Source: Lachnospiraceae bacterium AC2028
GTDB lineage: Bacteria; Bacillota; Clostridia; Lachnospirales; Lachnospiraceae
Direction of reading: 5' to 3'
NCBI GenBank assembly: GCA_000702685.1
Contig: JNJD01000006.1
Coordinates: forward strand, 620,001-684,000
DNA: 64,000 nucleotides
Shown here: in pieces, positions 1 to 64,000 of the stretch
Position numbering within the stretch: position 1 is the first letter of the stretch
How the letters are laid out: each line of letters begins with the position of its first letter
The notes under the pieces: model-generated
Told to the model about the DNA's origin: nothing
Seen by the model: only the letters and a program-made list of their open reading frames with translations
The model's database searches: none
Program-made: the position numbers and the translations under genes

Positions 1-1404
1 TCCGTCGGACAGTTCAACAAGCACATTGGAATCGTCATACAGTGAATAGCCGTGAGACAGTCCCTTATCAACAAGATACTGCGCAACCTCCCTGCGGCCT
101 TCGTTCTTGTCATTGGTATAAAGGGAATAAGATATCTTGAGTGTTGCAAGGGCAAGGCAGAACGCAAGAGCTGCCAGATACACCTTGCGGATCGCTCCGT
201 CATTTTCGGAAGCAAGCCAGTTGGTCAGTATCGGAAGGGACATATAAATGCATGTCGAAAAATATCTCGGGGTCAGGGTGGTATCGGTGAAAGCAAGGAA
301 GAAAGTCATCACCGCAAATCCCGCGATAAAGAAATGAACAAAGAACTGGTCGGACAATGCTTCCTTCGTATAGATATCCTCTCCGCCCAGGATTCCGGTA
401 CATCTGTTGAATTCTCTTGAGGTTCTTCTGACCATATAGAACATCAGAAAGATCATGATAAATGCGCAGACGGTCACAACGCCCCTGAGAGAAAGAACGC
501 TTCCTCCGGGAATGTATCCGAATATCTCAAGAAGACATCCTATGACCGACGAGACTCTCTCATACCAGATGCCGTTATTGATTGGAACAAAAGAGACCGA
601 TTCGTAAGTGGTGAAAATATACATCGATCTGATATAGACCGTATTGTAGACATATCCGATGAGTGCGAAGAACGATGCTCCCATCGCGATATAGAAAAGC
701 TTCATGTTCGAGCGCCATTTTTTCAGTGTGCCCTCCGCAATCCCGAACATGGCAAATGGTCTCCACAGTCCGCATATGAGAAGAGGCGCAAAGATTATCA
801 GGAAATATCTCACACCCGAAGCTCCGCAGATAATGCTGATGACTGCGAGAAGAACAAGCCTTATGGGATTGGGTCTTCCGTCGTACACATCCGCATCGAG
901 ACGTCTTACCAGTCCGAGGCACAGGAACATAAGTATCATGTGCGGCATATATGTGTTTCCGAGCTGCATATGCTGGGCTATAGCTTCCGAGATAGGAAGC
1001 AGAAGGATCGAAGAAGTCATGGCAATGTATCTTTTTTCATAGCCATGCATCATGTAAAAGTATGAAAGAACAAGAACAATATAAAAGACTATATTGGTGA
1101 TCGCCCTGACGAGAGCCCAGCTTGAAAAGATCTTTAACAGCGGAACAAAAAGAAGCTGGGTATAGGCGATACGGAATTCTGTCGAATAATACCAGTCGGG
1201 GCTGGCTATGTAATGACCGGTGTCTCCGAGAAGATCCGAAAATACCATTTCGGCGGACATATCGGAATCTATCCAGTTCTGTCCCCATACGATATTCAGT
1301 ATAAGAAGCAGCACAAAAGCCAGTCCGAGAGGCACAAAATATTTAAGTGCCGCGCGGTCACTGCCTGTAAATAATCCTTTGCTTCTCTTAGAACTCATAC
1401 TCAT
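1..1404 (-). CDS. Polytopic membrane protein, surface-sugar locus (3' end outside window)
   Basis: An open frame enters from the left edge and starts at 1404 (ATG; a second in-frame ATG at 1398). The translation begins MSMSSKRSKG and then alternates hydrophobic helices (e.g. VPLGLAFVLLLILNIVW, near residues 19-35) with short loops, giving roughly ten membrane segments. The frame is still open at base 1. It overlaps the end of manC by 17 bp, so it is translated as the last visible gene of the GDP-mannose operon. The topology fits a GT-C glycosyltransferase or a polysaccharide polymerase/flippase; the loop after helix 1 (residues about 36-60, QNWIDSDMSAEM) would face outward as in GT-C enzymes. 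I cannot name the family. The frame is clear, the function is not. Confidence 0.75.
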   Translation of the reverse strand, partial: MSMSSKRSKGLFTGSDRAALKYFVPLGLAFVLLLILNIVWGQNWIDSDMSAEMVFSDLLGDTGHYIASPDWYYSTEFRIAYTQLLFVPLLKIFSSWALVRAITNIVFYIVLVLSYFYMMHGYEKRYIAMTSSILLLPISEAIAQHMQLGNTYMPHMILMFLCLGLVRRLDADVYDGRPNPIRLVLLAVISIICGASGVRYFLIIFAPLLICGLWRPFAMFGIAEGTLKKWRSNMKLFYIAMGASFFALIGYVYNTVYIRSMYIFTTYESVSFVPINNGIWYERVSSVIGCLLEIFGYIPGGSVLSLRGVVTVCAFIMIFLMFYMVRRTSREFNRCTGILGGEDIYTKEALSDQFFVHFFIAGFAVMTFFLAFTDTTLTPRYFSTCIYMSLPILTNWLASENDGAIRKVYLAALAFCLALATLKISYSLYTNDKNEGRREVAQYLVDKGLSHGYSLYDDSNVLVELSDG

Positions 1405-2704
1405 ATTTGATCTTGTCACTTACGCTTATCTCATCGCCGTTCTGGACCTCAATAAGTTCAAGTCTTGTTTTGGCGATGACTGTATGTTTACATCCGACGG
1501 GAAGCTTTATGACATCTCCGTCACTTATCTCGATCTTTTGTCCGTCGATCACGGCGGTTCCCTGCCCTTCCGTCACGATCCACACCTCATCCCGTCTTTC
1601 GTGGGAATGATAATACATGTGATGACCCGGAAGAAGCGTTACCTTTATCGTAAGGCTGGTCTTGGAAGAATCCATTACCTTGAACGAACCCCAGCTCTTT
1701 TCGGAATACATGATCTCTCCGGCAACCTTGTCCACGATCGGCTTTATATAACTGGACTGATGCTTGTCGGAAACAAGTATTCCGTCGGGACCCGCTGCGA
1801 CAACCACATCTTTCAGGCCCATACATACGAGAGGAATATCCAGATCGTTTATAGCCGTGGTGTTTTCACAATCTCCGCCGAAAACGACATTTCCGAGAGA
1901 ATCCTCATCCATGGTCTCTGCCAGGGTGTTCCAGGTTCCGACATCCTTCCACTCTCCGGCAAATCTTATAACTCTTATATTCTCTTCATTCTCCAGAACG
2001 GCGTAGTCAAAGCTTATGCCTTCAAGAGATTCATATCTGTCCAAAAGATCTTCATAGCTTTTATATCCGATGAGCCTTCTTGCGATATCAAGGACATATC
2101 CGGCCCTGAAAGCAAACACTCCGGCATTCCAGAGAGCGCCGCCTTTTATCAGTTCTTCGGCTTCTTCTTCCGTGGGCTTTTCCTTAAAGCGCAGAACCGT
2201 GCTTACCGCATCCTTGCTCTCGGGAATGATGTATCCGTATTTTGCGGTGGGGAATGAAGGCTCCGTTCCGAGAAGGCATATTCCCTTTTCCTCCGAAAGA
2301 ACGGCTTCTTCAAGCTTCTCGAGTGCACGGAAATAATCATCACCGACATAGGGATCCACCGGGCAGACTATCACGGGATCTTCGGGCGCAATTCCCTTTT
2401 TATCCGCAAGATACGCAACGGAAAGAACTATCGCGGGAAAAGTATCCCTTCTGCAGGGTTCGGGCGAAACATCCACCTTATCCCCGAGCTGGTTGGCAAG
2501 CGCCGAAAGCTGCTGCTTCGATGCCGCCACGGTCACATTGGATTCCGGAGAAACGGAAGTGATCTGGCGGTAAACGCGCTGCACCATGGATTCGGGTTCA
2601 CCTTCCGGTGAAGTGAATATCCTGATGAACTGTTTACTTCTTACTTCATTCGAAAGCGGCCAGAGCCTTCTGCCCGAGCCGCCTGAAAGCAAAACGATAT
2701 TCAT
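1388..2704 (-). CDS. manC: Mannose-1-phosphate guanylyltransferase with C-terminal cupin (type II PMI/GMP)
   Basis: Makes GDP-mannose from mannose-1-phosphate and GTP. Residues 5-16 hold the nucleotidyltransferase signature LLSGGSGRRLWP and residues 24-30 the KQFIRIF segment. The C-terminal hundred residues form a cupin (LPGHHMYYHSHERRDEVW, HxH...E metal ligands) typical of bifunctional phosphomannose isomerase/GMP enzymes. At 438 residues it is slightly short for the family (about 460-480). The stop codon of gmd upstream shares its last base with this start (2704), so the two are translationally coupled. The cytoplasmic product is the direct substrate of Gmd. A pure GMP without isomerase activity is possible, since the cupin's activity cannot be judged by eye. 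Confidence 0.93.
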   Translation of the reverse strand: MNIVLLSGGSGRRLWPLSNEVRSKQFIRIFTSPEGEPESMVQRVYRQITSVSPESNVTVAASKQQLSALANQLGDKVDVSPEPCRRDTFPAIVLSVAYLADKKGIAPEDPVIVCPVDPYVGDDYFRALEKLEEAVLSEEKGICLLGTEPSFPTAKYGYIIPESKDAVSTVLRFKEKPTEEEAEELIKGGALWNAGVFAFRAGYVLDIARRLIGYKSYEDLLDRYESLEGISFDYAVLENEENIRVIRFAGEWKDVGTWNTLAETMDEDSLGNVVFGGDCENTTAINDLDIPLVCMGLKDVVVAAGPDGILVSDKHQSSYIKPIVDKVAGEIMYSEKSWGSFKVMDSSKTSLTIKVTLLPGHHMYYHSHERRDEVWIVTEGQGTAVIDGQKIEISDGDVIKLPVGCKHTVIAKTRLELIEVQNGDEISVSDKIKYEYEF

Positions 2705-3744
2705 TATCTGTTTGCTGCCTCCAAAGAAACCTTCTTGATATCGGCTTCGGTCATCATCTTAACAAGCTCTTCAAAGCTTGTCTCCGAAGGGTTCCACTTA
2801 AGCTCTTCAGCTGCCTTGGAAGGATCTCCGAGAAGATTGACAACATCGGTGGGTCTGAAGAAATCGGGGCTGACTTCGACAATCACTCTGCCCGTAGCCT
2901 TATCGATTCCCTTCTCATCTATTCCTTCACCCTTGAATTCAAGTTCTATTCCCGCATGATGGAAAGCAAGCGTGCAGAACTCTCTTACGGAGTGCTGTAC
3001 ACCCGTCGCTATTACATAATCATCGGGCTTGTCATTCTGGAGCATGAGATACATGCATTTTACATAGTCACCCGCAAAGCCCCAGTCACGAAGCGAAGAA
3101 AGATTGCCGAGATAAAGCTTGTCCTGAAGACCTGCGGCGATACGTGCTGCGGCGAGGGTAATCTTCCTGGTAACAAAGGTCTCTCCGCGTCTGGGTGATT
3201 CATGGTTGAAAAGAATGCCCGAGCATGCGAACATTCCGTATGCTTCCCTGTACTCCTTGACGATCCAGTAGCCGTACTGCTTGGCAACGGCGTAGGGTGA
3301 ATAAGGATGGAAGGGAGTCTTCTCGCTCTGGGGAACTTCTTCCACCTTGCCGTAAAGCTCCGAAGTGGATGCCTGATAGATACGGCAGGTCCGGATCTGA
3401 CCGGTAACCCTTACGGCTTCGAGAACCCTGAGAACGCCTGTCGCATCGACATCGGCGGTAAATTCGGGAACATCAAAAGAAACCTGCACATGGCTCTGTG
3501 CGGCAAGATTGTATATCTCATCGGGACGGATGGTTCCGATCAGATTGACGAGACTCAGCGAATCTCCGAGATCTCCGAAGTGAAGGAAGAAATCATTCCT
3601 GCCTTCGAGATGTGCTATCCTTTCACGGTAATCAACGGAAGATCTCCTTATCATACCGTGTACTTCATATCCTTTTTCAAGAAGGAACTCGGCCAGATAG
3701 CTTCCGTCCTGTCCGGTGATTCCCGTAATAAGTGCTTTCTTCAT
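2704..3744 (-). CDS. gmd: GDP-mannose 4,6-dehydratase
   Basis: Converts GDP-D-mannose to GDP-4-keto-6-deoxy-mannose. The N-terminal Rossmann motif is [10 protein letters not shown] (residues 8-17). The SDR catalytic set is visible: serine/threonine in ASTSELYG (125-132) and Tyr151/Lys155 in YSPYAVAK. Length 346 is normal. It abuts the aminotransferase upstream (stop and start share base 3744) and manC downstream, so the three enzymes form a tight cassette. With the neighbouring aminotransferase the expected end product is a GDP-4-amino-4,6-dideoxyhexose such as GDP-perosamine; no fucose synthase (Fcl) gene is seen in the window, which argues against GDP-fucose as the product. Confidence 0.95.
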
Positions 3745-4955
3745 TACACAGCTCCGATCTGTTTTCTGTAATATGCAGCAAGCTTCTTGACTGCGGCGAT
3801 CGTGTCTTCGATATCCTTATCGGTCATCTTGGGATAGAGAGGAATGCTCATGATGCCTTTATAGATTTCCTCGGCCACGGGACAGAGTCCCTTTTCATAA
3901 CCCAGATGTCTGTAATAAGGGAACCAGTATACCGGAACATAATGTATCTGGCACTGGACATTCTCCGCACTCATCGCATCGAAAAATTCGCGTCTCGTGC
4001 AGGTCAGCTTGTCGAGATCAAGCCTGATGACATACAGATGTCTTGAAGTGTCCGATTCGGGAATCTCCTTCTGGACTATGATGCCCGGAACATCCGCAAA
4101 TGCCTTGTCATAAGCTTCAACGATCCTCTTGCGCTTTTCGACGAATTCATCGATACGGTCCATCTGGCTCATAAGGAGAGCTGCCTGGAAATCGGTCATC
4201 CTGTAATTGTATCCGAGACTTATCTCCTCGTAATACCAGGGGCCCTCATGAGGAGCGTCTTCCATTTCCTCTTCTTCATGAGTGATGCCGTGCGCGTGTG
4301 CAAGGACCAGCTTCTTATAATAATCTTCATTGTTGGTGAGGATCGCACCGCCTTCGCCCGCGGTGACAGTCTTCACGGGATGGAACGAAAAGCAGGTCAT
4401 ATCGGCGATATTGCCGACCATCTTCCCGTTATATGAAGAGCCGATCGAATGAGCGGCGTCTTCGATGAAAACAAGACCAAACTCATCACATATCGCACGG
4501 ATCTCATCAGCCTTTACAACCTGTCCGGTATAATCAACGGCGATGACAGCCTTTGTCTTATCGGTGATATGTGCTCTTATGCTTTCGGGATCTATGTTAT
4601 AGGTTTCCGGATCGATATCCGCGAATACGGGTTTTGCCCCGCAGTAAAGAACGCAGTTGGCGGATGCTGCGAATGTGATGGGCGTGGTGATGACTTCATC
4701 GCCCTCTTTTATGCCGGCCGCAATGCAGGCACAATGAAGAGCACTGGTCCCGCTGTTGACCACTACCGCATATTTTGCGCCGGTATATGATGACAGTCTT
4801 TCCTCGGCTTCCCTGACCTTGGGGCCGCAGGTGATATAAGGTCCCGTAAGAACGTTCTTAACGGCTTCGATATCCTCATCAGATATCCACTGTCTGCCAT
4901 AAAAGATCTTATCTTCTCTGACAGGCTTTCCGCCGAGTATTGCAGGTAATTCCAT
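3744..4955 (-). CDS. DegT/DnrJ/EryC1 sugar aminotransferase (PseC-like)
   Basis: PLP-dependent sugar aminotransferase. Landmarks from the chosen start: NSGTSAL (68-74), EDAAH (165-169, the aspartate contacts the pyridine nitrogen) and the Schiff-base lysine in [14 protein letters not shown] (Lys195). The start at 4955 is preferred over an upstream in-frame ATG at 4988 because AAAGGA lies 7-8 bases before it; the longer form would also overlap the previous gene. The sequence around the lysine and the [15 protein letters not shown] segment resemble PseC (pseudaminic acid pathway) more than the GNKT-type lysine segment of perosamine synthases. The gmd and manC neighbours nevertheless imply that GDP-4-keto-6-deoxymannose is the substrate. 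Class is certain, substrate is inferred. Confidence 0.88.
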
Positions 4956-4977
4956 TTCAGATCCTTTCAATGGGCAT

Positions 4978-5736
4978 TTACTGCTCATTCCTTCTTCTCG
5001 CCCTGTTTCTGATGGCGTTATATTTCTTGATATTCATCCTCTCGGATATACGTGCTACGTGATAAAATACAGGCTTCAGACGGCATGCTTCCTCGGGGGT
5101 TATGACATGATAAAGGTTCTCTCTGAGGAATTCAAAAATGGTCTCCCTGCCGTCGAGGTTCTCATTGTTCGTAGAGATGCACATTGTGAGAACACCCTTT
5201 TTATGATGCTTCCATGAAGGCGATACAGGGATGAACTTTACGCCTTCGATCATATAAGGCTTTCTGCTCATGCCGTCGGAAAAATAATTGATCCCAAGCT
5301 TCTTGCATGCTCTTACGGTATTAAGGTCGTAAGAATGATTGGGAGCGGCGAAAATCTCCGTATCAAGCCCCTGCTGTGCCAGAATATGCTTTCCTTCCCT
5401 GAGCTTTTTGAGCTGGGAATCATAGCTCATTCCCGCGTACTCTGTGGAGACATCACCGGAAATGAGGCCTATGCTCTTGCCTGTCGCAAGATGGTAGGTT
5501 CCGTGCATGGCAATCCCGTAGCCTTCATCCTTGAGGTCACGGACGAATTTCCAGAAATCCCTGTTTACGGTATCCTTGACGAGTTTGGGATCCCTGTTTT
5601 CGGGAATCACGCAGAGAAGCGGCTTAATGCCGGTCTCATCGAAAAACGCCTTGAAAATATCAAATTTCTGCCTGTCGAGTGTGGGGCAGATATCTTCAAG
5701 TCTTACCAATATCGGATAATCCACTTTTTTCGCCAT
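4978..5736 (-). CDS. Polysaccharide deacetylase-like protein (DUF2334-type)
   Basis: About 252 residues starting MAKKVDYPILVRLEDICP. The N-terminal LVRLEDICPT segment and the central GYGIAMHGTYH (Gly-x-x-His near residue 95) match the degenerate NodB-like fold of DUF2334 proteins, in which a D...H..H metal site is set in a TIM-type barrel; a second conserved-looking stretch is FAAPNHSYD. Start at 5736 has AAGGAG nine bases upstream; the alternative GTG 18 bases earlier overlaps that site. It is the first gene of the sugar operon, 22 bp before the aminotransferase. Probable role: deacetylation or trimming of the surface glycan or a precursor. No signal peptide is visible, so a cytoplasmic location is likely. 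Confidence 0.7.
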   Translation of the reverse strand: MAKKVDYPILVRLEDICPTLDRQKFDIFKAFFDETGIKPLLCVIPENRDPKLVKDTVNRDFWKFVRDLKDEGYGIAMHGTYHLATGKSIGLISGDVSTEYAGMSYDSQLKKLREGKHILAQQGLDTEIFAAPNHSYDLNTVRACKKLGINYFSDGMSRKPYMIEGVKFIPVSPSWKHHKKGVLTMCISTNNENLDGRETIFEFLRENLYHVITPEEACRLKPVFYHVARISERMNIKKYNAIRNRARRRNEQ

Positions 5737-5881
5737 AAGTAAGGTCTCCTTCACTGATAAAAAACCGCATGCACAATAAACCCATAATTATATACATTTT
5801 ATGATATTTTGGGCATTTAGGCAACTTAAGGATATATTAAGGAAAGACCCGTGATCAAGAAAGGGGCACACCGCCCTCACC

Positions 5882-7021
5882 CTAAGGCGAAGTTGCCATC
5901 ATTGCCCAGTGAAATCCGGGGCTGGTTCTCCAGCTGTCTCCCGGATCGAATTCGTTATCCTTTATCACCAGTCTGTCATTGATCCCGTCGTAAAGCACGA
6001 CTTTTCCTTCAAGAATGAAGTAATCCAGCCTCAGTCCGGAGTCATAGTGAACAGGATCGGTTATGATCATATAATCCTCGGTCAGCTCATATGTCATGGT
6101 TATGGGCACCAGGCTGCCTTCTTCCGAACCGAACATTCCGTCCGAAGGATAAAAGAGCGTACCCGTTCCGTCTCCGAAAATGCTGAAAAACTGTTCTCCG
6201 TCCGCATACCATGTTCCGGTAAGCTCATCCGGATCAAATGTGTAAGCGGAATCCGGAGTGGGAGGTACGGCACCGGATGAAACATCATCGCCGGATGCCA
6301 GTCTCATTCTCAGTAATTCTTCATCCCACCCGGTTTCTTCCAAAACAGAAGAAAGCAGATCATCGTCGGATAAGAGGTATGCAACGAGTTCAAGTGGAAG
6401 GTCGGATTCGGTGATATCTTCCACGATAAGTGCGGCATCATCGTCCGAAACGACAGTGACCTTCTGACCGGCATTAAGCTTATCGGTCCCGGATTCTTCA
6501 CCGTCTTCGTCAAGCCCCGTAACCTCCGCTTTGCCTGTGGTAAGATACAGCACGCTGTTTCCGTTTTCATCCGAATCGATGTATCCGCTTGTTCCGCGGA
6601 TACCGATGATCATGGTGGAGGTAGAGATATCCAGTTCTTCATCATCTTCAAGCGGTCTTTCGATATTGAAAAAGAGTCTTCCTTCATCAAGCGAAAGATA
6701 CAGTCTTTTCCCCTTTTGGGTAAAGGAAGCGGTACTCTTTTCCATAAGAGTGACCACACGGTCTTCATTAAGAAGGATCCATGCCTGAGATTCCTTTTTG
6801 GTCTTAATGACATTTCCGTTCGTAAGCCTTCTGTTCTCCGAAGCCTCAAGAACTTTTCCGTTTTCCGCCAAAAGAGAGATCTCACCGTCAAATCTCAAAA
6901 GACGCATCGACGTGGCGGCCCTATGGCTTCTCAGGGCTGTCAGGATAACGATCATTACCGCTGAGATAACGACAGCACCTGCGATACAGCCTACGATCAG
7001 TTTTTTATTTACTGTTTTCAT
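5882..7021 (-). CDS. FecR-domain membrane protein
   Basis: From the start at 7021 (MKTVNKKLIVG) one N-terminal membrane helix (residues 5-28) is followed by a FecR-type beta domain (about 35-160: RRLTNGNVIKTKKESQAWI, then STSTMIIGIRGTSGYI). The C-terminal part is acidic and includes a lipocalin-like stretch (DELTGTWYADGEQFFS). An in-frame ATG at 7039 and a GTG at 7102 are alternatives; none has a strong ribosome site, so the start is uncertain. FecR domains of this GIRGT type usually sit outside the membrane. No anti-sigma partner or ECF sigma gene is adjacent, so this is an orphan sensor or scaffold rather than a classic FecIR system. About 379 residues. Confidence 0.75.
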   Translation of the reverse strand: MKTVNKKLIVGCIAGAVVISAVMIVILTALRSHRAATSMRLLRFDGEISLLAENGKVLEASENRRLTNGNVIKTKKESQAWILLNEDRVVTLMEKSTASFTQKGKRLYLSLDEGRLFFNIERPLEDDEELDISTSTMIIGIRGTSGYIDSDENGNSVLYLTTGKAEVTGLDEDGEESGTDKLNAGQKVTVVSDDDAALIVEDITESDLPLELVAYLLSDDDLLSSVLEETGWDEELLRMRLASGDDVSSGAVPPTPDSAYTFDPDELTGTWYADGEQFFSIFGDGTGTLFYPSDGMFGSEEGSLVPITMTYELTEDYMIITDPVHYDSGLRLDYFILEGKVVLYDGINDRLVIKDNEFDPGDSWRTSPGFHWAMMATSP

Positions 7022-7163
7022 ATCATTAATGATCCGCATTCCATTCTGTATTTCCCTGAAGTTTTTCTTTTCGGTCTTCAGGGTACTTATCAAATATATC
7101 ACGGGATAATACCCGCTGCATAGCCGATCGGTCTTTCATCTCGGCAATCCCAAAAAAGCGGCG

Positions 7164-7195
7164 AAAAAAATCCCGAAACCGTTAAGGTTTCGGGA
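7164..7195 (-). terminator. Rho-independent terminator after the tRNA-Val/Met/Thr cluster
   Basis: On the minus strand CCCGAAACC pairs with GGTTTCGGG around a five-base loop and is followed by a run of seven T. It sits 5 bases after the 3' end of tRNA-Thr. Confidence 0.9.
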
Positions 7196-7199
7196 TCAG

Positions 7200-7272
7200 A
7201 GCTGATGACCAGAATCGAACTGGTGACCTCCGCCTTACCAAGGCGACGCTCTACCGACTGAGCCACATCAGC
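7200..7272 (-). tRNA. tRNA-Thr(GGT)
   Basis: Acceptor stem GCTGATG/CATCAGC, D arm, a TTGGTAA anticodon loop with anticodon GGT, and a T arm CCAG-TTCGATT-CTGG. It is the last of three tandem tRNA genes with almost no spacing, presumably one transcript. Confidence 0.95.
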
Positions 7273-7273
7273 G

Positions 7274-7347
7274 TAGCGAGGGGGAGATTCGAACTCTCGA
7301 CACCGCGGGTATGAACCGCGTGCTCTAGCCAACTGAGCTACCTCGCC
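7274..7347 (-). tRNA. tRNA-Met(CAT), elongator type
   Basis: Acceptor GGCGAGG pairs with CCTCGCT (G-U at 1-72). The anticodon stem CGCGG/CCGCG encloses TTCATAC with anticodon CAT. The G-U first pair and the CTAGAGC D arm fit elongator rather than initiator tRNA-Met; tRNA-Ile2 (modified CAT) is a less likely alternative. Confidence 0.9.
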
Positions 7348-7356
7348 TAAAAAAAA

Positions 7357-7429
7357 TGGAACCTATAGGGCTCGAACCTATGACCCTCTGCTTGTAAGGC
7401 AGATGCTCTCCCAGCTGAGCTAAGATTCC
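7357..7429 (-). tRNA. tRNA-Val(TAC)
   Basis: Acceptor GGAATCT/AGGTTCC (one G-U pair), discriminator A, anticodon stem TCTGC/GCAGA with loop CTTACAA, anticodon TAC. First gene of the Val-Met-Thr cluster. Confidence 0.94.
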
Positions 7430-7526
7430 ATTTTGTCTTCGGCTTTCGCCGACCGACAAAGGCTATTTTACATATCTGAAGCTCTATTGTCAACAAAAAA
7501 TTTTACTTTTTTCAAAAGTTTTTCAG

Positions 7527-7595
7527 GTGAACGGGGGGACGGTTCTGCCGTTCACTTTGAACCTCAGTGAACGGCAGAACCGTCCCCTCGTTCAC
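7527..7595. repeat. Palindromic repeat, copy 1 (GGGGACGGTTC family)
   Basis: Two 30-base arms (7527-7556 and 7566-7595) are inverted copies with 29/30 matches around a nine-base loop. Arm core GGGGACGGTTCTGCC. It begins 6 bases beyond the argS stop and could act as a 3' stabilising hairpin. A second copy of the same family lies inside queH at 10671-10731. Confidence 0.92.
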
Positions 7596-7600
7596 CTCGT

Positions 7601-9364
7601 TTACATCCTGTCGGGAGCGGAGAAACCGAGCAGATCGATGCAGGTTTCAAGCACCTTTCTGGTAAAGTCGATAAGGGCGATATATTCTCCTTTTTTAGTC
7701 TCATCTTCCTCGGAAAGGATCTTGGTCTCGTGATAGAAGGAGTTGAGCGCATTTGCAAGGTCATAGATATATGCGCAGATTCTGTGAGGAGCAAGCTCAG
7801 TCGCCGCGCTCTCCATAGTCTGGGCGAATGAGGAAAGAGCCTTCATAAGGTCCTTCTCGGATGCATTGACGGGTGTTCCGATCTTAAGCGAGGATACATC
7901 TCCTCCCTGAGCCTTGTATTTGGCGATAATGGACTTGATACGGACAATCGTGTAGAGGATGTAAGGACCTGTATTTCCTTCGAAGGAAATGAACCTCTCC
8001 ATATCGAATACATAATCCTTGACGGCCTGGTTGGAAAGATCTCCGTAAAGGAGCGCGGAAAGACCTACGAGGTTTGCTGTTTCCCTTGCCTCGGCATCGT
8101 CAATGTCCTTGTTTTCTTTTATCTTCGTATACATCTCATCCTGGATGTCGGTGATGAGACTCTCGAGACGCATGACTCCGCCGTCACGGGTCTTGAAGGG
8201 CTTGCCGTCCTTGCCGTTCATCGTACCGAATCCGATGTGGGAAAGAGTCACCTTATCGGAAACAAGGCCTGCCTTGATCGCAGCCCTGAATACCTGCTCG
8301 AAATACAGGTCCTGGCGCTTATCGGTGATATAGATGATCTGCGCGGGATCGTACTTGGCAACGCGCTCCTTGATGGTCGCAAGATCGGTGGTGTTGTAAA
8401 GGCTCGCACCGTCGGACTTAACGACGATACAGGGAGGGATCTCCTTGGTATCGGTATCCTTCTTTACATCAATGACGAGCGCGCCTTCGCTCTCATATGC
8501 AACGCCGCTCTCCTTCATCTCCCTGACCATATCGGGGATAAGGTACTGAACGGTGCTCTCGCCGTTCCAGAGATCGAAGTCGACATGAAGTCTTTCATAG
8601 ATGCGCTTCATATCGTTAACGGATACATTGATTATGTGATCCCAGAGAGCGCGGTATCCCCTTACACCGCTCTGAAGCTTGAGAGTCGCCTCGAGAGCCC
8701 TTGCATTGTAATCGGGATCTTCCTTGCTCTTTGCGGATGCGGTGGGATAGATCTCTTCGAGATCCCTTACGGTGAAGGGAGGCTCCTTCGGATATTCTCC
8801 GGTATATGATTCGTCAAAGTAAGGAAGCTCGGGATGTCTTTCCTGTATCTCGACCATAACAAGTCCCATGGGCTTGCCCCAGTCTCCCATATGCACATCA
8901 CCGATGACATTGTGACCCATATACTTGAGGATGCGCTTGATGCTCTCACCGATTATCGCGGGACGCAGGTGTCCGACATGGAGGGCCTTGGCGACATTGG
9001 GTCCGCCGTAGTCAACGATTATGGTCTTGGATTCCGGAAGATCGATGCCGTACTTTTCATCTCCGGCCATTTTCTTCACGTAATCGGCAAGGAAAACGGG
9101 ACTGATGTTCATATTGATGAAACCGGGCATTACGGCTTCCACAGAGTCAAATGCATTACTGTCCTTAAGGATCCCGACTACAGCATCGGCGATCGCCTTG
9201 GGTGCGCATTTGAATTCCTTGGCAAGTGCCATTGCACCGTTGCACTGATACTCACACAGGTCGGGGCGGTTGGATACGGAAACCTTGCCGGCCTCCTTCT
9301 TATATCCTGCCTTCTCAAAGGCATTTCCGACTTCTTCACTTAACAGATCAAGAATACTTTTCAT
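7601..9364 (-). CDS. argS: Arginine-tRNA ligase
   Basis: Class I aminoacyl-tRNA synthetase charging tRNA-Arg. The N-terminal additional domain (1-110) is followed by VDYGGPNVAKALHVGHLRP with the HIGH-type motif HVGH at 129-132 and the typical MGDWGKPMG just after. The C-terminal anticodon-binding domain ends in DLLGFSAPDRM, the usual family ending. 587 residues is a normal length. Single gene: 150 bp downstream lie the tRNA genes, and the GGGGACGGTTC palindrome follows its stop codon. The upstream zinc-ribbon protein ends 19 bp before it and may be cotranscribed. Confidence 0.97.
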   Translation of the reverse strand: MKSILDLLSEEVGNAFEKAGYKKEAGKVSVSNRPDLCEYQCNGAMALAKEFKCAPKAIADAVVGILKDSNAFDSVEAVMPGFINMNISPVFLADYVKKMAGDEKYGIDLPESKTIIVDYGGPNVAKALHVGHLRPAIIGESIKRILKYMGHNVIGDVHMGDWGKPMGLVMVEIQERHPELPYFDESYTGEYPKEPPFTVRDLEEIYPTASAKSKEDPDYNARALEATLKLQSGVRGYRALWDHIINVSVNDMKRIYERLHVDFDLWNGESTVQYLIPDMVREMKESGVAYESEGALVIDVKKDTDTKEIPPCIVVKSDGASLYNTTDLATIKERVAKYDPAQIIYITDKRQDLYFEQVFRAAIKAGLVSDKVTLSHIGFGTMNGKDGKPFKTRDGGVMRLESLITDIQDEMYTKIKENKDIDDAEARETANLVGLSALLYGDLSNQAVKDYVFDMERFISFEGNTGPYILYTIVRIKSIIAKYKAQGGDVSSLKIGTPVNASEKDLMKALSSFAQTMESAATELAPHRICAYIYDLANALNSFYHETKILSEEDETKKGEYIALIDFTRKVLETCIDLLGFSAPDRM

Positions 9365-9382
9365 GAAAACTCCTTAAATACT

Positions 9383-10021
9383 TCACATCATACTTCCTAC
9401 CATACCGATGATCAGCAGCAGGATCATAAGCGCGATCCTGACACCGGTAACGATAAGTGCAGCTATGGTACAGGCGTGCATCTTCTTACCCTGCTTTTTG
9501 GTATTGGTAAGATCGACAAGAGCTATTATCAGTCCGACAAGGGGAATGATGAAGCTGAAAACAAGCGCCATTATGGGAAGCATATTTTCCGATGTCATAC
9601 GCATTCCGGGTCCCGAAAAAACGCCTGCGGCTCCGGTTGTTCTGTCCGGAGTTCCGGGCTCGGAAACCCTTATGGCAATCCCGAATGCCGCTTTTGAAAC
9701 ATAAACCCTGACCGCTTTTCCGTCACCGGGCACGCATACCGAACGGTACTCTGTCATGCCGTCGCAGGTTACCACCATGGTGTGATATCCGGGAGGGACA
9801 TCCTTGGCTACAGCCTCTCCGTTTCTTATGATAAAGCCCAGATTGCTCTCGGCAAGTTTGACCGCAATCTCATTGGGTGTCTGGCTCTCGTTGAATACCA
9901 TGAGATTATAGAAATCATCTCCGTTACCGCTTGGGGGGACGATCTCCTCATAGCCGCAGTACTCACATACTTTTTTACCGTCTTTGATCTTTAATGCTCC
10001 GCCGCAATTGGGACAATTCAT
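9383..10021 (-). CDS. Zinc-ribbon membrane protein
   Basis: Starts MNCPNCGGALKIKDGKKVC: a CxxC...CxxC zinc ribbon in the first 25 residues. A soluble beta-rich middle (about 35-115, PPGYHTMVVTCDGMTEYRS, resembling a PEGA-like fold) follows. The C-terminus has two membrane helices (about 148-170 and 183-208) with a basic loop between them, as in DUF4190-type proteins. No enzyme motif. 212 residues. Likely an inner-membrane protein with the ribbon in the cytoplasm; function unknown. Cotranscription with argS is possible (19-bp gap). Confidence 0.8.
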   Translation of the reverse strand: MNCPNCGGALKIKDGKKVCEYCGYEEIVPPSGNGDDFYNLMVFNESQTPNEIAVKLAESNLGFIIRNGEAVAKDVPPGYHTMVVTCDGMTEYRSVCVPGDGKAVRVYVSKAAFGIAIRVSEPGTPDRTTGAAGVFSGPGMRMTSENMLPIMALVFSFIIPLVGLIIALVDLTNTKKQGKKMHACTIAALIVTGVRIALMILLLIIGMVGSMM

Positions 10022-10069
10022 CTTTCGCTTTTCCTTTCATAAACGCAGGTGAAACGTACCAAATAATAA

Positions 10070-10786
10070 TTATACAATAAACGGGCCGTTCTCACAATTT
10101 CCGCACTTGCTACACGAAGAAGAAACTTTGGAATAAATGCAGCCGCAGTAATTCTGTCTGTAGAGATCGTATTCCTTCGACAGTTCTATCGATCTTAAAT
10201 ACCCGTTTCTTTTCTTGAAGTCCGAGGGAAGATATTTCATTCCCGTCTCTTCTTCAATCTTAAATCCGATGCGGTTTATTGCCTCACTGTCCTTGAGCGG
10301 CGACAGTGTAAGCGTTGTCGCAAAGAGATCGAATCCGCCCGCTTCAAGCGCAGCTTCCGCAGTCCTGCGCATCCGGAGTTCATAGCATTTGTGACACCTC
10401 GGACCTCTCTCGGGACAGTCCTCCATGCCCTTTGCCATGGCGGTAAAGCTTTCGGGATCATAGTCCGCATCGAGGATCTTTATCTCATACTTACCCTTCT
10501 TTTCGGAGTTGTAAGCATTTATGAGCCTGATCTGTTCTTCCTTCCTCTTAAGGTACTCCGCTTCTTCCCCGATATTCGGATTGTAATAATATACCGTGAT
10601 ATCGCATCTGTCACACAGTCTTTCGATGCAGGCGCTCGAACAGGGGGCGCAGCAAGAGTGAAGAAGGACAGTGAACAGGGGGACGGTTCCTCCGTTCACA
10701 AAGTGAACGTGGGAACCGTCCCCCTGTTCACCTCCACCTCCTTCGAGGATCTCTTCCATTAAGTTGTCATAGTTTATCTTATTCAT
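10070..10786 (-). CDS. queH: Epoxyqueuosine reductase QueH, carrying an in-frame repeat insertion
   Basis: Last step of queuosine synthesis: reduction of epoxyqueuosine in tRNA. Cysteine motifs of QueH are all present: HSCCAPCSS (about 43-51), GPRCHKCYELR, and a C-terminal NYCGCIYSK. Residues 19-39 (GEQGDGSHVHFVNGGTVPLFT) are unusual: they are encoded by a palindromic GGGGACGGTTC repeat that keeps the frame. Without them the N-terminus (MNKINYDNLMEEIL then LLHSCCAPC) looks like an ordinary QueH. The insertion lies before the first cysteine pair, where extra residues may be tolerated. Upstream purL ends in a terminator, so queH probably has its own promoter. Confidence 0.92.
   Translation of the reverse strand: MNKINYDNLMEEILEGGGGEQGDGSHVHFVNGGTVPLFTVLLHSCCAPCSSACIERLCDRCDITVYYYNPNIGEEAEYLKRKEEQIRLINAYNSEKKGKYEIKILDADYDPESFTAMAKGMEDCPERGPRCHKCYELRMRRTAEAALEAGGFDLFATTLTLSPLKDSEAINRIGFKIEEETGMKYLPSDFKKRNGYLRSIELSKEYDLYRQNYCGCIYSKVSSSCSKCGNCENGPFIV
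10671..10731. repeat. Palindromic repeat, copy 2, inside queH
   Basis: Arms 10671-10699 and 10703-10731 are inverted copies (27/29) around AAA. The arm shares GTGAAC and GGGGGACGGTTC with the copy after argS. Its span fits in the queH reading frame without a stop. Confidence 0.92.
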
Positions 10787-10791
10787 AATAC

Positions 10792-10821
10792 AAAAACGGA
10801 CCGACCCGTAAGCCGGTCCGT
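10792..10821 (-). terminator. Terminator of purL
   Basis: On the minus strand ACGGACCGG and a matching GGTCCGT form a stem followed by TTTTT, 13 bases after the purL stop. Confidence 0.88.
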
Positions 10822-10833
10822 TTGAAACATAAC

Positions 10834-13800
10834 TTATCTGAAGTACTTTACACCGGATTCGAAGATCTTAAGATCCTGCTCTCCGTAAATGTTGATGGCA
10901 ACTCCGTTTCCGATACGCTCCGAGTGGCACATCTTTCCGAGTACTCTTCCGTCGGGTGATGTGATACCTTCGATGCATCTGAAGGAACCGTTGATGTTGT
11001 AGTACTCATCCATCGAAGTGTTTCCGTCGGGATCCGAGTAAACCGTTGCGATCTGTCCGTTCCTAAACAGATCGTCGAGAACGTTCTCGGGAGCGATGAA
11101 ACGGCCCTCTCCGTGTGATGCAGGGTTAGCATATACATTACCGAGTCCGGCCTCCTGCAGCCAGGGGCTCTTGTCGGATACAACCTTGATGTAAGCCATC
11201 TTGGAGATATGTCTGCCGATCGTATTGAATGTAAGTGTAGGTGACTCTGCGGTCTGTCCGGTTATCTTGCCGTTAGGTACAAGTCCGAGCTTGATAATAG
11301 CCTGGAATCCGTTACAGATACCGAGGACAAGTCCGTCCCTCTTATCGAGCATTTCCTCAACAGCTTCCTTGATGGATGCGTTTCTGAATGCGGTAGCGAA
11401 GAACTTGGCGGAACCGTCGGGCTCATCACCTGCGGAGAATCCGCCGGGGAACATTATCATCTGAGCCTGTGAGATCGCCTTCTTAAATTCGGCAACGGAC
11501 TCTCTGATATCCTCTGCGGTAAGATTTCTGAAGATCCTGATATCCGCATTTGCGCCGGCTCTTTCGAATGCCTTGGCGGAATCGTACTCACAGTTTGTTC
11601 CGGGGAATACAGGGATAAATACGGTGGGCTTTGCAACCTTATTCTTACATACGTATACTTCCGGTGCCTTGTACTCGGGGATATCTACCTTATCCTTCTC
11701 ATCCGTCGATACGGAGTGGAATACACTTTCAAGAGTTCCGGTCCACGCTTTCTTAAGGTCATCGTATGAAACCTTTGCATCCGCATATTCGAAGCCGGAA
11801 GAAATAACCTCACCGACAACTTCGAATTCATCGGCATTAAGAAGTGCGCTTACAGCGGATACCTTATCTGCGGGAATCTCGGCTACGATATTACCGAGAC
11901 CGTTTCCGAATACATCCTTTTCGGATACGGTGCTCTCGATCTTTGCTCCGAGTCCGCAGCCCATACCCATCTTGGCCACAGCTGCAGCAAGGCCCTTGGA
12001 ATCAAGCGCATACGCACTGACAACGGCCTTTTCGGAGATGAGCTTATAAACCGCATCGTAAAGCTTAAGAACCTGTGCATATTCGGGCTTGAAGTCCTTA
12101 TCCTTTTTGATCTTAAAGAGAACAAGCTTATTGCCCGCAGCTTTAAGCTCGGGAGTGATGACTGTCTTAAGGCTGGAAATATCAACAGCAAATGACACGA
12201 GTGTCGGAGGAACATCGATGTCTCCGAATGTTCCGGACATTGAGTCCTTACCGCCGATGGAAGGAAGTCCGTATCCGATCTGAGCATCGAACGATCCGAG
12301 GAGTGCTGCGAAAGGCTGGCTCCAGCGGGTCGGTCTTTCATCCATTCTTCTGAAGTATTCCTGGAAGGTAAGTCTTACCTTGCTGACATCACCGCCGTTT
12401 GCGGCAATACGGGCAAGTGACTCGGTGACCGCATAGATTGCTCCGTGATAAGGTGACCAGCTTGAAAGGAATGGATCGAAGCCGTAACTCATCATGGTAA
12501 CGGTATCGGTCTTACCCTCAAGTACGGGAAGTTTGGCGATCATTGCCTGCTCTTCCGTAAGCTGGTATTTACCGCCGTAAGGCATTACTACGGAGCCTGC
12601 TCCGATGGATGAGTCGAACATCTCGACAAGCCCCTTCTGAGAGCACTCATTAAGATCGGAAAGAGTATCGGTAAGAGCCTTGGCATAATCCTTATTCTTA
12701 ACATCCTCGGCAACGTTATCGAGAGCATATTTGTCAAAATATGAATCAGCCGAAGGAGATTCAACCTCTACCTGAGTCTCCTGGTGAGCTCCGTTGGTAT
12801 CAAGGAAGGCTCTTGCGATGTTGACCACATCCTTGCCTCTCCACTGAAGGCGGAGTCTGGGCTCTTCGGTAACAACAGCTACCTCAACGGCTTCGAGATT
12901 TTCCTCTGCCGCATATCCCAGGAATTCCTTAACATCCTTAGGTGCTACGACAACCGCCATTCTCTCCTGGGATTCGGAGATGGCAAGCTCGGTTCCGTCA
13001 AGACCCGCATACTTCTTGGGAACCTTATCCATATTTACGATAAGACCGTCTGCAAGTTCTCCGATGGCAACGCTGACACCGCCCGCACCGAAGTCATTAC
13101 ACTTCTTGATGAGCTTCGTTACCTCGGGACGTCTGAAGAGTCTCTGTATCTTTCTTTCGGTGGGTGCATTACCCTTCTGGACTTCGGCTCCGCAGGTATC
13201 GATCGACTTTACGTTATGAGCCTTGGATGAACCTGTAGCTCCGCCGATTCCGTCACGTCCGGTTCTTCCGCCGAGAAGAATGATGATATCTCCGGGATCG
13301 GAATTTTCCCTGATAACATTCTTTCTGGGAGCGGCACCCATGACGGCACCGATCTCCATACGCTTTGCAACATAATCGGGATGATATATTTCCTTGACAT
13401 ATCCTGTAGCAAGACCGATCTGGTTACCGTAGGATGAATATCCGCTTGCTGCGGTTCTTACAAGCTTCTTCTGGGGAAGCTTTCCGGGAAGAGTCTCGGA
13501 TACGGGCTTTGTGGGATCGGCGGCACCGGTCACACGCATTGCCTGATAAACATATCCTCTTCCCGAAAGGGGATCTCTGATAGCTCCGCCGAGACATGTA
13601 GCTGCGCCTCCGAAAGGCTCGATCTCGGTGGGATGGTTATGGGTCTCGTTCTTGAAGAATACGAGCCACTCTTCGGTCTCTTTCTTACCGTCCTTCTCGA
13701 TCTCAACGGGAACTACGATGGAGCATGCGTTGATCTCGTCGGACTTCTCTTCGTCCTCGAGCTTGCCTTCTTTTCTGAGGCGCTTTGCTGCGATCGTTCC

Positions 13801-14628
13801 GAGATCCATGAGGCAGGAGAACTTGTCGGGACGGTCTGCGAAGAGATCCTTTCTGGTATTCATATACTCTTCGAAGGACTTCTCGAAAGCAGCCTTGTAT
13901 GCACCGTCGTCAAACTTAACTCCGGTAAGCTCTGTGGAGAAAGTGGTGTGACGGCAGTGATCCGACCAGTATGTATCGAGAACCCTGATCTCCGTGACGG
14001 TTGGATCGCGGTGTTCTTCATTCCTGAAATAGTTCTGGATATGAAGGAAATCCTTGAAGGTCATCGCAAGTCCGAGAGAATCATAGAGCTTCTTAAGCTC
14101 ATCCTCGGGGCTGTCCGCAAATCCGTCAAAGGTCTTGACATCACCGGGCTCGGGATAATTAACGACAAGAGTGTCAGGCTTATCCATTCCGGCTTCCCTG
14201 GAATCAACGGGGTTGATGAGATATCCCTTGATACGGTTAAACTCATCATCGGTGATATCTCCGATAACAGCATATGCCACAGCGGTACGGATAATGGGAT
14301 CTTCGTTCTCATTGAGGAATTTGATGCACTGAACGGCAGAATCCGCTCTCTGGTCAAACTGTCCGGGAAGGAATTCTACGGAAAAAACTCTTGTTCCTTC
14401 GGGAAGAGGAAGTGTCTCCTGATAGATATCATCTACGGGAGGCTCCGAAAAAACAGTCTTGCATGCGGTCTCGAATGTCGCATCGGAAATATTCTCGGAA
14501 TCGTATCTGATGAACACTCTCATGTCATCGATCTTTATGCCGAGGAAATTCCTGACATCATGTCTTAAGTGCTTAGCCTGCACCGCATAAGGTTTTTTCT
14601 TTTCTACATAGACTCTTCTGACGCTCAT
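10834..14628 (-). CDS. purL: Phosphoribosylformylglycinamidine synthase, single-chain PurL with glutaminase
   Basis: Catalyses the ATP- and glutamine-dependent conversion of FGAR to FGAM in purine synthesis. At 1264 residues it is the fused large form. The synthase part contains the N-terminal DTYWSDHCRHTTF and the FKNETHNHPTEIEPFGGAATC signature (about 325-345). The C-terminal class I glutaminase (about 1005-1264) has FPGTNCE, MIMFPGGFSAGDE, the nucleophile cysteine in GICNGFQ and a HGEGRF histidine. Clostridia often use this one-piece enzyme instead of PurS/PurL/PurQ. It is monocistronic here and lies 10 kb from purE-M-N-D; a terminator follows, and the upstream TetR gene also ends in one. 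Confidence 0.97.
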   Translation of the reverse strand: MSVRRVYVEKKKPYAVQAKHLRHDVRNFLGIKIDDMRVFIRYDSENISDATFETACKTVFSEPPVDDIYQETLPLPEGTRVFSVEFLPGQFDQRADSAVQCIKFLNENEDPIIRTAVAYAVIGDITDDEFNRIKGYLINPVDSREAGMDKPDTLVVNYPEPGDVKTFDGFADSPEDELKKLYDSLGLAMTFKDFLHIQNYFRNEEHRDPTVTEIRVLDTYWSDHCRHTTFSTELTGVKFDDGAYKAAFEKSFEEYMNTRKDLFADRPDKFSCLMDLGTIAAKRLRKEGKLEDEEKSDEINACSIVVPVEIEKDGKKETEEWLVFFKNETHNHPTEIEPFGGAATCLGGAIRDPLSGRGYVYQAMRVTGAADPTKPVSETLPGKLPQKKLVRTAASGYSSYGNQIGLATGYVKEIYHPDYVAKRMEIGAVMGAAPRKNVIRENSDPGDIIILLGGRTGRDGIGGATGSSKAHNVKSIDTCGAEVQKGNAPTERKIQRLFRRPEVTKLIKKCNDFGAGGVSVAIGELADGLIVNMDKVPKKYAGLDGTELAISESQERMAVVVAPKDVKEFLGYAAEENLEAVEVAVVTEEPRLRLQWRGKDVVNIARAFLDTNGAHQETQVEVESPSADSYFDKYALDNVAEDVKNKDYAKALTDTLSDLNECSQKGLVEMFDSSIGAGSVVMPYGGKYQLTEEQAMIAKLPVLEGKTDTVTMMSYGFDPFLSSWSPYHGAIYAVTESLARIAANGGDVSKVRLTFQEYFRRMDERPTRWSQPFAALLGSFDAQIGYGLPSIGGKDSMSGTFGDIDVPPTLVSFAVDISSLKTVITPELKAAGNKLVLFKIKKDKDFKPEYAQVLKLYDAVYKLISEKAVVSAYALDSKGLAAAVAKMGMGCGLGAKIESTVSEKDVFGNGLGNIVAEIPADKVSAVSALLNADEFEVVGEVISSGFEYADAKVSYDDLKKAWTGTLESVFHSVSTDEKDKVDIPEYKAPEVYVCKNKVAKPTVFIPVFPGTNCEYDSAKAFERAGANADIRIFRNLTAEDIRESVAEFKKAISQAQMIMFPGGFSAGDEPDGSAKFFATAFRNASIKEAVEEMLDKRDGLVLGICNGFQAIIKLGLVPNGKITGQTAESPTLTFNTIGRHISKMAYIKVVSDKSPWLQEAGLGNVYANPASHGEGRFIAPENVLDDLFRNGQIATVYSDPDGNTSMDEYYNINGSFRCIEGITSPDGRVLGKMCHSERIGNGVAINIYGEQDLKIFESGVKYFR

Positions 14629-14647
14629 TTATCTGCCCTTCTTTCTT

Positions 14648-14687
14648 AAAAAAGGCCTCAGAAAAAGTGATCACCCCTTCTGAAGCC
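14648..14687 (-). terminator. Terminator of the TetR-family gene
   Basis: Minus-strand stem GGCTTCAGAA / TTCTGAGGCC with a 14-base loop, followed by six T. It separates the regulator from purL. Confidence 0.82.
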
Positions 14688-14712
14688 CCTTTACTATTAC
14701 TTTATTGTAAGA

Positions 14713-15294
14713 TCATGCATCGACTCCGAGTGACTGTAAGATATAAAGGATCTGTCTGTCAAAGGAATCCGGTGATACTCCGATAGTTCCGGATGTAACC
14801 TTAAGTCCCTCGATGAGATATACGATGTTGAATGCTGCGGTAAGAGGATCATCGCAGACAAACTCTCCGCTCTCAACACCGATCTCGATAAGTTTGCCGA
14901 TCATCTTGACATTGCTGTCAAATTTCTTCTTATAGACATTATCGCTCTTAGCGGGTCTTGCATCAAAATAGAATTCAAAATATGCCCTGTTCAGATTGCC
15001 TTTCTTTCTGAAAAGGTCCTTTTTCTCCTCCTGAAGGAAAAGAAGAAGGATATCTGCAGCAGTTGCATCATCGCTGATAAGGGAAGTGAAATCTTCTCCC
15101 GCAGCAGCCTGGGATTTCATCACGTCGACAAAAAGCTCCGAGGTGCTCTCATAATAGAGATACAGTCCGCCTCTGGAAATATCGCAGGCATCGACAATGT
15201 CCTTCATGGTAACGTTCTTGTATCCCATCTCGGAGAATACCTTAGCCGCTACATCGATAATGTACTGCTTTTTCTGAATTGATTTGTCACCCAT
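14713..15294 (-). CDS. TetR/AcrR-family transcriptional regulator
   Basis: N-terminal helix-turn-helix of TetR type: KKQYIIDVAAKVFSEMGYKNVTMKDIVDACDISRGGLYLYY (about residues 8-50; the string is split across helices 1-3). The remaining ligand-binding domain is helical and not recognisable. 193 residues is typical. No efflux or metabolic gene is adjacent in the same or divergent orientation: purL follows after a terminator and a DUF6508-like gene lies upstream. The target is therefore unknown; regulation of itself or a distant gene is likely. Confidence 0.92.
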   Translation of the reverse strand: MGDKSIQKKQYIIDVAAKVFSEMGYKNVTMKDIVDACDISRGGLYLYYESTSELFVDVMKSQAAAGEDFTSLISDDATAADILLLFLQEEKKDLFRKKGNLNRAYFEFYFDARPAKSDNVYKKKFDSNVKMIGKLIEIGVESGEFVCDDPLTAAFNIVYLIEGLKVTSGTIGVSPDSFDRQILYILQSLGVDA

Positions 15295-15346
15295 CTTAAA
15301 TCTCCCGATAGAATGCGATAAAAGCTCGCAATATTTTCAGTGCTCT

Positions 15347-15805
15347 TCAGTCCCAGAATTCAACTATTTCCTGCATTCTGCTGACCGTAAGATAGAAGAT
15401 CTGCTCGGTTATGCCTTCACTCCAAAGTGCGGATCTTGTACGGCCGCCGAGAACATATTTACTGAGTATTCCGCAGAGAACATCCCATTCCTTCCAGGTT
15501 GCTCCTACAATGAGCCTGCGCTCCTGTTCATGGGTCTTGATGGCTTTTCTGGAATAAACATAAGGATAATTGCGGTCCATCAGTCCGGACACATTGCAGG
15601 CTTTTATGAAGCCCATCAACTCCGCAGAATAAACCGGAAATGAAATGCTCGAATCGCTTACTCCGTTATCGGAATAACTGCTGACCACAGCCTTTTCCGT
15701 TGCCTGACCGAGCCAGGGCAGATAGGGAGTCAAGGGACTTATCTTCATTTTGTAATCCTGCGCAAGAGCTCGCAGATATTCCGGTGAATCAGTCACATTT
15801 CCCAT
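15347..15805 (-). CDS. DUF6508-like protein
   Basis: A 152-residue protein with aromatic-rich segments: SPLTPYLPWLGQA, FPVYSAELMGFIKACNVSGLMDRNYPYVY and RLIVGATWKEWDVLCGILSKYVLGG. This arrangement resembles small soluble proteins annotated as DUF6508 that occur scattered in Clostridia. No catalytic motif is evident. A good promoter lies 55-85 bp upstream, so it is expressed as a single gene. Function unknown. Confidence 0.6.
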   Translation of the reverse strand: MGNVTDSPEYLRALAQDYKMKISPLTPYLPWLGQATEKAVVSSYSDNGVSDSSISFPVYSAELMGFIKACNVSGLMDRNYPYVYSRKAIKTHEQERRLIVGATWKEWDVLCGILSKYVLGGRTRSALWSEGITEQIFYLTVSRMQEIVEFWD

Positions 15806-15859
15806 ATTTTCATTCCCAATGATCCATAAGCCCCTTAAGGGGCAGACACTTAATATCTT

Positions 15860-15889
15860 AACATATTTTTAATATGATACAAGTGTCAA
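15860..15889 (-). promoter_or_regulatory. Sigma-A type promoter for the DUF6508-like gene
   Basis: Minus strand TTGACA (15889-15884), 18-base spacer, TATGTT (15865-15860), 55 bases before the start codon. A GCCCCTTAAGGGGC palindrome lies between promoter and gene. Confidence 0.6.
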
Positions 15890-15928
15890 TAATCAAAAAA
15901 ATCGTATTTTTTAGGCATTTTAAAGCCA

Positions 15929-16297
15929 TCAGACGTCCTCCCTGTCGGTTCCGGATTCCCCGCCCTCTCCGCGTATCCTGGAAATGGTCTTAACGTCTCC
16001 GTCAGCGATGTCGAGAAGTGTCTCCAGACTCTGTATGAAGAGCCTTTCCCTGTGCCATCTGTTGTTCTCTTCCCTGTCCATATAGGCCTTGAAGTGATCG
16101 ACCTGCCATGCGATGCAATCGGAGATCGATATCCCTTCGGGTTCAAACTTTCCGAGGAGCCGGCCGTTTACACACCAGTAATACAGCTCTGCCAGGACAC
16201 CTTCGCATGAAGCTATCCTTGACCACAGCTCTTCGCTGCCTCCCAGAGAAACAATGTATTCATGAAGTTTTTCAAGATCGCTCTGTGGAATATTCAT
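15929..16297 (-). CDS. Hypothetical protein in glycosyltransferase operon
   Basis: About 122 residues from the start at 16297 (MNIPQSDLEKLHEYIVSLGG). The previous gene's TGA lies one base upstream of this ATG, so translation is coupled. The longer frame from 16333 would overlap the glycosyltransferase and has no ribosome site. Sequence is helical with many tryptophans (ELYYWCVNGRLLG, WHRERLFIQSLETLL) and an acidic disordered end. I do not recognise a family. Position suggests an accessory role to the GT2 enzyme or its product. Confidence 0.6.
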   Translation of the reverse strand: MNIPQSDLEKLHEYIVSLGGSEELWSRIASCEGVLAELYYWCVNGRLLGKFEPEGISISDCIAWQVDHFKAYMDREENNRWHRERLFIQSLETLLDIADGDVKTISRIRGEGGESGTDREDV

Positions 16298-16298
16298 A

Positions 16299-17252
16299 TC
16301 ATTTTCCGGAAGAGGGTTTGATGTCCTCATCACCGTTCTTGATGGTATCTATTATGAACGGAGGTCTGTTTCTGGAAGCATCCAGAGCCCTCCATATATA
16401 CTCCCCGATGATCCCGATCATAGTCATGATCATTCCGAATCCGAGAAGCACAATGCACATAAGCGATGACCATCCGGCGATCGGAGTGCCTACGGTGAAG
16501 TACTCTACGAGAACCGATATGAAGATAAAAAGAGAAAAGATGTCGAATAAAAATCCCGCATACATCATCATTCTCAGGGGAGCATAGGAGAAGCTGAGGA
16601 TCGAATCCATGACAAGCTTGACCTTCTTGGCCATGGTCCATCTTCCCTTGCCCTTCTCACGCTCCAGTCTGTCGAAGTAGATGATATCAGTCTGAAATCC
16701 CAGCCACATTACCTGAAGAGTAAGGGAGGAATTCTTTTCATTTAACTTTATGAGTTCATTTATGGCTTTTCTTCCGACAAGATAGCAGTCGCATCCGCCC
16801 TCCGGCATGTTCTTATTGACCATCTTGCGGATCATCCTGTAATACAGTCCGGCAAAGCAGACATAAATGGGATTATCCTTCCTCGTCCTTCTTGCCGCGA
16901 GAACTATCTCATTGCCCTTTTTCCAGCTTTCGTACATCTGAAGGATAAGCGAGGAATCCTCCTGAAGATCGGCCTGTTTGGTGACCGCACAATCGCCCGT
17001 ACAAACGGAAAGGCCCGCAAAGATCGCAGCATGCTCACCGAAATTCCGGGACAGCTTTACGCACCTTACGTTCCTGTCTTCGAGGCGGATCTCGTTCATT
17101 ATCTTCCAGGAATCATCGCCCGAACCGTCATCCACAAATACTATCTCGTATTCCCCGACGGTTCCGAGAACCTTAAGCTTAAGATCTTCATAGAGATCCC
17201 TGAGGGTATCCGAATTGTAATAGACGGGTATTACTATGGAAATCTTGCTCAC
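16299..17252 (-). CDS. GT2 family glycosyltransferase, membrane-anchored (GtrB/DPM1-like)
   Basis: The N-terminal GT-A domain begins ISIVIPVYYNSDTLRDLY and has the nucleotide-binding VDDGSGDDSW (about 40-49) and the QADLQEDSS segment (QADLQ acidic motif, near 95). Two C-terminal membrane helices (about 230-255 and 265-290) match the GtrB/ArnC/polyprenyl-phosphate sugar synthase subgroup, which loads a sugar onto undecaprenyl phosphate at the inner membrane face. 317 residues is standard. Its start overlaps the end of the upstream ketoisomerase-like gene by 4 bp (ATGA), and the next gene follows one base after its stop. The sugar is unknown; the partner cupin suggests a modified deoxysugar. 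Confidence 0.9.
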   Translation of the reverse strand: MSKISIVIPVYYNSDTLRDLYEDLKLKVLGTVGEYEIVFVDDGSGDDSWKIMNEIRLEDRNVRCVKLSRNFGEHAAIFAGLSVCTGDCAVTKQADLQEDSSLILQMYESWKKGNEIVLAARRTRKDNPIYVCFAGLYYRMIRKMVNKNMPEGGCDCYLVGRKAINELIKLNEKNSSLTLQVMWLGFQTDIIYFDRLEREKGKGRWTMAKKVKLVMDSILSFSYAPLRMMMYAGFLFDIFSLFIFISVLVEYFTVGTPIAGWSSLMCIVLLGFGMIMTMIGIIGEYIWRALDASRNRPPFIIDTIKNGDEDIKPSSGK

Positions 17253-17671
17253 TGTGCGGACTCCTTTATCAATTCCTTATACTCATCGAGATTTCTGATG
17301 TATTCCGTCTCGTCATAATGAGTGCTTGCGAGGCACAAAAGTACGGAATCCGGACTGAAATCATACATTTCCTTCCAGACCATATTGGGCAGATAGATGC
17401 CGGTCTTGGGCCTGTTCAGGATATAGATTATCTCATTGCCTTCTCCGTCAAGCACCTTGACCTTGCTGGATCCGGCAACGTTAATAAGCACAAACTCGGA
17501 GATACGGTTTGCATGGCATCCTCTGATCACATCGGGATCGGAACCGTATATATAAAAGACTCTTTTGATATCAAAGGGAATATCCGTGCCGCATTCCGCG
17601 ATGACCAGATTTCCTCTCTCGTCTCCCCTCTCGGGAAGCTCAAGCATTCTTACCTTATCGATATTATTCAT
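17249..17671 (-). CDS. WxcM/FdtA-type cupin, sugar 3,4-ketoisomerase-like
   Basis: A 140-residue single-domain cupin. RVFYIYGSDPDVIRGCHANR (about 35-54) and FVLINVAGSSKVKVLDGEG are the WxcM/FdtA pattern, in which the histidine in GxHA(N/H) is catalytic. These enzymes isomerise dTDP-4-keto-6-deoxyglucose at C3/C4. Start 17671 has GGAGG six bases upstream; an earlier in-frame codon lies before that site. No dTDP-sugar genes are near, so the substrate must come from elsewhere. It is the first gene of a three-gene operon with the GT2 enzyme. Confidence 0.8.
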   Translation of the reverse strand: MNNIDKVRMLELPERGDERGNLVIAECGTDIPFDIKRVFYIYGSDPDVIRGCHANRISEFVLINVAGSSKVKVLDGEGNEIIYILNRPKTGIYLPNMVWKEMYDFSPDSVLLCLASTHYDETEYIRNLDEYKELIKESAQ

Positions 17672-17746
17672 ACAGTACCTCCGCAAACATAAGGATTATA
17701 ACACATACTACATAAAATTCTCAAAGCGCGGGCGGCATTGGGAAAT

Positions 17747-17777
17747 AAAAAAGACGCCTTCATACCGAAGACGTCTT
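17747..17777 (-). terminator. Terminator of tRNA-Trp
   Basis: Minus-strand stem GAAGACGTCTTC-type arms (AAGACG/CGTCTT with an inner CTTC/GAAG) ending in TTTTTT, 9 bases after the tRNA. Confidence 0.85.
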
Positions 17778-17785
17778 CATACCAG

Positions 17786-17856
17786 CAGGGGAAGAGAGGA
17801 TCGAACTCCCATTAACGGTTTTGGAGACCGCCGCACTACCATTGTACTATTCCCCT
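17786..17856 (-). tRNA. tRNA-Trp(CCA)
   Basis: Acceptor AGGGGAA/TTCCCCT, discriminator G, anticodon stem GCGGT/ACCGT with loop CTCCAAA, anticodon CCA. Single gene with its own terminator. Confidence 0.95.
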
Positions 17857-17928
17857 ATGGTCCATAAAGCGACCGACCCACGTATTATACAACAACGTTA
17901 TAAGCGTGGCAAGAAAAAAATAAATCGC

Positions 17929-19332
17929 TCAGATAACGCAGTCCACAGCCTCTCTTACATTGGATACTCCGATGATCTCAGCATCCTTACCGGCTGCCTT
18001 TTCGGCTTCCTTAAGTGAAGGCGCCGGAACGATCACAGTCTTGAATCCGAGTCTTACGGCTTCGGATACTCTCTGGGATACCTGGGATACGGTGCGGACT
18101 TCGCCGGAAAGGCCGACTTCGCCGAATGCGACCACGGATGCGGGAACCGCCTGGTTCTTGAAGGATGACACGATCGCAAGTACCATGGCAAGATCGAGTG
18201 CGGGCTCGGTAAGCTTCATTCCGCCTGTTAGATTCACATACGCATCGCAGTCACCTAAGTGCATTCCGCATCTCTTTTCCAGGACCGCCATGAGAAGATT
18301 GACACGGTTATAATCAACACCCGTTGCCTGTCTTCTCGGAACTCCGAGATTGGAACGGCATACAAGGCTCTGTATCTCAACGAGTATCGGCCTTGTTCCC
18401 TCCATGCTGCAGGAAACGATGCATCCCGAAGCATCAAGCGGCCTTCCGTTCAAGAGATATTCGGACGGATTGGTGACCTGAACAAGTCCCTCTCCCCTCA
18501 TCTCAAACACACCGATCTCATTGGTGGAGCCGAAACGGTTCTTGACTCCTCTTAAGATCCTGTATGAAGCATGCCTGTCACCTTCGAAGTACAGGACCGT
18601 GTCGACCATATGCTCAAGCACTCTGGGGCCGGCAACTGTACCTTCCTTGGTAACATGTCCGACGATAAATACGGATATGCCCAGAACCTTGGCAAGCTGC
18701 ATGAGCACCTGTGTGGATTCCCTTACCTGGGATACTGAGCCGGGTGCGGATGAAACCTGCTCGCTGTACATTGTCTGTATCGAATCTATGACGCATACAT
18801 CCGGGATCATCGAACGCATGACTTCGGCAACCGCATTCAGATCCGTCTCACACAAAAGCTTCATGTCTCCGGTAAATTTGCCTATCCTGTCCGCTCTCAT
18901 CTTGATCTGGGCGGCGGATTCCTCGCCGGATACATACAGAACTTTGCGTCCCGCGGCAGACATATTTCTGCACACCTGAAGAAGCAGCGTCGATTTTCCG
19001 ATTCCGGGATCGCCGCCTATAAGAGTAAGGGAGCCTTTCATGACTCCCCCTCCGAGTACTCTGTCAAGCTCTTCGATTCCCGATGATTCCCTTATGCCTT
19101 CTTCGCCGGATACATCCGCGATGGATGTTACCGATGCCGCAAACACGGAAGGCGAACCTCCCTTTGCGGCCGAGGCGATGCGGAACGAAGCGCTGGATGA
19201 ATCACCCTTTACAACCTTTTCTTCCACGAAAGTATTCCACTCGTGGCATCCTGGGCACTGCCCCATCCACTTGGCCGATTCATATCCGCAGCTCTGGCAG
19301 AAATATACGCTTGTCTGCTTTGTCTTAGCCAT
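17929..19332 (-). CDS. radA: DNA repair protein RadA/Sms
   Basis: Processes branched recombination intermediates and drives branch migration with RecA. Zinc finger CQSCGYESAKWMGQCPGC at residues 12-29; RecA-like ATPase with Walker A GGDPGIGKST (about 105-114); the RadA-specific KNRFGST (about 262-268); and a C-terminal Lon-protease-like domain. 467 residues is normal. A small unknown gene ends 5 bp upstream, and clpC lies before that, so all three may be one transcript. In Bacillus radA also follows the clpC operon, which supports the assignment. Confidence 0.97.
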   Translation of the reverse strand: MAKTKQTSVYFCQSCGYESAKWMGQCPGCHEWNTFVEEKVVKGDSSSASFRIASAAKGGSPSVFAASVTSIADVSGEEGIRESSGIEELDRVLGGGVMKGSLTLIGGDPGIGKSTLLLQVCRNMSAAGRKVLYVSGEESAAQIKMRADRIGKFTGDMKLLCETDLNAVAEVMRSMIPDVCVIDSIQTMYSEQVSSAPGSVSQVRESTQVLMQLAKVLGISVFIVGHVTKEGTVAGPRVLEHMVDTVLYFEGDRHASYRILRGVKNRFGSTNEIGVFEMRGEGLVQVTNPSEYLLNGRPLDASGCIVSCSMEGTRPILVEIQSLVCRSNLGVPRRQATGVDYNRVNLLMAVLEKRCGMHLGDCDAYVNLTGGMKLTEPALDLAMVLAIVSSFKNQAVPASVVAFGEVGLSGEVRTVSQVSQRVSEAVRLGFKTVIVPAPSLKEAEKAAGKDAEIIGVSNVREAVDCVI

Positions 19333-19337
19333 AGAGA

Positions 19338-19742
19338 TTAAGCTTTGGATACCTTTACATGAGCCTTACGGTTGCCGGACAGATCGATGGAAAGACTGAG
19401 CTTTCCGCCGAGTCCCGTCTTGACCGCACCGGTCTCGGTTCCGTCCTCTTCTATGGAATAAAGAGTGTCTTCCGCAAGTCCGAGTGTGATGGATACCGCA
19501 CCCTTACCGCTGACATCAAATTCCATTGAGTCTTCCGTCTCTTCAAATCCGGTAACGGTGGTTCCGGGAACGGATTCATATACGAAGAGACCGTTCTTCT
19601 CGAATCTGGTTATATCTTCATACGTCTTGACCTTGAGAAGATCTCCTCCGAAAGGAAAATCCTCCGCTTTGGTCTTTTCCTTGAGATGATGATCTCCGAA
19701 CGCAAGCTTTCCGCCGTCTTCCGCATAAAGTATTTCAGCCAT
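19338..19742 (-). CDS. Conserved-looking small protein between clpC and radA
   Basis: 134 residues, no signal or membrane helix. It begins MAEILYAEDGGKLAFGDHHLKEKTKAEDFPFGGD and continues as a beta-rich domain with acidic loops (EDSMEFDVSGKGAVSITLGL). I recall similar short proteins in Lachnospiraceae, sometimes carrying misleading names such as endosialidase, but I cannot assign a function. It lies 22 bp after clpC and 5 bp before radA, both with tight spacing, so it is probably part of that stress-related transcript. Confidence 0.75.
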   Translation of the reverse strand: MAEILYAEDGGKLAFGDHHLKEKTKAEDFPFGGDLLKVKTYEDITRFEKNGLFVYESVPGTTVTGFEETEDSMEFDVSGKGAVSITLGLAEDTLYSIEEDGTETGAVKTGLGGKLSLSIDLSGNRKAHVKVSKA

Positions 19743-19764
19743 TTTTTATTCTCCTCCGTTTGTT

Positions 19765-22221
19765 TTATTTCTTAGGCTTGTTAACCTTAAAACAGACTTT
19801 TCCTCCCGAGTATGAGCAGGTTACGCTGTCACCCGGTTTAACATTCTTACGCAATATCTCTTCAGCAAGAGGGTCCTCCACAACAGTGAGCATGGCTCTC
19901 TTAAGAGGTCTTGCACCCATCTTCCTGTCGGAATATTTCTCTATCAGATGATTCTTGACCGACGGAGCAAGTTTTAGATCTATATCCATCTGTTCCTTGC
20001 ATCTGTCACCGAGCTGTCTTGCGAGCAGATCGACTATATCCTTCAGATTCTCATCGCTGAGCTGGCTGAACACGACAATATCATCGATCCTGTTTATGAA
20101 CTCGGGCTTGAAGATCCTCTTTACCTCCTCCATTACGCCCGACTTCATTCTCTCATAATCCGCCTTCTCACCGCCGCCTGAAGCACCGAATCCGAGATTC
20201 TTGGGATCCACGATGCGCTGTGCTCCGGCATTGGAGGTCATGATTATGATAGTATTCTTGAACGATACCTTCCTGCCCTTCGAATCGGTCAGATGACCGT
20301 CGTCGAGAACCTGAAGAAGTATGTTGAAAACATCGGGATGAGCCTTTTCTATCTCATCGAAAAGAACAACCGAATAAGGATTGCTCCTTATCTTATCGGT
20401 CAGCTGTCCGCCCTCGGAAAATCCTACATATCCCGGAGGCGATCCGATCATCTTCGTGGTTGAGAAGCTCTCCATATATTCGGACATATCGATCCTGATC
20501 AGGGAATCCTCGGATCCGAACATAGCCTCCGCAAGTGCCTTGGAAAGCTCGGTCTTACCTACACCGGTAGGTCCGAGGAAAAGGAAAGAGCCGACCGGAC
20601 GCTTGGGATCCTTGAGACCCACACGTCCTCTCCTCATTGCCTTGGAGATGCCTTCAACGGCTTCTTCCTGACCGATGACTCTCTTATGGAGTATCGACTC
20701 GAGCTTAAGAAGCCTGTCGCTTTCTTTTTCATTGAGCTTGGTAACGGGGATCTTGGTCCACATAGCAACAACCTTGGCGATATCCTCCTCGCCTATGCTG
20801 CCCTTGCGGACGCCGGCCTGCTGCTCGCTCTTCCTGACCGCCTTCTCGTACTTTTTGATAAGTTCGTCCTGCTTGAGCTTGATCTCGCGCGCCTGAAGGA
20901 ACGCTTCCATACGGATGGAAAGTTCGATCTGTCTGTCCATCTTATTGATCTCGTCAAGCATTGCTTTATGCTTTTCGGGAACTTCCATGGTGCGCAGATG
21001 CGCACTTGCGGCCGCTTCGTCGATAAGGTCTATTGCCTTGTCGGGAAGATTCCTGTCGTTGATGTATCTTGCGGAAAGTCTTACCGCAGCATCGATAGCT
21101 TCGGAAGTTATCTCTATATTGTGATGATCCTCGTATTTATGCTTGATGCCTTCGAGGATACGGATGCTCTCCTCCTCCGTGGGTTCCTCAACCGTAACGG
21201 GCTGGAAACGTCTTTCGAGAGCGGCATCCTTCTCTACATATTTGTGATACTCGGCAACGGTGGTGGCACCGATAAGCTGAAGCTCTCCTCTTGCAAGCGA
21301 GGGCTTCATGATATTGGATGCATCGATGGAGCCTTCAGCTCCTCCCGCACCGATAAGTGTATGTATCTCATCAAGGAAAAGAATGATATTACCGTTGTCT
21401 TCAACTTCCCTTATGACACGCTTGATCCTCTCTTCGAATTCTCCGCGGTACTTGGAACCGGCTACCATTCCGGGAAGATCCAGTGTAAGGAGTCTCTTGT
21501 TCTTAACGGTATCGGGAGCTTCTCCCGATGCGATGAGCTGTGCAAGTCCCTCTACAACCGCCGTCTTACCTACACCGGGTTCACCGATGAGGCAGGGATT
21601 GTTCTTGGTCCTGCGCGACAGGATCTGGATGATCCTCTTTATCTCGTCCTTCCTTCCGATAACGGGATCGAGCTTGCCTTCGGCGGCAAGCTTGGTAAGA
21701 TCTCTGGAATACTGTCCGAGTATGGATACTTTTTCTCCGTTTTCTCCGCCGCGTGCCATCAGATCTTCACGCGCAAGTGCGGGATCCTGACCCATTGCAG
21801 CCAGAGTATCGGCATAGACCTTCATGGGATTGATGCCCATGGTGGCGAGAAGTCTTACGGCTACATTCTCACCTTCCTTGATGAGTGCAAGAAGGATATG
21901 CTCGGTTCCGACCGCTTCCGATCCGAATCTTTTGGCAAGTTTGGCAGCTTCCTCAAGTATCCCTCTGGCCCTGGGAGAATATTCTTCCCTGGATTCGATG
22001 GCGAGGGCGGTATTGAAGCTGATCATATCCCTGATCATATCGGTAAGCTTGGCGGTATCGACATTATTGGACGCAAGAACTCCGCCCGCCATACTTTCCG
22101 TATTGAGGGCAAGTCCGAGCAGGATATGTTCCGAACCGACATAACTCTGGCGAAGCTTTCTGGCCCACTTGAAAGCAATGCTCAGAGACTGTTTTGCTTT
22201 TTCAGAATAATTACCTTCCAC
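19765..22221 (-). CDS. clpC: Clp protease ATP-binding subunit ClpC
   Basis: HSP100 unfoldase that feeds substrates to ClpP. The Clp N-domain repeats cover residues 1-145, the first AAA+ module has Walker A GEPGVGKTA (about 217-225), and a coiled-coil middle domain (about 410-475) is present. The second AAA+ module has GPTGVGKTE. 818 residues is typical for ClpC. Unlike Bacillus, no ctsR-mcsA-mcsB genes precede it; a YtrA-type GntR regulator lies directly upstream (23-bp gap) with a perfect dyad before it. ClpC here is therefore probably controlled by that regulator instead of CtsR. Confidence 0.96.
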   Translation of the reverse strand: MEGNYSEKAKQSLSIAFKWARKLRQSYVGSEHILLGLALNTESMAGGVLASNNVDTAKLTDMIRDMISFNTALAIESREEYSPRARGILEEAAKLAKRFGSEAVGTEHILLALIKEGENVAVRLLATMGINPMKVYADTLAAMGQDPALAREDLMARGGENGEKVSILGQYSRDLTKLAAEGKLDPVIGRKDEIKRIIQILSRRTKNNPCLIGEPGVGKTAVVEGLAQLIASGEAPDTVKNKRLLTLDLPGMVAGSKYRGEFEERIKRVIREVEDNGNIILFLDEIHTLIGAGGAEGSIDASNIMKPSLARGELQLIGATTVAEYHKYVEKDAALERRFQPVTVEEPTEEESIRILEGIKHKYEDHHNIEITSEAIDAAVRLSARYINDRNLPDKAIDLIDEAAASAHLRTMEVPEKHKAMLDEINKMDRQIELSIRMEAFLQAREIKLKQDELIKKYEKAVRKSEQQAGVRKGSIGEEDIAKVVAMWTKIPVTKLNEKESDRLLKLESILHKRVIGQEEAVEGISKAMRRGRVGLKDPKRPVGSFLFLGPTGVGKTELSKALAEAMFGSEDSLIRIDMSEYMESFSTTKMIGSPPGYVGFSEGGQLTDKIRSNPYSVVLFDEIEKAHPDVFNILLQVLDDGHLTDSKGRKVSFKNTIIIMTSNAGAQRIVDPKNLGFGASGGGEKADYERMKSGVMEEVKRIFKPEFINRIDDIVVFSQLSDENLKDIVDLLARQLGDRCKEQMDIDLKLAPSVKNHLIEKYSDRKMGARPLKRAMLTVVEDPLAEEILRKNVKPGDSVTCSYSGGKVCFKVNKPKK

Positions 22222-22244
22222 CTTTATCTCCTGACTTATACTTC

Positions 22245-22631
22245 TTATTCTTTGGAGTGATCGGATGCATAATCATCGAATATCCGATCCACAAGCTTAT
22301 GTACATCCTCACGTGAAATATTCCTGCAGAATGCTCTTGCAATATCTACTCTGAGGCTTTCTCCCAGCTCTTCGAGCGCGATCGCTTTATCGGGATCCAC
22401 GCTTATGACGGCTCCGCGTCTTCTGTCCACTTTGACATATCCCTGCTGCCTGAGCACGGTATATGCCTTGTTGACGGTATGCATATTGATACCGATATCA
22501 TTCGCAAGCTGCCTTACGGAAGGAAGAGGATCGCCGTCATTAAGCCTCGCCGCCGCAATACCCATTATTATCTGATCGCATAACTGGCTGTATATGGCTT
22601 CATCACTGTTAAAATCTATCTCTATATACAT
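22245..22631 (-). CDS. GntR-family regulator, YtrA subfamily
   Basis: 128 residues. Begins MYIEIDFNSDEAIYSQLCDQIIMGIA and has the GntR winged helix DPLPSVRQLANDIGINMHTVNKAYTVL (about 36-63). The C-terminal effector part is short and helical, as in the YtrA subgroup. These usually repress an adjacent transporter operon; here the cotranscribed gene is clpC. A perfect inverted repeat 44 bp upstream of the start is the obvious operator, implying autoregulation. Confidence 0.93.
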   Translation of the reverse strand: MYIEIDFNSDEAIYSQLCDQIIMGIAAARLNDGDPLPSVRQLANDIGINMHTVNKAYTVLRQQGYVKVDRRRGAVISVDPDKAIALEELGESLRVDIARAFCRNISREDVHKLVDRIFDDYASDHSKE

Positions 22632-22674
22632 CTCTTCCTCCTTTCCGCAGATTTGTGGAAAATACGCCGTAAGC

Positions 22675-22695
22675 TGTTATATATAAGATATAACA
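22675..22695 (-). promoter_or_regulatory. Putative operator for the GntR/ClpC operon
   Basis: Perfect dyad TGTTATAT-N5-ATATAACA, 21 bp long, between the operon's start codon and the upstream SH3b gene. Its arm length fits a dimeric winged-helix repressor. Confidence 0.7.
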
Positions 22696-22791
22696 AATAC
22701 CCTTCCGGGTCAATCTTTACGGCCTTTATTTATCCCGTTTTATCGAAACGGGACGAACCGGATGACCGGCCGTCCCGTCTGAAGATCATGT

Positions 22792-24225
22792 TTATTTATC
22801 GTCGTCGTCCCAATTGAGGAATCCGAACTCAAATTCATCATCGTCATCATCAACGGGAGGTTTTCTGTGATGCTCCTTGACGGGAACATCAGCCTGAGGT
22901 CTGGGTCTGTGGGTTCTTCTTTCTGCCTCGGGTTCCGCGGGTGCCGCAGGTCTTGCTTCCTGAGGAGCAACTTCACGTACGGGAGCTTCGGCAGCTCTTC
23001 TCTCCTGAGGCTCGGAAGGTCTTACGGTATGTGAGCTCTGACCCTTCTGCACATCAACGGGTCTTCTCTCGCCTGCAGGTCTTACGGGTCTTTCACCGGT
23101 TCTTCCCTCGGGATTTCTTGCAGCGCCTTCAACGGGTCTTCTGCGCTCCGCGCCTTCCCTGCGGACAGGCTCTCTGTCTCTGGATGTACGCTGAACACGT
23201 CCTTCGGGAGCGGTTCTTCTTCCCTCACCGTGTCCTGCGATCCTCTTTGCTCTTTCTTTTTCGGCTTCGGCAAATGCAGCCCTGTCATCAAGATCCTTCC
23301 ACTTCATGAAGAAGAATACCGCAGCTGCGATAACAGCGATCAGAAGGATGATAACGATTATAAGTCCGGTCCTGAGGGACTTGATCTTGGCTTCCTGCTT
23401 CTGGAGAAGCTGGGTGTTGGTCTCATTGGTCTGGAAGAGATTATCGATGTTCCACTGCTGGCCCTGCTCATAATCGAGGAGGAACCATCCGTCTGCCTGT
23501 TCCTGGGTCTCCCAGCGCCTCTGAACTGTGGTCTGAACGGTCTCGGTGGTGGTGGGAAGCGGATCGGGCTGTGCATCGGATGAGGGCTCTTTGAGCTCTC
23601 CGGAAAGATTTACGAAATCGGATCTGATGTATCCGGTGGTGCTTACTCCGTCCTTGGTGAAGGTCAGATAGTACCAGGTGTTGCCGTCGGTTCCCTGCTT
23701 GGTTCCGGTTACGGAAAGTGTAAGTCCGCTTGCAGCCTTTGCAACGATCTCACTGTTGGTGGATGCGTCAGCTCTTACGTTAACGTCTGCGGTGGTAGTT
23801 CCGCTGACGGTCTCGACTACGGTGACTCCCTCGGGATTGGCCGTCGGAGTTGATGTTGTAGTGGTAGTGGTCGTGGTGTTTCCGCCTGCTGCGGGAGTGG
23901 TTCCGTCGGTGATCTCTACAAGATCGGATCTGATGTATCCGGTCCTGGTCGCATCAACGGTTATCTCATACCAGACATATCCGTCGGTTCCGTTGGTCTG
24001 GCTTCTGATCTCAACCGTATCGCCCTTTGAAAGGCTTGCGATCGCTTCGGATGAAGTGGATGCCGAAGCTCTTACGTTAGCGGTTGTGGATGTGACCTTT
24101 CCGGTGCTGTTTGCGAGAACGGTAAGTGCAAACTGCTTTCCGAAAAGAATAGCGCATGCGGCGAGCACAATGGCTGCCGTTACGACTATCTGTCTTATGA
24201 TCTCAGCTCTGTTTTTCGTTTTCAT
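22792..24225 (-). CDS. Double SH3b membrane protein with charged C-terminal tail
   Basis: 477 residues from the start at 24225; a longer frame from 24276 would overlap purD. One membrane helix (about 8-35) is followed by two bacterial SH3 domains (ANVRASASTSSEAIASLSKGD and ADVNVRADASTNSEIVAKAAS) joined by a threonine-rich linker. A second membrane helix (about 290-312, LIIVIILLIAVIAAAVFFF) leads to a long Arg/Glu/Pro-rich low-complexity tail ending in an acidic patch (DDDDDEFEFGFLNWDDDD). The SH3b domains should lie outside, facing the cell wall; the tail is cytoplasmic. Function unknown, cell-envelope sensing is plausible. It follows purD by 19 bp. Confidence 0.85.
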   Translation of the reverse strand: MKTKNRAEIIRQIVVTAAIVLAACAILFGKQFALTVLANSTGKVTSTTANVRASASTSSEAIASLSKGDTVEIRSQTNGTDGYVWYEITVDATRTGYIRSDLVEITDGTTPAAGGNTTTTTTTTSTPTANPEGVTVVETVSGTTTADVNVRADASTNSEIVAKAASGLTLSVTGTKQGTDGNTWYYLTFTKDGVSTTGYIRSDFVNLSGELKEPSSDAQPDPLPTTTETVQTTVQRRWETQEQADGWFLLDYEQGQQWNIDNLFQTNETNTQLLQKQEAKIKSLRTGLIIVIILLIAVIAAAVFFFMKWKDLDDRAAFAEAEKERAKRIAGHGEGRRTAPEGRVQRTSRDREPVRREGAERRRPVEGAARNPEGRTGERPVRPAGERRPVDVQKGQSSHTVRPSEPQERRAAEAPVREVAPQEARPAAPAEPEAERRTHRPRPQADVPVKEHHRKPPVDDDDDEFEFGFLNWDDDDK

Positions 24226-24244
24226 TTTTCCGATTACCTCCGCG

Positions 24245-25522
24245 TCATGCCTCATCGATTGCTTTACCGATGTCATGTCTCATGTATTTATTCTCAAAGC
24301 TGACCCACTCGGTTGCTTCATAAGCTTTCTTACGGGCTTCCTTAAGGTCATTACCGAGTGCCGTGATACCGAGCACTCTTCCGCCGTTAGTAACTATGCG
24401 GCCGTTTTCATCGAACTTCGTTCCCGCATGGAAGCAGAACGCATCATCCTTACCTTCAAAGTTCTCAAGACCTTCAATGGGGAATCCCTTTTCGTATTTA
24501 ACGGGATATCCGTCACTTGCAAGCACAACGCATACCGCTGCTTTGTCGGAGAACTTCAGGTCGATCTGATCGAGCTTTCCGTCTATGCAGGCCTCGAAGA
24601 CATCTATAATATCATTCTCAAGCCTGGGAAGTACTACCTGAGCCTCGGGATCGCCGAATCTTGCATTGTACTCGAGAACCCTGGGGCCCTTGGGAGTGAG
24701 CATGAGTCCGAAGAAGATTACGCCGTGGAAAGGCCTTCCCTCCGCAGCCATCGCATCGACGGTGGGCTGGAAGATATATTTCTGACAGAAGTCATCAACC
24801 TCTTTGGTATAGAAAGGGGTGGGGGAGAAATTGCCCATTCCTCCGGTATTGAGTCCGGTATCTCCGTCGCCTGCTCTCTTGTGATCCTGCGCGGAAGACA
24901 TGATCTTGACGGTCTTGCCGTCAACGAATGAAAGAACACTGACTTCGCGGCCGGTCATGAATTCTTCGATGACCATTCTGTTTCCGGCGCTTCCGAACTT
25001 CTTGTCCTCCATGATCTCCTTAACTCCGGCTTCAGCCTGGGCAAGGTCTTCACAGATGAGAACTCCCTTTCCGAGAGCAAGTCCGTCAGCCTTAAGAACA
25101 ATGGGGAAGTCAGCTTTTGTTCTGAGATATTCGAGAGCCTTCTCGGCATCGTCGAAAGTTTCGTAAGCAGCGGTGGGAATGTTGTACTTTTTCATCAGAT
25201 CCTTGGAAAAAGCCTTGCTGCCTTCCAGGATAGCTGCGTTCTTGCGGGGACCGAATGTTCTGAAGCCCGCATTTTCAAACTCATCAACAATTCCGCCTAC
25301 AAGAGGATCGTCCGGTCCTATAACCACAAAATCGATCTCTTTTTCCTTGGCGAAAGCAACGAGCTTGTCAAATTCCATCACACCGATGGGAACACACTCC
25401 GCAATAGCTGCAATTCCTGCATTTCCGGGTGCGCAATAAAGCTTGGTACATTTGGGGCTCTTTGAGATTGCACAAGCAATCGCATGCTCTCTTCCGCCAC
25501 CACCGACTAAAAGTATTTTCAT
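24245..25522 (-). CDS. purD: Phosphoribosylamine-glycine ligase
   Basis: Makes GAR from phosphoribosylamine, glycine and ATP. Starts MKILLVGGGGREHAIACAIS, the family N-terminus; ATP-grasp region includes FPIVLKADGLALGKGVLIC (about 130-148) and ARFGDPEAQVVLPRL (about 285-299). 425 residues from the start at 25522, which has AGAAAGG six bases upstream; the purN stop lies 1 base before. Last purine gene of the purE-M-N-D block. Confidence 0.97.
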   Translation of the reverse strand: MKILLVGGGGREHAIACAISKSPKCTKLYCAPGNAGIAAIAECVPIGVMEFDKLVAFAKEKEIDFVVIGPDDPLVGGIVDEFENAGFRTFGPRKNAAILEGSKAFSKDLMKKYNIPTAAYETFDDAEKALEYLRTKADFPIVLKADGLALGKGVLICEDLAQAEAGVKEIMEDKKFGSAGNRMVIEEFMTGREVSVLSFVDGKTVKIMSSAQDHKRAGDGDTGLNTGGMGNFSPTPFYTKEVDDFCQKYIFQPTVDAMAAEGRPFHGVIFFGLMLTPKGPRVLEYNARFGDPEAQVVLPRLENDIIDVFEACIDGKLDQIDLKFSDKAAVCVVLASDGYPVKYEKGFPIEGLENFEGKDDAFCFHAGTKFDENGRIVTNGGRVLGITALGNDLKEARKKAYEATEWVSFENKYMRHDIGKAIDEA

Positions 25523-25523
25523 A

Positions 25524-26150
25524 TCATGCCTTTCTGACGGCGCGGCCGTTTTCCATGACCAGGCGTCCGTTCGCAATATCATCTATAGCCTTGGGAAGCA
25601 GCTTCCATTCCGCCTCCTCCATAACTCTCCTCTGAAGAACTTCGGGAGTATCGCCGTCAAGTACTCTTACGGGGATCTGGTCGATGATGGGTCCTTCGTC
25701 CATACCCTCGTTTACGAAATGAACCGTAGCTCCGGTGATCTTAACTCCTCTCTCGAGCGCCTTCTCATGAACCTTGAGTCCGTAGAAACCTACTCCGCAA
25801 AAAGAAGGAATGAGTGAAGGATGAATGTTGATGATCCTTCCGGGATATACGCTTACCATCTCTTCCGGGATCTTTACGAGGAAACCGGCTAGGACGATAA
25901 GATCGGGTGAAAGCTCTGCAAGCTTATCAAGGAATGCCTTATGGAAATCCGCTCTTTCGGAAAACTCCTTGGGACAGATCACGAACGCGGGGATTCCTGC
26001 TGCCTTGGCTCTGTCAAGGCTCTTTACTCCGTGATTGTTGCTGATGACACCGACGATCTCGGTATTTGTTATCGAGCCGTTTGCTATGCCATCGATGATG
26101 GCCTGGAGATTGGTTCCTCCTCCGCTCACACAGACGACGATCTTCAGCAT
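25524..26150 (-). CDS. purN: Phosphoribosylglycinamide formyltransferase
   Basis: Transfers a formyl group from 10-formyl-THF to GAR. Starts [40 protein letters not shown] (about 110-127) holds the catalytic His and the usual folate-loop. 208 residues. It overlaps the end of purM by 7 bp and ends one base before the purD start. Confidence 0.97.
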
Positions 26151-27175
26151 AAGGTTACTCCCTTTTCACCTGCTACGCACTTTCCGACAACATAAGCCTT
26201 CTCACCGGCACCGTTTAAGATCTCTACTGCCTTCTCGGCATCCGCGGGATCGAGTGCGAGCACCATTCCAAGTCCCATGTTGTAGGTATTGTACATCATA
26301 TGCTCCTCAATTCCGCCTGTCTTTGCAAGAAGAGCGAAAATGGGGGGAATGTCATAACTGTTCTTATCGATCTGAGCGTTTATTCCGTCGGGAAGCATTC
26401 TCGGAATGTTCTCATAGAATCCGCCGCCCGTAATGTGGCTGCAGCCCTTAACCTTGACTCCGCCGTTCTTAAGAGCCTTGAGCGCCTTGACGTAGATCCT
26501 GGTGGGAGTAAGAAGCGCCTCGCCGAGCGTCTCACCGAGCTCGTCGTAATATTTGTTAAGAGACTCGGAAGTCATATCGAATACTTTTCTGATAAGTGAA
26601 AATCCGTTTGAATGGATTCCGCTTGATGCGATTCCGACAAGAGTGTCACCGTCCTTGATATCGGCTCCGGTAATGAGGTCTTTCTTATCAACCACACCTA
26701 CGGAGAATCCTGCGATGTCATATTCATCATCGGGCATCATTCCGGGATGCTCTGCGGTCTCACCGCCCACAAGAGCACACTCGCTCATCTTGCAGCCTTC
26801 GGCAACACCCTTTACGATCTCTGCGATCTTCTCGGGATAATTCTTGCCGCATGCAATGTAATCAAGGAAAAAGAGAGGCTCGCCGCCGGCACAGGCTACG
26901 TCATTGACGCACATCGCAACGCAGTCGATACCGATCGTGTCGTGCTTATCAAGGATCATCGCCGCCTTGAGCTTGGTTCCTACTCCGTCCGTTCCGGACA
27001 GAAGTACGGGTTCTTCCATACCCTTAAATGCCGCTGCGCTGAACGCTCCCGAAAATCCTCCGAGTCCGCCCATAACCTCGGGCCTGTTAGTCTCACCGAC
27101 GTATTTCTTGATGAGCTCAACGGATCTGTAACCTGCCTCAATGTCTACGCCTGCTGCCTTGTAATCAAGTGCCAT
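26144..27175 (-). CDS. purM: Phosphoribosylformylglycinamidine cyclo-ligase
   Basis: Converts FGAM to AIR. Family start [40 protein letters not shown] (about 57-73) for ATP binding, and [16 protein letters not shown] (about 245-260). 343 residues. Second gene of the purE-M-N-D operon, 23 bp after purE. Confidence 0.97.
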
Positions 27176-27198
27176 GATTTCCCCTTTGCTTAAAAAGT

Positions 27199-27735
27199 TT
27201 ATTTATTCTCAAGATACTTCTTGTATCCGACCTTCTGTAGTTTAGCATCTTTCTCCTGAACCTGTTTCTTAAGATCGGATGAATATTTTTTCAGCTTTGT
27301 AAGGAGCTTCTTGTCCGAAACCGCAAGGATCTTGGCCGCAAGAAGTCCGGCATTTGCTCCGCCGTTTATCGCAACGGTCGCAACAGGAATGCCCGAAGGC
27401 ATCTGTACTATCGAATAGAGCGAATCCCTTCCGCCGAGTGAAGTCGTATGCATGGGTATTCCTATGACGGGCATGGGGAATATTGCGGCACACATTCCCG
27501 GAAGATGTGCGGCCATGCCGGCACCGGCGATGATGACCTTGAATCCCTTCTTCTCCGCAGTACTTGCATACTCAAAAAAAACATCCGGCTCCCTGTGGGC
27601 CGAAATAATCGTCATCTCATAACCTATACCGAGCTTATCAAGGATCTCGGCTGCTTTTGCCATTACAGGCATATCGGAGTCGGAACCCATGACTATTCCT
27701 ACGGATGCAGGCTGTTTTTTAGCGGTTGTACTCAT
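27199..27735 (-). CDS. purE: N5-carboxyaminoimidazole ribonucleotide mutase
   Basis: Class I Pur[22 protein letters not shown] (about 13-33) holds the CO2/ribotide pocket, followed by SAHREPD and [22 protein letters not shown]. The core ends near residue 155; a lysine-rich helical extension of about 20 residues ([19 protein letters not shown]) makes it longer than usual (178 versus about 160). First gene of the block. No purK was seen in the window. A 30-bp-spaced direct repeat lies upstream. Confidence 0.95.
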
Positions 27736-27818
27736 AAAAACCTCCCGATCATTTCATTAATGAATGAAAACCACTGTTTATTGTACTAGAAGAAGTCTGG
27801 TCATGCAATATCCAAATG

Positions 27819-27861
27819 ACTATATTTAGTTACCGCGAAACCCTTTTCGACTATATTTGGT
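27819..27861. repeat. Direct repeat upstream of purE
   Basis: GACTATATTTAGT (27819-27831) and GACTATATTTGGT (27849-27861) match at 12 of 13 bases and start exactly 30 bp apart, i.e. on the same helix face. They lie 84-126 bp upstream of the purE start. A regulator-binding pair is plausible. I saw no purine-riboswitch core here. Confidence 0.6.
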
Positions 27862-27883
27862 GCCTCTTCCGGCATCTGCCGGA

Positions 27884-27911
27884 TTAAAAAACTCCGGCTT
27901 TTACGCCGGAG
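27884..27911 (-). terminator. Terminator of the DUF6142-like gene
   Basis: Minus-strand stem CTCCGGC/GCCGGAG, six-base loop, then TTTTTT; 8 bases after the stop of the upstream small membrane gene. Confidence 0.88.
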
Positions 27912-27918
27912 CATTTTC

Positions 27919-28227
27919 CTATACGGGTATCCACAAAAGAAATGCGGATATGATGAGCGAGACGGAATTGAGAACGATCCCTATTATCCCGCTGATATGG
28001 AATGAGTCCGGGAGTCTGACGGCCATTACCCCCATAAACCATCCGACAAGTGCATATAACGTGGCAAGAGCGCAGCCGGCTCCGAATCCCATCGGAACGT
28101 CCCCGCTCAGAAGATAGCTGCTTACGATCCCGTATCCAAGGGAAACGAGAGCTATCACGCCAAGTATGGCAGACATTATCCCCACGTAGGGGTGCCGCCT
28201 GTTTGTAAACATGTAAGATCTGCGCAT
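27919..28227 (-). CDS. Small membrane protein, DUF6142-like
   Basis: 102 residues with three membrane helices (about 17-38, 48-70 and 78-100) after a basic N-terminus containing FTNRRHPYVGIMSAILG. This opening (F-x-x-RxHPxxGIxSxxLG) resembles a family of small Lachnospiraceae membrane proteins annotated DUF6142. Its ATG overlaps the stop of the preceding 51-residue membrane gene (TGATG), so the pair is coupled. Function unknown. Confidence 0.7.
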   Translation of the reverse strand: MRRSYMFTNRRHPYVGIMSAILGVIALVSLGYGIVSSYLLSGDVPMGFGAGCALATLYALVGWFMGVMAVRLPDSFHISGIIGIVLNSVSLIISAFLLWIPV

Positions 28228-28382
28228 CAGAACATTATCTTGGATCTTGATGAAAGGAGCTTAGCTCCGCTTACAACAAGCATGATCCCGGCGCCGAGTC
28301 CGAGAATGATGGTTGCGATGCCGATGGCAAGGTCCCATGCTCCGGTCGCTCTTACAACTTTATAGATCTTTTCCTCTTCCAT
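28227..28382 (-). CDS. Small one-helix membrane protein
   Basis: A 51-residue frame starting MEEEKIYKVVRATGAWDLAI with one long hydrophobic segment (about 16-40). The ribosome site AGGAG sits six bases before the ATG, and the stop overlaps the next start (TGATG), which together make it a credible gene despite its size. Likely forms a two-gene unit with the DUF6142-like protein. Confidence 0.75.
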   Translation of the reverse strand: MEEEKIYKVVRATGAWDLAIGIATIILGLGAGIMLVVSGAKLLSSRSKIMF

Positions 28383-28433
28383 TCTGTACTCCTTTCATGA
28401 CATACCCCGTAAAATCGGGCATATCCGTCAGTT

Positions 28434-29111
28434 TTATTTTGCTCCGTAGAGAGCGTAATAATCGTCAATAGCTTTCTTAAGCTCGTCATCTATCCATACT
28501 TTACCCTGTCTTTCGGTATTGTAAAGATATTCGGTTACTTCCTTCATGGTGACGATGGCAGCGGTGTCAAATCCGTAGGTGGCCTTGATCTCATCAAGCG
28601 CACTGTTGTCCGAATGAAGTCCCTTTTCCATACGGTTCAGCGAAACGATCAGACCCTTGATCCGGACATCTGCCTGAGCCTTGATGATGGGATAAGTCTC
28701 CTCTATCGATTTGCCGGAGGTGGTAACATCCTCGATCATAATGACCCTGTCTCCGTCATTAAGCTTTGATCCGAGAAGTATTCCGGTATCGCCGTGATCC
28801 TTGACTTCCTTTCTGTTGGAGCAGTATCTGACATCGATACCGTAAAGTCTTGAATAAGCGATCGCGGTGGCAACTCCGAGAGGGATTCCCTTGTATGCGG
28901 GTCCGAAAAGAACATCGAAATCATCGCCGTAATTATCGTGAATAGCCTTCGCATAATACTCGCCGAGCCTTCCGAGCTGGGAGCCGGTGACATATGCTCC
29001 GGCATTCATGAAGAAGGGGGACTTGCGTCCGCTCTTGAGAGTGAAATCCCCGAATTTGAGGACCTGGCACTCTATCATAAAATCAATAAATTCCTGCTTG
29101 TACTGTTCCAT
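28434..29111 (-). CDS. pyrE: Orotate phosphoribosyltransferase
   Basis: Makes OMP from orotate and PRPP. The PRPP loop is VIMIEDVTTSGKS (about 123-135); the N-terminal SGRKSPFFMNAG and FGPAYKGIPLG are typical of the longer bacterial form. 225 residues. No other pyrimidine genes are adjacent and no attenuator was evident in the 60 bp upstream. Confidence 0.96.
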   Translation of the reverse strand: MEQYKQEFIDFMIECQVLKFGDFTLKSGRKSPFFMNAGAYVTGSQLGRLGEYYAKAIHDNYGDDFDVLFGPAYKGIPLGVATAIAYSRLYGIDVRYCSNRKEVKDHGDTGILLGSKLNDGDRVIMIEDVTTSGKSIEETYPIIKAQADVRIKGLIVSLNRMEKGLHSDNSALDEIKATYGFDTAAIVTMKEVTEYLYNTERQGKVWIDDELKKAIDDYYALYGAK

Positions 29112-29172
29112 TTTTTATTCCGCCTTTATTTATTCCGGATAAGCATGCGACCGGCGCCGGATCACAGCCGGA

Positions 29173-31269
29173 TCAGATCCTGAGAGGATCCCGGGTGATC
29201 TTGATGGTCGTTATCGCACACTGGTCACCGGTAAGAGCCACATATACTTTATCAGGATTTCCCTGTATTGTCGTGGTGTTTTTGATAAAGAGCCCTTTAT
29301 TCTCGGTAGTGGTCACGATGAGATTACCCTCGCGCCTGAAGTTCACGCTGCAGTCAATGCCCTCGGACAGCGCGCTCTTCCATGCTTCCCAGCCGGCAAA
29401 GTCATCGTTCTTATTGACAATAAGTTTGTTGTTGAAAGCACCGCTGTCCCAGTATTCACCGTCGAGTCTGACGAGCGCGTACTCTTTATAGCCTTTGGTA
29501 TACGGATCTCCGCTGTCCGAAGAATAAATGCTGATATACGGACAATGCCATATAAGTCTCGCGGTGGGAAGGCTCATCGCATGGAATGTAAGAGTCATTC
29601 CGTTTCCGAGAGGGATGCCTTTGGACGCTTCCGTCTTATGCCCGTTGACCTGGACATTGGGGATATCTCCTTCGGGACGGTCGATATAGCTGACTTCATC
29701 GGCGATCCTGGTGATGTAATCATCGGGCACCTTCTCTTCATCCCTGTCGATCCTGACATCGCTGATGACACAGTATTCTCCGGTCAGGCTTATGTAAGCA
29801 TATCTTGAACTGTCGGGAAGGGCAAGTGTTATGATCATCGAAACATCGGAACCGTCCCTTGATCCGGTGATCTTTACCTGCACATGATCCCTGATCTTGA
29901 CCGCTTCGATATCGTATTCGCACGGATCGTCGGGAGATGCGGCAAATTCGCTTCCCTCCGGAACGATCTGCGTCTTAACATTCCTGAATCCGTCTCCGGT
30001 CACATTTCCGTTCAGCCCTATCATGCCGTATTCAAAATAGACCATGTCACGGACATTTTTATCCTCATAATGGACACGTCCGTCGAGAGCGTCAAAAAGA
30101 ATGATCGAGGGCATTCCGGGAACCGGAGCATCCTCCTTAGGCGTATATGAAAGATGCACTCTGGTAACAGACGGTGAAAGATTGATACCGTCGGAAAAGT
30201 CGCTCATGAATTCATCGCATTCAAGACTGTTCCTGCCCGAAAGCTCCCGAACGGTATTGCGTTCCTTCATCTTGTATTCGGTATCGGAATCGATAAGATG
30301 CATCATGATCTTGGCATACTTGGGATCGAACTGGGTTCCGGCGCCCTTCACGATCTCCTCGCGCACCAGGGGCTGTGCTATGGCAGCCCTGTAGCTTCTG
30401 TTGGAGGTCATCGCATCATATGCATCGGCAACGGAAATGATCCTTGCTATCTCGGGGATATCCTCACCCTTACGGCCTTCGGGATAGCCCTTTCCGTCAT
30501 AGCGCTCATGATGGTAATGTGCACCGATGCTCAGATACGGGTATTCGCCGATGCTCGAAAGGATCTGATTGCCCATGACGGGGTGCTGCTTGATAATGTC
30601 ATATTCTTCCGGAGTGAGTTTTCCGTTCTTGTTGATTATGGAATCATCTATACCGATCTTTCCTACATCATGAAGAAGAGCGGCATAGTAAACCTTGTTG
30701 CATTCCTCTTCGCTCCATCCTAAAGTGCGGGCGATCTTCTCCGAATATTCCGCAACCCTGATCGAGTGTCCGTGCGAATATTCATCCTTGGCATCGATTG
30801 CGGTAACAAGGGACGTTGCGGTCTGCTCGAACAGTCTTTGAGAGTATTTCTGCTGTTCCTTAAGGTGCTCCATCTCGGTCGTTCTCAGTTTTCTCACCTG
30901 TTTGATCCCGTTATATATGAGCACTACCGCAACTATCGTTACGATATTGGTGAAAAATCCGGGGATTGCAGCCATATTGTGGTTGATGACTATACTGATG
31001 AAAAGCCCCGGGAACTGAAGTGTCAGAAGTATGAGTGACGTGATGAACCCGAGCTTTCCGAAGAAGACCACCATAAAGATCAGACAGATATTGGCGACGG
31101 AAGAAAACACTCCCGTAAAGCCGGAAAAGCCCATGGTGACACCCATGACTTCGACGGTATCATGAGATCTGGTGGCAAGAAGGGTATAAAGAGTCGCACC
31201 GGAATAAAGAACCAGCAAAAACACATACAGCGTTTTGGGTATGTCTTTTTTCTTGGAAGAATTTGACAT
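29173..31269 (-). CDS. HD-GYP domain membrane protein with duplicated C-terminal beta domain
   Basis: 698 residues from the start at 31269 (AGGAG seven bases upstream; a longer frame reaches 31323 without such a site). Five or so membrane helices cover the first 125 residues. The HD-GYP core follows: HSIRVAEYS, LLHDVGKIGIDD, then HHERYDGKGYPEG, which matches the cyclic-di-GMP phosphodiesterase signature exactly. The C-terminal 330 residues are beta-rich and appear internally repeated: TGEYCVISDVRIDRDE and TGDQCAITTIKITRDP close two similar halves. The catalytic part is confidently assigned; the C-terminal module is not recognised and may bind a ligand. Confidence 0.88.
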   Translation of the reverse strand: MSNSSKKKDIPKTLYVFLLVLYSGATLYTLLATRSHDTVEVMGVTMGFSGFTGVFSSVANICLIFMVVFFGKLGFITSLILLTLQFPGLFISIVINHNMAAIPGFFTNIVTIVAVVLIYNGIKQVRKLRTTEMEHLKEQQKYSQRLFEQTATSLVTAIDAKDEYSHGHSIRVAEYSEKIARTLGWSEEECNKVYYAALLHDVGKIGIDDSIINKNGKLTPEEYDIIKQHPVMGNQILSSIGEYPYLSIGAHYHHERYDGKGYPEGRKGEDIPEIARIISVADAYDAMTSNRSYRAAIAQPLVREEIVKGAGTQFDPKYAKIMMHLIDSDTEYKMKERNTVRELSGRNSLECDEFMSDFSDGINLSPSVTRVHLSYTPKEDAPVPGMPSIILFDALDGRVHYEDKNVRDMVYFEYGMIGLNGNVTGDGFRNVKTQIVPEGSEFAASPDDPCEYDIEAVKIRDHVQVKITGSRDGSDVSMIITLALPDSSRYAYISLTGEYCVISDVRIDRDEEKVPDDYITRIADEVSYIDRPEGDIPNVQVNGHKTEASKGIPLGNGMTLTFHAMSLPTARLIWHCPYISIYSSDSGDPYTKGYKEYALVRLDGEYWDSGAFNNKLIVNKNDDFAGWEAWKSALSEGIDCSVNFRREGNLIVTTTENKGLFIKNTTTIQGNPDKVYVALTGDQCAITTIKITRDPLRI

Positions 31270-31399
31270 TAACGGTCTCCTGGCGACATAAACGCACAAA
31301 CAAGCCCTTATATTATACTCCACATCCGTGAAAAAAATCCAAAATTATGATAAAATATTCAAGCGCTGCCCAAGCGCAAATATCAGTCGGAGGCATTAT

Positions 31400-32533
31400 A
31401 TGATCAAATCTGAACTCGGTGAGATCAAAAAGCTCTACACACCCAAGAACTGTTCCGTCACAAGGATCGCCGGATGCTATGTTGACGCGGAAAAGAATAA
31501 AAAGGCAGTATTTGCGAAACCCTTTACCTCCATCCCCGAGGAAGAGATGTACAAATACTTCGATATCTTCAGAAAGGCCCTGTCAGGAACCGTCGGAAAA
31601 AGCGCACTGACGCTGGATATCACGGATGAAGCGGAAAAAAAGGGAGGCCAGCAGGATTTCCTTTTGAAGCTAAGGGAATCCGGGCTCAAGGATGACGATC
31701 TTCTCGACGATTACTACAACCGCATAATCTCATCCTACGAATATGTCGGAAATTACCTCATACTGGTAGTTCACGATATTTACGACGTTCCCGGCAAGAC
31801 AAGGGACGGTGCGGTCAATGAAGATGCATCCGAAGATGTGTACGAATACATCCTTACGGTCATCTGCCCCGTGGACCTTACCGATGCGGCTCTTTCTTTT
31901 GACCCGAAGACAGGCGAATTCCACGACAGGAAAAGGGACTGGATCGTAAAGCTCCCGGCCATCGGATATCTCTTCCCCGCATTCAACGACCGCGGAAGCG
32001 ATATCCACTCGGTAATGTACTACTCCAAGGATGCCGAGAACCTGAACGAGCAGTTCATCGAGCTGATGCTCGGAGCATATGAACCGATGAGTGCCGGCTC
32101 CCAGAAAGAGACCTTCGGTGCGATCGTCGAGGAAACCCTCGGTAACGAGTGCAGCTTCGGAAACGTCAAGAACATCCACGAAGAGATGACAAGGATGATC
32201 GCGGATGCGAAGGAACAGCTTGCTCCCCTTACGATGGAAAAGAATGACATCAGGGACCTTCTCGAGGGAAGCGGTGCGAGCAACAAGAAGCTCAAGACAT
32301 TCGAGGATACCTATGAAAAGGTAGCACCCGAAGACAAGCCCCTTATGATGAGCAACATCTACAGTGCGAGAAGCTTCGACGTGAAAACACCCGACGTTGT
32401 CATCAAGGTCAAGCCCGACAGGACCGACCTCGTCAACGAGCAGAACGTGGACGGCAAGGACTGCATCGTGATCGAGCTGAACGGAGAAGTGGTCGTAAAC
32501 GGCATTAACGTAAGATCTGATTCGGAGGCATAA
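31400..32533 (+). CDS. DUF4317 family protein
   Basis: 377 residues from the start at 31400 (GGAGG six bases upstream). The N-terminus SELGEIKKLYTPKNCSVTRIAGCYVD is the DUF4317 pattern. A long middle region ends in helical and acidic stretches. No known catalytic site. First gene of a plus-strand run with DJ-1, CYTH and GNAT genes; the DJ-1 gene starts 3 bases after its stop. Function unknown across the family. Confidence 0.85.
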   Translation: MIKSELGEIKKLYTPKNCSVTRIAGCYVDAEKNKKAVFAKPFTSIPEEEMYKYFDIFRKALSGTVGKSALTLDITDEAEKKGGQQDFLLKLRESGLKDDDLLDDYYNRIISSYEYVGNYLILVVHDIYDVPGKTRDGAVNEDASEDVYEYILTVICPVDLTDAALSFDPKTGEFHDRKRDWIVKLPAIGYLFPAFNDRGSDIHSVMYYSKDAENLNEQFIELMLGAYEPMSAGSQKETFGAIVEETLGNECSFGNVKNIHEEMTRMIADAKEQLAPLTMEKNDIRDLLEGSGASNKKLKTFEDTYEKVAPEDKPLMMSNIYSARSFDVKTPDVVIKVKPDRTDLVNEQNVDGKDCIVIELNGEVVVNGINVRSDSEA

Positions 32534-32536
32534 GCT

Positions 32537-33103
32537 ATGAACAAAATCGCAATCTTTATGGCAGACGGATTTGAAGAGATCGAAGGACTTACCGTTGTAG
32601 ACATCTGCAGACGCGCCGGAATCGATATTGACATGGTGTCAATAGGCGGAAGGCTCGAAGTTAACGGTTCTCACGGCATAGTCATCAAAGCCGATAAGAT
32701 CATTGCAGACATCAATAAGGACGAATACAACATGCTCGTTCTCCCCGGCGGAAAGGTCGGTACGGAGAATCTCGAAAAGTGCGATGCGCTCATCGATATG
32801 ATCGGAAATTATTACGGTGCCGGAAAATATATCGCAGCCATCTGCGCAGCTCCGAGCATATTTGCACACAGGGGATTCCTCATGGGAAGGAAGGCAACCT
32901 CCCATCCCGCTTTCGAATCGCATCTCGAAGAAGGCGGCGCAATAGTAACCCACGCTCCCGTTGAGATTGATTCCGGCATCATAACCGGACAGGGAATGGG
33001 AGCATCAATCGAATTCGCACTTGCCATTACCGCGATCATGGCGGGACGAGAAAAAGCAGACAGCATAGCGGAAGCGATCGTTTACAGATCTCCCGCATCG
33101 TAA
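32537..33103 (+). CDS. DJ-1/PfpI family protein
   Basis: 188 residues. ADGFEEIEGLTVVDICRRAG (about 9-28) with the conserved glutamate, and AAICAAPSIFAHRG (about 97-110) with the reactive cysteine at the nucleophile elbow. Members act as deglycases, glyoxalases or chaperones; which applies here cannot be read from sequence. Cytoplasmic. Ends 15 bp before the CYTH gene. Confidence 0.93.
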   Translation: MNKIAIFMADGFEEIEGLTVVDICRRAGIDIDMVSIGGRLEVNGSHGIVIKADKIIADINKDEYNMLVLPGGKVGTENLEKCDALIDMIGNYYGAGKYIAAICAAPSIFAHRGFLMGRKATSHPAFESHLEEGGAIVTHAPVEIDSGIITGQGMGASIEFALAITAIMAGREKADSIAEAIVYRSPAS

Positions 33104-33118
33104 GACAGGAAAAGCATT

Positions 33119-33616
33119 ATGGAAATAGAAAGAAAGTTTTTGATAGATAAGCTGCCCGAGAATCTCGAGCAGTACCAGTACCACCAGATCGAACAGGCAT
33201 ATCTGTGCACCACCCCCGTCGTAAGGATCCGCAGGGAGGATGATACCTTCTATCTCACCTGCAAGGGTTCGGGAATGATGGCCAGGGAAGAAGTTAATCA
33301 TCAGCTCACATCGGAAGGCTATTACCATCTTCTTACCAAGGCGGACGGAAATGTAATTTCCAAAAAAAGATATCTCATTCCTCTTGATCATCCCCAGGTA
33401 ATAGAGGGAACGCCACAGCCACCCGATGAATACACACTTACGATCGAACTCGATGTATTCGACAAGCCCTTTGCACCGCTCGTTATCGCCGAAGTAGAAT
33501 TCGGAAGCGTCGAAGCGGCACAGAGCTTCCTTCCTCCCGACTGGTTCGGAGAAGAAGTCACTTACGAGCCTAAATATCACAACTCATATATGGCAATGCA
33601 GGAAATCCAAAAATAA
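33119..33616 (+). CDS. CYTH domain protein (triphosphate tunnel metalloenzyme)
   Basis: 165 residues starting MEIERKFLIDKLPENL, the ExExK signature of CYTH. IEQAYLCTTPVVRIRREDDTFYLTCKG (split in strands 2-4) carries the Arg/Lys pairs that line the tunnel, and LDVFDKPFAPLVIAEVEFG the acidic metal ligands. Family members hydrolyse inorganic triphosphate or similar substrates. Followed immediately (1 base) by the GNAT gene. Confidence 0.93.
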   Translation: MEIERKFLIDKLPENLEQYQYHQIEQAYLCTTPVVRIRREDDTFYLTCKGSGMMAREEVNHQLTSEGYYHLLTKADGNVISKKRYLIPLDHPQVIEGTPQPPDEYTLTIELDVFDKPFAPLVIAEVEFGSVEAAQSFLPPDWFGEEVTYEPKYHNSYMAMQEIQK

Positions 33617-33617
33617 T

Positions 33618-34064
33618 ATGGGAATAACACTCAGACCTGCGACAATCGAAGATGCGGAAATGATCCTTTCCTGGCGAAACGATGAGGTGGCAAGAGCCAA
33701 TTCTTTTTCAGGTGATGTGATCACTTACGAAGCGCACATGGAATGGTTCCGAAAAAAGCTGGCCGATGAGAACTGTTACCTCTACATCATGACCGATGAT
33801 GATGAATGCGTAGGACAGGCAAGGATAGATGTCGTAAACGACATCGGCGAGATCAGCTATATGACCGCTCCAGGAAAAAGAGGTAAGGGCTACGGCCGGA
33901 AGATCATCTCACTTTGCGAAGATGTACCGAACGGCGGAGTCATGGCTTTCATGGGACTTGTGCAAAAAGAAAACGAAGCATCGAGAAAATGCTTCCTGCA
34001 AAACGGTTACGCAGAATTTAACGGCGGAGATATTTACTGCTATATAAAAACACTGAATAAGTAA
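33618..34064 (+). CDS. GNAT N-acetyltransferase
   Basis: 148 residues. ITLRPATIEDAEMILSWRND is the usual opening, and TAPGKRGKGYGRKII (about 91-105) the acetyl-CoA pyrophosphate loop (RGxGYG). Residues such as the aromatic-rich N-terminal half suggest a RimJ-like or sugar acetyltransferase, but the substrate is unknown. Last gene of the four-gene run, followed by a terminator. Confidence 0.9.
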   Translation: MGITLRPATIEDAEMILSWRNDEVARANSFSGDVITYEAHMEWFRKKLADENCYLYIMTDDDECVGQARIDVVNDIGEISYMTAPGKRGKGYGRKIISLCEDVPNGGVMAFMGLVQKENEASRKCFLQNGYAEFNGGDIYCYIKTLNK

Positions 34065-34077
34065 GAACGATAATAAG

Positions 34078-34105
34078 AGGCGGTTCCTTCCGGAACCGCC
34101 TTTTT
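34078..34105 (+). terminator. Terminator of the DUF4317-GNAT run
   Basis: AGGCGGTTCC / GGAACCGCC(T) stem with a four-base loop and TTTTT. It lies between convergent genes (GNAT and malQ). Confidence 0.9.
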
Positions 34106-34107
34106 CA

Positions 34108-35628
34108 TTATCTTGGAACTATGGCACCGTCTCTTCCGTAGAGTCTTACGAGCTTGTTCATCCTCTTTGAAAGCTTCTCCGTCCAGTCGGAATACGTACT
34201 CCTCCACTTCCAGTTATCACCGAGCGTTGAAGGCGTATTGATGCGCGCTTCGTTATCGAGGCCGAGATAATCCTGAAGAGGAATTATGCAGGTATCGGCA
34301 CAGCTCGAATAGCATGCCCTGATAAGGGCATCGGGAAGCTCCGAGCGTTTCTTTACTCCCGTATATTTCATCGCATATTTTGCGATCTTCTTGTCGCAGT
34401 TGAGCGACCAGTGAAGGATCGTATCGTTATCATGCGTTCCGGTATAGACGACGAAATTCCGGCGGAATGTATGCGGCGTATGCTCGCTGTTACCCGAAGG
34501 ATCGAATCCGAACTGAAGCACCTTCATTCCGGGATAACCGGTCTTCTCCATCATTTTGATGACACCGTCCGTAAGGAATCCAAGGTCCTCCGCGATGACC
34601 GGCCTGTCGCCGAGCTTTTCCTTCATCACGTTGAAAAGATCCAGGCCCGGACCCTTGACCCATTTTCCGCCCCTTGCATTCTTGTCTCCGTAAGGAACGG
34701 ACCAGTATGAATAAAAGCCTCTGAAATGATCTATGCGCACTATGTCGTACATATCAAAGCACGCTTTAAGTCTCTTCATCCACCACCTGTATCCGGTCTT
34801 TTTGTGATAATCCCAGTCATATAAAGGATTGCCCCAGAGCTGTCCGTCAGCGGTGAACTGATCGGGAGGACATCCCGCAACCGCCGTGGGATAACCCTTT
34901 TCATCAAGCTGGAAGAGCTTGGGCTCCGACCAGGTATCCGCACCGTCGGGCGCAACATAGATAGGAATGTCACCGACGATCATTATGCCGTTATCATTCG
35001 CATATTTCTTGAGCGCTTTCCACTGCTCGCTGAACTTGAACTGCTGGAATCTGTAAAAGTCGATATCGGAAGCAAGAAGCTTTGAATATTTATCCATCGC
35101 TTTCTTTTCGCGGAGGCGGATATCGTCATCCCAGAGAAGGAAGCTTTTTCCGTCGAAGTGATTCTTGAGAGCCATGTACAGGGAGTAATCGTCAAGCCAT
35201 GACTTATTCTTCTTGCAAAAAGAAAGATACGCTTCATCCTTGAGAAGCCCTGCCTTTACGGCACGGGAATACGCCTTCTTAAGTATCGCAAAACGTGAGA
35301 CGAACATCTTCTCATAATCGACATATCTTGTGCTTCCGCCCCAGTCAAGGGCATCACACTCGGCACGCTTTATAAGCCCCTCTTCCATCAGCTTTTCAAG
35401 ATCGATGAAATAGGGGTTGCCCGCAAAGGTAGAAAAGCTCTGATAAGGAGAATCGCCGTATCCCGTCGGGCCGAGCGGAAGTATCTGCCAGAGCGACTGG
35501 CCCGATGCCTTCAGATAATCTATCCAGTCATAGGCAGCCTTTCCGAAGGTACCGATACCGTACGGCGACGGGAGCGATGAAACAGGCAAAAGGACGCCCG
35601 CTCTTCTGATGTTTTCTTTTTTTGCCAT
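34108..35628 (-). CDS. malQ: 4-alpha-glucanotransferase
   Basis: GH77 amylomaltase. From the start at 35628: AGVLLPVSSLPSPYGIGTFG (about 10-29) is the family opening; the catalytic aspartate sits in IVRIDHFRGF, the acid/base glutamate in VIAEDLG and the stabilising aspartate in YTGTHDNDT. 506 residues is normal. A frame upstream (to 35745) has no ribosome site, while GGGGAG lies eight bases before 35628. No maltose regulator is adjacent; single gene. Confidence 0.97.
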   Translation of the reverse strand: MAKKENIRRAGVLLPVSSLPSPYGIGTFGKAAYDWIDYLKASGQSLWQILPLGPTGYGDSPYQSFSTFAGNPYFIDLEKLMEEGLIKRAECDALDWGGSTRYVDYEKMFVSRFAILKKAYSRAVKAGLLKDEAYLSFCKKNKSWLDDYSLYMALKNHFDGKSFLLWDDDIRLREKKAMDKYSKLLASDIDFYRFQQFKFSEQWKALKKYANDNGIMIVGDIPIYVAPDGADTWSEPKLFQLDEKGYPTAVAGCPPDQFTADGQLWGNPLYDWDYHKKTGYRWWMKRLKACFDMYDIVRIDHFRGFYSYWSVPYGDKNARGGKWVKGPGLDLFNVMKEKLGDRPVIAEDLGFLTDGVIKMMEKTGYPGMKVLQFGFDPSGNSEHTPHTFRRNFVVYTGTHDNDTILHWSLNCDKKIAKYAMKYTGVKKRSELPDALIRACYSSCADTCIIPLQDYLGLDNEARINTPSTLGDNWKWRSTYSDWTEKLSKRMNKLVRLYGRDGAIVPR

Positions 35629-35778
35629 ATATAAATCTCCCCACAAAAAGAATCCGCGAAAGGATCCCGTAAGAACATTTGGAAACCGTTTTCTGAATGC
35701 TATTTTATACCACGGATGCCTGTAAAGCAAGGATAAAAGCTTCACCGGCCGGATGAAATCTTCATTTTAGGCAAATTT

Positions 35779-35821
35779 GTATTGCAGATGTCTTGCAGTT
35801 TGCAATACATTGTTATATAAT
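35779..35821 (+). promoter_or_regulatory. Promoter and overlapping dyad for the RelB-like/HTH pair
   Basis: TTGCAG (35793-35798), 17-base spacer, TATAAT (35816-35821). An inverted repeat GTATTGCA (35779-35786) / TGCAATAC (35801-35808) brackets the -35 box, as expected for an autoregulating RelB-type protein. Confidence 0.7.
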
Positions 35822-35845
35822 GCTTTCATCGGGAGGTCACAGGTT

Positions 35846-36049
35846 ATGGCTAAAAACGCCACAGTCAGTGCCAGAATAGATGAAGATGTGAAGGACCGGG
35901 CTGAAGATATTCTGCGTCAGCTTGGCATTCCCGTGTCCGTTGTGATCAACACTCTCTACCACCAGATCATCAACAAGAACGGAATCCCGTTTACTCTCAC
36001 ACTTCCCGATAAGGACAAGGACAAAGATAAGCCACAAAAGGGAGACTAA
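35846..36049 (+). CDS. RelB/DinJ-type antitoxin-like protein
   Basis: 67 residues from the start at 35846 (GGGAGG nine bases upstream). AKNATVSARIDEDVKDRAEDILRQLGIPVSVVINTLYHQI is the ribbon-helix-helix of RelB/DinJ antitoxins. The end is a charged repeat (DKDKDKDKPQKGD) in place of the usual toxin-binding tail. No RelE-family toxin follows; a 62-residue helix-turn-helix protein does, four bases later. It may be an orphan antitoxin or repressor. Confidence 0.85.
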   Translation: MAKNATVSARIDEDVKDRAEDILRQLGIPVSVVINTLYHQIINKNGIPFTLTLPDKDKDKDKPQKGD

Positions 36050-36053
36050 GAAA

Positions 36054-36242
36054 ATGATTGAAGAACGAGTAAGAGACTACTTTGAAGAACACTGCATCAG
36101 CATCCGCGGACTGATCGACAAGGCCGGACTCGGAAGAAGCTTTACCCGCTTCATCAACGGTACCGGACACCTTAAGAAAGATGACCTTATGGCTATCTGT
36201 TCCGTCCTGCACATTCAGCCGGAAGAGATCATAAACGGCTGA
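36054..36242 (+). CDS. Small helix-turn-helix protein, partner of the RelB-like protein
   Basis: 62 residues: MIEERVRDYFEEHCISIRGLIDKAGL then FTRFINGTGHLKKDDLMAICSVLHIQPEEI. The pattern is a compact XRE/Cro-like fold. GGAG lies nine bases upstream and the gene starts four bases after the RelB-like stop, so the two are one operon. No toxin-like residues seen. A long hairpin and a terminator follow. Confidence 0.75.
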   Translation: MIEERVRDYFEEHCISIRGLIDKAGLGRSFTRFINGTGHLKKDDLMAICSVLHIQPEEIING

Positions 36243-36260
36243 TACAATATATGCCGCGCA

Positions 36261-36337
36261 ATAGTAAACATCATTATTACCGATAATGTTTACTATAAAA
36301 CGCCCGGTTGCCTCTCTCGAGGTCCGGGCGTATTTTT
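36261..36337 (+). terminator. AT-rich hairpin followed by a terminator
   Basis: First an inverted repeat ATAGTAAAC...GTTTACTAT (36261-36296, about 14 pairs with a small bulge), then CGCCCGG/CCGGGCG with an inner CCTC/GAGG helix and a T run (36301-36337). The second is a standard terminator for the RelB-like operon. Confidence 0.85.
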
Positions 36338-36343
36338 TGCATC

Positions 36344-36369
36344 AAAAAAGGAAGCCTCCATAGGCTTCC
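36344..36369 (-). terminator. Displaced terminator of tRNA-Lys
   Basis: Minus-strand GGAAGCCT/AGGCTTCC stem then TTTTTT, 15 bases beyond the displaced tRNA-Lys 3' fragment. A similar stem (43842-43873) follows the intact tRNA, so the element carries its own copy. Confidence 0.85.
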
Positions 36370-36383
36370 TTACTGTTATTCAA

Positions 36384-36431
36384 GTGAGACACGAGGGAAT
36401 CGAACCCTCGACAACTTGATTAAAAGTCAAG
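36384..36431 (-). repeat. att site copy 1: 3' part of tRNA-Lys(TTT)
   Basis: 48 bp identical to 43886-43933. It contains the T arm and anticodon arm of tRNA-Lys but then runs into unrelated sequence (CAACACCC...), so it is not a functional tRNA. It marks the left end of integrative element 1. Confidence 0.95.
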
Positions 36432-36489
36432 CAACACCCACGCTACAAACCCCGTATTTTCAAGGCTTTTCGGGTTTTCGGTTGTCTTT

Positions 36490-36510
36490 GTACCCTAAAA
36501 AGTACCCTAA
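36490..36510. promoter_or_regulatory. Arm-type integrase repeats, left (2 copies)
   Basis: GTACCCTAA at 36490-36498 and 36502-36510, 12 bp apart. The same word occurs three times at the other end of the element. Confidence 0.8.
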
Positions 36511-36511
36511 A

Positions 36512-37639
36512 TCATACCGCAAAACTGATTTTTTGCATCTGTTCTTGCTTCGTTTCTTCCGGCAAATGATAGTAGCATCGCATCGTTATATCTAACGTCT
36601 TATGCCCTAATATCTTCTGCAATACGTGGGGCTGCATTCCTTGTTCTACGCATTCGGTTGCGAACGTATCACGGAAACAATGGGAAGAAAAATATTCTAC
36701 GTTGTGCCCGTCTTTGGATGCCTTCTTTAATATCCTTTCTATGCCCCTATCAAGGCTGCTGCATCGTATCATATTGCCATTGATACCCGTAAAGATAACG
36801 GAATCGATAGATACCACGGAATCATTAAGGATATTGTTATACGCCTGCTGCCTTTTCAGTACGTTCTTTGCTTCTTCCGTTAATGGCACATCCCTTTTGC
36901 TTGTTTGGGTTTTAGGCATTCCCGTATCGATCTTGCCTTCTATATCGTATGTAACCGTTCTCTGTACGTGAATAACGTTCTTCTTATAGTCTATATCGCT
37001 ATATCTTAATGCAGCTACTTCTGAAGGCCTTAAGCCCGTATAAAGCATGAATCTGAAGAAATTATCATATATAGTTTCCTTTGCATATTCAAAGAATATT
37101 CTCTGTTCTTCCGTGCTTAACGCCCTATGTATAGTGTTATACGCTTCATCCTTCTTTGTTTCCTTTATGGCCTTTATATCGCTTGCCGGATTATCTATAC
37201 GGATTCCGTCACGCATCGCATCACGCAAAACCATTTTTACAGTTAGAAGGGAATAGTTAGCGGTATGAACGGACACCTTCTTACTGATGCCGTGAATCAT
37301 ATTCTGTATTTCCCTACGTTCCAACCTTTGAACCTTTGTCTTGCCGATCACGGGGGAAATGTGCGTGTTATATGTGCTGATATATGAACGTAACGTGTTA
37401 GCCTTTACTTGCTTTACTTTCTTCCATTCTTCGAAATAATCATCAAGGGTAATGAGATTATTCTTCTTATACATACCGCTGCTTAATTTGGCACGCATAG
37501 AAAGTTCTGCATCCTTGCATTCTTTACGGGTCTTTCCGTATACAGAATACTGTTTGCCTTCAAACGTAAACCGCTTTTCATATAAGCCTTTGGATTCTTT
37601 GAATCTGATGCCGTCTACGGTCTTACCTTTTTTAGCCAT
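36512..37639 (-). CDS. Tyrosine recombinase (integrase of element 1)
   Basis: 375 residues. A short N-terminal arm-binding segment (IRFKESKGLYEKRFTFEGKQYSVYGKT), a SAM-like core-binding domain (about 65-150), and the catalytic domain with Arg in YTGLRPSEVAALR, His-x-x-Arg in SSHCFRDTFAT and the tyrosine in MRCYYHL near the end. Transcribed toward attL and ends 80 bp from it. Catalyses insertion and excision at tRNA-Lys. The small gene upstream ends one base before its start codon. Confidence 0.96.
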   Translation of the reverse strand: MAKKGKTVDGIRFKESKGLYEKRFTFEGKQYSVYGKTRKECKDAELSMRAKLSSGMYKKNNLITLDDYFEEWKKVKQVKANTLRSYISTYNTHISPVIGKTKVQRLERREIQNMIHGISKKVSVHTANYSLLTVKMVLRDAMRDGIRIDNPASDIKAIKETKKDEAYNTIHRALSTEEQRIFFEYAKETIYDNFFRFMLYTGLRPSEVAALRYSDIDYKKNVIHVQRTVTYDIEGKIDTGMPKTQTSKRDVPLTEEAKNVLKRQQAYNNILNDSVVSIDSVIFTGINGNMIRCSSLDRGIERILKKASKDGHNVEYFSSHCFRDTFATECVEQGMQPHVLQKILGHKTLDITMRCYYHLPEETKQEQMQKISFAV

Positions 37640-37640
37640 A

Positions 37641-37868
37641 TCATTTACCCCTTTCTAAATTATCTATCTCTAAAAACGTTTCAAGCGGTATATCAAGTGC
37701 TTTACATAGCTTGCTATATGTTATGCAATCCAACTTTCCCAATGCCCTTATCAGGTCAACCGCTTGTATAGATTCATTCTTTGATGCCTTATCAATAAGA
37801 TATTCCACTAAATACTTTGTTCTGTTGTCTGCCTTTGAATACAGTTCTATAAATTCTGCCTTATCCAT
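37641..37868 (-). CDS. Small hypothetical protein ahead of the integrase
   Basis: 75 residues, helical and charged: MDKAEFIELYSKADNRTKYLVEYLID, then IRALGKLDCITYSKLCKALDIPLETFLEID. The second half could form a helix-turn-helix (CITYSKLCKALDIPLETF). It ends one base before the integrase start, so both are translated together. Position fits a recombination directionality factor or integrase regulator; not recognised by sequence. Confidence 0.65.
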   Translation of the reverse strand: MDKAEFIELYSKADNRTKYLVEYLIDKASKNESIQAVDLIRALGKLDCITYSKLCKALDIPLETFLEIDNLERGK

Positions 37869-37896
37869 TTGATACCCCTTTCTGTTGTCTGTTGGT

Positions 37897-37993
37897 GTAT
37901 AGCGTTATACCTTGTTATGTATTGTATAGCGTTATACATATTTACGTCAAGAGATATACGGACATTTAATAATCTGCTAATATAACGTTATAC
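37897..37993. promoter_or_regulatory. Three palindromic operators between divergent genes of element 1
   Basis: GTATAGCGTTATAC at 37897-37910 and 37924-37937, and ATATAACGTTATAC at 37980-37993. They lie between the integrase operon (minus) and the ribbon-helix-helix gene (plus), the likely binder. Confidence 0.75.
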
Positions 37994-38018
37994 TTTCACT
38001 AACGAGGGATATAAGCCT

Positions 38019-38216
38019 ATGAAAGAAAAGAAGGAATCATCATATACGCCTGCAAGAAAGAAGGCACTATATGAACACGCTAAAAAAATCGATAGAATCT
38101 ATGTAACCGTTCCAAAAGGGAAAAAGGCGATTATAGAAGAAGCTGCATCTGCTTCGGGAAAGTCTGTTAATCAGTTCATCAACGATCTAATCGATGAAAA
38201 GATAAACGGGAAATAG
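38019..38216 (+). CDS. Ribbon-helix-helix regulator (Arc-like)
   Basis: 65 residues. A basic N-terminus (SSYTPARKKALYEHAKK) precedes DRIYVTVPKGKKAIIEEAASASGKSVNQFINDLIDEKI, the beta strand plus two helices of an Arc/MetJ-type fold. GAGGG lies ten bases before the ATG. Probable repressor of itself and of the divergent integrase operon through the three nearby palindromes. Confidence 0.85.
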   Translation: MKEKKESSYTPARKKALYEHAKKIDRIYVTVPKGKKAIIEEAASASGKSVNQFINDLIDEKINGK

Positions 38217-38223
38217 AAGGGAA

Positions 38224-38655
38224 TTACCATATAAGCATTTCAGGGGCATTCTTCTGAAGAAAGCTATCTGTTAATGCCTTTACTGTATACCCCTTGCCGT
38301 ATTCCTTTATCGGGTCTATCCATATCCCGTTGGTATAGATACTTGTTACGATGCAATCTTTCAGATATACCTTTTCGCCTTCCGGCACGTTGTGAGAACA
38401 TACAAAAACTACGGCAGGCTTATCTTTGCTTGATATATCTTTTACTAACCTTTCAAGGGTTATCTTCTGCCCTATCGGGGGCATACTGTTTCCGTGCTTA
38501 CATTCAAATATTACCCACGCTTTACCCACGGCATCCATAATTGCATCAACGTCCATAATGGGTACTATCTCTTTACCACGCACGCAATAAATCATGCCGT
38601 CAAATAAAACACGTTCTTCCAAATACTTGCTTGACCTAATCCGTTTATCGTCCAT
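38224..38655 (-). CDS. Nuclease-like protein with D-ExK motif
   Basis: 143 residues. IMDVDAIMDAVGKAWVIFECKHG (about 33-55) shows the D...E-x-K spacing of the PD-(D/E)xK nuclease fold, followed by a strand-rich segment (KPAVVFVCSHNV) and an aromatic C-terminus. It may be a restriction-like or replication-associated nuclease of the element, or an anti-phage factor. Fold call is by motif only. It ends 8 bp from the convergent RHH gene. Confidence 0.6.
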   Translation of the reverse strand: MDDKRIRSSKYLEERVLFDGMIYCVRGKEIVPIMDVDAIMDAVGKAWVIFECKHGNSMPPIGQKITLERLVKDISSKDKPAVVFVCSHNVPEGEKVYLKDCIVTSIYTNGIWIDPIKEYGKGYTVKALTDSFLQKNAPEMLIW

Positions 38656-38667
38656 AACTAAACACCT

Positions 38668-39009
38668 TTATTCTTCTTCATAAATGCTACGTATAAGCAT
38701 TTCCATTTTTGCTGCTGCATCGTTCTGTTCTTCTTCCGGCAACATAGATACAAGGGTACTTATGATATCGCTATACGTGGGAAGGATCGTGTTATACAGA
38801 ATCAAGGAATCATATGCCCCTTCCCGTAATATGAATATCTGCAATTCCTGAAGCATCACGGAATAGAATGCAGCACTCTTTATTACGTCTTTTAAGGCCT
38901 TTTCTTTTGTCTGCCCTACATTCTCAAAGATGCCCGTTAATCTTTGTTCTTCAGCCTTTATAAGGCTTTCTCTTTTCTGTTCTGTAAATACGTTGTTAAA
39001 TGCCTTCAT
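38668..39009 (-). CDS. Hypothetical helical protein of element 1
   Basis: About 113 residues from the start at 39009 (AAAGG nine bases upstream; two earlier ATGs at 39015 and 39036 are poorer). Almost entirely helical: KAFNNVFTEQKRESLIKAEEQRLTGIF then LQELQIFILREGAYDSLILYNTILP, with an acidic end. It lies 12 bp before the nuclease-like gene in the same direction, so the two may work together. Not recognised. Confidence 0.6.
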   Translation of the reverse strand: MKAFNNVFTEQKRESLIKAEEQRLTGIFENVGQTKEKALKDVIKSAAFYSVMLQELQIFILREGAYDSLILYNTILPTYSDIISTLVSMLPEEEQNDAAAKMEMLIRSIYEEE

Positions 39010-39255
39010 ACGCATATGCCTTTCTAAAAGTTCCACCGAAAAGGAAAAGGATTATGTAAACCTATGCCGAATTATTTGTATAACTTGTTATGCGAGATAT
39101 AACGCCCTATTTAGCACGGGTAAATAAAGGAATATCAATTCTACCAACCACTACATAAAAGCCCCGTTATGGGCATAATATGGACGTTAGGCAGCAGGCG
39201 TAAAGCCGTGTGCCGTTTCAATGTGTAGAATTTTCCCCTATGCTTTCCCTATGCC

Positions 39256-39747
39256 CTACATAGATACATCAATATTTAAACGGGCACTTATTTTCTGCAT
39301 CAAAAGCCTATCTGCATCCGTCATAATATCTACGTTTAAATTCTCTGAAGGCTTTTCGCCTACGGTATCCCTTATCACTTCAAAGGCGTGTACAGAACCT
39401 TCTAATGCCTTATCACATAATGCCTTTACAATCGCTTCCCTATATGTAACGCCTGCTTCTACTTCGGTATCTAATAGGGCTTCGATAGCTTCTCTAAACG
39501 TTCTTCTACGTTCCCACATTTCAGCCGTGGCCTGCCCACCTTTTCGGCAATTCTCTAACGTCTGTTTATCGCCCTTCTTCCCGAACGTGAGATACCCTTT
39601 ACTGTTAGATATCTTTCCGGCATCGGATACTATCCCGTTAGGTAAATACTTCAAGTGAGACATAAACACATCATCAGCAATTACGGGTCTGCCCTTTTCA
39701 TCCGTGGGGGCATTCGCTATCAGTTCTTCAAGTTCATAGTTATTCAT
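39256..39747 (-). CDS. Terminase-small-subunit-like protein (KGG motif)
   Basis: 163 residues from the start at 39747 (AAAGGGA eight bases upstream; the longer frame would begin at a GTG inside that site). NCRKGGQATAEMWERRRTFREAIEALL and YREAIVKALCDKALEGSVHAFEVIRDTVGEKPSENLNVD match the pattern of small phage proteins annotated as terminase small subunit or DNA-binding KGG proteins. If it is a TerS homologue, the element could be packaged by a helper phage, as in phage-inducible islands. Homology is by pattern only. Confidence 0.55.
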   Translation of the reverse strand: MNNYELEELIANAPTDEKGRPVIADDVFMSHLKYLPNGIVSDAGKISNSKGYLTFGKKGDKQTLENCRKGGQATAEMWERRRTFREAIEALLDTEVEAGVTYREAIVKALCDKALEGSVHAFEVIRDTVGEKPSENLNVDIMTDADRLLMQKISARLNIDVSM

Positions 39748-39819
39748 TCTGCCGTTCCCTTTCTGCACGCTGTTATGAATAGAAAGTTACATATCCTGCC
39801 ATATATAGATATTAGTGCC

Positions 39820-39969
39820 CTATGGTGTACTGTATAAATGAGTGAAAAGTGTTACAAACCCACTATTTACAAGGCTTACAAGGGAATGCCGTATTTACGC
39901 CTAAAACAAGCATTTTACCGTTTTACTGTTCACTATGGTGTACTGTATTGTTCACTATGGTGTACCGCT
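39820..39969. repeat. Iteron-like repeats next to the rep gene
   Basis: CTATGGTGTAC(T/C)G occurs at 39820, 39933 and 39955. The last two are 22 bp apart and part of a longer direct repeat (TTCACTATGGTGTAC), ending at the rep stop codon. The 220-bp gap has no gene. A replication origin is a reasonable guess. Confidence 0.65.
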
Positions 39970-40447
39970 ATTTTTTCCATTCATTAGAAAACTGATAAAC
40001 GGTAACATTAGTATTCCAACCGCCATATCTTCCCTTACCGCCATATGCAACTTTGATAAATCCCTTTTCCTTAAGTTCCTTCATCAGCTTTGTAACATAG
40101 TTCTTTTTAAGCCCGTATGCTTCCATATGCTTTGTTGTAAATACAAAGTAATTGCTTGTGTACTTTGTTCTCTTATTTGGCATAGCTTCATCAAGTATCT
40201 GCCCTTCAGACATACCGAGATCAAAAATACGGTTATAATCTTCAAGTGCATTCTTTAGGCAAGCCCTTTGCATATCTGATGCTTTATGAACACATAGGAT
40301 TATGTATAAAAGCCTTGCTGCAATAGTTAGGTTTTGGAATGATTTACTTTCAAACAGTTCCGGCACTAACATCGCAAACTTATTCGAAAGCAGCGATACA
40401 TCAACGTCATAAACATATTCGGGAATTTTTGGATTTCCTTTTGCCAT
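39968..40447 (-). CDS. Replication initiator-like winged-helix protein
   Basis: 159 residues. VPELFESKSFQNLTIAARLLYIILCVHKAS (about 28-57) resembles the first helix-turn-helix region of RepA_N initiators; the C-terminal half (KKNYVTKLMKELKEKGFIKVAYGG) forms a typical winged helix. Shorter than most RepA_N proteins. Iteron-like repeats lie directly downstream. A transcription factor is the main alternative. Confidence 0.6.
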   Translation of the reverse strand: MAKGNPKIPEYVYDVDVSLLSNKFAMLVPELFESKSFQNLTIAARLLYIILCVHKASDMQRACLKNALEDYNRIFDLGMSEGQILDEAMPNKRTKYTSNYFVFTTKHMEAYGLKKNYVTKLMKELKEKGFIKVAYGGKGRYGGWNTNVTVYQFSNEWKK

Positions 40448-40500
40448 ACGCCTGCTGCCTTCTTTGGTCTTTTGCTTGATTTCCGTGTATCTTCATATCG

Positions 40501-40701
40501 TTACGCCCTTTTCTGCATCGATTCGATATAATCTTCCAAAATATCCTTGCGATATCTTGCGATGCTTCCGATTTTCATTTTTGCATCACATTCCTTTGCA
40601 AGTTTCTTTATCGTGGATGCCGACATATTGAAGAATGAAACGGCATCTTGTAGCTGAAGATAGTTCGTATCCGAATCTGCTTTATACATTCTCTTTTTCA
40701 T
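40501..40701 (-). CDS. Excisionase/MerR-like small DNA-binding protein
   Basis: 66 residues from the start at 40701 (AAGGG five bases upstream; earlier ATGs lack a site). YLQLQDAVSFFNMSASTIKKLAKECDAKMKIGSIARYRKDILEDYI is the Xis/DUF6462-type winged helix that bends DNA. Located first in the minus-strand run of element 1, divergent from the XRE repressor. Probably the recombination directionality factor or an activator. Confidence 0.75.
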   Translation of the reverse strand: MKKRMYKADSDTNYLQLQDAVSFFNMSASTIKKLAKECDAKMKIGSIARYRKDILEDYIESMQKRA

Positions 40702-40870
40702 ATCTTCCCTTTCTGCATATAGCATTCTCTGTTGTTGTCTTTTCTGCATTGGCCTTTGCAATTAAAGGTTATCATGCGTTGTACGTGGTTACAAACGGTT
40801 GTACAAACATATTTTCGTAGTTTATAATAGATAAAAAGTGTTTTAAACCACGTAAAGGAGATTCAAGCAA

Positions 40871-41914
40871 ATGGAAAGATACAAGAAGATAGCCGAATCC
40901 GGCACTACACGCCCAAAATATCAAGAAATAGACCCACGTTATACATTTGGCACGCAGCTTGAAAAACTAAAAAAAGAGTTTTCAAAAACAAATAATGATA
41001 TAGCAAATGATATACAACAGTATTTTGACAATGACGAATCTGCCGCCAAAGGGTCAACGGTTAATTGTTGGGTTAATCATGAAAACATACCTGAAGCTGA
41101 TTTATTACTTGCATTAGCTAATATATATAAGCCCTTCTCTTTGGATTATCTTTTCGGCCTATCAGATAATCCCGATAAATGGTTAGACAATATATGCGAT
41201 TACACGGGGTTATCGTGGAAAGCAATAGATCACTTGAAGAAATTAAGCAAGAAACACAAAGATACGCTAAATGCCGTTCTTGAAAGCGAATACATAGAAG
41301 ATATCGTTCAATGCATAGAATCATCAAAAGGAGAAAAGCATCACGTATTAAGGGATGAATACAACGCGCTTGATTATATAAAAAAATATATAGAAGATTT
41401 TTACTGTTCTTATTCTGAAAACGAAAAAGCCCCTATAAAGCCTGAATTAGATTCATTACAACATAAGATAGAACGCCTATCAGATGAAGCCATTAACAAG
41501 CCTTTTGATAAGGTTAACGGTGGTTCTGTATCTGCCTTTGAGATAGCAGCATATAAATTACGTTTACAAGAATCATTTAATGAGTTTTTTAATAACATTG
41601 TTCCCAAATTAAAATCATTTCACTATCAAGATTTAAAAGATATTTTTGATAAGTTCATTAAGCCTACAGAAGCTATAGGCGGCTATTCTGAAGAATACTT
41701 TGTAAAAATATTAATGCCTTTGGCACGTATTATTACACAAGAAAAAATACCGCAATATCATAAAGATTCCGAAGAAGGAATAGTAATTGAGAATGAAGAA
41801 ACACAAAAGAAGATATCTGCCCTATATGAAAAAGCCCAAAAGATAATAGAAGAATCCGGCAACTATAAATCTATAAAACCCACCAAAAAGAAAAGCCAAC
41901 GGAAGAAAGTATAA
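40871..41914 (+). CDS. XRE-family regulator with long C-terminal domain
   Basis: 347 residues. The N-terminal helix-turn-helix covers about residues 27-85 (GTQLEKLKKEFSKTNNDIANDIQQYF, then VNCWVNHENIPEADLLLALANIY and YLFGLSD, typical of XRE proteins). A long, mostly helical, lysine/glutamate-rich C-terminus follows, ending in a basic tail KPTKKKSQRKK. AAAGGAG lies ten bases before the start. Divergent from the replication genes: the likely master repressor of element 1. Confidence 0.85.
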   Translation: MERYKKIAESGTTRPKYQEIDPRYTFGTQLEKLKKEFSKTNNDIANDIQQYFDNDESAAKGSTVNCWVNHENIPEADLLLALANIYKPFSLDYLFGLSDNPDKWLDNICDYTGLSWKAIDHLKKLSKKHKDTLNAVLESEYIEDIVQCIESSKGEKHHVLRDEYNALDYIKKYIEDFYCSYSENEKAPIKPELDSLQHKIERLSDEAINKPFDKVNGGSVSAFEIAAYKLRLQESFNEFFNNIVPKLKSFHYQDLKDIFDKFIKPTEAIGGYSEEYFVKILMPLARIITQEKIPQYHKDSEEGIVIENEETQKKISALYEKAQKIIEESGNYKSIKPTKKKSQRKKV

Positions 41915-41930
41915 CAGTTATACAAAAAAG

Positions 41931-41959
41931 ACCCCGGAGATTGATCCGGGGTATTTTAT
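41931..41959. terminator. Bidirectional terminator
   Basis: CCCCGG/CCGGGG stem with T-rich flanks on both strands, between the convergent XRE gene and the membrane protein gene. Confidence 0.88.
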
Positions 41960-41970
41960 TGCTTATGGAC

Positions 41971-42687
41971 TTATAGGTTTAAATCTTTTTTTCGAGTATA
42001 CAATGGAGGAAATGATCCGAGACAAACAGCAACAGTACCCACAAGTGAAAAGTCAGTTAATGTAAAGTATATTGCTGCCATAATTAAAGTTGCGATAAAA
42101 CCGATTATCAAAGAACGTTTGTCCGTTAAAAGAAGAGAAAGTTTACAAACTCCCAAATATAAAGAGAAACCCACAATCAAAATGTATGCTATGCTGATAA
42201 GGGCTGTCGTTGCTGTGTCAGTAAAATCCATTCTAAAGACTAAATAAATTGCCACTCCGTATAAAACTGCATAAATGGCAAATAGGCCACCAATATAACC
42301 TAATGCCTTTAAAACACTATTAGATGTTGGTTTATGTTGGATTATGTTTGATGAATTGCTATAAGGATTTGCGTTGTTATAGGGATTTATATTGCTGTAT
42401 GGACTTTTTATTTCCGGATCGCCCATATCTCCATAAACGGCATGATGGTAAACTGTATCAACCGTTATTCCAGATTGGATCATTCTCTGAACATAGATGC
42501 TATAGTTTTCAACTATCTTGTCCCGCAACTTCATAGGATTTTGATAATCCTTTATTTCATTAAAAGTGCTTTCAAGATATGTCTTAAACTGCGGGTCTTT
42601 TGCGGAATTAAGAAGACAGTTAAGTTCATAAGTCACTTGTTCTTCTTCACTATCAAAGACCATATTAGTGCCGTTATATGTTGCCAT
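41971..42687 (-). CDS. Membrane protein of element 1
   Basis: About 238 residues from the start at 42687. A soluble helical N-terminal half (EEEQVTYELNCLLNSAKDPQFK) and an Asn/Tyr/Ser-rich linker with repeated NPYNNANPYSN are followed by four membrane helices in the last 105 residues. Linkers of this type are common in Lachnospiraceae membrane proteins. Function unknown; a surface-exclusion or defence role cannot be judged. Confidence 0.7.
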   Translation of the reverse strand: MATYNGTNMVFDSEEEQVTYELNCLLNSAKDPQFKTYLESTFNEIKDYQNPMKLRDKIVENYSIYVQRMIQSGITVDTVYHHAVYGDMGDPEIKSPYSNINPYNNANPYSNSSNIIQHKPTSNSVLKALGYIGGLFAIYAVLYGVAIYLVFRMDFTDTATTALISIAYILIVGFSLYLGVCKLSLLLTDKRSLIIGFIATLIMAAIYFTLTDFSLVGTVAVCLGSFPPLYTRKKDLNL

Positions 42688-42944
42688 AGCATCCACCTTT
42701 CTAAACATTGCCCCTTACAAGCCAATTATAACATAACAAAGTTATACTAACTGTGATATAATAGAGTTTGTAAAGGGTATCCCCCCTTTGTAGTTGTTTC
42801 TTTAGCGGCCTGACCGTGAAAGGTGGGCCGCTATTGTATTGCTTTTTTGGGGTGAAATAAAAGGGAAATGAAGCTATTTTCAGATAAAAAATTTTAGAAA
42901 AATAGGGAAGTTAAAAGGACACCCCCGTAGGAATGCCCCTTGTT

Positions 42945-43466
42945 TTAAAGGATTTGGTAGCCAAGCAACGCTGCTATACTCAACGCCACTAATACGGCAA
43001 TGATTACAGCTAATATAATACGATCCTGCTTCTTCGTCTTTCTCATTTTAGATATCTTTGCAAGCATTTCATCACGATAACTTGCATATCTCGGTCCGAT
43101 CAAGCACCGGTTTATTATCTCTTCTGCTTTATCAGGATCAATGTTAGGGTTTAAAAATCCATTGTCAGTCCATATAGTGAAGTATTCTTTCCTCGGATCA
43201 GTAGCGTAGTAATATAAAAAGTCATTCTTTAATCGTTCGTCTTTGGTTACAAGCCAATTCTCAAACATGGTATCAGCGTCCAAGTGACCACTTACATTGA
43301 TATTAGCCCCTTGAATATTAATGTTCGCATTACTGACATTAAACTTATTGATGGCCTGATCTACGATATAAGGCGTATTACAGTAAGGGCATATCGCTGC
43401 ATCTTTAGTATTGTCTACTTCTAATGTTCCACCGCAGTTAGTACACTGTGCTTTTACTAATGGCAT
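42945..43466 (-). CDS. Zinc-ribbon protein with C-terminal membrane anchor
   Basis: 173 residues. VKAQCTNCGGTLEVDNTKDAAICPYCNTPY (about 4-33) is a CxxC...CxxC ribbon. A middle segment with INIQGANINVSG repeats and a helical part (DERLKNDFLYYYATDPRKEYF) precede one membrane helix at the end (about 150-172). Last gene before attR of element 1. Similar ribbon proteins occur elsewhere in the window (9383-10021), so it may be cargo of host origin. Confidence 0.75.
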   Translation of the reverse strand: MPLVKAQCTNCGGTLEVDNTKDAAICPYCNTPYIVDQAINKFNVSNANINIQGANINVSGHLDADTMFENWLVTKDERLKNDFLYYYATDPRKEYFTIWTDNGFLNPNIDPDKAEEIINRCLIGPRYASYRDEMLAKISKMRKTKKQDRIILAVIIAVLVALSIAALLGYQIL

Positions 43467-43745
43467 ATTTGACTCCTTTCAGTTGGGGATATAGGTATTT
43501 TACCATACAAAAGCTATGGGAGAAAAATTTTCTATCGGACATATAGACGTTAAACAAGGCACGGGGGTAGTCAAGGGTATGGGGGTATACCTACGGCCTA
43601 CGATCCCGATAGAACACATAGAAAAAACGCCCGTCTTTATACAAAAGAAGCAGGCGTTTTTCTTTTACACGGATTTTCAAGCACCTTTATTATACTATCC
43701 GATGCCTTAAGATTCAATGTTTATGCACCTTTGAAGGCTATTCTT
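43467..43745. other. Intergenic region before attR
   Basis: No convincing gene. A 64-codon plus-strand frame (43516-43710) has no recognisable features and runs through a hairpin-forming AACGCC...GGCGTT stretch (about 43627-43659) with T-rich end, which looks like a terminator. Confidence 0.5.
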
Positions 43746-43778
43746 GTACCCTAATTTGTACCCTAAAATGTACCCTAA
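43746..43778. promoter_or_regulatory. Arm-type integrase repeats, right (3 copies)
   Basis: GTACCCTAA at 43746, 43758 and 43770, each 12 bp apart, 108 bp from attR. Same word and spacing as at the left end. Confidence 0.85.
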
Positions 43779-43841
43779 AACCTATTGAATACGTATACCT
43801 ATACACACCTATACATACCATTCCATACAATAAGAGAAAAT

Positions 43842-43873
43842 TAAAAGGAAGCCCGTGTATTCAAGGCTTCCTT
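43842..43873 (-). terminator. Terminator of the intact tRNA-Lys
   Basis: Minus-strand AAGGAAGCC-type stem (GGAAGCC/GGCTTCC) with a T-rich tail, brought in by element 1 next to the reconstructed tRNA. Confidence 0.75.
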
Positions 43874-43885
43874 ACTCTTTTAAGC

Positions 43886-43933
43886 GTGAGACACGAGGGA
43901 ATCGAACCCTCGACAACTTGATTAAAAGTCAAG
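43886..43933 (-). repeat. att site copy 2, inside intact tRNA-Lys
   Basis: 48 bp identical to 36384-36431; covers the 3' half of the functional tRNA-Lys including the anticodon arm. Confidence 0.95.
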
Positions 43934-43959
43934 TGCTCTACCGACTGAGCTAGTGTCTC
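43887..43959 (-). tRNA. tRNA-Lys(TTT)
   Basis: Acceptor GAGACAC/GTGTCTC, discriminator A, anticodon stem CTTGA/TCAAG with loop CTTTTAA, anticodon TTT. Its 3' part derives from element 1. Part of a Arg-His-Gln-Lys tRNA cluster. Confidence 0.96.
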
Positions 43960-43964
43960 AAATA

Positions 43965-44036
43965 CAGGGCTAGCGGGATTCGAACCCACGAGTGCAGGAG
44001 TCAAAGTCCTGTGCCTTACCGCTTGGCGATAGCCCT
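43965..44036 (-). tRNA. tRNA-Gln(TTG)
   Basis: Acceptor AGGGCTA/TAGCCCT, discriminator G, anticodon stem CAGGA/TCCTG with loop CTTTGAC, anticodon TTG. Five bases from tRNA-Lys. Confidence 0.95.
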
Positions 44037-44069
44037 ACGGCCGGTCCGAACGCATGTGCCTGCGGTCAT

Positions 44070-44092
44070 AAAAAAACGCCTTATATGGCGTT
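44070..44092 (-). terminator. Terminator after tRNA-His
   Basis: Minus-strand AACGCC/GGCGTT stem with a six-base loop and a T7 run between tRNA-His and tRNA-Gln. Confidence 0.85.
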
Positions 44093-44094
44093 AG

Positions 44095-44169
44095 GGTGGG
44101 TAGAGGGACTCGAACCCTCGACCTTCAGAACCACAATCTGACGCGCTAACCAACTGTGCTACACCCACC
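44095..44169 (-). tRNA. tRNA-His(GTG)
   Basis: Acceptor GTGGGTG/TACCCAC with the extra G-1 opposite C73 that identifies tRNA-His; anticodon stem TCAGA/TCTGA with loop TTGTGGT, anticodon GTG. Confidence 0.96.
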
Positions 44170-44174
44170 ATAAA

Positions 44175-44248
<74 letters not shown>

Positions 44249-44330
44249 AAAACAGACAACGACTATATTATCTAAAATAGGTCGCTCTGTCAAGAAAAAA
44301 TGCCTTATTTTTTTAATGATACAAACCTTA

Positions 44331-45257
44331 TCAGAGATTGTTCTTATTCTCGTCGTAAATGGTATTCCAGACCTGATCCTTGGGAGGATTCTGATAAGGA
44401 TTCTGCGAACTGTCCGGAGCCTGCGCATAAGGGTTCTGAGCGGGCTGTGCGGGCTGTGCAGGCTGAACGTTCTGAGGAGCCTGTGCAGTCTGATTCTGCA
44501 TGTAAGGGTTGTTCGCATAAGGATTCAAAGGCGCAGGCTGATCTGCCTGAGCGGTATTCTGTGCATAGTAATTATTCTGATAAGCATTCTGTGCATAGGG
44601 ATTCTGCTGATACGTATTCTGGGTATATCCGCCCTGCTGATAAGGATTCTGCTGATATCCGGGCTGTACTCCGGCCTGAGGCTTCGGAGCTCCGAAGGGA
44701 TATCTCTTATGATTGATGGTCTTAGAGCATCCGATGATCATATAGAAGAGCCAGGGAAGAAGGATAAGTCCGACTGCCCATCCGCCTCCGAGCTGATAAG
44801 CCTGGGAAAGCTTTATCGCACGGAAGATCCTGACAATGAAAGTAAACAGGCAGCAGATTCCGCCGATGGCAAAAAGAGCCAGCATGGCTCCGCCCGCACT
44901 TGCGAAATCGGAGGTGCCGTATGCACCGAATGCTGCGGATATCGCATAAACAATAAAATATATGACAGCGATGAAAATGCAGATTCCGCCGATAAGTCCC
45001 GCAACAAGATAGCTCCAGAACCAGTTTTTGATATCCGAAATTTTGAATAACAGATAATCGTTATAAAAAGGAATGATCGCACCCCAGCCGTGCTCACCCG
45101 CTTTATCGAACATCTTCCAGAGACCGATGATCGTACAGACGGCAACGGCAAGTCTTATGAGACTGCTTATGGCATCGATAGTCTGATAACCCGTTCCGTA
45201 ATAATACGGATTCTGACCAATATTTTCCAGTGCTTCCATAAAATCTGCTGAATTCAT
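44331..45257 (-). CDS. DUF5684-like membrane protein with Gln/Asn/Pro-rich tail
   Basis: 308 residues. About four membrane helices occupy residues 30-185 (RLAVAVCTIIGLWKMFDKAGEHGWGAIIPFYNDYLLF is the DUF5684-like opening, here split across helix 1 and its loop). The last 120 residues are a repetitive Q/N/Y/P-rich tail with units such as NPYQQGGYTQ and QNPYAQN, which is probably disordered. No enzyme motif. Signal or secretion-related enzymes sometimes carry this domain, but no catalytic residues were found. Confidence 0.75.
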   Translation of the reverse strand: MNSADFMEALENIGQNPYYYGTGYQTIDAISSLIRLAVAVCTIIGLWKMFDKAGEHGWGAIIPFYNDYLLFKISDIKNWFWSYLVAGLIGGICIFIAVIYFIVYAISAAFGAYGTSDFASAGGAMLALFAIGGICCLFTFIVRIFRAIKLSQAYQLGGGWAVGLILLPWLFYMIIGCSKTINHKRYPFGAPKPQAGVQPGYQQNPYQQGGYTQNTYQQNPYAQNAYQNNYYAQNTAQADQPAPLNPYANNPYMQNQTAQAPQNVQPAQPAQPAQNPYAQAPDSSQNPYQNPPKDQVWNTIYDENKNNL

Positions 45258-45278
45258 TTTATTCTCCCTGTCAAAAAA

Positions 45279-45455
45279 TCATCTCAAAAAATAAAACACT
45301 ACATAGCCTGCCACAATCAGCCAGAAGATTGTCGCAAACGGCTGCTTGAAAATAAATCCGAGAACCTTGAACGGAAGCTTTATCGCAAAAGCGAGAAGCT
45401 TGAGCAGGATCCAGATTATGGCAAGCAGTATGATTATTATGAGCATTGTAAACAT
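45279..45455 (-). CDS. Small two-helix membrane protein
   Basis: 58 residues (MFTMLIIIILLAIIWILLKL...), two membrane helices separated by KLPFKVLGFIFKQPF. GGGAGG lies seven bases before the ATG. 21 bp upstream of the DUF5684-like gene and in the same direction, so probably cotranscribed. Not recognised. Confidence 0.75.
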   Translation of the reverse strand: MFTMLIIIILLAIIWILLKLLAFAIKLPFKVLGFIFKQPFATIFWLIVAGYVVFYFLR

Positions 45456-45613
45456 CTGTATTCCTCCCGGGGCAATGCCCCCATGTGCCTAAAACACACT
45501 ATAGAGATAATACCATAAGCAGGCATCCATATTCCAATTTTTTTGACATATTTTTCAAGGAAACGTAAAATGATTTCCGTAAGGTTTTTACTTAACAAAG
45601 AGCGAAAATCACC

Positions 45614-46588
45614 ATGGGAAAAAAGAAGACAAAAAAACAGAAAAAAGATGTAAGACAGAGGATCTTTGAGATCATACAGATAGGAAGCAGGAAGGATATT
45701 CCGAGCTTTGCTTTCGATGCCGCACTGATCACCATAGTCATTCTCAACATTCTTTCGCTGATCCTCGAATCATTTGAGCAGCTGTCATATCTGTCATCTG
45801 TTTTCAAGTTCCTGGATGTGTTCAGCATCATCTTCTTCCTGATCGAATATATCCTCAGGATAATTACGGCTGACCATCTGTATCCCGATATGTCCAAAGC
45901 AAAGGCTGTGTTCAGGTTCATTTTTTCCTTTGACGGGATCATCGAACTCCTGACAATACTTCCGTTTTACTACCTGTCCGGATTCGTCGTATTCAGGCTT
46001 CTCAGAGTCGCAAGGATCCTCAGGCTGTTCAAGATCAACTCAACATATGATGCATTTCACGTGATCATCTCGGTATTCACGGATAAGATCCAGCAGATAC
46101 TTTCTTCCGTGCTCATAATACTGATACTGATGCTCTCATCAAGCCTTTGCATGTATTCGGTAGAGCATACCGTTCAGCCCGATGCATTTCCCAATGCGCT
46201 TTCAGGCATGTGGTGGGCCGCGACTACGATCTTCACGGTCGGTTACGGAGATGTGTATCCCGTTACGATAATGGGCAAGATAATAGGAGTTGTGATAGAC
46301 TTCCTGGCTATGGGAGTTGTTGCAATCCCCACCGGCATCATTTCTGCAGGCTTTGTTGAAAAATACACTGCGATCAGGAGAAACCAGTCCGATAGCGAAG
46401 AGATGACCGGACTGATCACTATAACCGTAACTCCCGATACCCCCTATGTCGGAAAAGAGATCGGACAGGTTGAGAACAAAGAAGACATTGATATACTTGT
46501 AGTCATTAGGGACGGTGCATGTGCAGTTCCGACAAGAACCCTCAAACTGAAAAAAGGCGACTCCCTTGTGTGCAGGAAGTCCAGATAA
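45614..46588 (+). CDS. Voltage-gated-type potassium channel
   Basis: 324 residues. Basic N-terminus, then an S1-S4 module (about 33-150; S4-like FRLLRVARILRLFKI with regularly spaced arginines) and a pore with the K+ filter TVGYGDVYP (about 215-223). The C-terminal 60 residues (GLITITVTPDTPYVGKEIGQ...) resemble an RCK-C ligand-binding domain. Inner membrane. Single gene with its own terminator. Selectivity for K+ follows from the filter; gating is inferred. Confidence 0.93.
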   Translation: MGKKKTKKQKKDVRQRIFEIIQIGSRKDIPSFAFDAALITIVILNILSLILESFEQLSYLSSVFKFLDVFSIIFFLIEYILRIITADHLYPDMSKAKAVFRFIFSFDGIIELLTILPFYYLSGFVVFRLLRVARILRLFKINSTYDAFHVIISVFTDKIQQILSSVLIILILMLSSSLCMYSVEHTVQPDAFPNALSGMWWAATTIFTVGYGDVYPVTIMGKIIGVVIDFLAMGVVAIPTGIISAGFVEKYTAIRRNQSDSEEMTGLITITVTPDTPYVGKEIGQVENKEDIDILVVIRDGACAVPTRTLKLKKGDSLVCRKSR

Positions 46589-46605
46589 GAATTAACTCTT
46601 CATCC

Positions 46606-46639
46606 GCAAAAAAATGCCTCTCTGACGAGAGGCATTTTT
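46606..46639 (+). terminator. Terminator of the potassium channel gene
   Basis: AAAATGCCTCT/AGAGGCATTTT stem, loop CTGACG, then T run. It has near symmetry and could also act on the minus strand. Confidence 0.85.
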
Positions 46640-46641
46640 AT

Positions 46642-46680
46642 ATGCGGATGAAGGGAGCTCGCTAGGGGTTCGAGTCCCTC
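46642..46680. pseudogene. tRNA-Leu 3'-end fragment with a stray T arm
   Basis: Fifteen bases (ATGCGGATGAAGGGA, 46642-46656) repeat exactly at 46729-46743 in the tRNA-Leu 3' end. A plus-strand T-arm-like AGGGGTTCGAGTCCCTC follows. Not a full tRNA. Confidence 0.6.
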
Positions 46681-46692
46681 ATAATTTACATT

Positions 46693-46727
46693 AAAAAATG
46701 CGTCCATCTACGAGGGACGCATTTTTT
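46693..46727 (-). terminator. Terminator of tRNA-Leu
   Basis: Minus-strand TGCGTCC/GGACGCA stem then TTTTTT, directly after the tRNA. Confidence 0.88.
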
Positions 46728-46729
46728 AA

Positions 46730-46809
46730 TGCGGATGAAGGGACTCGAACCCACACGCTTTCGCACAAGAACCTAAATCTTGCATGTCTACCAATTCCAT
46801 CACATCCGC
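46730..46809 (-). tRNA. tRNA-Leu(TAG)
   Basis: Acceptor GCGGATG/CATCCGC, discriminator A, long variable arm (TGCGAAAGCG), anticodon stem CAAGA/TCTTG with loop TTTAGGT, anticodon TAG. Confidence 0.93.
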
Positions 46810-46869
46810 TTAACGGTACGGAAAAACCATACCGTGATACTTTACAACAAACCATTCATTCTGACAACA

Positions 46870-48525
46870 TCAATCTGAACCGAGCATCGAGATACCTTCC
46901 ACTATAGCGGGAAGGAACTGCTGCTTTCTCGATACGACTCCTCTGAGGAACAGACCGCTTCCGTCCGAAGGGATATCCGTCTGGAATCCCGCTTTCAGAA
47001 CCTCTTCCGCACTCTCTCCGCTCCACAGCACTCTCGAACTTTCCGAAGGAATAAGCGTTACCATGAAAAAGACCATGTCGAGTTTTTCGGAAAGCATGAA
47101 TTTATCGATCGCATCCTTCGCTTTCTTTTCCGCCACATCGATCTCTTCCTTCATCATTGCATTAACCTGGGCGATTCCAACGGAATAGCCGTCGATCGTA
47201 AACTTCTTGAAATCGCGCTTGAGTAATTCCTCTCCCGTCTTTCTTTCGAAATCACTTCCGGCCTTGAACATCTCACGGGCGAACTCATCCTGACGGATGC
47301 CTGCGATACGGGCAAGTTCATTTCCGCACTGGATATCGGTCTCGGTACAAGTGGGGCTCTTATAGATAAGTGTATCGGAAAGAATAGCGGCACAGAGAAG
47401 TCCGGCGATCTCGGGCTTGACTTCCACATGTGCTTCCTTGTACATCAGATAGACGATCGTTGAAGCAGAGCCCAGAGGCTGGTTTCTGAAAAATACCGGA
47501 GCTATCGTCTCAACCGCACCGAGCCTGTGGTGATCGATTATCTCAAGGATCGAAGCGGATTCGATTCCGGTAACAGCCTGATTCTTTTCATTGTGATCCA
47601 CAAGGATGACCTGCTTGCGCTTTGCACCGAGAAGGTTTCTGCGCGAGATCATTCCCACATATTCACCCTTTTCATCAAGAACGGGGAAATATCTGTGATG
47701 AGCCTGTGCCATAACAGGCCTGATGTCGTCTATATAGTCGGTCATTCTGAATGTGACAAGATCCTGCGACTTCATGAAATAACTGACGGGTATCGACTGA
47801 TCCATAAGTCTTGATACAAAGAATGCATCATACTTGGTAACGATAACGCGGACATTTTTTTCGGAAGCCGCATTTCTGACACCGTCACTGGGTCTGGTTC
47901 CGGAGCAGGTGATAAGACAGCTTGCGCCCGCCTCCAGGCATTCTTTTGCATCCTCCGTTCCGTCGGGAAGGATAACGATATCGCCTGCCGAAACTCCTGC
48001 GGCGCCTTTCTGTGAAACAACTACCTTACCGCCTTCAACTACACCTTCTTCGCTTCCGGCAACAAGCGTTCCTTCCAGAGTTTCGATGATATTGGAATAG
48101 GGAGTGTGTGCAGCCGCAAGTATTCCGGTATCTTCGGTATCCATATAGGAATCGACGATATCACCGAGCGTTATAAGCCCCTTAAGGATCTTTCCTTCGG
48201 TAATGCAGAGTGTTACTACATTCGCATCATGCATTGCTTTCCAGGCCTTCTTAAGCGACATATCATATGCCGCACCGGGAAGCTTGCGCATATCCATATC
48301 CATTACCTGGATCCTGATATCCTTGATATACTCGGGCGGTTTGACACCGAATCTGGAAAGAACAAATTTCGTCTCGTCATTCAGATGACCGCATCTGACC
48401 GCACGGAAATCACCTCCGGTCAGTCTGTTCTTAAGATCGGCATATCCGATCGCAGAACATATCGCATCGGTATCGGGATTTTTGTGTCCTATGACATATA
48501 CGGGACGTGTCTGATCAACCTGCAT
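46870..48525 (-). CDS. Manganese-dependent inorganic pyrophosphatase with CBS-DRTGG regulatory insert
   Basis: 551 residues. N-terminal DHH-type motif IGHKNPDTDAICSAIGYADL; a CBS pair split around a DRTGG-like domain (about 70-300, KILKGLITLGDIVDSYMDT and MISRRNLLGAKR); then VDHNEKN and the DHH signature EIIDHHRLGAVE. This is the family II PPase with a nucleotide-binding CBS insert known from Clostridia and regulated by adenine nucleotides. Hydrolyses pyrophosphate in the cytoplasm, pulling biosynthesis forward. Its neighbours, GH115 and the NAD operon, do not suggest a shared pathway. Confidence 0.93.
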   Translation of the reverse strand: MQVDQTRPVYVIGHKNPDTDAICSAIGYADLKNRLTGGDFRAVRCGHLNDETKFVLSRFGVKPPEYIKDIRIQVMDMDMRKLPGAAYDMSLKKAWKAMHDANVVTLCITEGKILKGLITLGDIVDSYMDTEDTGILAAAHTPYSNIIETLEGTLVAGSEEGVVEGGKVVVSQKGAAGVSAGDIVILPDGTEDAKECLEAGASCLITCSGTRPSDGVRNAASEKNVRVIVTKYDAFFVSRLMDQSIPVSYFMKSQDLVTFRMTDYIDDIRPVMAQAHHRYFPVLDEKGEYVGMISRRNLLGAKRKQVILVDHNEKNQAVTGIESASILEIIDHHRLGAVETIAPVFFRNQPLGSASTIVYLMYKEAHVEVKPEIAGLLCAAILSDTLIYKSPTCTETDIQCGNELARIAGIRQDEFAREMFKAGSDFERKTGEELLKRDFKKFTIDGYSVGIAQVNAMMKEEIDVAEKKAKDAIDKFMLSEKLDMVFFMVTLIPSESSRVLWSGESAEEVLKAGFQTDIPSDGSGLFLRGVVSRKQQFLPAIVEGISMLGSD

Positions 48526-48534
48526 ATCGCACCT

Positions 48535-51483
48535 CTATCTTTCAATGAATGAAGGTATGGGACCAAAGAACGAATACGGCAAATCTCCCTGTGCTTTTCT
48601 CACGAATATCCTCATCAATACGGCGCCGGGTTCGCAGCCGTAAATGCGCAGGGTGTTTTTGCCTTTCCTGCAAATAATCTTCGCAGAGCCTTTCTTTTCC
48701 TGCATAAGGGCAACCTTGCACCATTCGGGATCGCTGTGATTTCCGGCTCTGTAGGTCTCGGATACCGGTCTTACCTTTACGATATCACCGCCATTCATGC
48801 TGACCGCAAGCGATGAAAAAGTATCCCTCATGATCGGACCGCCGGGTGCCTGCGAAAGTATGAACTCATATTCTCCGTCTTCGGGAACATAAATGCTGTA
48901 ATCAGCAAAAGGCATTTCTTCGGGATTGCGGTTTCCTCCGTCGGCCGGGTAAACTCTCATTCCGCTCTCATATTTTCCGTAGGGAGAATAGACCTTGAAG
49001 TCACATTCTTTTCCGGGACCGATCATATCGTAATCCGCGGCTTCAACAGCACATGCAAGTCCTGCGCCGCCCAAAGGCATCCTGACATCATCCGGAAGAA
49101 CGGGAACATAGTGAAGTGCGGAAATCTCCTCTTCGGCAAAAGCTCTGGCAACGACTTTAACGAATGCTTTGCACCTTCCGGATATAACGGTAACGATTCC
49201 GGTGATGTTTTCTTTGCCGGCATCCGATGCCGCTTTTCGGAGAAGTTCCTTATCTGCGGAAACAGTGATACGTGCGATGCTTCCCGTAGGACCTTCGGGG
49301 CACAGATTTCCTTCATCCGCAGCACCTTTGAGTTCTCCGTTTGAAACAGAAAGCTTTATCCATTCGGAACCGGCCTGTGCATTCCAGCTGCAGTCATCCT
49401 TACAGCAGTTTTCAACGATGATCTCTCCTGTTCTTCCCGGAACAAGAAGATCCGTCATCAAAAGTTCCTTCTTCGTCCAGTCATAACCCATCGTAAATGA
49501 AGGCATGCCGTTAACACTGACGCACACCCTGTCATGATCGTAGGGCTTAACATATGTTCTTACCGGGACCATATGCTCTTCTTCGTTCCAGTTGATGAAA
49601 CCGATATGCTCGGAAAGCATGATGCCGTTCCACTTGCCGTTTCCGAGAGCGTTGTACTCCTTCGTGAGTTTCTCATCAAGTTCAATGCACTGCCTGATGC
49701 CCTCTGCGTAATAGTTGGCGGAAGGACATCCGCGCTTTGCAAGCAGCATATTCTTGCCGCTGTAGAGCTGCATTGTAAGTACATTCATCGAAGCTTTTGC
49801 GGGGAAATATACCAGCTGATAAAAAGCATCGAAGCTGTCCCTGCCTTTGAACTTTTCAAAAAGCGCATCCGCCGCAGCATTTACCCTTCCGGCTTTTGCG
49901 AGCATCTTCGCGCTTTCCCTGAAATAAACGGGACTGTATGTTTCGGGACCGATACTCTCCGGGCGCCTTACGGAATTGATGCGCGAATAATCATCAAGAA
50001 GACTTGCAACTTCCGATACCGTCTCCTTATCTTCGGAAGCAAACTGCTGCTGCGCCCAATATGCAGGATATGACGCGGGATCATCAGCCCATCTGTCATA
50101 GTCGTAGGCAAGATCCATAAAATAATTCAACGGATATTCAACAGGCTTGATATCGCCGACGTTTACGATCCACAGATCCCTTACGCCGCACTCCCATGCC
50201 TGCCCCATCTGCTCTGCGATCCTCGGTATATAGGTGCTGTTTACCCACTCATATGAGATGGGAGCGCCGTGGTAATCCAGATGATAGTACATTCCGAATC
50301 CGCCCTTATGATCACGGTCGCGGGCAGGAGGAAGAAGTCTCATATTTCCGAAATTATCATCGGAAAGAAGGATTATGGTTCCGTCAAGACCGTCCCAGGC
50401 TCTGAGTCCTTCATTATCTTCATCACCGTAATAAAAGTCCTCAACCTCTTTATATACGGCAAAAACCTTGGCAACCTCAGGCTCCCTGTCACCGTATACT
50501 TCCTTCAGAAGTTCCTTTTGTGTAGTGATAACATCCTTGAGATAATTGATATTATCTAAAACGGTGCATTCCCTTCCGAGCATTTCGGAATCGGCTTCGC
50601 CTCTCATTCCGACGGTAACAATATTTTCAAAAGGAGCATTTCTCTTAAGTCCGTCTCTCCAGAATTCGATAAGTCCTTCCCTGTTACGGTTGAAATTCCA
50701 GTCATTGCCGTATTTAGAATCCGGACCTTTGACATGGGAAAATTCCTCACCGTGTCTCATGCAGGGCTCATGGTGCGAAGTTCCCATCACGACACCGTAT
50801 TCATCGGCAAGTGCCGCACTTTCGGTTCCGGGGCCGTCTTCCGAAAAACACGAAGACCACATGGCGGGCCAGAGATAATTACCGTGCATTCTGAGAAGAA
50901 GCTCGAATACGTGGTCATACATCTTCGCATTAAATCCACCGAAGAGATTATTCGTCCAAGTTCCGAACGAAGGCCACTCATCATTGATGAAAAAGCCCCT
51001 GTATCTAACGGAAGGAACCTTGCTGACATATTTGTCATTTTCCGTAATGACAACTTTGCTTTTCTTAACAGGCTTCGCATCGGCAAACCATACCCAGGGA
51101 CTGACACCCATGAGTTCGGAAATCCGGAAGAGGCCGTAGATCGTTCCTCTCTTATCACTTCCGGCGATCACCAGCACGTTTTTACCGTTTGTGCTTACGG
51201 GAGCAAAAAGAAACACTTCCCTTTTTCCACAAACATCGGAAAGATCGATCAGACCGGCCTTTTCGAAATGATCAATGATCGAAGACCTGCCTATGCATCC
51301 GGCATATATGCCTCCGTCAATGATATCGGCATCAGTGAAAGCCTCTTTACTTATGACCGGCTTTTCCGATGATCCGAAGACGAGTTCAAAATCTCCGGAT
51401 ACTTTTCCGGCAACTCTTATCACTCCGGGCCAGTCATTATTATCAATGAAGATCTTAGTTTTTTCGTTAATTGTAAAACTCAT
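48535..51483 (-). CDS. GH115 xylan alpha-1,2-glucuronidase
   Basis: 982 residues, no signal peptide, so probably cytoplasmic. Signature stretches are GTIYGLFRISELMGVSPWVWF (about 130-150), PSVRYRGFFINDEWPS (about 175-190), FNAKMYDHVFELLLRMHGNYLWPAMW and YGVVMGTSHHEPC. These are the GH115 catalytic-domain landmarks, with the NDE and HHE acids in the active cleft. The C-terminal part carries a GH115-type accessory beta domain. It removes (methyl)glucuronic acid from xylo-oligosaccharides. This points to a plant-fibre-degrading gut lineage. Isolated from other glycan genes here. Confidence 0.92.
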   Translation of the reverse strand: MSFTINEKTKIFIDNNDWPGVIRVAGKVSGDFELVFGSSEKPVISKEAFTDADIIDGGIYAGCIGRSSIIDHFEKAGLIDLSDVCGKREVFLFAPVSTNGKNVLVIAGSDKRGTIYGLFRISELMGVSPWVWFADAKPVKKSKVVITENDKYVSKVPSVRYRGFFINDEWPSFGTWTNNLFGGFNAKMYDHVFELLLRMHGNYLWPAMWSSCFSEDGPGTESAALADEYGVVMGTSHHEPCMRHGEEFSHVKGPDSKYGNDWNFNRNREGLIEFWRDGLKRNAPFENIVTVGMRGEADSEMLGRECTVLDNINYLKDVITTQKELLKEVYGDREPEVAKVFAVYKEVEDFYYGDEDNEGLRAWDGLDGTIILLSDDNFGNMRLLPPARDRDHKGGFGMYYHLDYHGAPISYEWVNSTYIPRIAEQMGQAWECGVRDLWIVNVGDIKPVEYPLNYFMDLAYDYDRWADDPASYPAYWAQQQFASEDKETVSEVASLLDDYSRINSVRRPESIGPETYSPVYFRESAKMLAKAGRVNAAADALFEKFKGRDSFDAFYQLVYFPAKASMNVLTMQLYSGKNMLLAKRGCPSANYYAEGIRQCIELDEKLTKEYNALGNGKWNGIMLSEHIGFINWNEEEHMVPVRTYVKPYDHDRVCVSVNGMPSFTMGYDWTKKELLMTDLLVPGRTGEIIVENCCKDDCSWNAQAGSEWIKLSVSNGELKGAADEGNLCPEGPTGSIARITVSADKELLRKAASDAGKENITGIVTVISGRCKAFVKVVARAFAEEEISALHYVPVLPDDVRMPLGGAGLACAVEAADYDMIGPGKECDFKVYSPYGKYESGMRVYPADGGNRNPEEMPFADYSIYVPEDGEYEFILSQAPGGPIMRDTFSSLAVSMNGGDIVKVRPVSETYRAGNHSDPEWCKVALMQEKKGSAKIICRKGKNTLRIYGCEPGAVLMRIFVRKAQGDLPYSFFGPIPSFIER

Positions 51484-51494
51484 TATGATAACCT

Positions 51495-52250
51495 TTACTT
51501 TTCTGTTTTTTCCGATGCTTCGAAATGAGGCATGAGTGTGATCTTATGAAGATTGAGCCTGTGCATTCTGTCTATCTTCTCGCGGATTGCATCATCCTCG
51601 CACTCACCGGTAGCAATATATTTATCGAGAACGGCATAGGTAAACCCGATCTTGTCTTCATCACTCATTCCGCTGAGTCCGTCCGAAGGAGTCTTATGCA
51701 CAAGATTTGAAGGAAGTCCGAGATAATCTCCGATCTGAAGAACTTCCTCTACGGTAAAGCCGGCAAGGATGGACATATCACCGGCAGCATCACCGTACTT
51801 GGTGCTGTAACCGATATAGTCTTCGGATGCATTACAGGTATTAATGACTCTTCCGCCTTCTTCAAGTCCCTGGGCAACCGCATAAAGAGTTGTCATTCTG
51901 ACTCTGGGTGGAATATTTATTCCGACATCCTTTGTAATGGTACCGCCCGCTTCTTCGATGCTCTTTTTAAGCGCCTTTACAGCTTCACCGATGTTCACGG
52001 TATAATGCCTGATTCCGAGATGATCTACAACCGCCTGTGAATCGCTGATATCGGGCTGTATACCGTCGGGCATCATAACGCCGACCACTCTTTCTTTTCC
52101 GAGCGCTCTCGCAAGAAGTGCTGCGGTTATGCATGAATCCTTACCGCCGGATATTCCGAGGACTGCACTGCAGGTCTTTCCGTTCTTTTCAAAAAAATCC
52201 CTTATCCATTCGCAGATCTCATCAACTGTCTTTTCTACATTTGCAAGCAT
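51495..52250 (-). CDS. nadE: NH3-dependent NAD+ synthetase
   Basis: 251 residues; only the ammonia-dependent synthetase domain. LGISGGKDSCITAALL (about 32-47) is the SGGxDS PP-loop, with NTCNASEDYIGYSTKYGDAAGD later. Final step of NAD synthesis from deamido-NAD. 10 bp after the pncB stop and last gene of a pncA-nadD-pncB-nadE cluster. Confidence 0.97.
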   Translation of the reverse strand: MLANVEKTVDEICEWIRDFFEKNGKTCSAVLGISGGKDSCITAALLARALGKERVVGVMMPDGIQPDISDSQAVVDHLGIRHYTVNIGEAVKALKKSIEEAGGTITKDVGINIPPRVRMTTLYAVAQGLEEGGRVINTCNASEDYIGYSTKYGDAAGDMSILAGFTVEEVLQIGDYLGLPSNLVHKTPSDGLSGMSDEDKIGFTYAVLDKYIATGECEDDAIREKIDRMHRLNLHKITLMPHFEASEKTEK

Positions 52251-52260
52251 AATCCACCTC

Positions 52261-53460
52261 TTATTCGTGCTTCATTCTCCAGTCGATACAGCGCTGCAGA
52301 TATTCGACATAAGCGGGATTCTTGCACATTCCCTTACCTTCACTGTCGGAGATCTTGGCAACGTCCTGTCCGTTACATTCGGTTGTCTTCATAACGATGT
52401 TGAGAGCCGGAACATCAGTGTCATTGGCAACATAGGTTCCGATTCCGAATGCCACTTTTGCTCTTCCGTTAAAGTAAGAATTGATATTGTGAGCTTTCTC
52501 AAAATCGAGTGAATCGGAGAAAAGAAGTGTCTTGGTCTTAGGATCGATCCCAAGTTCTTCGTAATGCTTTATCATCTTGTCTCCCCACTTCATGGGATCT
52601 CCGCTGTCCTGTCTTACGCCGGAAAACAGAGTCGCGTAAGTAAGCTGGAAATCCTTAAGGAAGCAGTCTGTAGTGATCGCATCCGTAAGTGCGGTTCCGT
52701 TAAGCACTCCGTATTCCTTGACCCATGCATCGAGAGCATACCAGTTTGAATATGCCGGATTGTGCTTGTGATTGCCCTGTCCGACACACATGATCCACTC
52801 GTGAGCCATTGTTCCGACAGGCTTAAGTCCGAACTTTCTTGCAAGATATACATTGGAGGTTCCCACAAAAAGAGAACCGTTAAGCTTAGCCTTTGCAAGC
52901 TCCGATACCGCAAGTTCCTGAGCCTCTGCGGAAAGTCTTCTTCTGATGCCGAATTCGGAGAATGCACCGATCTTCCATGTTCCGTCCTCAAGCTTTTTGA
53001 TCTTGTCGGCAAGGCGCTCCCTGAAGCTTTCAAGCAGCTTGTCATAATCAAATCCCATACGGAAATAAACACCGTTGACGATTGCAAGCGTGGGAATCTC
53101 ATACATGGAAGTGTTGAGCCAGGTTCCCTTGGTTTCGATGGTAAGTCCGCAGGGAGACTTGGTACCTATCTCAAAATCCTCAAACCTGGGATGCCAGAGC
53201 CTTAAGAAGTCAACGTAAGAACGTCTGAACCATGTGATCTTTCCGAGATATTCAAGTTCATCCTCGGTGAACTTAAGATCACAGTACAGCTTGATCTGAC
53301 GCTTTATCTCCTCGACCATTTCGGGAGTAAAACGTACATCCGTGTTCCTGCATCTGAATGTCCACGTGGTGGTATAGCTGGGGAATTGATGATAGATAGC
53401 CTGTCCCATCGAGAACTTGTACAGGTCCGTTTCAAGAAGACTGTTTATGATCTGTTCCAT
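52261..53460 (-). CDS. pncB: Nicotinate phosphoribosyltransferase
   Basis: 399 residues from the ATG at 53460 (AAGGA six bases upstream; a TTG two codons earlier is the longer frame). LLETDLYKFSMGQAIYHQF is the usual opening and FSGVRQDSGDPMKWG (about 268-282) the PRPP-binding part. Converts nicotinate to nicotinate mononucleotide; the substrate is supplied by the adjacent amidase-like PncA. Two bases separate it from the nadD stop. Confidence 0.96.
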   Translation of the reverse strand: MEQIINSLLETDLYKFSMGQAIYHQFPSYTTTWTFRCRNTDVRFTPEMVEEIKRQIKLYCDLKFTEDELEYLGKITWFRRSYVDFLRLWHPRFEDFEIGTKSPCGLTIETKGTWLNTSMYEIPTLAIVNGVYFRMGFDYDKLLESFRERLADKIKKLEDGTWKIGAFSEFGIRRRLSAEAQELAVSELAKAKLNGSLFVGTSNVYLARKFGLKPVGTMAHEWIMCVGQGNHKHNPAYSNWYALDAWVKEYGVLNGTALTDAITTDCFLKDFQLTYATLFSGVRQDSGDPMKWGDKMIKHYEELGIDPKTKTLLFSDSLDFEKAHNINSYFNGRAKVAFGIGTYVANDTDVPALNIVMKTTECNGQDVAKISDSEGKGMCKNPAYVEYLQRCIDWRMKHE

Positions 53461-53462
53461 GG

Positions 53463-54110
53463 TCAATCCTTCCTTTCATACAGATGATGAGTTTTAATAT
53501 ATTCGAATGCACCTTCAGGGATAAGTTCACGGTATGCCTCCGGATTTTCCCTGATGAGCGTTGATGACAGCACCCTGCCTCTGAATGATGATACGATTAT
53601 CTTTGCCCCGTACTTTTTCTTCAGCTTCTGTTTCTTTTCAAGAATGACATTGATATCATCTTCTCCTCTCGGAGTAACAACCAGAATGACTTCACTCAGA
53701 AGTTTTTCATATTCATGCCACTTTTCTATCTCAAAAAGTATATCGCTGCCGCAAAGGAAATAATAATCTCCGTCAGCGTATTTACTTTCTGCTTCCCTGT
53801 CCTTCGCCTTTAGTTCGGCTACGGTATCAACCGAATAGCTCGGCGTGTCCTTATCCGTTTCGATACGGGATATCTCGATCGGAAGATCAAGGTTCCTTAT
53901 ACCGGCTTCAAGCATACCGATGCGTTCCTCCGAAGAGGTTATACGCATTCCTTTTTCCTCTTTCATATAAGGATGCCCGGACGGAATTATGACAATCCTG
54001 TCCGGGCGTATCTCTTCATAAATATTTGCAAGCAACTCAATGTGGCCCATATGGATGGGATCGAATGTTCCACCGAATATTGCTGTTTTGGGTTTTCCCG
54101 CTATCTCCAA
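53463..54110 (-). CDS. nadD: Nicotinate-nucleotide adenylyltransferase
   Basis: 215 residues. IFGGTFDPIHMGHIELL (about 11-27) holds the HxGH nucleotidyltransferase motif; the C-terminal ISSTLIR-type motif appears as VLSSTLIREN. Makes deamido-NAD from NaMN. Overlaps pncA by 10 bp and ends two bases before pncB. Confidence 0.96.
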   Translation of the reverse strand: MEIAGKPKTAIFGGTFDPIHMGHIELLANIYEEIRPDRIVIIPSGHPYMKEEKGMRITSSEERIGMLEAGIRNLDLPIEISRIETDKDTPSYSVDTVAELKAKDREAESKYADGDYYFLCGSDILFEIEKWHEYEKLLSEVILVVTPRGEDDINVILEKKQKLKKKYGAKIIVSSFRGRVLSSTLIRENPEAYRELIPEGAFEYIKTHHLYERKD

Positions 54111-54655
54111 GGTTCTTCGCCTTTGCCTGTTATGTGTATCTGACAGCTTTCCATTGCTTTAAGGGCATTATCATGACTTTCGGGAGTCACTCCCGCACTG
54201 CAGGATGCATCGACGCCAATCGGAATGTCCGGGCAGAAAGCCTTAATAAGAAGTGCATTGCTTATTACGCAGATATCGGTGCAGAGACCGAACAGTTCTA
54301 TGCTGTCGACTTTTCTGCTTTTCACAAGCTCCGATGCATATTCGCCGAGTGCCTTGCTTCCGAATGTTTCCTTATCAAGTACCTTGGCATCCGGGCACAA
54401 GCCTTCAAGCTTCGATGATATCTGCCAGCCTTCGCTTCCCTTTATGCAGTGGGGAACCGGAAGGTTCTTCCCCTCCTCGGTCTGCATATAGTCATCGCCG
54501 TGGGTATCTCTGGTAAATACAATGATATCACCGGCATCACGGGCTGATGCGATCTTAGCCGCACAGCGGTCTACAATCTTTACCGCCTCAGCGGAACCGA
54601 GTGCTCCGTCGATGAAATCCTTCTGCATATCCACTACTACGATAAGTTTTGCCAT
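54101..54655 (-). CDS. pncA: Nicotinamidase, isochorismatase family
   Basis: 184 residues. VVVDMQKDFIDGALGS (about 5-20, Asp9 equivalent), the metal-site residues DTHGDDY, and the catalytic cysteine in ELFGLCTDICVISNAL (about 120-135). The amidase hydrolyses nicotinamide to nicotinate. First gene of the NAD operon; 27 bp after a low-molecular-weight phosphatase. Confidence 0.92.
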   Translation of the reverse strand: MAKLIVVVDMQKDFIDGALGSAEAVKIVDRCAAKIASARDAGDIIVFTRDTHGDDYMQTEEGKNLPVPHCIKGSEGWQISSKLEGLCPDAKVLDKETFGSKALGEYASELVKSRKVDSIELFGLCTDICVISNALLIKAFCPDIPIGVDASCSAGVTPESHDNALKAMESCQIHITGKGEEPWR

Positions 54656-54682
54656 AACCGCCTCCCGACTTACGTAATTATA

Positions 54683-55156
54683 CTATGAAATGCACTTTTT
54701 CAACAGACATTCACATCCTTCGAGGATCTGTTTGTATACTCCGGAGAAGTCTCCGGTGTACCAGGGGTCATCTATATCCTCCGGATGGTCGGTAAAATCC
54801 ATCATCAGATGTACCTTCCCCTCGGGATCGCCGCCAAGAATGCGGTTCATGTAGCTCAGATTCAGATTCTCCATGCCGATGATGTAATCGAATCTGTCAT
54901 AATCGGCGCGGTTCATCTGTCTGGCACGCTTTTGACTAAGTCCGAGTTCGTTGCCGGGAACACCGATTTTATGCCTTGCAAGTTCTGACTTGGCGGGTGG
55001 GTATATGGGGTTTCCTATTTCCTCCGTGCTGGTCGCCGCGGATTCAATATAGAACTCCGAAGACAATCCGTTCTTCTCCACAAGATCCTTCATTATGAAT
55101 TCTGCCATCGGGGAACGGCAGATGTTGCCCCAACATACAAAAAGTACTTTAATCAT
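54683..55156 (-). CDS. Low-molecular-weight protein tyrosine phosphatase
   Basis: 157 residues. LFVCWGNICRSPMAEFI (about 5-21) is the CX5R P-loop of the LMW-PTP family, and DDPWYTGDF (about 130-138) carries the general-acid aspartate. In Firmicutes such enzymes often act on a tyrosine kinase that controls polysaccharide export; no kinase gene is near. Sits between the NAD operon and the left end of the second island. Confidence 0.93.
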   Translation of the reverse strand: MIKVLFVCWGNICRSPMAEFIMKDLVEKNGLSSEFYIESAATSTEEIGNPIYPPAKSELARHKIGVPGNELGLSQKRARQMNRADYDRFDYIIGMENLNLSYMNRILGGDPEGKVHLMMDFTDHPEDIDDPWYTGDFSGVYKQILEGCECLLKKCIS

Positions 55157-55220
55157 TATTCAATGCCCTCCAAAGCATTGATTTTGCTGGATTTTTTCTT
55201 ATCAAATGTTTGTATATCAT

Positions 55221-55253
55221 GGCAATTTTACCACAAAAAAGTGGTAAATTGCC
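55221..55253. terminator. Hairpin after the integrase gene
   Basis: GGCAATTTTACCAC/GTGGTAAATTGCC arms (one bulge) around a six-A loop. Possible terminator on either strand, or a site at the island end. Confidence 0.5.
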
Positions 55254-55293
55254 AAACTTCAAATTAATGTCGAGAAAAGCTTATATTCATATA

Positions 55294-56502
55294 TCATCCC
55301 GGCATTTGCTGTTTTTCTATTTTTGCAAACTCATAAGCAACCTGATCATAACCAATATGCGTATAACAGTCTAAAGTTGTCTCGATCTTTGAATGTCCCA
55401 TGATATATTGAAGCATCTTTGGATTCATACCCTCCCTGACCATTTTTGAGCAAAATGTATGTCTGCAGACATGCGGTGTTACATATATATAACGCCCGGT
55501 AGCTTGCTTCATTTTTTCACGGCAGCGCTGAAAGTATTTTTCAACCATATTAGGAAGTATGGGAACGCCTCGCCCATCTATAAAGACAAGGTCATCAATT
55601 CCTTCAACCTGTATTTTCTGAACTTTCTTTTTTCTGATCCTTATTATTCGTCCGAGAGAATTCCTGACATTTTTCGACATAGGAATCCTCCTGAATCCGG
55701 ATGGCGTTTTTGTAGTACTAACAACATATCTTTTCCCGTATCGGTTCAGTGTTTTACTGATTTCTATAAACCCTTGTTCAAAATCAACATCATTAAGACT
55801 AAGCCCACACATTTCGGATATTCGAATTCCGGTCTCGAAAAGAAGGATAAACATATCATAGTGACGTTTAAAATGGTCATCATCATGGACAAAAGCGAGG
55901 AACCATTTTTCTTCCAAAGCTGTCAATGCCCCTATTCTTTTCATATCATTAAAAACAACCCCTTCAAATATAAAATCAAAGGGATTGCGATCCAGCAAGC
56001 CATCTTCTACTGCCATTTGAAACGCAGGCCGCAGCACACCGCGGACTGCATGGATTGAGCTGTAACCCCTTCCCTCCGCCTGGAGTTTCATGAGCCATTC
56101 CTTGGCATCTTTTACAGAAATTCGATCGATCTTCCTAAAGCCAAATTCATCTGCATTTAAAAGCTTTCTGACCGTTTTATAACCTGCTTTTGTCGATTCT
56201 TTCACATTTATCCTAAAGGCAAGATAATTATCGACCAGTTCAGAAACCACAATCCTGTCCGTGACCTTTAAGCCCTTTGCCTCCCACATTTTCTCGCTAT
56301 TGATCTCCTCTTCTTTTTCACGAAGAGATTTGCATTTTCTTTTTCCTTGCGGCAATTCATCTGTATCCATCAACCTCCAGCTATATGTATATTTTGTTTC
56401 TCCTGTGAGATTTCGATATCTGAATACATATCTTCCATCGTTTTTTTGATATTCATTTCTTCCCAGCAAACGGCCAAAACTATCAGTTCTTTTCTTCAAC
56501 AC
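55294..56502 (-). CDS. Tn916-type tyrosine integrase of island 2
   Basis: 402 residues starting at a GTG. The N-terminal domain (residues 1-75: GRLLGRNEYQKNDGRYVFRY, YTYSWRL) matches the AP2-like arm-binding domain of Tn916 Int. The core-binding and catalytic domains follow, with Arg in TGIRISEMCGLSL, HVCRHTF (His-x-x-Arg) and MGHSKIETTLDCYTHI (nucleophile). The adjacent gene upstream is the DUF2828 gene rather than a xis gene. An inverted repeat overlaps its ribosome site. Confidence 0.95.
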   Translation of the reverse strand: MLKKRTDSFGRLLGRNEYQKNDGRYVFRYRNLTGETKYTYSWRLMDTDELPQGKRKCKSLREKEEEINSEKMWEAKGLKVTDRIVVSELVDNYLAFRINVKESTKAGYKTVRKLLNADEFGFRKIDRISVKDAKEWLMKLQAEGRGYSSIHAVRGVLRPAFQMAVEDGLLDRNPFDFIFEGVVFNDMKRIGALTALEEKWFLAFVHDDDHFKRHYDMFILLFETGIRISEMCGLSLNDVDFEQGFIEISKTLNRYGKRYVVSTTKTPSGFRRIPMSKNVRNSLGRIIRIRKKKVQKIQVEGIDDLVFIDGRGVPILPNMVEKYFQRCREKMKQATGRYIYVTPHVCRHTFCSKMVREGMNPKMLQYIMGHSKIETTLDCYTHIGYDQVAYEFAKIEKQQMPG

Positions 56503-56509
56503 GAAAATA

Positions 56510-56551
56510 CCTCCTTGTATATATGATGTTTAATCATACATACAAAGGAGG
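56510..56551 (-). promoter_or_regulatory. Inverted repeat sequestering the integrase ribosome site
   Basis: Minus strand CCTCCTTTGTATGTATGAT pairs with ATCATATATACAAGGAGG across a four-base loop (18-19 pairs, two mismatches). The second arm is the AAGGAGG ribosome site, 7 bases before the GTG start. In the mRNA the site would be hidden. Confidence 0.75.
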
Positions 56552-56658
56552 CATTCCAAATCTCAATTTAAACTTATTTAGCTATGATGAAAATTATTAT
56601 CCTACTCTTGTTTAATGATTTGATTGAATATCCGTTGTTTAGTGTATCCTTCCAATCC

Positions 56659-56684
56659 GGCAGGGAGTATTCCTTCTCCCTGCC
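56659..56684 (-). terminator. Hairpin after the DUF2828 gene
   Basis: GGCAGGGAG/CTCCCTGCC stem with an eight-base loop, 13 bases after the DUF2828 stop. There is no good T run, so transcription may partly read into the integrase. Confidence 0.55.
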
Positions 56685-56696
56685 ACTTCTGATAAC

Positions 56697-58166
56697 TCAT
56701 GCAGCGATCCTTTCGTAACGTGCTGATGAAAGGACACTCATCATGAATTTGTATGGTTCCAGATTACCGTCTTTCAGCATTGAAAAGACCTGTGGGCTAC
56801 AACCTGATACCAGCGCCACTCCCTGATCATTCATTCTTACAGGCTGATGCAGATTTCGGCTGTTAACATTCCAAAAGATAACCTGAGGAAGCTTGTAGCC
56901 CCATTTTTCAAATTCTCTTTTGGCATTTTCAAAGTTGGTAGCCTCAGCATCACCGGCACAATAGTCAAACTCCATGTCCGATATGATGTAGATCTTTTCC
57001 GGCATATCTGACTGCTTCAATCTGTTGTAAATAGCAGTCTGGAGTATCAGCATAAATGTCTTTTCAATATTTGTATTATTGCATTCATTGAAGCTCATGC
57101 AGTAACGCACTTTATCAACTATGTCCTTGCCCTTGATCTCGATGAGTCTCGGGTTTGTAGAGAAAGTTATGAAGTGATTGTGGAATGCACCGGTATTTCT
57201 TTCTGCAAAATAGATACCCAGTGACTGTGCCACTGCCGCAGGGCATGGATCAGCATTCCAGTACATTGAGCCCGAACCATCGACTACAACAAGAGAATTG
57301 TCAGAACCGGCGTAATTCTCCAGTGCATTCCATGTTGCATCCATGGCACGTCTCTCAGCTTCAGAGAACTCTCTTCTGCCCAGGACAGGAGCTATAACAT
57401 CATAAGGTGTCAGTGTACCTGTGTGCATTACTGTAGGATCCTCAGTCGCCTTACGGATAAAAGCCTCATACCTTACCTGGTCATTTCTGATGAAGGCCTG
57501 TCTGTACTTGTACAGGGCTTTTGAAGGCTGCTTCGCATAGTCAAAAGAGTAGTCTCTCTGACGGAGGTTATTCTCTATGATCTTGATCTGCGCCCTGAGA
57601 GCTGAGAGTGTTTTGCGATACTCAGCATCAGACATCTTCATTGCTCTCGCAATCTTCCTTGCTTTTCTTACAGCTTCTTTATTGCTGGTATTTATCGAAG
57701 GAAGCCATTTTGCCAAAAGAGACACTTCCGCGTTTTCCCTGTCAGCATCCAGAACAGCCATATCAGCTTTGAGAGCTTTATCAAAATATGCCAGTACTTC
57801 TTTTTCTAAAGGTGTGTCAAATAACGCCAGAAGATCATCGTACCTGCCACACTCCGCAACATACTCGATATTCTTTTTCACTGATTGCGGTTCGCACTCA
57901 GCCAAATACTTAAGTATAACCTTGAACACTCTTCTCTCACCAAGGCCACCTCTAATGTCTCTTGCAAAGAAAAGCATCTTCATTGCAAGATCTGCATTCT
58001 CAGCATAAGCTCTGGTAAATCTGAATATGATATCTTCGTCTGATGCATGTCTAAGCGCTCCGATCGTTGCAAAGAAATCCAAGCAGTCCGACTTTGTTGA
58101 AATATAAGTTGCCGCACCGTTCTCTGTATATGTTTTATTTGCTTCTGTCTCTAAAAAATCTAACAT
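56697..58166 (-). CDS. DUF2828 protein (Ro60/TROVE-like with vWA MIDAS)
   Basis: 489 residues from the start at 58166 (AGAGG eight bases upstream; two earlier codons at 58172 and 58190 have none). The N-terminal helical part contains LDFFATIGALRHASDEDIIF and LFFARDIRGGLGERR (about 60-85), the pattern of TROVE/DUF2828 RNA-binding repeats. The C-terminal vWA domain has the MIDAS set: VVVDGSGSMYWN (about 290), a threonine in ECNNTNIEK, and ISDMEFD. Ro60 proteins bind non-coding Y RNAs and misfolded RNAs. Here three structured RNA modules precede the gene, and the first ORF start lies 18 bases past the third. Ro60 family membership is inferred; DUF2828 is the nearest named family. Confidence 0.85.
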   Translation of the reverse strand: MLDFLETEANKTYTENGAATYISTKSDCLDFFATIGALRHASDEDIIFRFTRAYAENADLAMKMLFFARDIRGGLGERRVFKVILKYLAECEPQSVKKNIEYVAECGRYDDLLALFDTPLEKEVLAYFDKALKADMAVLDADRENAEVSLLAKWLPSINTSNKEAVRKARKIARAMKMSDAEYRKTLSALRAQIKIIENNLRQRDYSFDYAKQPSKALYKYRQAFIRNDQVRYEAFIRKATEDPTVMHTGTLTPYDVIAPVLGRREFSEAERRAMDATWNALENYAGSDNSLVVVDGSGSMYWNADPCPAAVAQSLGIYFAERNTGAFHNHFITFSTNPRLIEIKGKDIVDKVRYCMSFNECNNTNIEKTFMLILQTAIYNRLKQSDMPEKIYIISDMEFDYCAGDAEATNFENAKREFEKWGYKLPQVIFWNVNSRNLHQPVRMNDQGVALVSGCSPQVFSMLKDGNLEPYKFMMSVLSSARYERIAA

Positions 58167-58189
58167 CTTCATTACCTCTTTCTTAAACA

Positions 58190-58281
58190 AGGTGCAACCG
58201 GGTTATAGTGCCCGGCACACTCTCCCTGCGCAGGCAGGGTACCATCTACAATCGTGAGATTTTTTGTCGCTGTATGCACCT
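58190..58281 (-). ncRNA. Structured RNA module 3 (no tRNA fold) in the DUF2828 leader
   Basis: Closing stem AGGTGCA/TGCACCT (7 bp, perfect); one base inside lies TACAGCGA, like the motif in modules 1 and 2. Inside are hairpins CCCTGC/GCAGGG and CCGGG/CCCGG. It ends 24 bases before the gene start and may control translation. Confidence 0.65.
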
Positions 58282-58291
58282 ATATGATCAC

Positions 58292-58399
58292 TAGATACAT
58301 CCCTTAACATAAGAGGGATTCGAACCCTCCGCCTGCCCGGTTATCATCCGGGTGCCACCCTCTGCAGCTATATGCGGTGTCGTTTGCTGTTAGTATCTA
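58292..58399 (-). ncRNA. Structured RNA module 2 with tRNA-Ile-like fold
   Basis: Closing stem TAGATAC/GTATCTA (7 bp) followed by TAACAGCAA. Inside is a tRNA-like domain: a T arm GAGGG/CCCTC with TTCGAAT, an anticodon arm CCCGG/CCGGG with loop ATGATAA (GAT), and a 3-bp D arm. The acceptor stem pairs only CATA/TATG. So this is not a normal tRNA; the flanking stem replaces the acceptor. Confidence 0.8.
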
Positions 58400-58405
58400 T
58401 TATTC

Positions 58406-58516
58406 AAGACACATGTTCCCCGAAGGGTTGGAGCGGGATTCGAACCCGCGAATTCCGAATCCGTAATTCGGCGCTTAACCTTTTAGCCATCCTGTAATGA
58501 TTGCTGTTCGTGTCTT
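58406..58516 (-). ncRNA. Structured RNA module 1 with tRNA-Arg-like fold
   Basis: Closing stem AAGACAC/GTGTCTT (7 bp) followed by GAACAGCAA. The enclosed tRNA-like domain has a T arm GCGGG/CCCGC with TTCGAAT, an anticodon arm CCGAA/TTCGG with loop TTACGGA (ACG), and a GCT/AGC D arm, but acceptor pairing is only GGA/TCC. A CCC-TTC-GGG hairpin lies on the 3' side. The TATGAT promoter lies 13 bases upstream. Confidence 0.82.
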
Positions 58517-58528
58517 TGTTGTGATTTA

Positions 58529-58557
58529 ATCATAGTCCTTACAATTGGAGATAAAAA
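58529..58557 (-). promoter_or_regulatory. Promoter of the RNA-DUF2828 unit
   Basis: TATGAT (58534-58529) with a weak TTTTTA at the -35 position (58557-58552, 17-base spacer). Start would fall about 5 bases before the first RNA's closing stem. A weak -35 box suggests activator control. Confidence 0.6.
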
Positions 58558-58565
58558 GATGCAGA

Positions 58566-58594
58566 TTGACTTTGTATTGCAACCCCAATATAAT
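58566..58594 (+). promoter_or_regulatory. Promoter of the WYL gene
   Basis: TTGACT (58566-58571), 17-base spacer, TATAAT (58589-58594): a near-consensus sigma-A promoter 64 bases before the start codon. Confidence 0.85.
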
Positions 58595-58657
58595 TGAATA
58601 TATACACAGTTTTGCATTATATTTCCATTTTTCACGACCCCAAATAAGAGGCGTAAT

Positions 58658-59644
58658 ATGACAGAGAAATACAAGATTTACCTTTCAGATGACACAAGAT
58701 CAAGACTGATAAATGACGCAGAACTCTTTGAATTCACTAAGAAGGATGAGTCTGTCAACCTCAACTCATTCCTTAAGACTCTGATAGTCAATTTCTTTGA
58801 CCGTTACAGGCATGACAGCGAAAACCTGCTTTCAAATATTAAGCAGGATCTGACAGGTATTACAGCGATCAGTGACAAGGACGCTGCACTTCTGGCAGAC
58901 AAGATAATAAGCACGTACATTAAGGCTGACAACCTACAGAGCAGCAGGAATACAGCCCTCACCCTTACTGTAGGCGGATCTTCATATGAGATTCTCAAGA
59001 TCATAGAGAACAACATGTTAAAAGATACATCCCTGTCCCAGTATCTTAAGGACATGTTTAATTCATATCTGTCCATACCGAGAAGTGAAAGAGAAACCAT
59101 CATTTTCAAAGATACCTATGAAGATATCTCCAGGGCACTTAAAGAGCACAGAATTCTTTCTTTTACCAGCTCAGCCTCCGACGACGAGATATCTTTTAGT
59201 GTTGAGCCATATATTATCGCACCATCCAAAGAAGAACAGTGCAATTATCTGTTATGCAGGGATAGAAATACCGGAACACCGAGAACCTTTAGAATATCAA
59301 GACTCAGAAGCGTATTCGTAACTTCCGATACTTTTTCTGTGGATCCGGACATTCAAAAAGAGCTTCAGGAAAAAGCCATCCGAAGCCCTCATTCAGTGTC
59401 ATTATCAGTCAAGGCAGTTGTCCGACTGAACAAATATGGAATTAAAAGGTTTAAGGCGATCACCAAGAACAGGCCTATCGTTTCGAAAATAGAAGGAGAC
59501 CTGTACTACTTTGACTGGCCTGAACTTCAGCTGGAAGAATACTTCAAGCGTTTTGGAAACGATGCAGTAGTTATTAAACCCGCATCTCTTAAGGAGAGAA
59601 TCAGGAAGTTCTATTACTATGGCCTCAGAGAGTATAATAAGTAG
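58658..59644 (+). CDS. WYL-domain transcriptional regulator
   Basis: 328 residues. The N-terminus (MTEKYKIYLSDDTRSRLINDAELFEF, then NSFLKTLIVNFFDRYR) looks like a ribbon-helix-helix rather than the usual winged helix. The WYL domain lies around residues 145-235 (ALKEHRILSFTS, FSVEPYIIAPSKEEQCNYLLCRD, RNTGTPRTFRISRLRSVF), where aromatic and arginine residues bind a ligand, often nucleic acid. AGAGG is six bases before the ATG. Divergent from the RNA-DUF2828 unit, so it is the likely controller of both. Confidence 0.9.
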   Translation: MTEKYKIYLSDDTRSRLINDAELFEFTKKDESVNLNSFLKTLIVNFFDRYRHDSENLLSNIKQDLTGITAISDKDAALLADKIISTYIKADNLQSSRNTALTLTVGGSSYEILKIIENNMLKDTSLSQYLKDMFNSYLSIPRSERETIIFKDTYEDISRALKEHRILSFTSSASDDEISFSVEPYIIAPSKEEQCNYLLCRDRNTGTPRTFRISRLRSVFVTSDTFSVDPDIQKELQEKAIRSPHSVSLSVKAVVRLNKYGIKRFKAITKNRPIVSKIEGDLYYFDWPELQLEEYFKRFGNDAVVIKPASLKERIRKFYYYGLREYNK

Positions 59645-59893
59645 GACAGAGAACATCGATTAACTTGTGACTGGTTAAAAGAATCCGAATGTGAATGGCT
59701 AGCCAAGCCCGATGTTCATATTATAGAGGTCGTAAAAAAAAATCACATCAGATGATAAAAACAACGAAAACGAAACAGTCCGTTTTATGGATTCCTGGAC
59801 AAAAGAATTACAGTCCTGCAAAAAATACAAAGAGGCTACAGTATTACTTTACACATGAGCGCCTGTGACAGCGTGATACAGATCGGAGTTGGC
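59645..59893 (+). pseudogene. Degraded coding remnants
   Basis: No intact gene. A short frame (about 59755-59857; DKNNENETVRFMDSWTKELQ) looks like the tail of a lost protein, with no start or ribosome site. Confidence 0.4.
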
Positions 59894-60137
59894 ATGAATT
59901 CTAGGATAGATAAAATACGAGAAAGTGAGAAGCAATCTCACACAAAAATATACAATGAAGAAGACTTATACAACACAGACAGTTGGCTAAAAAAGCCAAT
60001 TAAAACTGTACAGGATATCATGCCACTTCTTTCTGATCATGAGTGTTTCCGGGCGCTTGATCTTGGATGTGGAATTGGAAGAAATAGCATATATATAGCC
60101 GAGCAACTAGGGAATAAGGGAGGTCTGGTCGATTGTG
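59894..60137 (+). pseudogene. Truncated SAM-dependent methyltransferase
   Basis: From the ATG at 59894 (GGAG five bases upstream) the protein reads MNSRIDKIRESEKQSHTKIY and reaches the SAM motif FRALDLGCGIGRNSIYIAE (about 55-73), then breaks off after about 80 residues at GGLVDCV. Methyltransferases of this type are 190-250 residues, so two thirds are missing. The break coincides with the end of a minus-strand fragment. Confidence 0.8.
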
Positions 60138-60220
60138 TACCCTGATATTTTTTCTTCAGGGATGTCTATATATTCATGAAGAGGCCAACCGCTTCGGTTT
60201 TTAACAATAATTTCATTCAT
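60107..60220 (-). pseudogene. Truncated minus-strand gene after the GNAT
   Basis: A 37-residue frame starting MNEIIVKNRSGWPLHEYIDI and reading PEEKISGY before it runs into methyltransferase sequence. It starts four bases after the GNAT stop, so it was once its operon partner. Family not recognised. Confidence 0.6.
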
Positions 60221-60224
60221 CCGC

Positions 60225-60794
60225 CTATATCATTCCTCTTTCATCATTTAAATCTTTTTTGGTGTTCACCACCACGTATTTTTCGTCCGTTCTTGGATCT
60301 ATTGTCTCCTCAGATTTATAGTCAAACTTAAAACCACATGCATCCTGCAATCTTTTTGAAGCCAGATTCTTTTCACGATAACTACAGTGAAATTCTTTTG
60401 CTCCCTGTTTTCTTGCCTCTCCACACAATGCATTTAAAATCTGTTTTCCATATCCTTTTCCAACAAAGTCTGGTCCAATGGCGATTCCCATATCCTCATA
60501 TACATAGGGATTCACTTCACGCATGGATGCCCATCCAATGGCTTCTAATCCGCTTTCCGTTTTCAGATATACAGTAAGCGCGTACTTTTCTTTACTTTGA
60601 AAATCAAGAGTTCGAAGCATCCTGTCCTTTGATTCTTCCTCAGAATCATCGATCTTCCATAGCATATATTTGGCAGACTCCGGTCGGCTTGTTATATTTC
60701 GGTACAGCTGCTCCCAGTCACCAAATACAGCCTTTTTCATGATCAGATTACTTGTCTCTATCACGACCTCTGAATAATCCGTAACAATTTCCAT
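60225..60794 (-). CDS. GNAT N-acetyltransferase
   Basis: 189 residues from the start at 60794 (GGAG eight bases upstream; the longer frame to 60869 overlaps the nitrilase gene). ETSNLIMKKAVFGDWEQLYRN is the RimJ-type opening and GPDFVGKGYGKQILNALC (about 112-129) the acetyl-CoA loop. It follows the nitrilase-like gene by 19 bp. Substrate unknown; possibly cargo of island 2. Confidence 0.88.
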   Translation of the reverse strand: MEIVTDYSEVVIETSNLIMKKAVFGDWEQLYRNITSRPESAKYMLWKIDDSEEESKDRMLRTLDFQSKEKYALTVYLKTESGLEAIGWASMREVNPYVYEDMGIAIGPDFVGKGYGKQILNALCGEARKQGAKEFHCSYREKNLASKRLQDACGFKFDYKSEETIDPRTDEKYVVVNTKKDLNDERGMI

Positions 60795-60813
60795 TTTCTC
60801 AACTCCATAAACT

Positions 60814-61593
60814 TCAGGTCGAAGATCCTGACAATTGATCCGAATAGCGCTTACGCCCAATTTCGCCAAAGTTTAATTCCTGATTTTCAAAATCGTATAT
60901 GAGCATTCCCTCACTATCCTTATCCAGTTCTTTACCTACTCCCCCTGATGCATTGATAAAGCAGGTAGGCGCTGTCTGATAGGGATGAATCGCATTTACA
61001 GATAATACGGGTGTGATATTTTCTACAGCTCTTGTAATCAGATGTCCACGAATCATCTGGTACCGAATCTCATCCTCTTTATCAGCCACATCATAAAACA
61101 GCACAATATCCAAATCGGTATTTTCCCTATACAGTTCTCTAAAATACTCAGGGAACCGTACTTCAAAGCAAATTCTTACGCCAATCTTTATCCCATCTAT
61201 TTCATATATTCCATTTTCATCGCCGAGTGCAAAATTATCCTCATCCCATCCATAGAGTGCCCGTTTATCATACCATCGTTTGGCTTTGGTAGGTGAAATC
61301 AAGTATGCTCTGTTATAATATTTTGAATCAACGTAATCGATTGTACCTACTATAATGTGAATATCCAGTTCGTCTGCCAGTTTCTGTAACTCCTGTATAG
61401 CTTCAGAAACCACATTGACATTGATTCTGTCTGAACCGGCAATATCACGAGGCGGATACCCTGTCAAAGCACATTCAGGAAATATGATCAAATCCACCTT
61501 ATTCTCTGATGCGCTCACTATAGCTTTTTTTATTATTTCAAGATTATGATCAATATCACCACATACGGCAAATTGATAAGCCGCCAACCTCAT
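60814..61593 (-). CDS. Carbon-nitrogen hydrolase (nitrilase superfamily)
   Basis: 259 residues. Catalytic triad: Glu in LIIFPECALTGYPPRD (about 36-51), Lys in RWYDKRALYG, Cys in KIGVRICFEVRFPEYFREL (about 140-158). The family opening MRLAAYQFAVCGDIDHNLE is present. Members hydrolyse nitriles or amides such as N-carbamoyl compounds; the substrate is not evident. Between an AAA ATPase (17 bp upstream) and the GNAT. Confidence 0.92.
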   Translation of the reverse strand: MRLAAYQFAVCGDIDHNLEIIKKAIVSASENKVDLIIFPECALTGYPPRDIAGSDRINVNVVSEAIQELQKLADELDIHIIVGTIDYVDSKYYNRAYLISPTKAKRWYDKRALYGWDEDNFALGDENGIYEIDGIKIGVRICFEVRFPEYFRELYRENTDLDIVLFYDVADKEDEIRYQMIRGHLITRAVENITPVLSVNAIHPYQTAPTCFINASGGVGKELDKDSEGMLIYDFENQELNFGEIGRKRYSDQLSGSST

Positions 61594-61610
61594 AACTCTT
61601 TCTCATCCTT

Positions 61611-62948
61611 TCATAGGTCTTCAATTAAAAATGGCAACATGTATATTGGATATAATTTCAGCATTTCACTATTGCCTATATCTTTTTGTGATAACAATAT
61701 TTCCTTCGAAACATGCTTAGAATATTTTTTCTGAAATTCTGTGATTGATTCATGCTTACCGATTCCGGATGACTTAACTTCAATCGAAACTATCTTTGTT
61801 TTCGAAGCAAGCAAAAAGTCAACCTCATAGTAGTGAGAACTGTTTTCTTTCTCCCATGTGTGATAATAAAGGTCTATATCCGATCCGGCAATTATCTGAG
61901 CAACTGCATTTTCGTATAAATATCCCAAATCTGCAGGAAGTGAATCGCTCAACAATTTCGTATAAATATTTTCATCCGTCTTTCCTGATGATCTGAAAAT
62001 CATGGTAGTAAATAACCCTGTATCAGCCAAATAAAGTTTGAATGTATCATCATCTCTCGTTTGAGATAACGCAATGCTCGGATTAAGGACATTATGGCAT
62101 GATAATACCGTCTTTGAATCCAGCAAATCATGTAAACGCTCTAAATCTTTATCGATCTTTTTTTTGCCTGTAGCTGCCGAAATAACATAGCTTCTTTTAT
62201 CTGTTGCCAACTGCGTCGGAACAGAATCATACATTCTTCCAATCAGTCCGGTATCATCGATCTTGAAGAAATCGTCTTTGTACAAATCTATGATTTCTCT
62301 CTTTACTTCATCGATTTCTGTAAAATTCCTGCCTTCCACATAAGCTTCTACAGCCTGAGGCATTCCACCTACCGCCATATAAATTCTGAAATCCCGCATC
62401 AGCTTTCTGTTTAAGGAATTTCCAACCGGCTTCCCAAGCTTATATAAATCCCGCAATACGCCATAGGTATCATTTCCGATGGCCCACATAAATTCTTCAT
62501 AGTCCATCGGATATATCTGTATTTTCATCTCCTCAGATGGAAGCACTATATCCTTGACATTCTTTTTTATACTGATCAGAGAACCGGTCTCAATATAGTC
62601 ATATCTTCCGTCCGCAACCAGGTACTTTATAGCCTGGCGCACTTTAGGCATAAGCTGGATCTCGTCAAATATAATAACGGATTCTCTTTTATACAACGTT
62701 ATCCCAGTTGCAGTTTGCAGTCTAAGAAAAAAAATATCCAAATTTGCTATGTCATCGAACACATCAAGAACATCCTGCGTTATGTTAGCAAAATCCACTT
62801 TTATATATGACCTATACTCTTGCTTTGCAAATTCTTCGGCAATTGTCGATTTTCCAACACGCCTGGCCCCTTCCAGAAGCACAGAATACTTTGGTGCCTT
62901 TTTTTCTTTCCAATATTTTAGCTTTTCTAAAGCTTTTCTCTTAAACAT
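61611..62948 (-). CDS. AAA_14 / DUF4143 ATPase
   Basis: 445 residues. Walker A in LLEGARRVGKSTIAEEFA (about 24-41), Walker B in SVIIFDEIQLMPKVRQAI, and a C-terminal DUF4143 domain with a nuclease-like YEVDFLLASKTKIVSIEVKSSG. This family is common in Clostridia and other anaerobes; its cell role is unknown. GAGGAG lies five bases before the start. Four copies of a short repeat precede it. Confidence 0.92.
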   Translation of the reverse strand: MFKRKALEKLKYWKEKKAPKYSVLLEGARRVGKSTIAEEFAKQEYRSYIKVDFANITQDVLDVFDDIANLDIFFLRLQTATGITLYKRESVIIFDEIQLMPKVRQAIKYLVADGRYDYIETGSLISIKKNVKDIVLPSEEMKIQIYPMDYEEFMWAIGNDTYGVLRDLYKLGKPVGNSLNRKLMRDFRIYMAVGGMPQAVEAYVEGRNFTEIDEVKREIIDLYKDDFFKIDDTGLIGRMYDSVPTQLATDKRSYVISAATGKKKIDKDLERLHDLLDSKTVLSCHNVLNPSIALSQTRDDDTFKLYLADTGLFTTMIFRSSGKTDENIYTKLLSDSLPADLGYLYENAVAQIIAGSDIDLYYHTWEKENSSHYYEVDFLLASKTKIVSIEVKSSGIGKHESITEFQKKYSKHVSKEILLSQKDIGNSEMLKLYPIYMLPFLIEDL

Positions 62949-62970
62949 ACTATCTCCTCAAAACAACATG

Positions 62971-63082
62971 GTTCCATTTCTTCAAACTTATAAATGGATT
63001 ATAGTACCATTTCTTCAATATTTCAAGGGCATTATTCCGTTTCTTCAAGATTTATTTCTGATTTTAGTACCGTTTCTTCCAA
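62971..63082. repeat. Four-copy repeat upstream of the AAA_14 gene
   Basis: TACC(A/G)TTTCTTCAA-like words at 62971-62985, 63004-63018, 63034-63048 and 63067-63082, spaced 33, 30 and 33 bp. Regular three-turn spacing suggests a regulator binding site. Confidence 0.75.
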
Positions 63083-63091
63083 ATTACTGAC

Positions 63092-63120
63092 AAAAAGCAC
63101 CCTGCATAACGCAGAGTGCT
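63092..63120 (-). terminator. Terminator on the minus strand, island 2 right side
   Basis: AGCAC-CTGC / GCAG-GTGCT stem, loop ATAAC, then TTTTT on the minus strand. No gene was found immediately before it on that strand. Confidence 0.7.
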
Positions 63121-63594
63121 CTCATCTCATCGGGTAGTTCACCTTAAAAGGTGTAAACGGGGTGTAAATCCATTTGATAGATCTTCAAAATGCCGTATTT
63201 TCAAGGTTTTCCGCCTTACTGAAATCTCTTGCCCCAGCAGATGAATAGTATTCTAAACATGCCTCAAACCCTTGATTTTACTGGATTTCTTGATTTTTGA
63301 TTGTGCCAAAAAATGATATAATTTGACGTATTTTGATGGGCAAAAGGTGCAAAAAAGGTGCAAATTTCGAAAAATTTGCACCCGGGCCAAATCCAGTAAC
63401 CAAGCCATTCTTGCAAAAATCCCCTTCTCCAAAACTCCAAAAAACGTTCTGCAAAAGGTGCAAAAAGGTGCAAATCATGAAATTGACCTGATTGGCTTTT
63501 TGCTTTGTCCATTATAGAGATTATCACAGGAAAAACAGTTTGAAAAGGTACGTGAGCAGTAATCCAGCGGTAACTCAGCGGTAAAGTAGCGGTA
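63121..63594. repeat. Right-end repeat region of island 2
   Basis: No convincing gene. GGTG(T/C)AAA occurs as three pairs at 63150/63161, 63347/63358 and 63457/63467. A perfect inverted repeat GGTGCAAATTT/AAATTTGCACC spans 63358-63383. TTACTGGATTT (63278-63288) returns inverted at 63390-63400. These resemble recombinase arm and core sites. Confidence 0.6.
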
Positions 63595-63801
63595 TTAGAA
63601 ATAGAATACGTCTTCAAATTTCTTATCAAGTGCTATACAGATTACCAACGCAAGTTTGGCTGTTGGACAGAATTGCCCTGTCTCGATTGAGCTTATTGTG
63701 TTTCTTGACACGCCGACCATTTTCGCCAGCTCATCCTGTGACAGATTCAGCTCCTTGCGGTATTCCTTTAATCTGTTCTTTAATACCAGTGAATCATCCA
63801 T
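63595..63801 (-). CDS. XRE-family regulator
   Basis: 68 residues from the ATG at 63801 (GAGG eight bases upstream; two earlier ATGs lack a site). LKEYRKELNLSQDELAKMVGVSRNTISSIETGQFCPTAKLALVICIAL is the whole helix-turn-helix domain, ending in EDVFYF. Small proteins of this kind are often paired with the following membrane protein gene, as here (the stop of that gene is 10 bases away). Confidence 0.93.
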   Translation of the reverse strand: MDDSLVLKNRLKEYRKELNLSQDELAKMVGVSRNTISSIETGQFCPTAKLALVICIALDKKFEDVFYF

Positions 63802-63811
63802 TGCGCTTACC

Positions 63812-64000
63812 TCATGGATAGACATTAAAGATCTCACAGACCGTCATAAACGTGAAAATACCAAACGGTATGGCGTTCGTGAGTGTCATGATGATGTATT
63901 TGCGTTCTTTCTTCTTGATGGCATTGTAGAGGCTCATTGCGAAAACAATACAAAACTCTGTAGCCACAATACCATAGATCATCTTGCTGTGTGCGATAAG
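63812..64000 (-). CDS. Membrane protein, 5' part outside window
   Basis: The frame is open to the window edge and stops at 63812. The last 62 residues contain two membrane helices (MIYGIVATEFCIVFAMSLYN and YIIMTLTNAIPFGIFTFMTV). Together with the XRE gene it forms a two-gene unit common in Clostridia. Family cannot be named. Confidence 0.8.
   Translation of the reverse strand, partial: LIAHSKMIYGIVATEFCIVFAMSLYNAIKKKERKYIIMTLTNAIPFGIFTFMTVCEIFNVYP

Follow-up and report, generated by a model that had tools for sequence, protein, structure and literature searches.

A DUF2828 protein, tandem structured RNA modules and a divergent WYL gene in a Lachnospiraceae genome: a candidate Ro60/Y-like ribonucleoprotein cassette

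Genes and layout of the locus

The window analysed here is a stretch of 64,000 nucleotides from Lachnospiraceae bacterium AC2028. It contains a compact cassette in which a gene coding for a DUF2828/DUF7788 protein is preceded, on its own strand, by three tandem RNA modules (M1, M2 and M3) and, beyond these, by a divergent gene for a WYL-domain protein (Table 1). In Pfam searches the open reading frame 56697-58190 (minus strand) matched DUF2828 with 113.7 bits (cut-off 29) and DUF7788 with 144.2 bits (cut-off 27.1), and the frame on the other side of the modules matched the WYL domain PF13280 with 32.5 bits (cut-off 21.8). As listed, the DUF2828 frame begins with a TTG codon at 58190, overlapping M3; the ATG at 58169 appears the likelier start, which sets the gap to the WYL gene at 58170-58657, that is, 488 bp. 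An initial annotation of this DNA had described a gap of 490 bp filled by three structured RNAs; the three tandem modules were found as described, the gap being marginally shorter and the modules covering 311 of its 488 bp.

Table 1. Coordinates of the cassette features within the window
Feature	Position	Strand	Basis or remark
Tn916-type integrase gene, adjoining the cassette	55294..56502	-	Pfam
DUF2828/DUF7788 gene, predicted Ro60-like product	56697..58169	-	Pfam, alignment, AlphaFold2, Foldseek
Module M3: stem AGGTGCA/TGCACCT, then T, ACAGCGA (58273-58267)	58190..58281	-	model R1
Module M2: stem TAGATAC/GTATCTA, then TA, ACAGCAA (58390-58384)	58292..58399	-	Rfam tRNA, model R1
Module M1: stem AAGACAC/GTGTCTT, then GA, ACAGCAA (58507-58501)	58406..58516	-	Rfam tRNA, model R1
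Probable -10 element TATGAT, 13 bases before the M1 stem	58529..58534	-	conserved position
Second direct repeat copy, TGGGGTTG	58580..58587	-	GGGG core in 22 of 23 alignment rows, one incomplete
First direct repeat copy, TGGGGTYG	58635..58642	-	TGGGG core in 23 of 23 alignment rows
WYL-domain gene, divergent from the DUF2828 gene	58658..59644	+	Pfam

The integrase gene falls outside the stretch common to the window and its relatives and is at most a possible member of the system. Homology to the relatives ends near the cassette borders, which, together with the adjacent integrase, suggests that the cassette may be mobile. No flanking direct repeat of at least 16 bases was found in 54600-60400; an att-site origin was rejected, the only repeat of this length in that interval being the T-arm common to M1 and M2.

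The three RNA modules of the window

The stems of the three modules, each of 7 bp and perfectly closed, are as the initial annotation had given them. Two bases separate stem and ACAGC in M1 and M2, and one does so in M3 in the register used there; in the family-wide register, the outermost pair of M3 is a T-T mismatch. The module rule detected three sense modules and no antisense module in the gap, 5000 dinucleotide shuffles of which gave either no module (4996) or one (4), and the same rule found no further module on either strand of the remaining 64-kb window. The module search, the shuffles and the gene matches thus confirm the original observation as a whole. When the stretch was folded in full, its energy was only mildly unusual (z -1.83), 3 of 100 shuffles folding equally well or better.

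The body of M1 resembles a tRNA with D, anticodon and T arms and an acceptor reduced to 3 bp, and it matched positions 5-66 of the 71 positions of the Rfam tRNA model with 45.3 bits (gathering 29). M2 has tRNA-like anticodon and T arms and matched positions 4-67 with 22.3 bits, below gathering, while the interior of M3 consists of hairpins and gave no match to this model. ARAGORN called no tRNA among the three modules, and the complete acceptor stem of a functional tRNA gene is missing in M1 and M2. The anticodon and T stems of M2 covary among five orthologues; for M1, covariation of the inner stems among seven orthologues was not above shuffles, and the anticodon stem was paired in only 74% of cells. 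A covariance model of the family (R1) scored M1, M2 and M3 in a local search with 29.4, 25.9 and 16.1 bits, respectively.

Among the window and 20 relatives, no Rfam family other than tRNA, YrlA included, was matched at gathering. A lax search produced three further matches, to two plastid families, all below gathering and on the opposite strand, over T-arms; they were treated as echoes of the tRNA likeness.

A covarying RNA family beside DUF2828 genes

In bacterial and archaeal genomes, at least 572 stretches are candidates for encoding a DUF2828 protein, and 682 of 50,697 phage records contain the domain. The loci compared comprised 80 viral loci, some of which are near-duplicates, and the 80 best-scoring bacterial loci of those at least 572. 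Flanking these DUF2828 genes, on their sense strand, is a family element formed by a 7-bp stem, two bases, ACAGCAA, a variable interior, the returning stem strand and a G. Sense-strand modules occurred at 77 of the 80 bacterial loci (best of at least 572) and 57 of the 80 viral loci, or 134 of the 160 altogether, antisense modules being seen at none and two; as module counts, these are 177 against 0 and 145 against 2. The strict search found none at the other 3 bacterial and 23 viral loci, and none in phages nt-1, B23 and FNU3. Named phages of Listeria, Mycobacterium, E. coli, Campylobacter, Bacillus and Staphylococcus carry modules.

Across 189 loci, a perfect stem closed at 330 of 484 upstream ACAGC sites as opposed to 53-79 with swapped stems; in a further count that required the G after the stem, the figures were 329 of 542 sites against 48-65. 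All seven stem pairs vary on both sides, with a covariation of 0.778 versus a shuffle mean of 0.290 in modules that had been preselected for pairing. Since ACAGC served as the search anchor, its invariance in the detected modules is by construction; independent evidence for it comes from its pile-up upstream of DUF2828 genes. In a covariance-model search of 298 genomes, matches were obtained in 13 of 31 DUF2828-positive and 3 of 267 DUF2828-negative genomes, and 17 of 21 matches adjoined a DUF2828 gene. The genome-scale search with R1 is a low-sensitivity test because it did not recover the window's own M1-M3, which were recovered in the local search and have longer interiors than the modules behind the model; in the host genome it returned a single match, outside the locus, with an E-value of 0.24. 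The initial annotation had proposed looking for the same RNA at other DUF2828 loci, for stem covariation and for covariance-model matches, all of which were found. These comparisons support the view that the modules belong to one RNA family, which covaries and is linked to the DUF2828 gene.

The same annotation had noted that the tandem stems differ completely. This is no special feature: the idea that stems are kept different against mispairing was rejected, given that 43.5% of 317 within-locus pairs can cross-pair fully, slightly above the permutation mean of 37.0% (496 of 500 permutations did not exceed the observed share).

The interiors often hold parts of tRNAs. T-arms were present in 68 of 297 module interiors (shuffle mean 0.8), most interiors thus having none, and 47 of the 297 contained a CU-NNN-AA anticodon hairpin (shuffle mean 0.5). 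By pattern search, the 68 T-arm modules comprised 21 with the D arm before the T arm, one with the reverse order and 46 with no clear D arm. Some modules are embedded, at the anticodon arm, in tRNA-like genes that have their own acceptor stems. When a T-arm and a 7-bp acceptor were required, such embedding was seen at 20 of 542 sites (18 distinct sequences, 18 loci) and at 0-2 in ten swaps; by the hairpin alone the figures were 37 of 542 and 15-28, barely above control. The layout of a module placed inside an anticodon arm would correspond to a circular permutation of YrlA.

Predicted fold of the DUF2828 protein

Ro60 is a ring protein of RNA quality control and the partner of Y RNAs. The AlphaFold2 model of the DUF2828 protein (pLDDT 85.7) shows a helical domain and a vWA domain, the predicted arrangement being the helical-repeat ring with vWA domain by which Ro60 is recognised. 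Foldseek searches with this model gave 13 matches at E<=0.001, all to Ro60/Rsr/TROVE proteins (TM 0.45-0.59 by query), and the MIDAS-type residues D297, S299, S301, T366 and D398 are among the invariant columns of a 17-sequence alignment. In Pfam the protein had no match to PF05731, and at E<=1 only DUF7788, DUF2828 and a weak VWA_2 were matched; hhalign gave an alignment of 330 columns between DUF2828 and TROVE, the latter represented by only three sequences (E 1.2e-4, probability 55), and the DUF2828 profile reached only E 0.33 against TROVE chains in the PDB. The Ro60-like protein anticipated at this locus is thus supported at the level of a predicted fold. PADLOC gave no match for it.

Neighbouring genes and control region

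A WYL homologue lies divergently, 242-633 bp upstream of the DUF2828 gene, in 33 of the 80 relatives (best of at least 572), repeating the layout of the window and lending weight to the divergent WYL partner first noticed there, whose regulatory role is putative. With a further 37 non-overlapping cases, an upstream WYL gene is present in 70 of these 80 best relatives; the count includes homologues of Pfam-supported WYL proteins, so an open reading frame at locus L091, which had no Pfam match, was left out.

The gene for the RNA ligase RtcB was found near 48 of the 80 bacterial relatives (best of at least 572) versus 1 of the 80 viral loci, and that for RlaP near 5 of the same bacterial loci (best of at least 572). 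Phage CKA15 has an RtcB gene 1.3 kb and an RNA ligase gene 4.1 kb downstream. RtcB is absent from the 64-kb window, and one query, run without positive control, found no match in the host genome. The theme of RNA quality control and repair raised in the initial annotation is strengthened by the RtcB neighbours of the relatives; a role of the cassette in defence is something we only infer.

In an alignment of the window with 22 relatives (one incomplete), TANNAT is conserved at the -10 position. The TATGAT of the window, which a sigma-70 scan of the minus strand did not detect, is on this ground the probable -10 element of an RNA-array promoter. Farther upstream, the TGGGGTYG direct repeats, of which the second copy is less uniform past its GGGG core, could possibly be the WYL operator.

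Proposed mechanism and alternative explanations

The cassette can be read as encoding a distinct Ro60/Y-like ribonucleoprotein within a WYL-controlled RNA-repair unit. That it works like Ro60 with Y RNAs, as a separate branch and by the mechanism below, we regard as probable. The comparisons behind this reading establish a conserved covarying RNA, its tie to the gene, the tRNA parts, the predicted fold and the linkage to WYL and RtcB, and RNA binding, transcript layout, signal sensing and tRNA sorting would be arranged as follows. A promoter beside the WYL gene would produce a transcript containing the three RNA modules and then the DUF2828 message. Every module would offer the same binding site, namely a 7-bp stem that leads at its inner end into ACAGCAA, opposite an A-rich strand, and is followed by a G. 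This site would be bound by the DUF2828 ring protein, so that the variable part within, in many cases a tRNA arm or tRNA-like body, would face outward as a tRNA mimic. The particle may then route damaged or misfolded tRNA, for example nuclease-cut molecules, to repair or decay, with the mimic as its gate or tether. Many relatives would rely for repair on the RtcB of the neighbouring gene; in the window, decay or another enzyme would take its place. The unit would be switched on when the WYL protein senses a signal derived from nucleic acids.

The position of the modules could also be explained if they were a cis-acting 5' UTR, the DUF2828 protein binding its own leader to repress translation or stabilise the message, with no free RNAs being made. 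The window modules do lie directly upstream on the coding strand, M3 stopping about 20 bases short of the probable start codon, and 284 of the 330 closed stems (189 loci) are within 500 bases upstream of the gene. We nevertheless judge this explanation unlikely, considering that modules occur downstream of the gene in Faith1, EC6, S-CoN_Ph11 and phi1_175008, that some lie 1.3-2.8 kb upstream in FADO and a Subdoligranulum plasmid, that others sit within tRNA-like genes having their own acceptor stems, and that the interiors are often tRNA parts and show no fixed regulatory fold.

About equally improbable is that the modules are decoys occupying anticodon nucleases in phage-host conflict, with the DUF2828 ring as their stable holder. 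The anticodon hairpins are consistent with such bait, UUU and GUU being the commonest triplets in those modules that have the hairpin and no T-arm (11 and 6 of 38), as are the phage copies that can sit in tRNA clusters and the RtcB and RlaP neighbours, which indicate RNA damage. Against it, anticodons are diverse (19 triplets among the 31 T-arm modules with an anticodon hairpin), and in three tRNA-embedded copies the insert replaces the anticodon loop altogether. The presence of tRNA pieces and of an adjoining integrase might even suggest that the modules are debris of tRNA genes, left by repeated integration of mobile elements and retained by chance beside the DUF2828 gene. This is highly improbable, being already contradicted by the stems, which pair much more often than swapped ones and lie nearly all on the sense strand; most interiors also have no T-arm, and flanking repeats were not found.

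Returning to the Ro60-like reading, a wider version of it can be put forward, which we hold only tentatively. DUF2828 proteins and ACAGC RNAs would make up another widespread Ro60-Y RNA world, the second of its kind, in which RNA is recognised by a separate code. Its binding hairpin would have been grafted onto tRNA bodies in different topologies: in place of the acceptor end (M1 and M2 of the window), within the anticodon arm of a complete tRNA-like gene, or on anticodon hairpins alone. Cells would keep the system under WYL control together with RtcB, and phages would use it as an opposing tool in a conflict over tRNA damage; some phage copies lie next to tRNA clusters, and in one published case the protein was present in virions. 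If so, the eukaryotic DUF2828 members are predicted to be overlooked Ro60 counterparts. From the comparisons made here, a domain of unknown function gains a predicted fold, a candidate RNA partner whose motif is defined, and the context of a pathway; Ro60-type ribonucleoproteins would be linked to WYL sensing and RtcB repair, and the purpose of tRNA mimicry by Y RNAs would become testable in tractable laboratory phages.

Comparison with known systems

Canonical Ro60/Y systems of bacteria consist of Rsr and YrlA (RF02553) in rtcR-rsr-yrl-rtcBA RNA-repair operons, an order also found on a Rhizobium plasmid (rtcR, TROVE gene, YrlA matches, rtcB). The cassette shares with them a predicted Ro60-like protein, adjoining structured RNAs with a closing stem and a tRNA-like interior, a frequent RtcB neighbour (in the relatives) and a regulator with a ligand-sensing domain. 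It differs in that the window protein belongs to Pfam DUF2828/DUF7788 rather than TROVE, the regulator is WYL instead of RtcR and the window has no rtcB. The RNAs differ as well: the inner conserved sequence is ACAGCAA in the modules and, by eye, CGAATGC or CGAGGCG in five YrlA matches, and the arm order is D, anticodon, T in M1 and M2, whereas in the YrlA matches the T arm precedes the D arm. The modules did not match YrlA, to which the initial annotation had pointed, RF02553 giving no match at E<=5 in 58150-58700 while matching 3 of 7 TROVE loci at E<=0.1, one above the gathering score. Conversely, in 11 TROVE loci the strand of the TROVE gene carried no strict module beyond the gene itself, and R1 gave none at E<=0.01 on TROVE loci. 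Viral contigs yielded no locus when scanned with one TROVE protein and two with a TROVE alignment.

As in the WYL-regulated defence systems described in PMC4012209, the WYL protein is divergent from the unit and has a conserved repeat alongside; unlike in those systems, neither CRISPR nor any known defence gene was recognised in the cassette.

A close published case is that of the Ro-like RNA-binding proteins of phages (PHROG 850) and the putative Y RNAs of Listeria phage CKA15. In that work (PMC12282133), CKA15_055 was found in virions and likened to Rsr by HHpred, and highly transcribed non-coding regions up to 2 kb upstream were proposed as possible Y RNAs. We found three modules at about 25,290-25,554, preceded by a promoter-like TTGACA-17-TATCAT at 25,603, one of five pattern matches in the 6 kb upstream. 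The abundant RNAs are at most candidates for products of these modules, the strongest of the three regions (26,236-26,727; PMC12282133) having no overlap with them. CKA15_055 is a DUF2828 homologue, as is the protein of the window, and while the available text of that report (PMC12282133) defines no RNA motif, the modules described here have one.

RNA modules of the window

The gap between the DUF2828 gene and the divergent WYL gene had been described in the initial annotation as filled by three tandem, stem-closed RNA modules, and this was borne out. Each of M1, M2 and M3 is closed by a perfect 7-bp stem, with ACAGC(A/G)A lying 1-2 bases inside it. When the 488-bp gap was subjected to 5000 dinucleotide shuffles, 4996 contained no module and 4 contained one, none thus having more than one, and no further module was found on either strand of the 64-kb window. 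The tRNA-like folds without acceptor stems proposed for M1 and M2 hold for M1, whose body scored 45.3 bits against the Rfam tRNA model, with acceptor positions 1-4 missing; M2 reached only 22.3 bits, below gathering, and M3 gave no match to this model.

Features of the window locus
Feature	Coordinates	Strand	Basis
DUF2828/DUF7788 gene	56697-58190	(-)	domain match
WYL protein gene	58658-59644	(+)	domain match
M1	58516-58406	(-), DUF2828 gene strand	stem and ACAGC(A/G)A; tRNA-like body
M2	58399-58292	(-), DUF2828 gene strand	stem and ACAGC(A/G)A; weak tRNA match
M3	58281-58190	(-), DUF2828 gene strand	stem and ACAGC(A/G)A; without tRNA match

A conserved RNA element near DUF2828 genes

Of 298 genomes in the family of the window genome, 31 had a DUF2828 homologue. 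Homologues were also detected in at least 572 candidate stretches of GTDB genomes and at least 590 of viral contigs (the best 80 of each being retained), with further matches in 682 of 50,697 phage records and 4 of 72,556 plasmids. Up to 1.5 kb upstream was read at 189 loci (29 + 80 + 80; the partial L030 excluded), the 80 bacterial loci constituting a close sample because they are 57-89% identical to the query. Sense ACAGC(A/G) sites numbered 54, 169 and 152 in the three sets within the first 500 bases, and 6, 31 and 32 at 1001-1500 bases; the reverse complement occurred 1, 11 and 5 times in the first 500. Of the 484 sites within 1 kb, 330 closed a 7-bp stem downstream that was perfect with one G-U tolerated; exchanging the 5' strands among sites (five repeats) left 53-79. 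When the stem also had to be followed by G and the range was extended to 1.5 kb, the figures were 329 of 542 and 48-65, respectively. Of 308 modules found independently of this trailing base, 295 had the G and 271 had A at motif position seven, the consensus being ARGRYRC-NN-ACAGCAA ... GYRYCUU-G. The same RNA layout sought at other DUF2828 genes was recovered: a sense module stood on either flank at 77 of the best 80 of at least 572 bacterial loci (antisense, 0) and at 57 of the best 80 of at least 590 viral loci, some of them near-duplicates (antisense, 2).

The covariation proposed as a check on the stems is also present. In A2, a set of 52 short modules, all seven stem pairs show changes on both sides, and the covariation score is 0.778; shuffling gave a mean of 0.290 and sliding no more than 0.192. 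Since these modules were selected for pairing, their 100% paired cells are uninformative alone, and the swapped-stem control is the fairer pairing test. Among close relatives, compensatory changes in M2 orthologues (five sequences) affect four pairs of the anticodon and T stems, a result equalled by 2 of 500 shuffles; those of M1 orthologues (seven sequences) were not above shuffles (189 of 500).

The covariance model built from A2 (R1) fails to detect many long modules, those of the window among them when run at genome scale, and gave 21 matches in 16 of the 298 same-family genomes at E<=0.01, of which 17 adjoin a DUF2828 gene and 4 lie elsewhere. The matched genomes comprise 13 of the 31 with DUF2828 versus 3 of the 267 without, the latter being about the number expected by chance. 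One match (G092:C220:3652-3703, 42.7 bits) is on a different contig from that genome's detected DUF2828 gene.

Module interiors and the embedded form

A T-arm was detected in 68 of 297 distinct interiors (shuffle mean 0.8), and an anticodon-type hairpin, CU-NNN-AA on a 5-bp stem, in 47 of them (shuffle mean 0.5). There is also a second, inside-out form, in which a tRNA-like gene (7-bp acceptor, D and T arms) carries the stem inserted into its anticodon arm, where it forms a hairpin with a small loop and ACAGCAA comes next. The hairpin criterion alone distinguishes this form weakly (37 of 542 sites versus 15-28 swapped); once a T-arm and an acceptor are demanded as well, 20 of 542 sites remain (18 distinct sequences, 18 loci), ten swaps giving 0-2. 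Three embedded genes at one locus (L118) were aligned by Rfam across the whole tRNA model, 44-55 nt replacing the anticodon loop or arm, and more full-length tRNA matches of 106-125 nt occur among the loci searched. In the matches to YrlA (bacterial Y RNA, RF02553) from TROVE loci, the T arm precedes the D arm, as in a tRNA opened beside the anticodon arm, which makes the inside-out form a circular permutation of YrlA in layout.

Named phage and plasmid loci

A further 14 loci, one from a plasmid and 13 from named phages, were examined; 11 had strict modules, a script counting 30 sense and 0 antisense, including one within the Faith1 gene and three weak-looking ones (two of phiM12, one of phi1_175008). 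They lie upstream of the gene in Listeria CKA15, Campylobacter F356, Bacillus FADO and Enterococcus EF1, and downstream in Mycobacterium Faith1, E. coli EC6, Staphylococcus S-CoN_Ph11 and Klebsiella phi1_175008. In Aeromonas PX29, a single module lies 2.5 kb downstream, within an annotated tRNA. No strict module was found in nt-1, B23 or FNU3, with look-alikes seen on inspection in the last two. All 13 matches of R1 at E<=0.01 across 24 loci (13 DUF2828 phages, 11 TROVE) are sense and come from 7 of the phages; the TROVE loci contributed nothing.

The annotated two-piece tRNA-Leu of PX29 (L199 7871-7987) holds an inserted stem with ACAGCAA and is probably a mis-annotated embedded module. The 110-nt gene annotated 'tRNA-Undet' in Synechococcus phage B23 (L202 5851-5960) is tRNA-like and carries an inserted hairpin, after which stands the variant motif ACTGCAA. 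In CKA15, positions 26,236-26,727 of the record (L191 4483-4974), given as the phage's most transcribed non-coding region (PMC12282133), are without an ACAGC module and may be another structured RNA. A RAGATH-16 RNA (68.8 bits) lies in a DUF2828-carrying viral contig (L139 1153-1225).

The DUF2828 protein

An AlphaFold2 model of the window protein, made from 17 sequences, had a pLDDT of 85.7, and all 13 PDB structure matches with E<=0.001 were Ro60, Rsr or TROVE, at 11-16% identity. The vWA MIDAS-type residues are invariant in the protein alignment. Sequence-only evidence for Ro60 kinship is weak. PHROG 850, 'RNA-binding protein', includes the DUF2828 protein, and the annotation 'Ro-like RNA binding protein' is found on some copies in mycobacteriophages. 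The TROVE query matched 372 phage records against the 682 of DUF2828, and the Ro-like label borne by both kinds in actinophages can confuse annotation.

Gene neighbours and cassette borders

Among the best 80 of at least 572 bacterial loci, a window-type WYL homologue is divergent, 242-633 bp upstream, in 33 (L032 and L041 of these being without strict modules), and 37 others have another WYL protein (PF13280) upstream. RtcB (PF01139), an RNA ligase, is near 48 of the 80, in 44 cases on the same strand and downstream, and RlaP (PF10127) is near 5. Of the 32 loci lacking RtcB, 8 end within 1.3 kb of the DUF2828 gene. The best 80 of at least 590 viral loci contained no homologue of either WYL protein, and RtcB in one; CKA15 has RtcB and an RNA ligase downstream. 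RtcB is absent from the window, and a search of its host genome gave no match.

An alignment of the window with 22 of the 33 relatives that have the divergent window-type WYL gene (one row truncated) shows two shared features in the interval separating the WYL start from the array: a repeated TGGGGTYG-like element and, immediately ahead of module one, a TANNAT element. A conserved CGCAACTTTTTTT, or near form, lies within 900 bases upstream of DUF2828 in 20 of the best 80 bacterial loci; visual inspection places it ahead of the modules where the WYL gene is of the second type, and it is a possible regulator site.

Within 50000-64000, homologous segments of 150 bp or more shared with relatives are confined to 56643-59646 (84% over 3009 bp in L031), save for patches of 947 bp in L054 and 188 bp in L091; several contigs are short, so that flanks could not be compared everywhere. 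The L054 patch (window 50088-51022, 64% identity) lies about 3-4 kb upstream of that locus's DUF2828 gene. Beside the cassette, a short ORF (59855-60145) resembles a methyltransferase start by weak Pfam matches and is apparently truncated.

Comparison with known systems

The RNA family is real, conserved and covarying, and its genomic partner is a Ro60-like protein that putatively binds it. The initial annotation's Ro60/Y-RNA-like system stands as a covarying RNA family beside a predicted Ro60-like protein; by the tests made, the RNAs are not YrlA and the protein is not TROVE. Bacterial Y RNAs were reportedly treated by Chen et al. in 2014, a study cited in PMC12282133.

Y RNAs have been suggested near CKA15_055 of Listeria phage CKA15, the protein being reported in virions (PMC12282133), and a Ro60-like fold was noted in mycobacteriophage clusters C and AF (PMC12363180); the cluster C-type phages examined here carry TROVE. 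Background on YrlA is found in PMC8394870. Open-licence literature on DUF2828 by name is plant work, judging from its listing. Titles and abstract openings yielded no description of the ACAGC motif, an absence that is weak because the search covered open-licence papers only.

The canonical RNA-repair operon joins rtcR, rsr, Y RNAs and rtcBA (PMC7790460), and a Rhizobium plasmid shows the order rtcR-rsr-Y RNA-rtcB, with a YrlA match of 98.4 bits. A nucleotidyltransferase adjoining a canonical TROVE gene (L208 53-880) resembles, by eye, the RlaP found near some DUF2828 genes. The DUF2828 unit has a similar parts list of different make: DUF2828 replaces TROVE, ACAGC RNAs replace YrlA and WYL replaces RtcR, and RtcB, part of the canonical operon, is near many but not all relatives. 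By analogy, the unit would work like the canonical RNA-repair operon.
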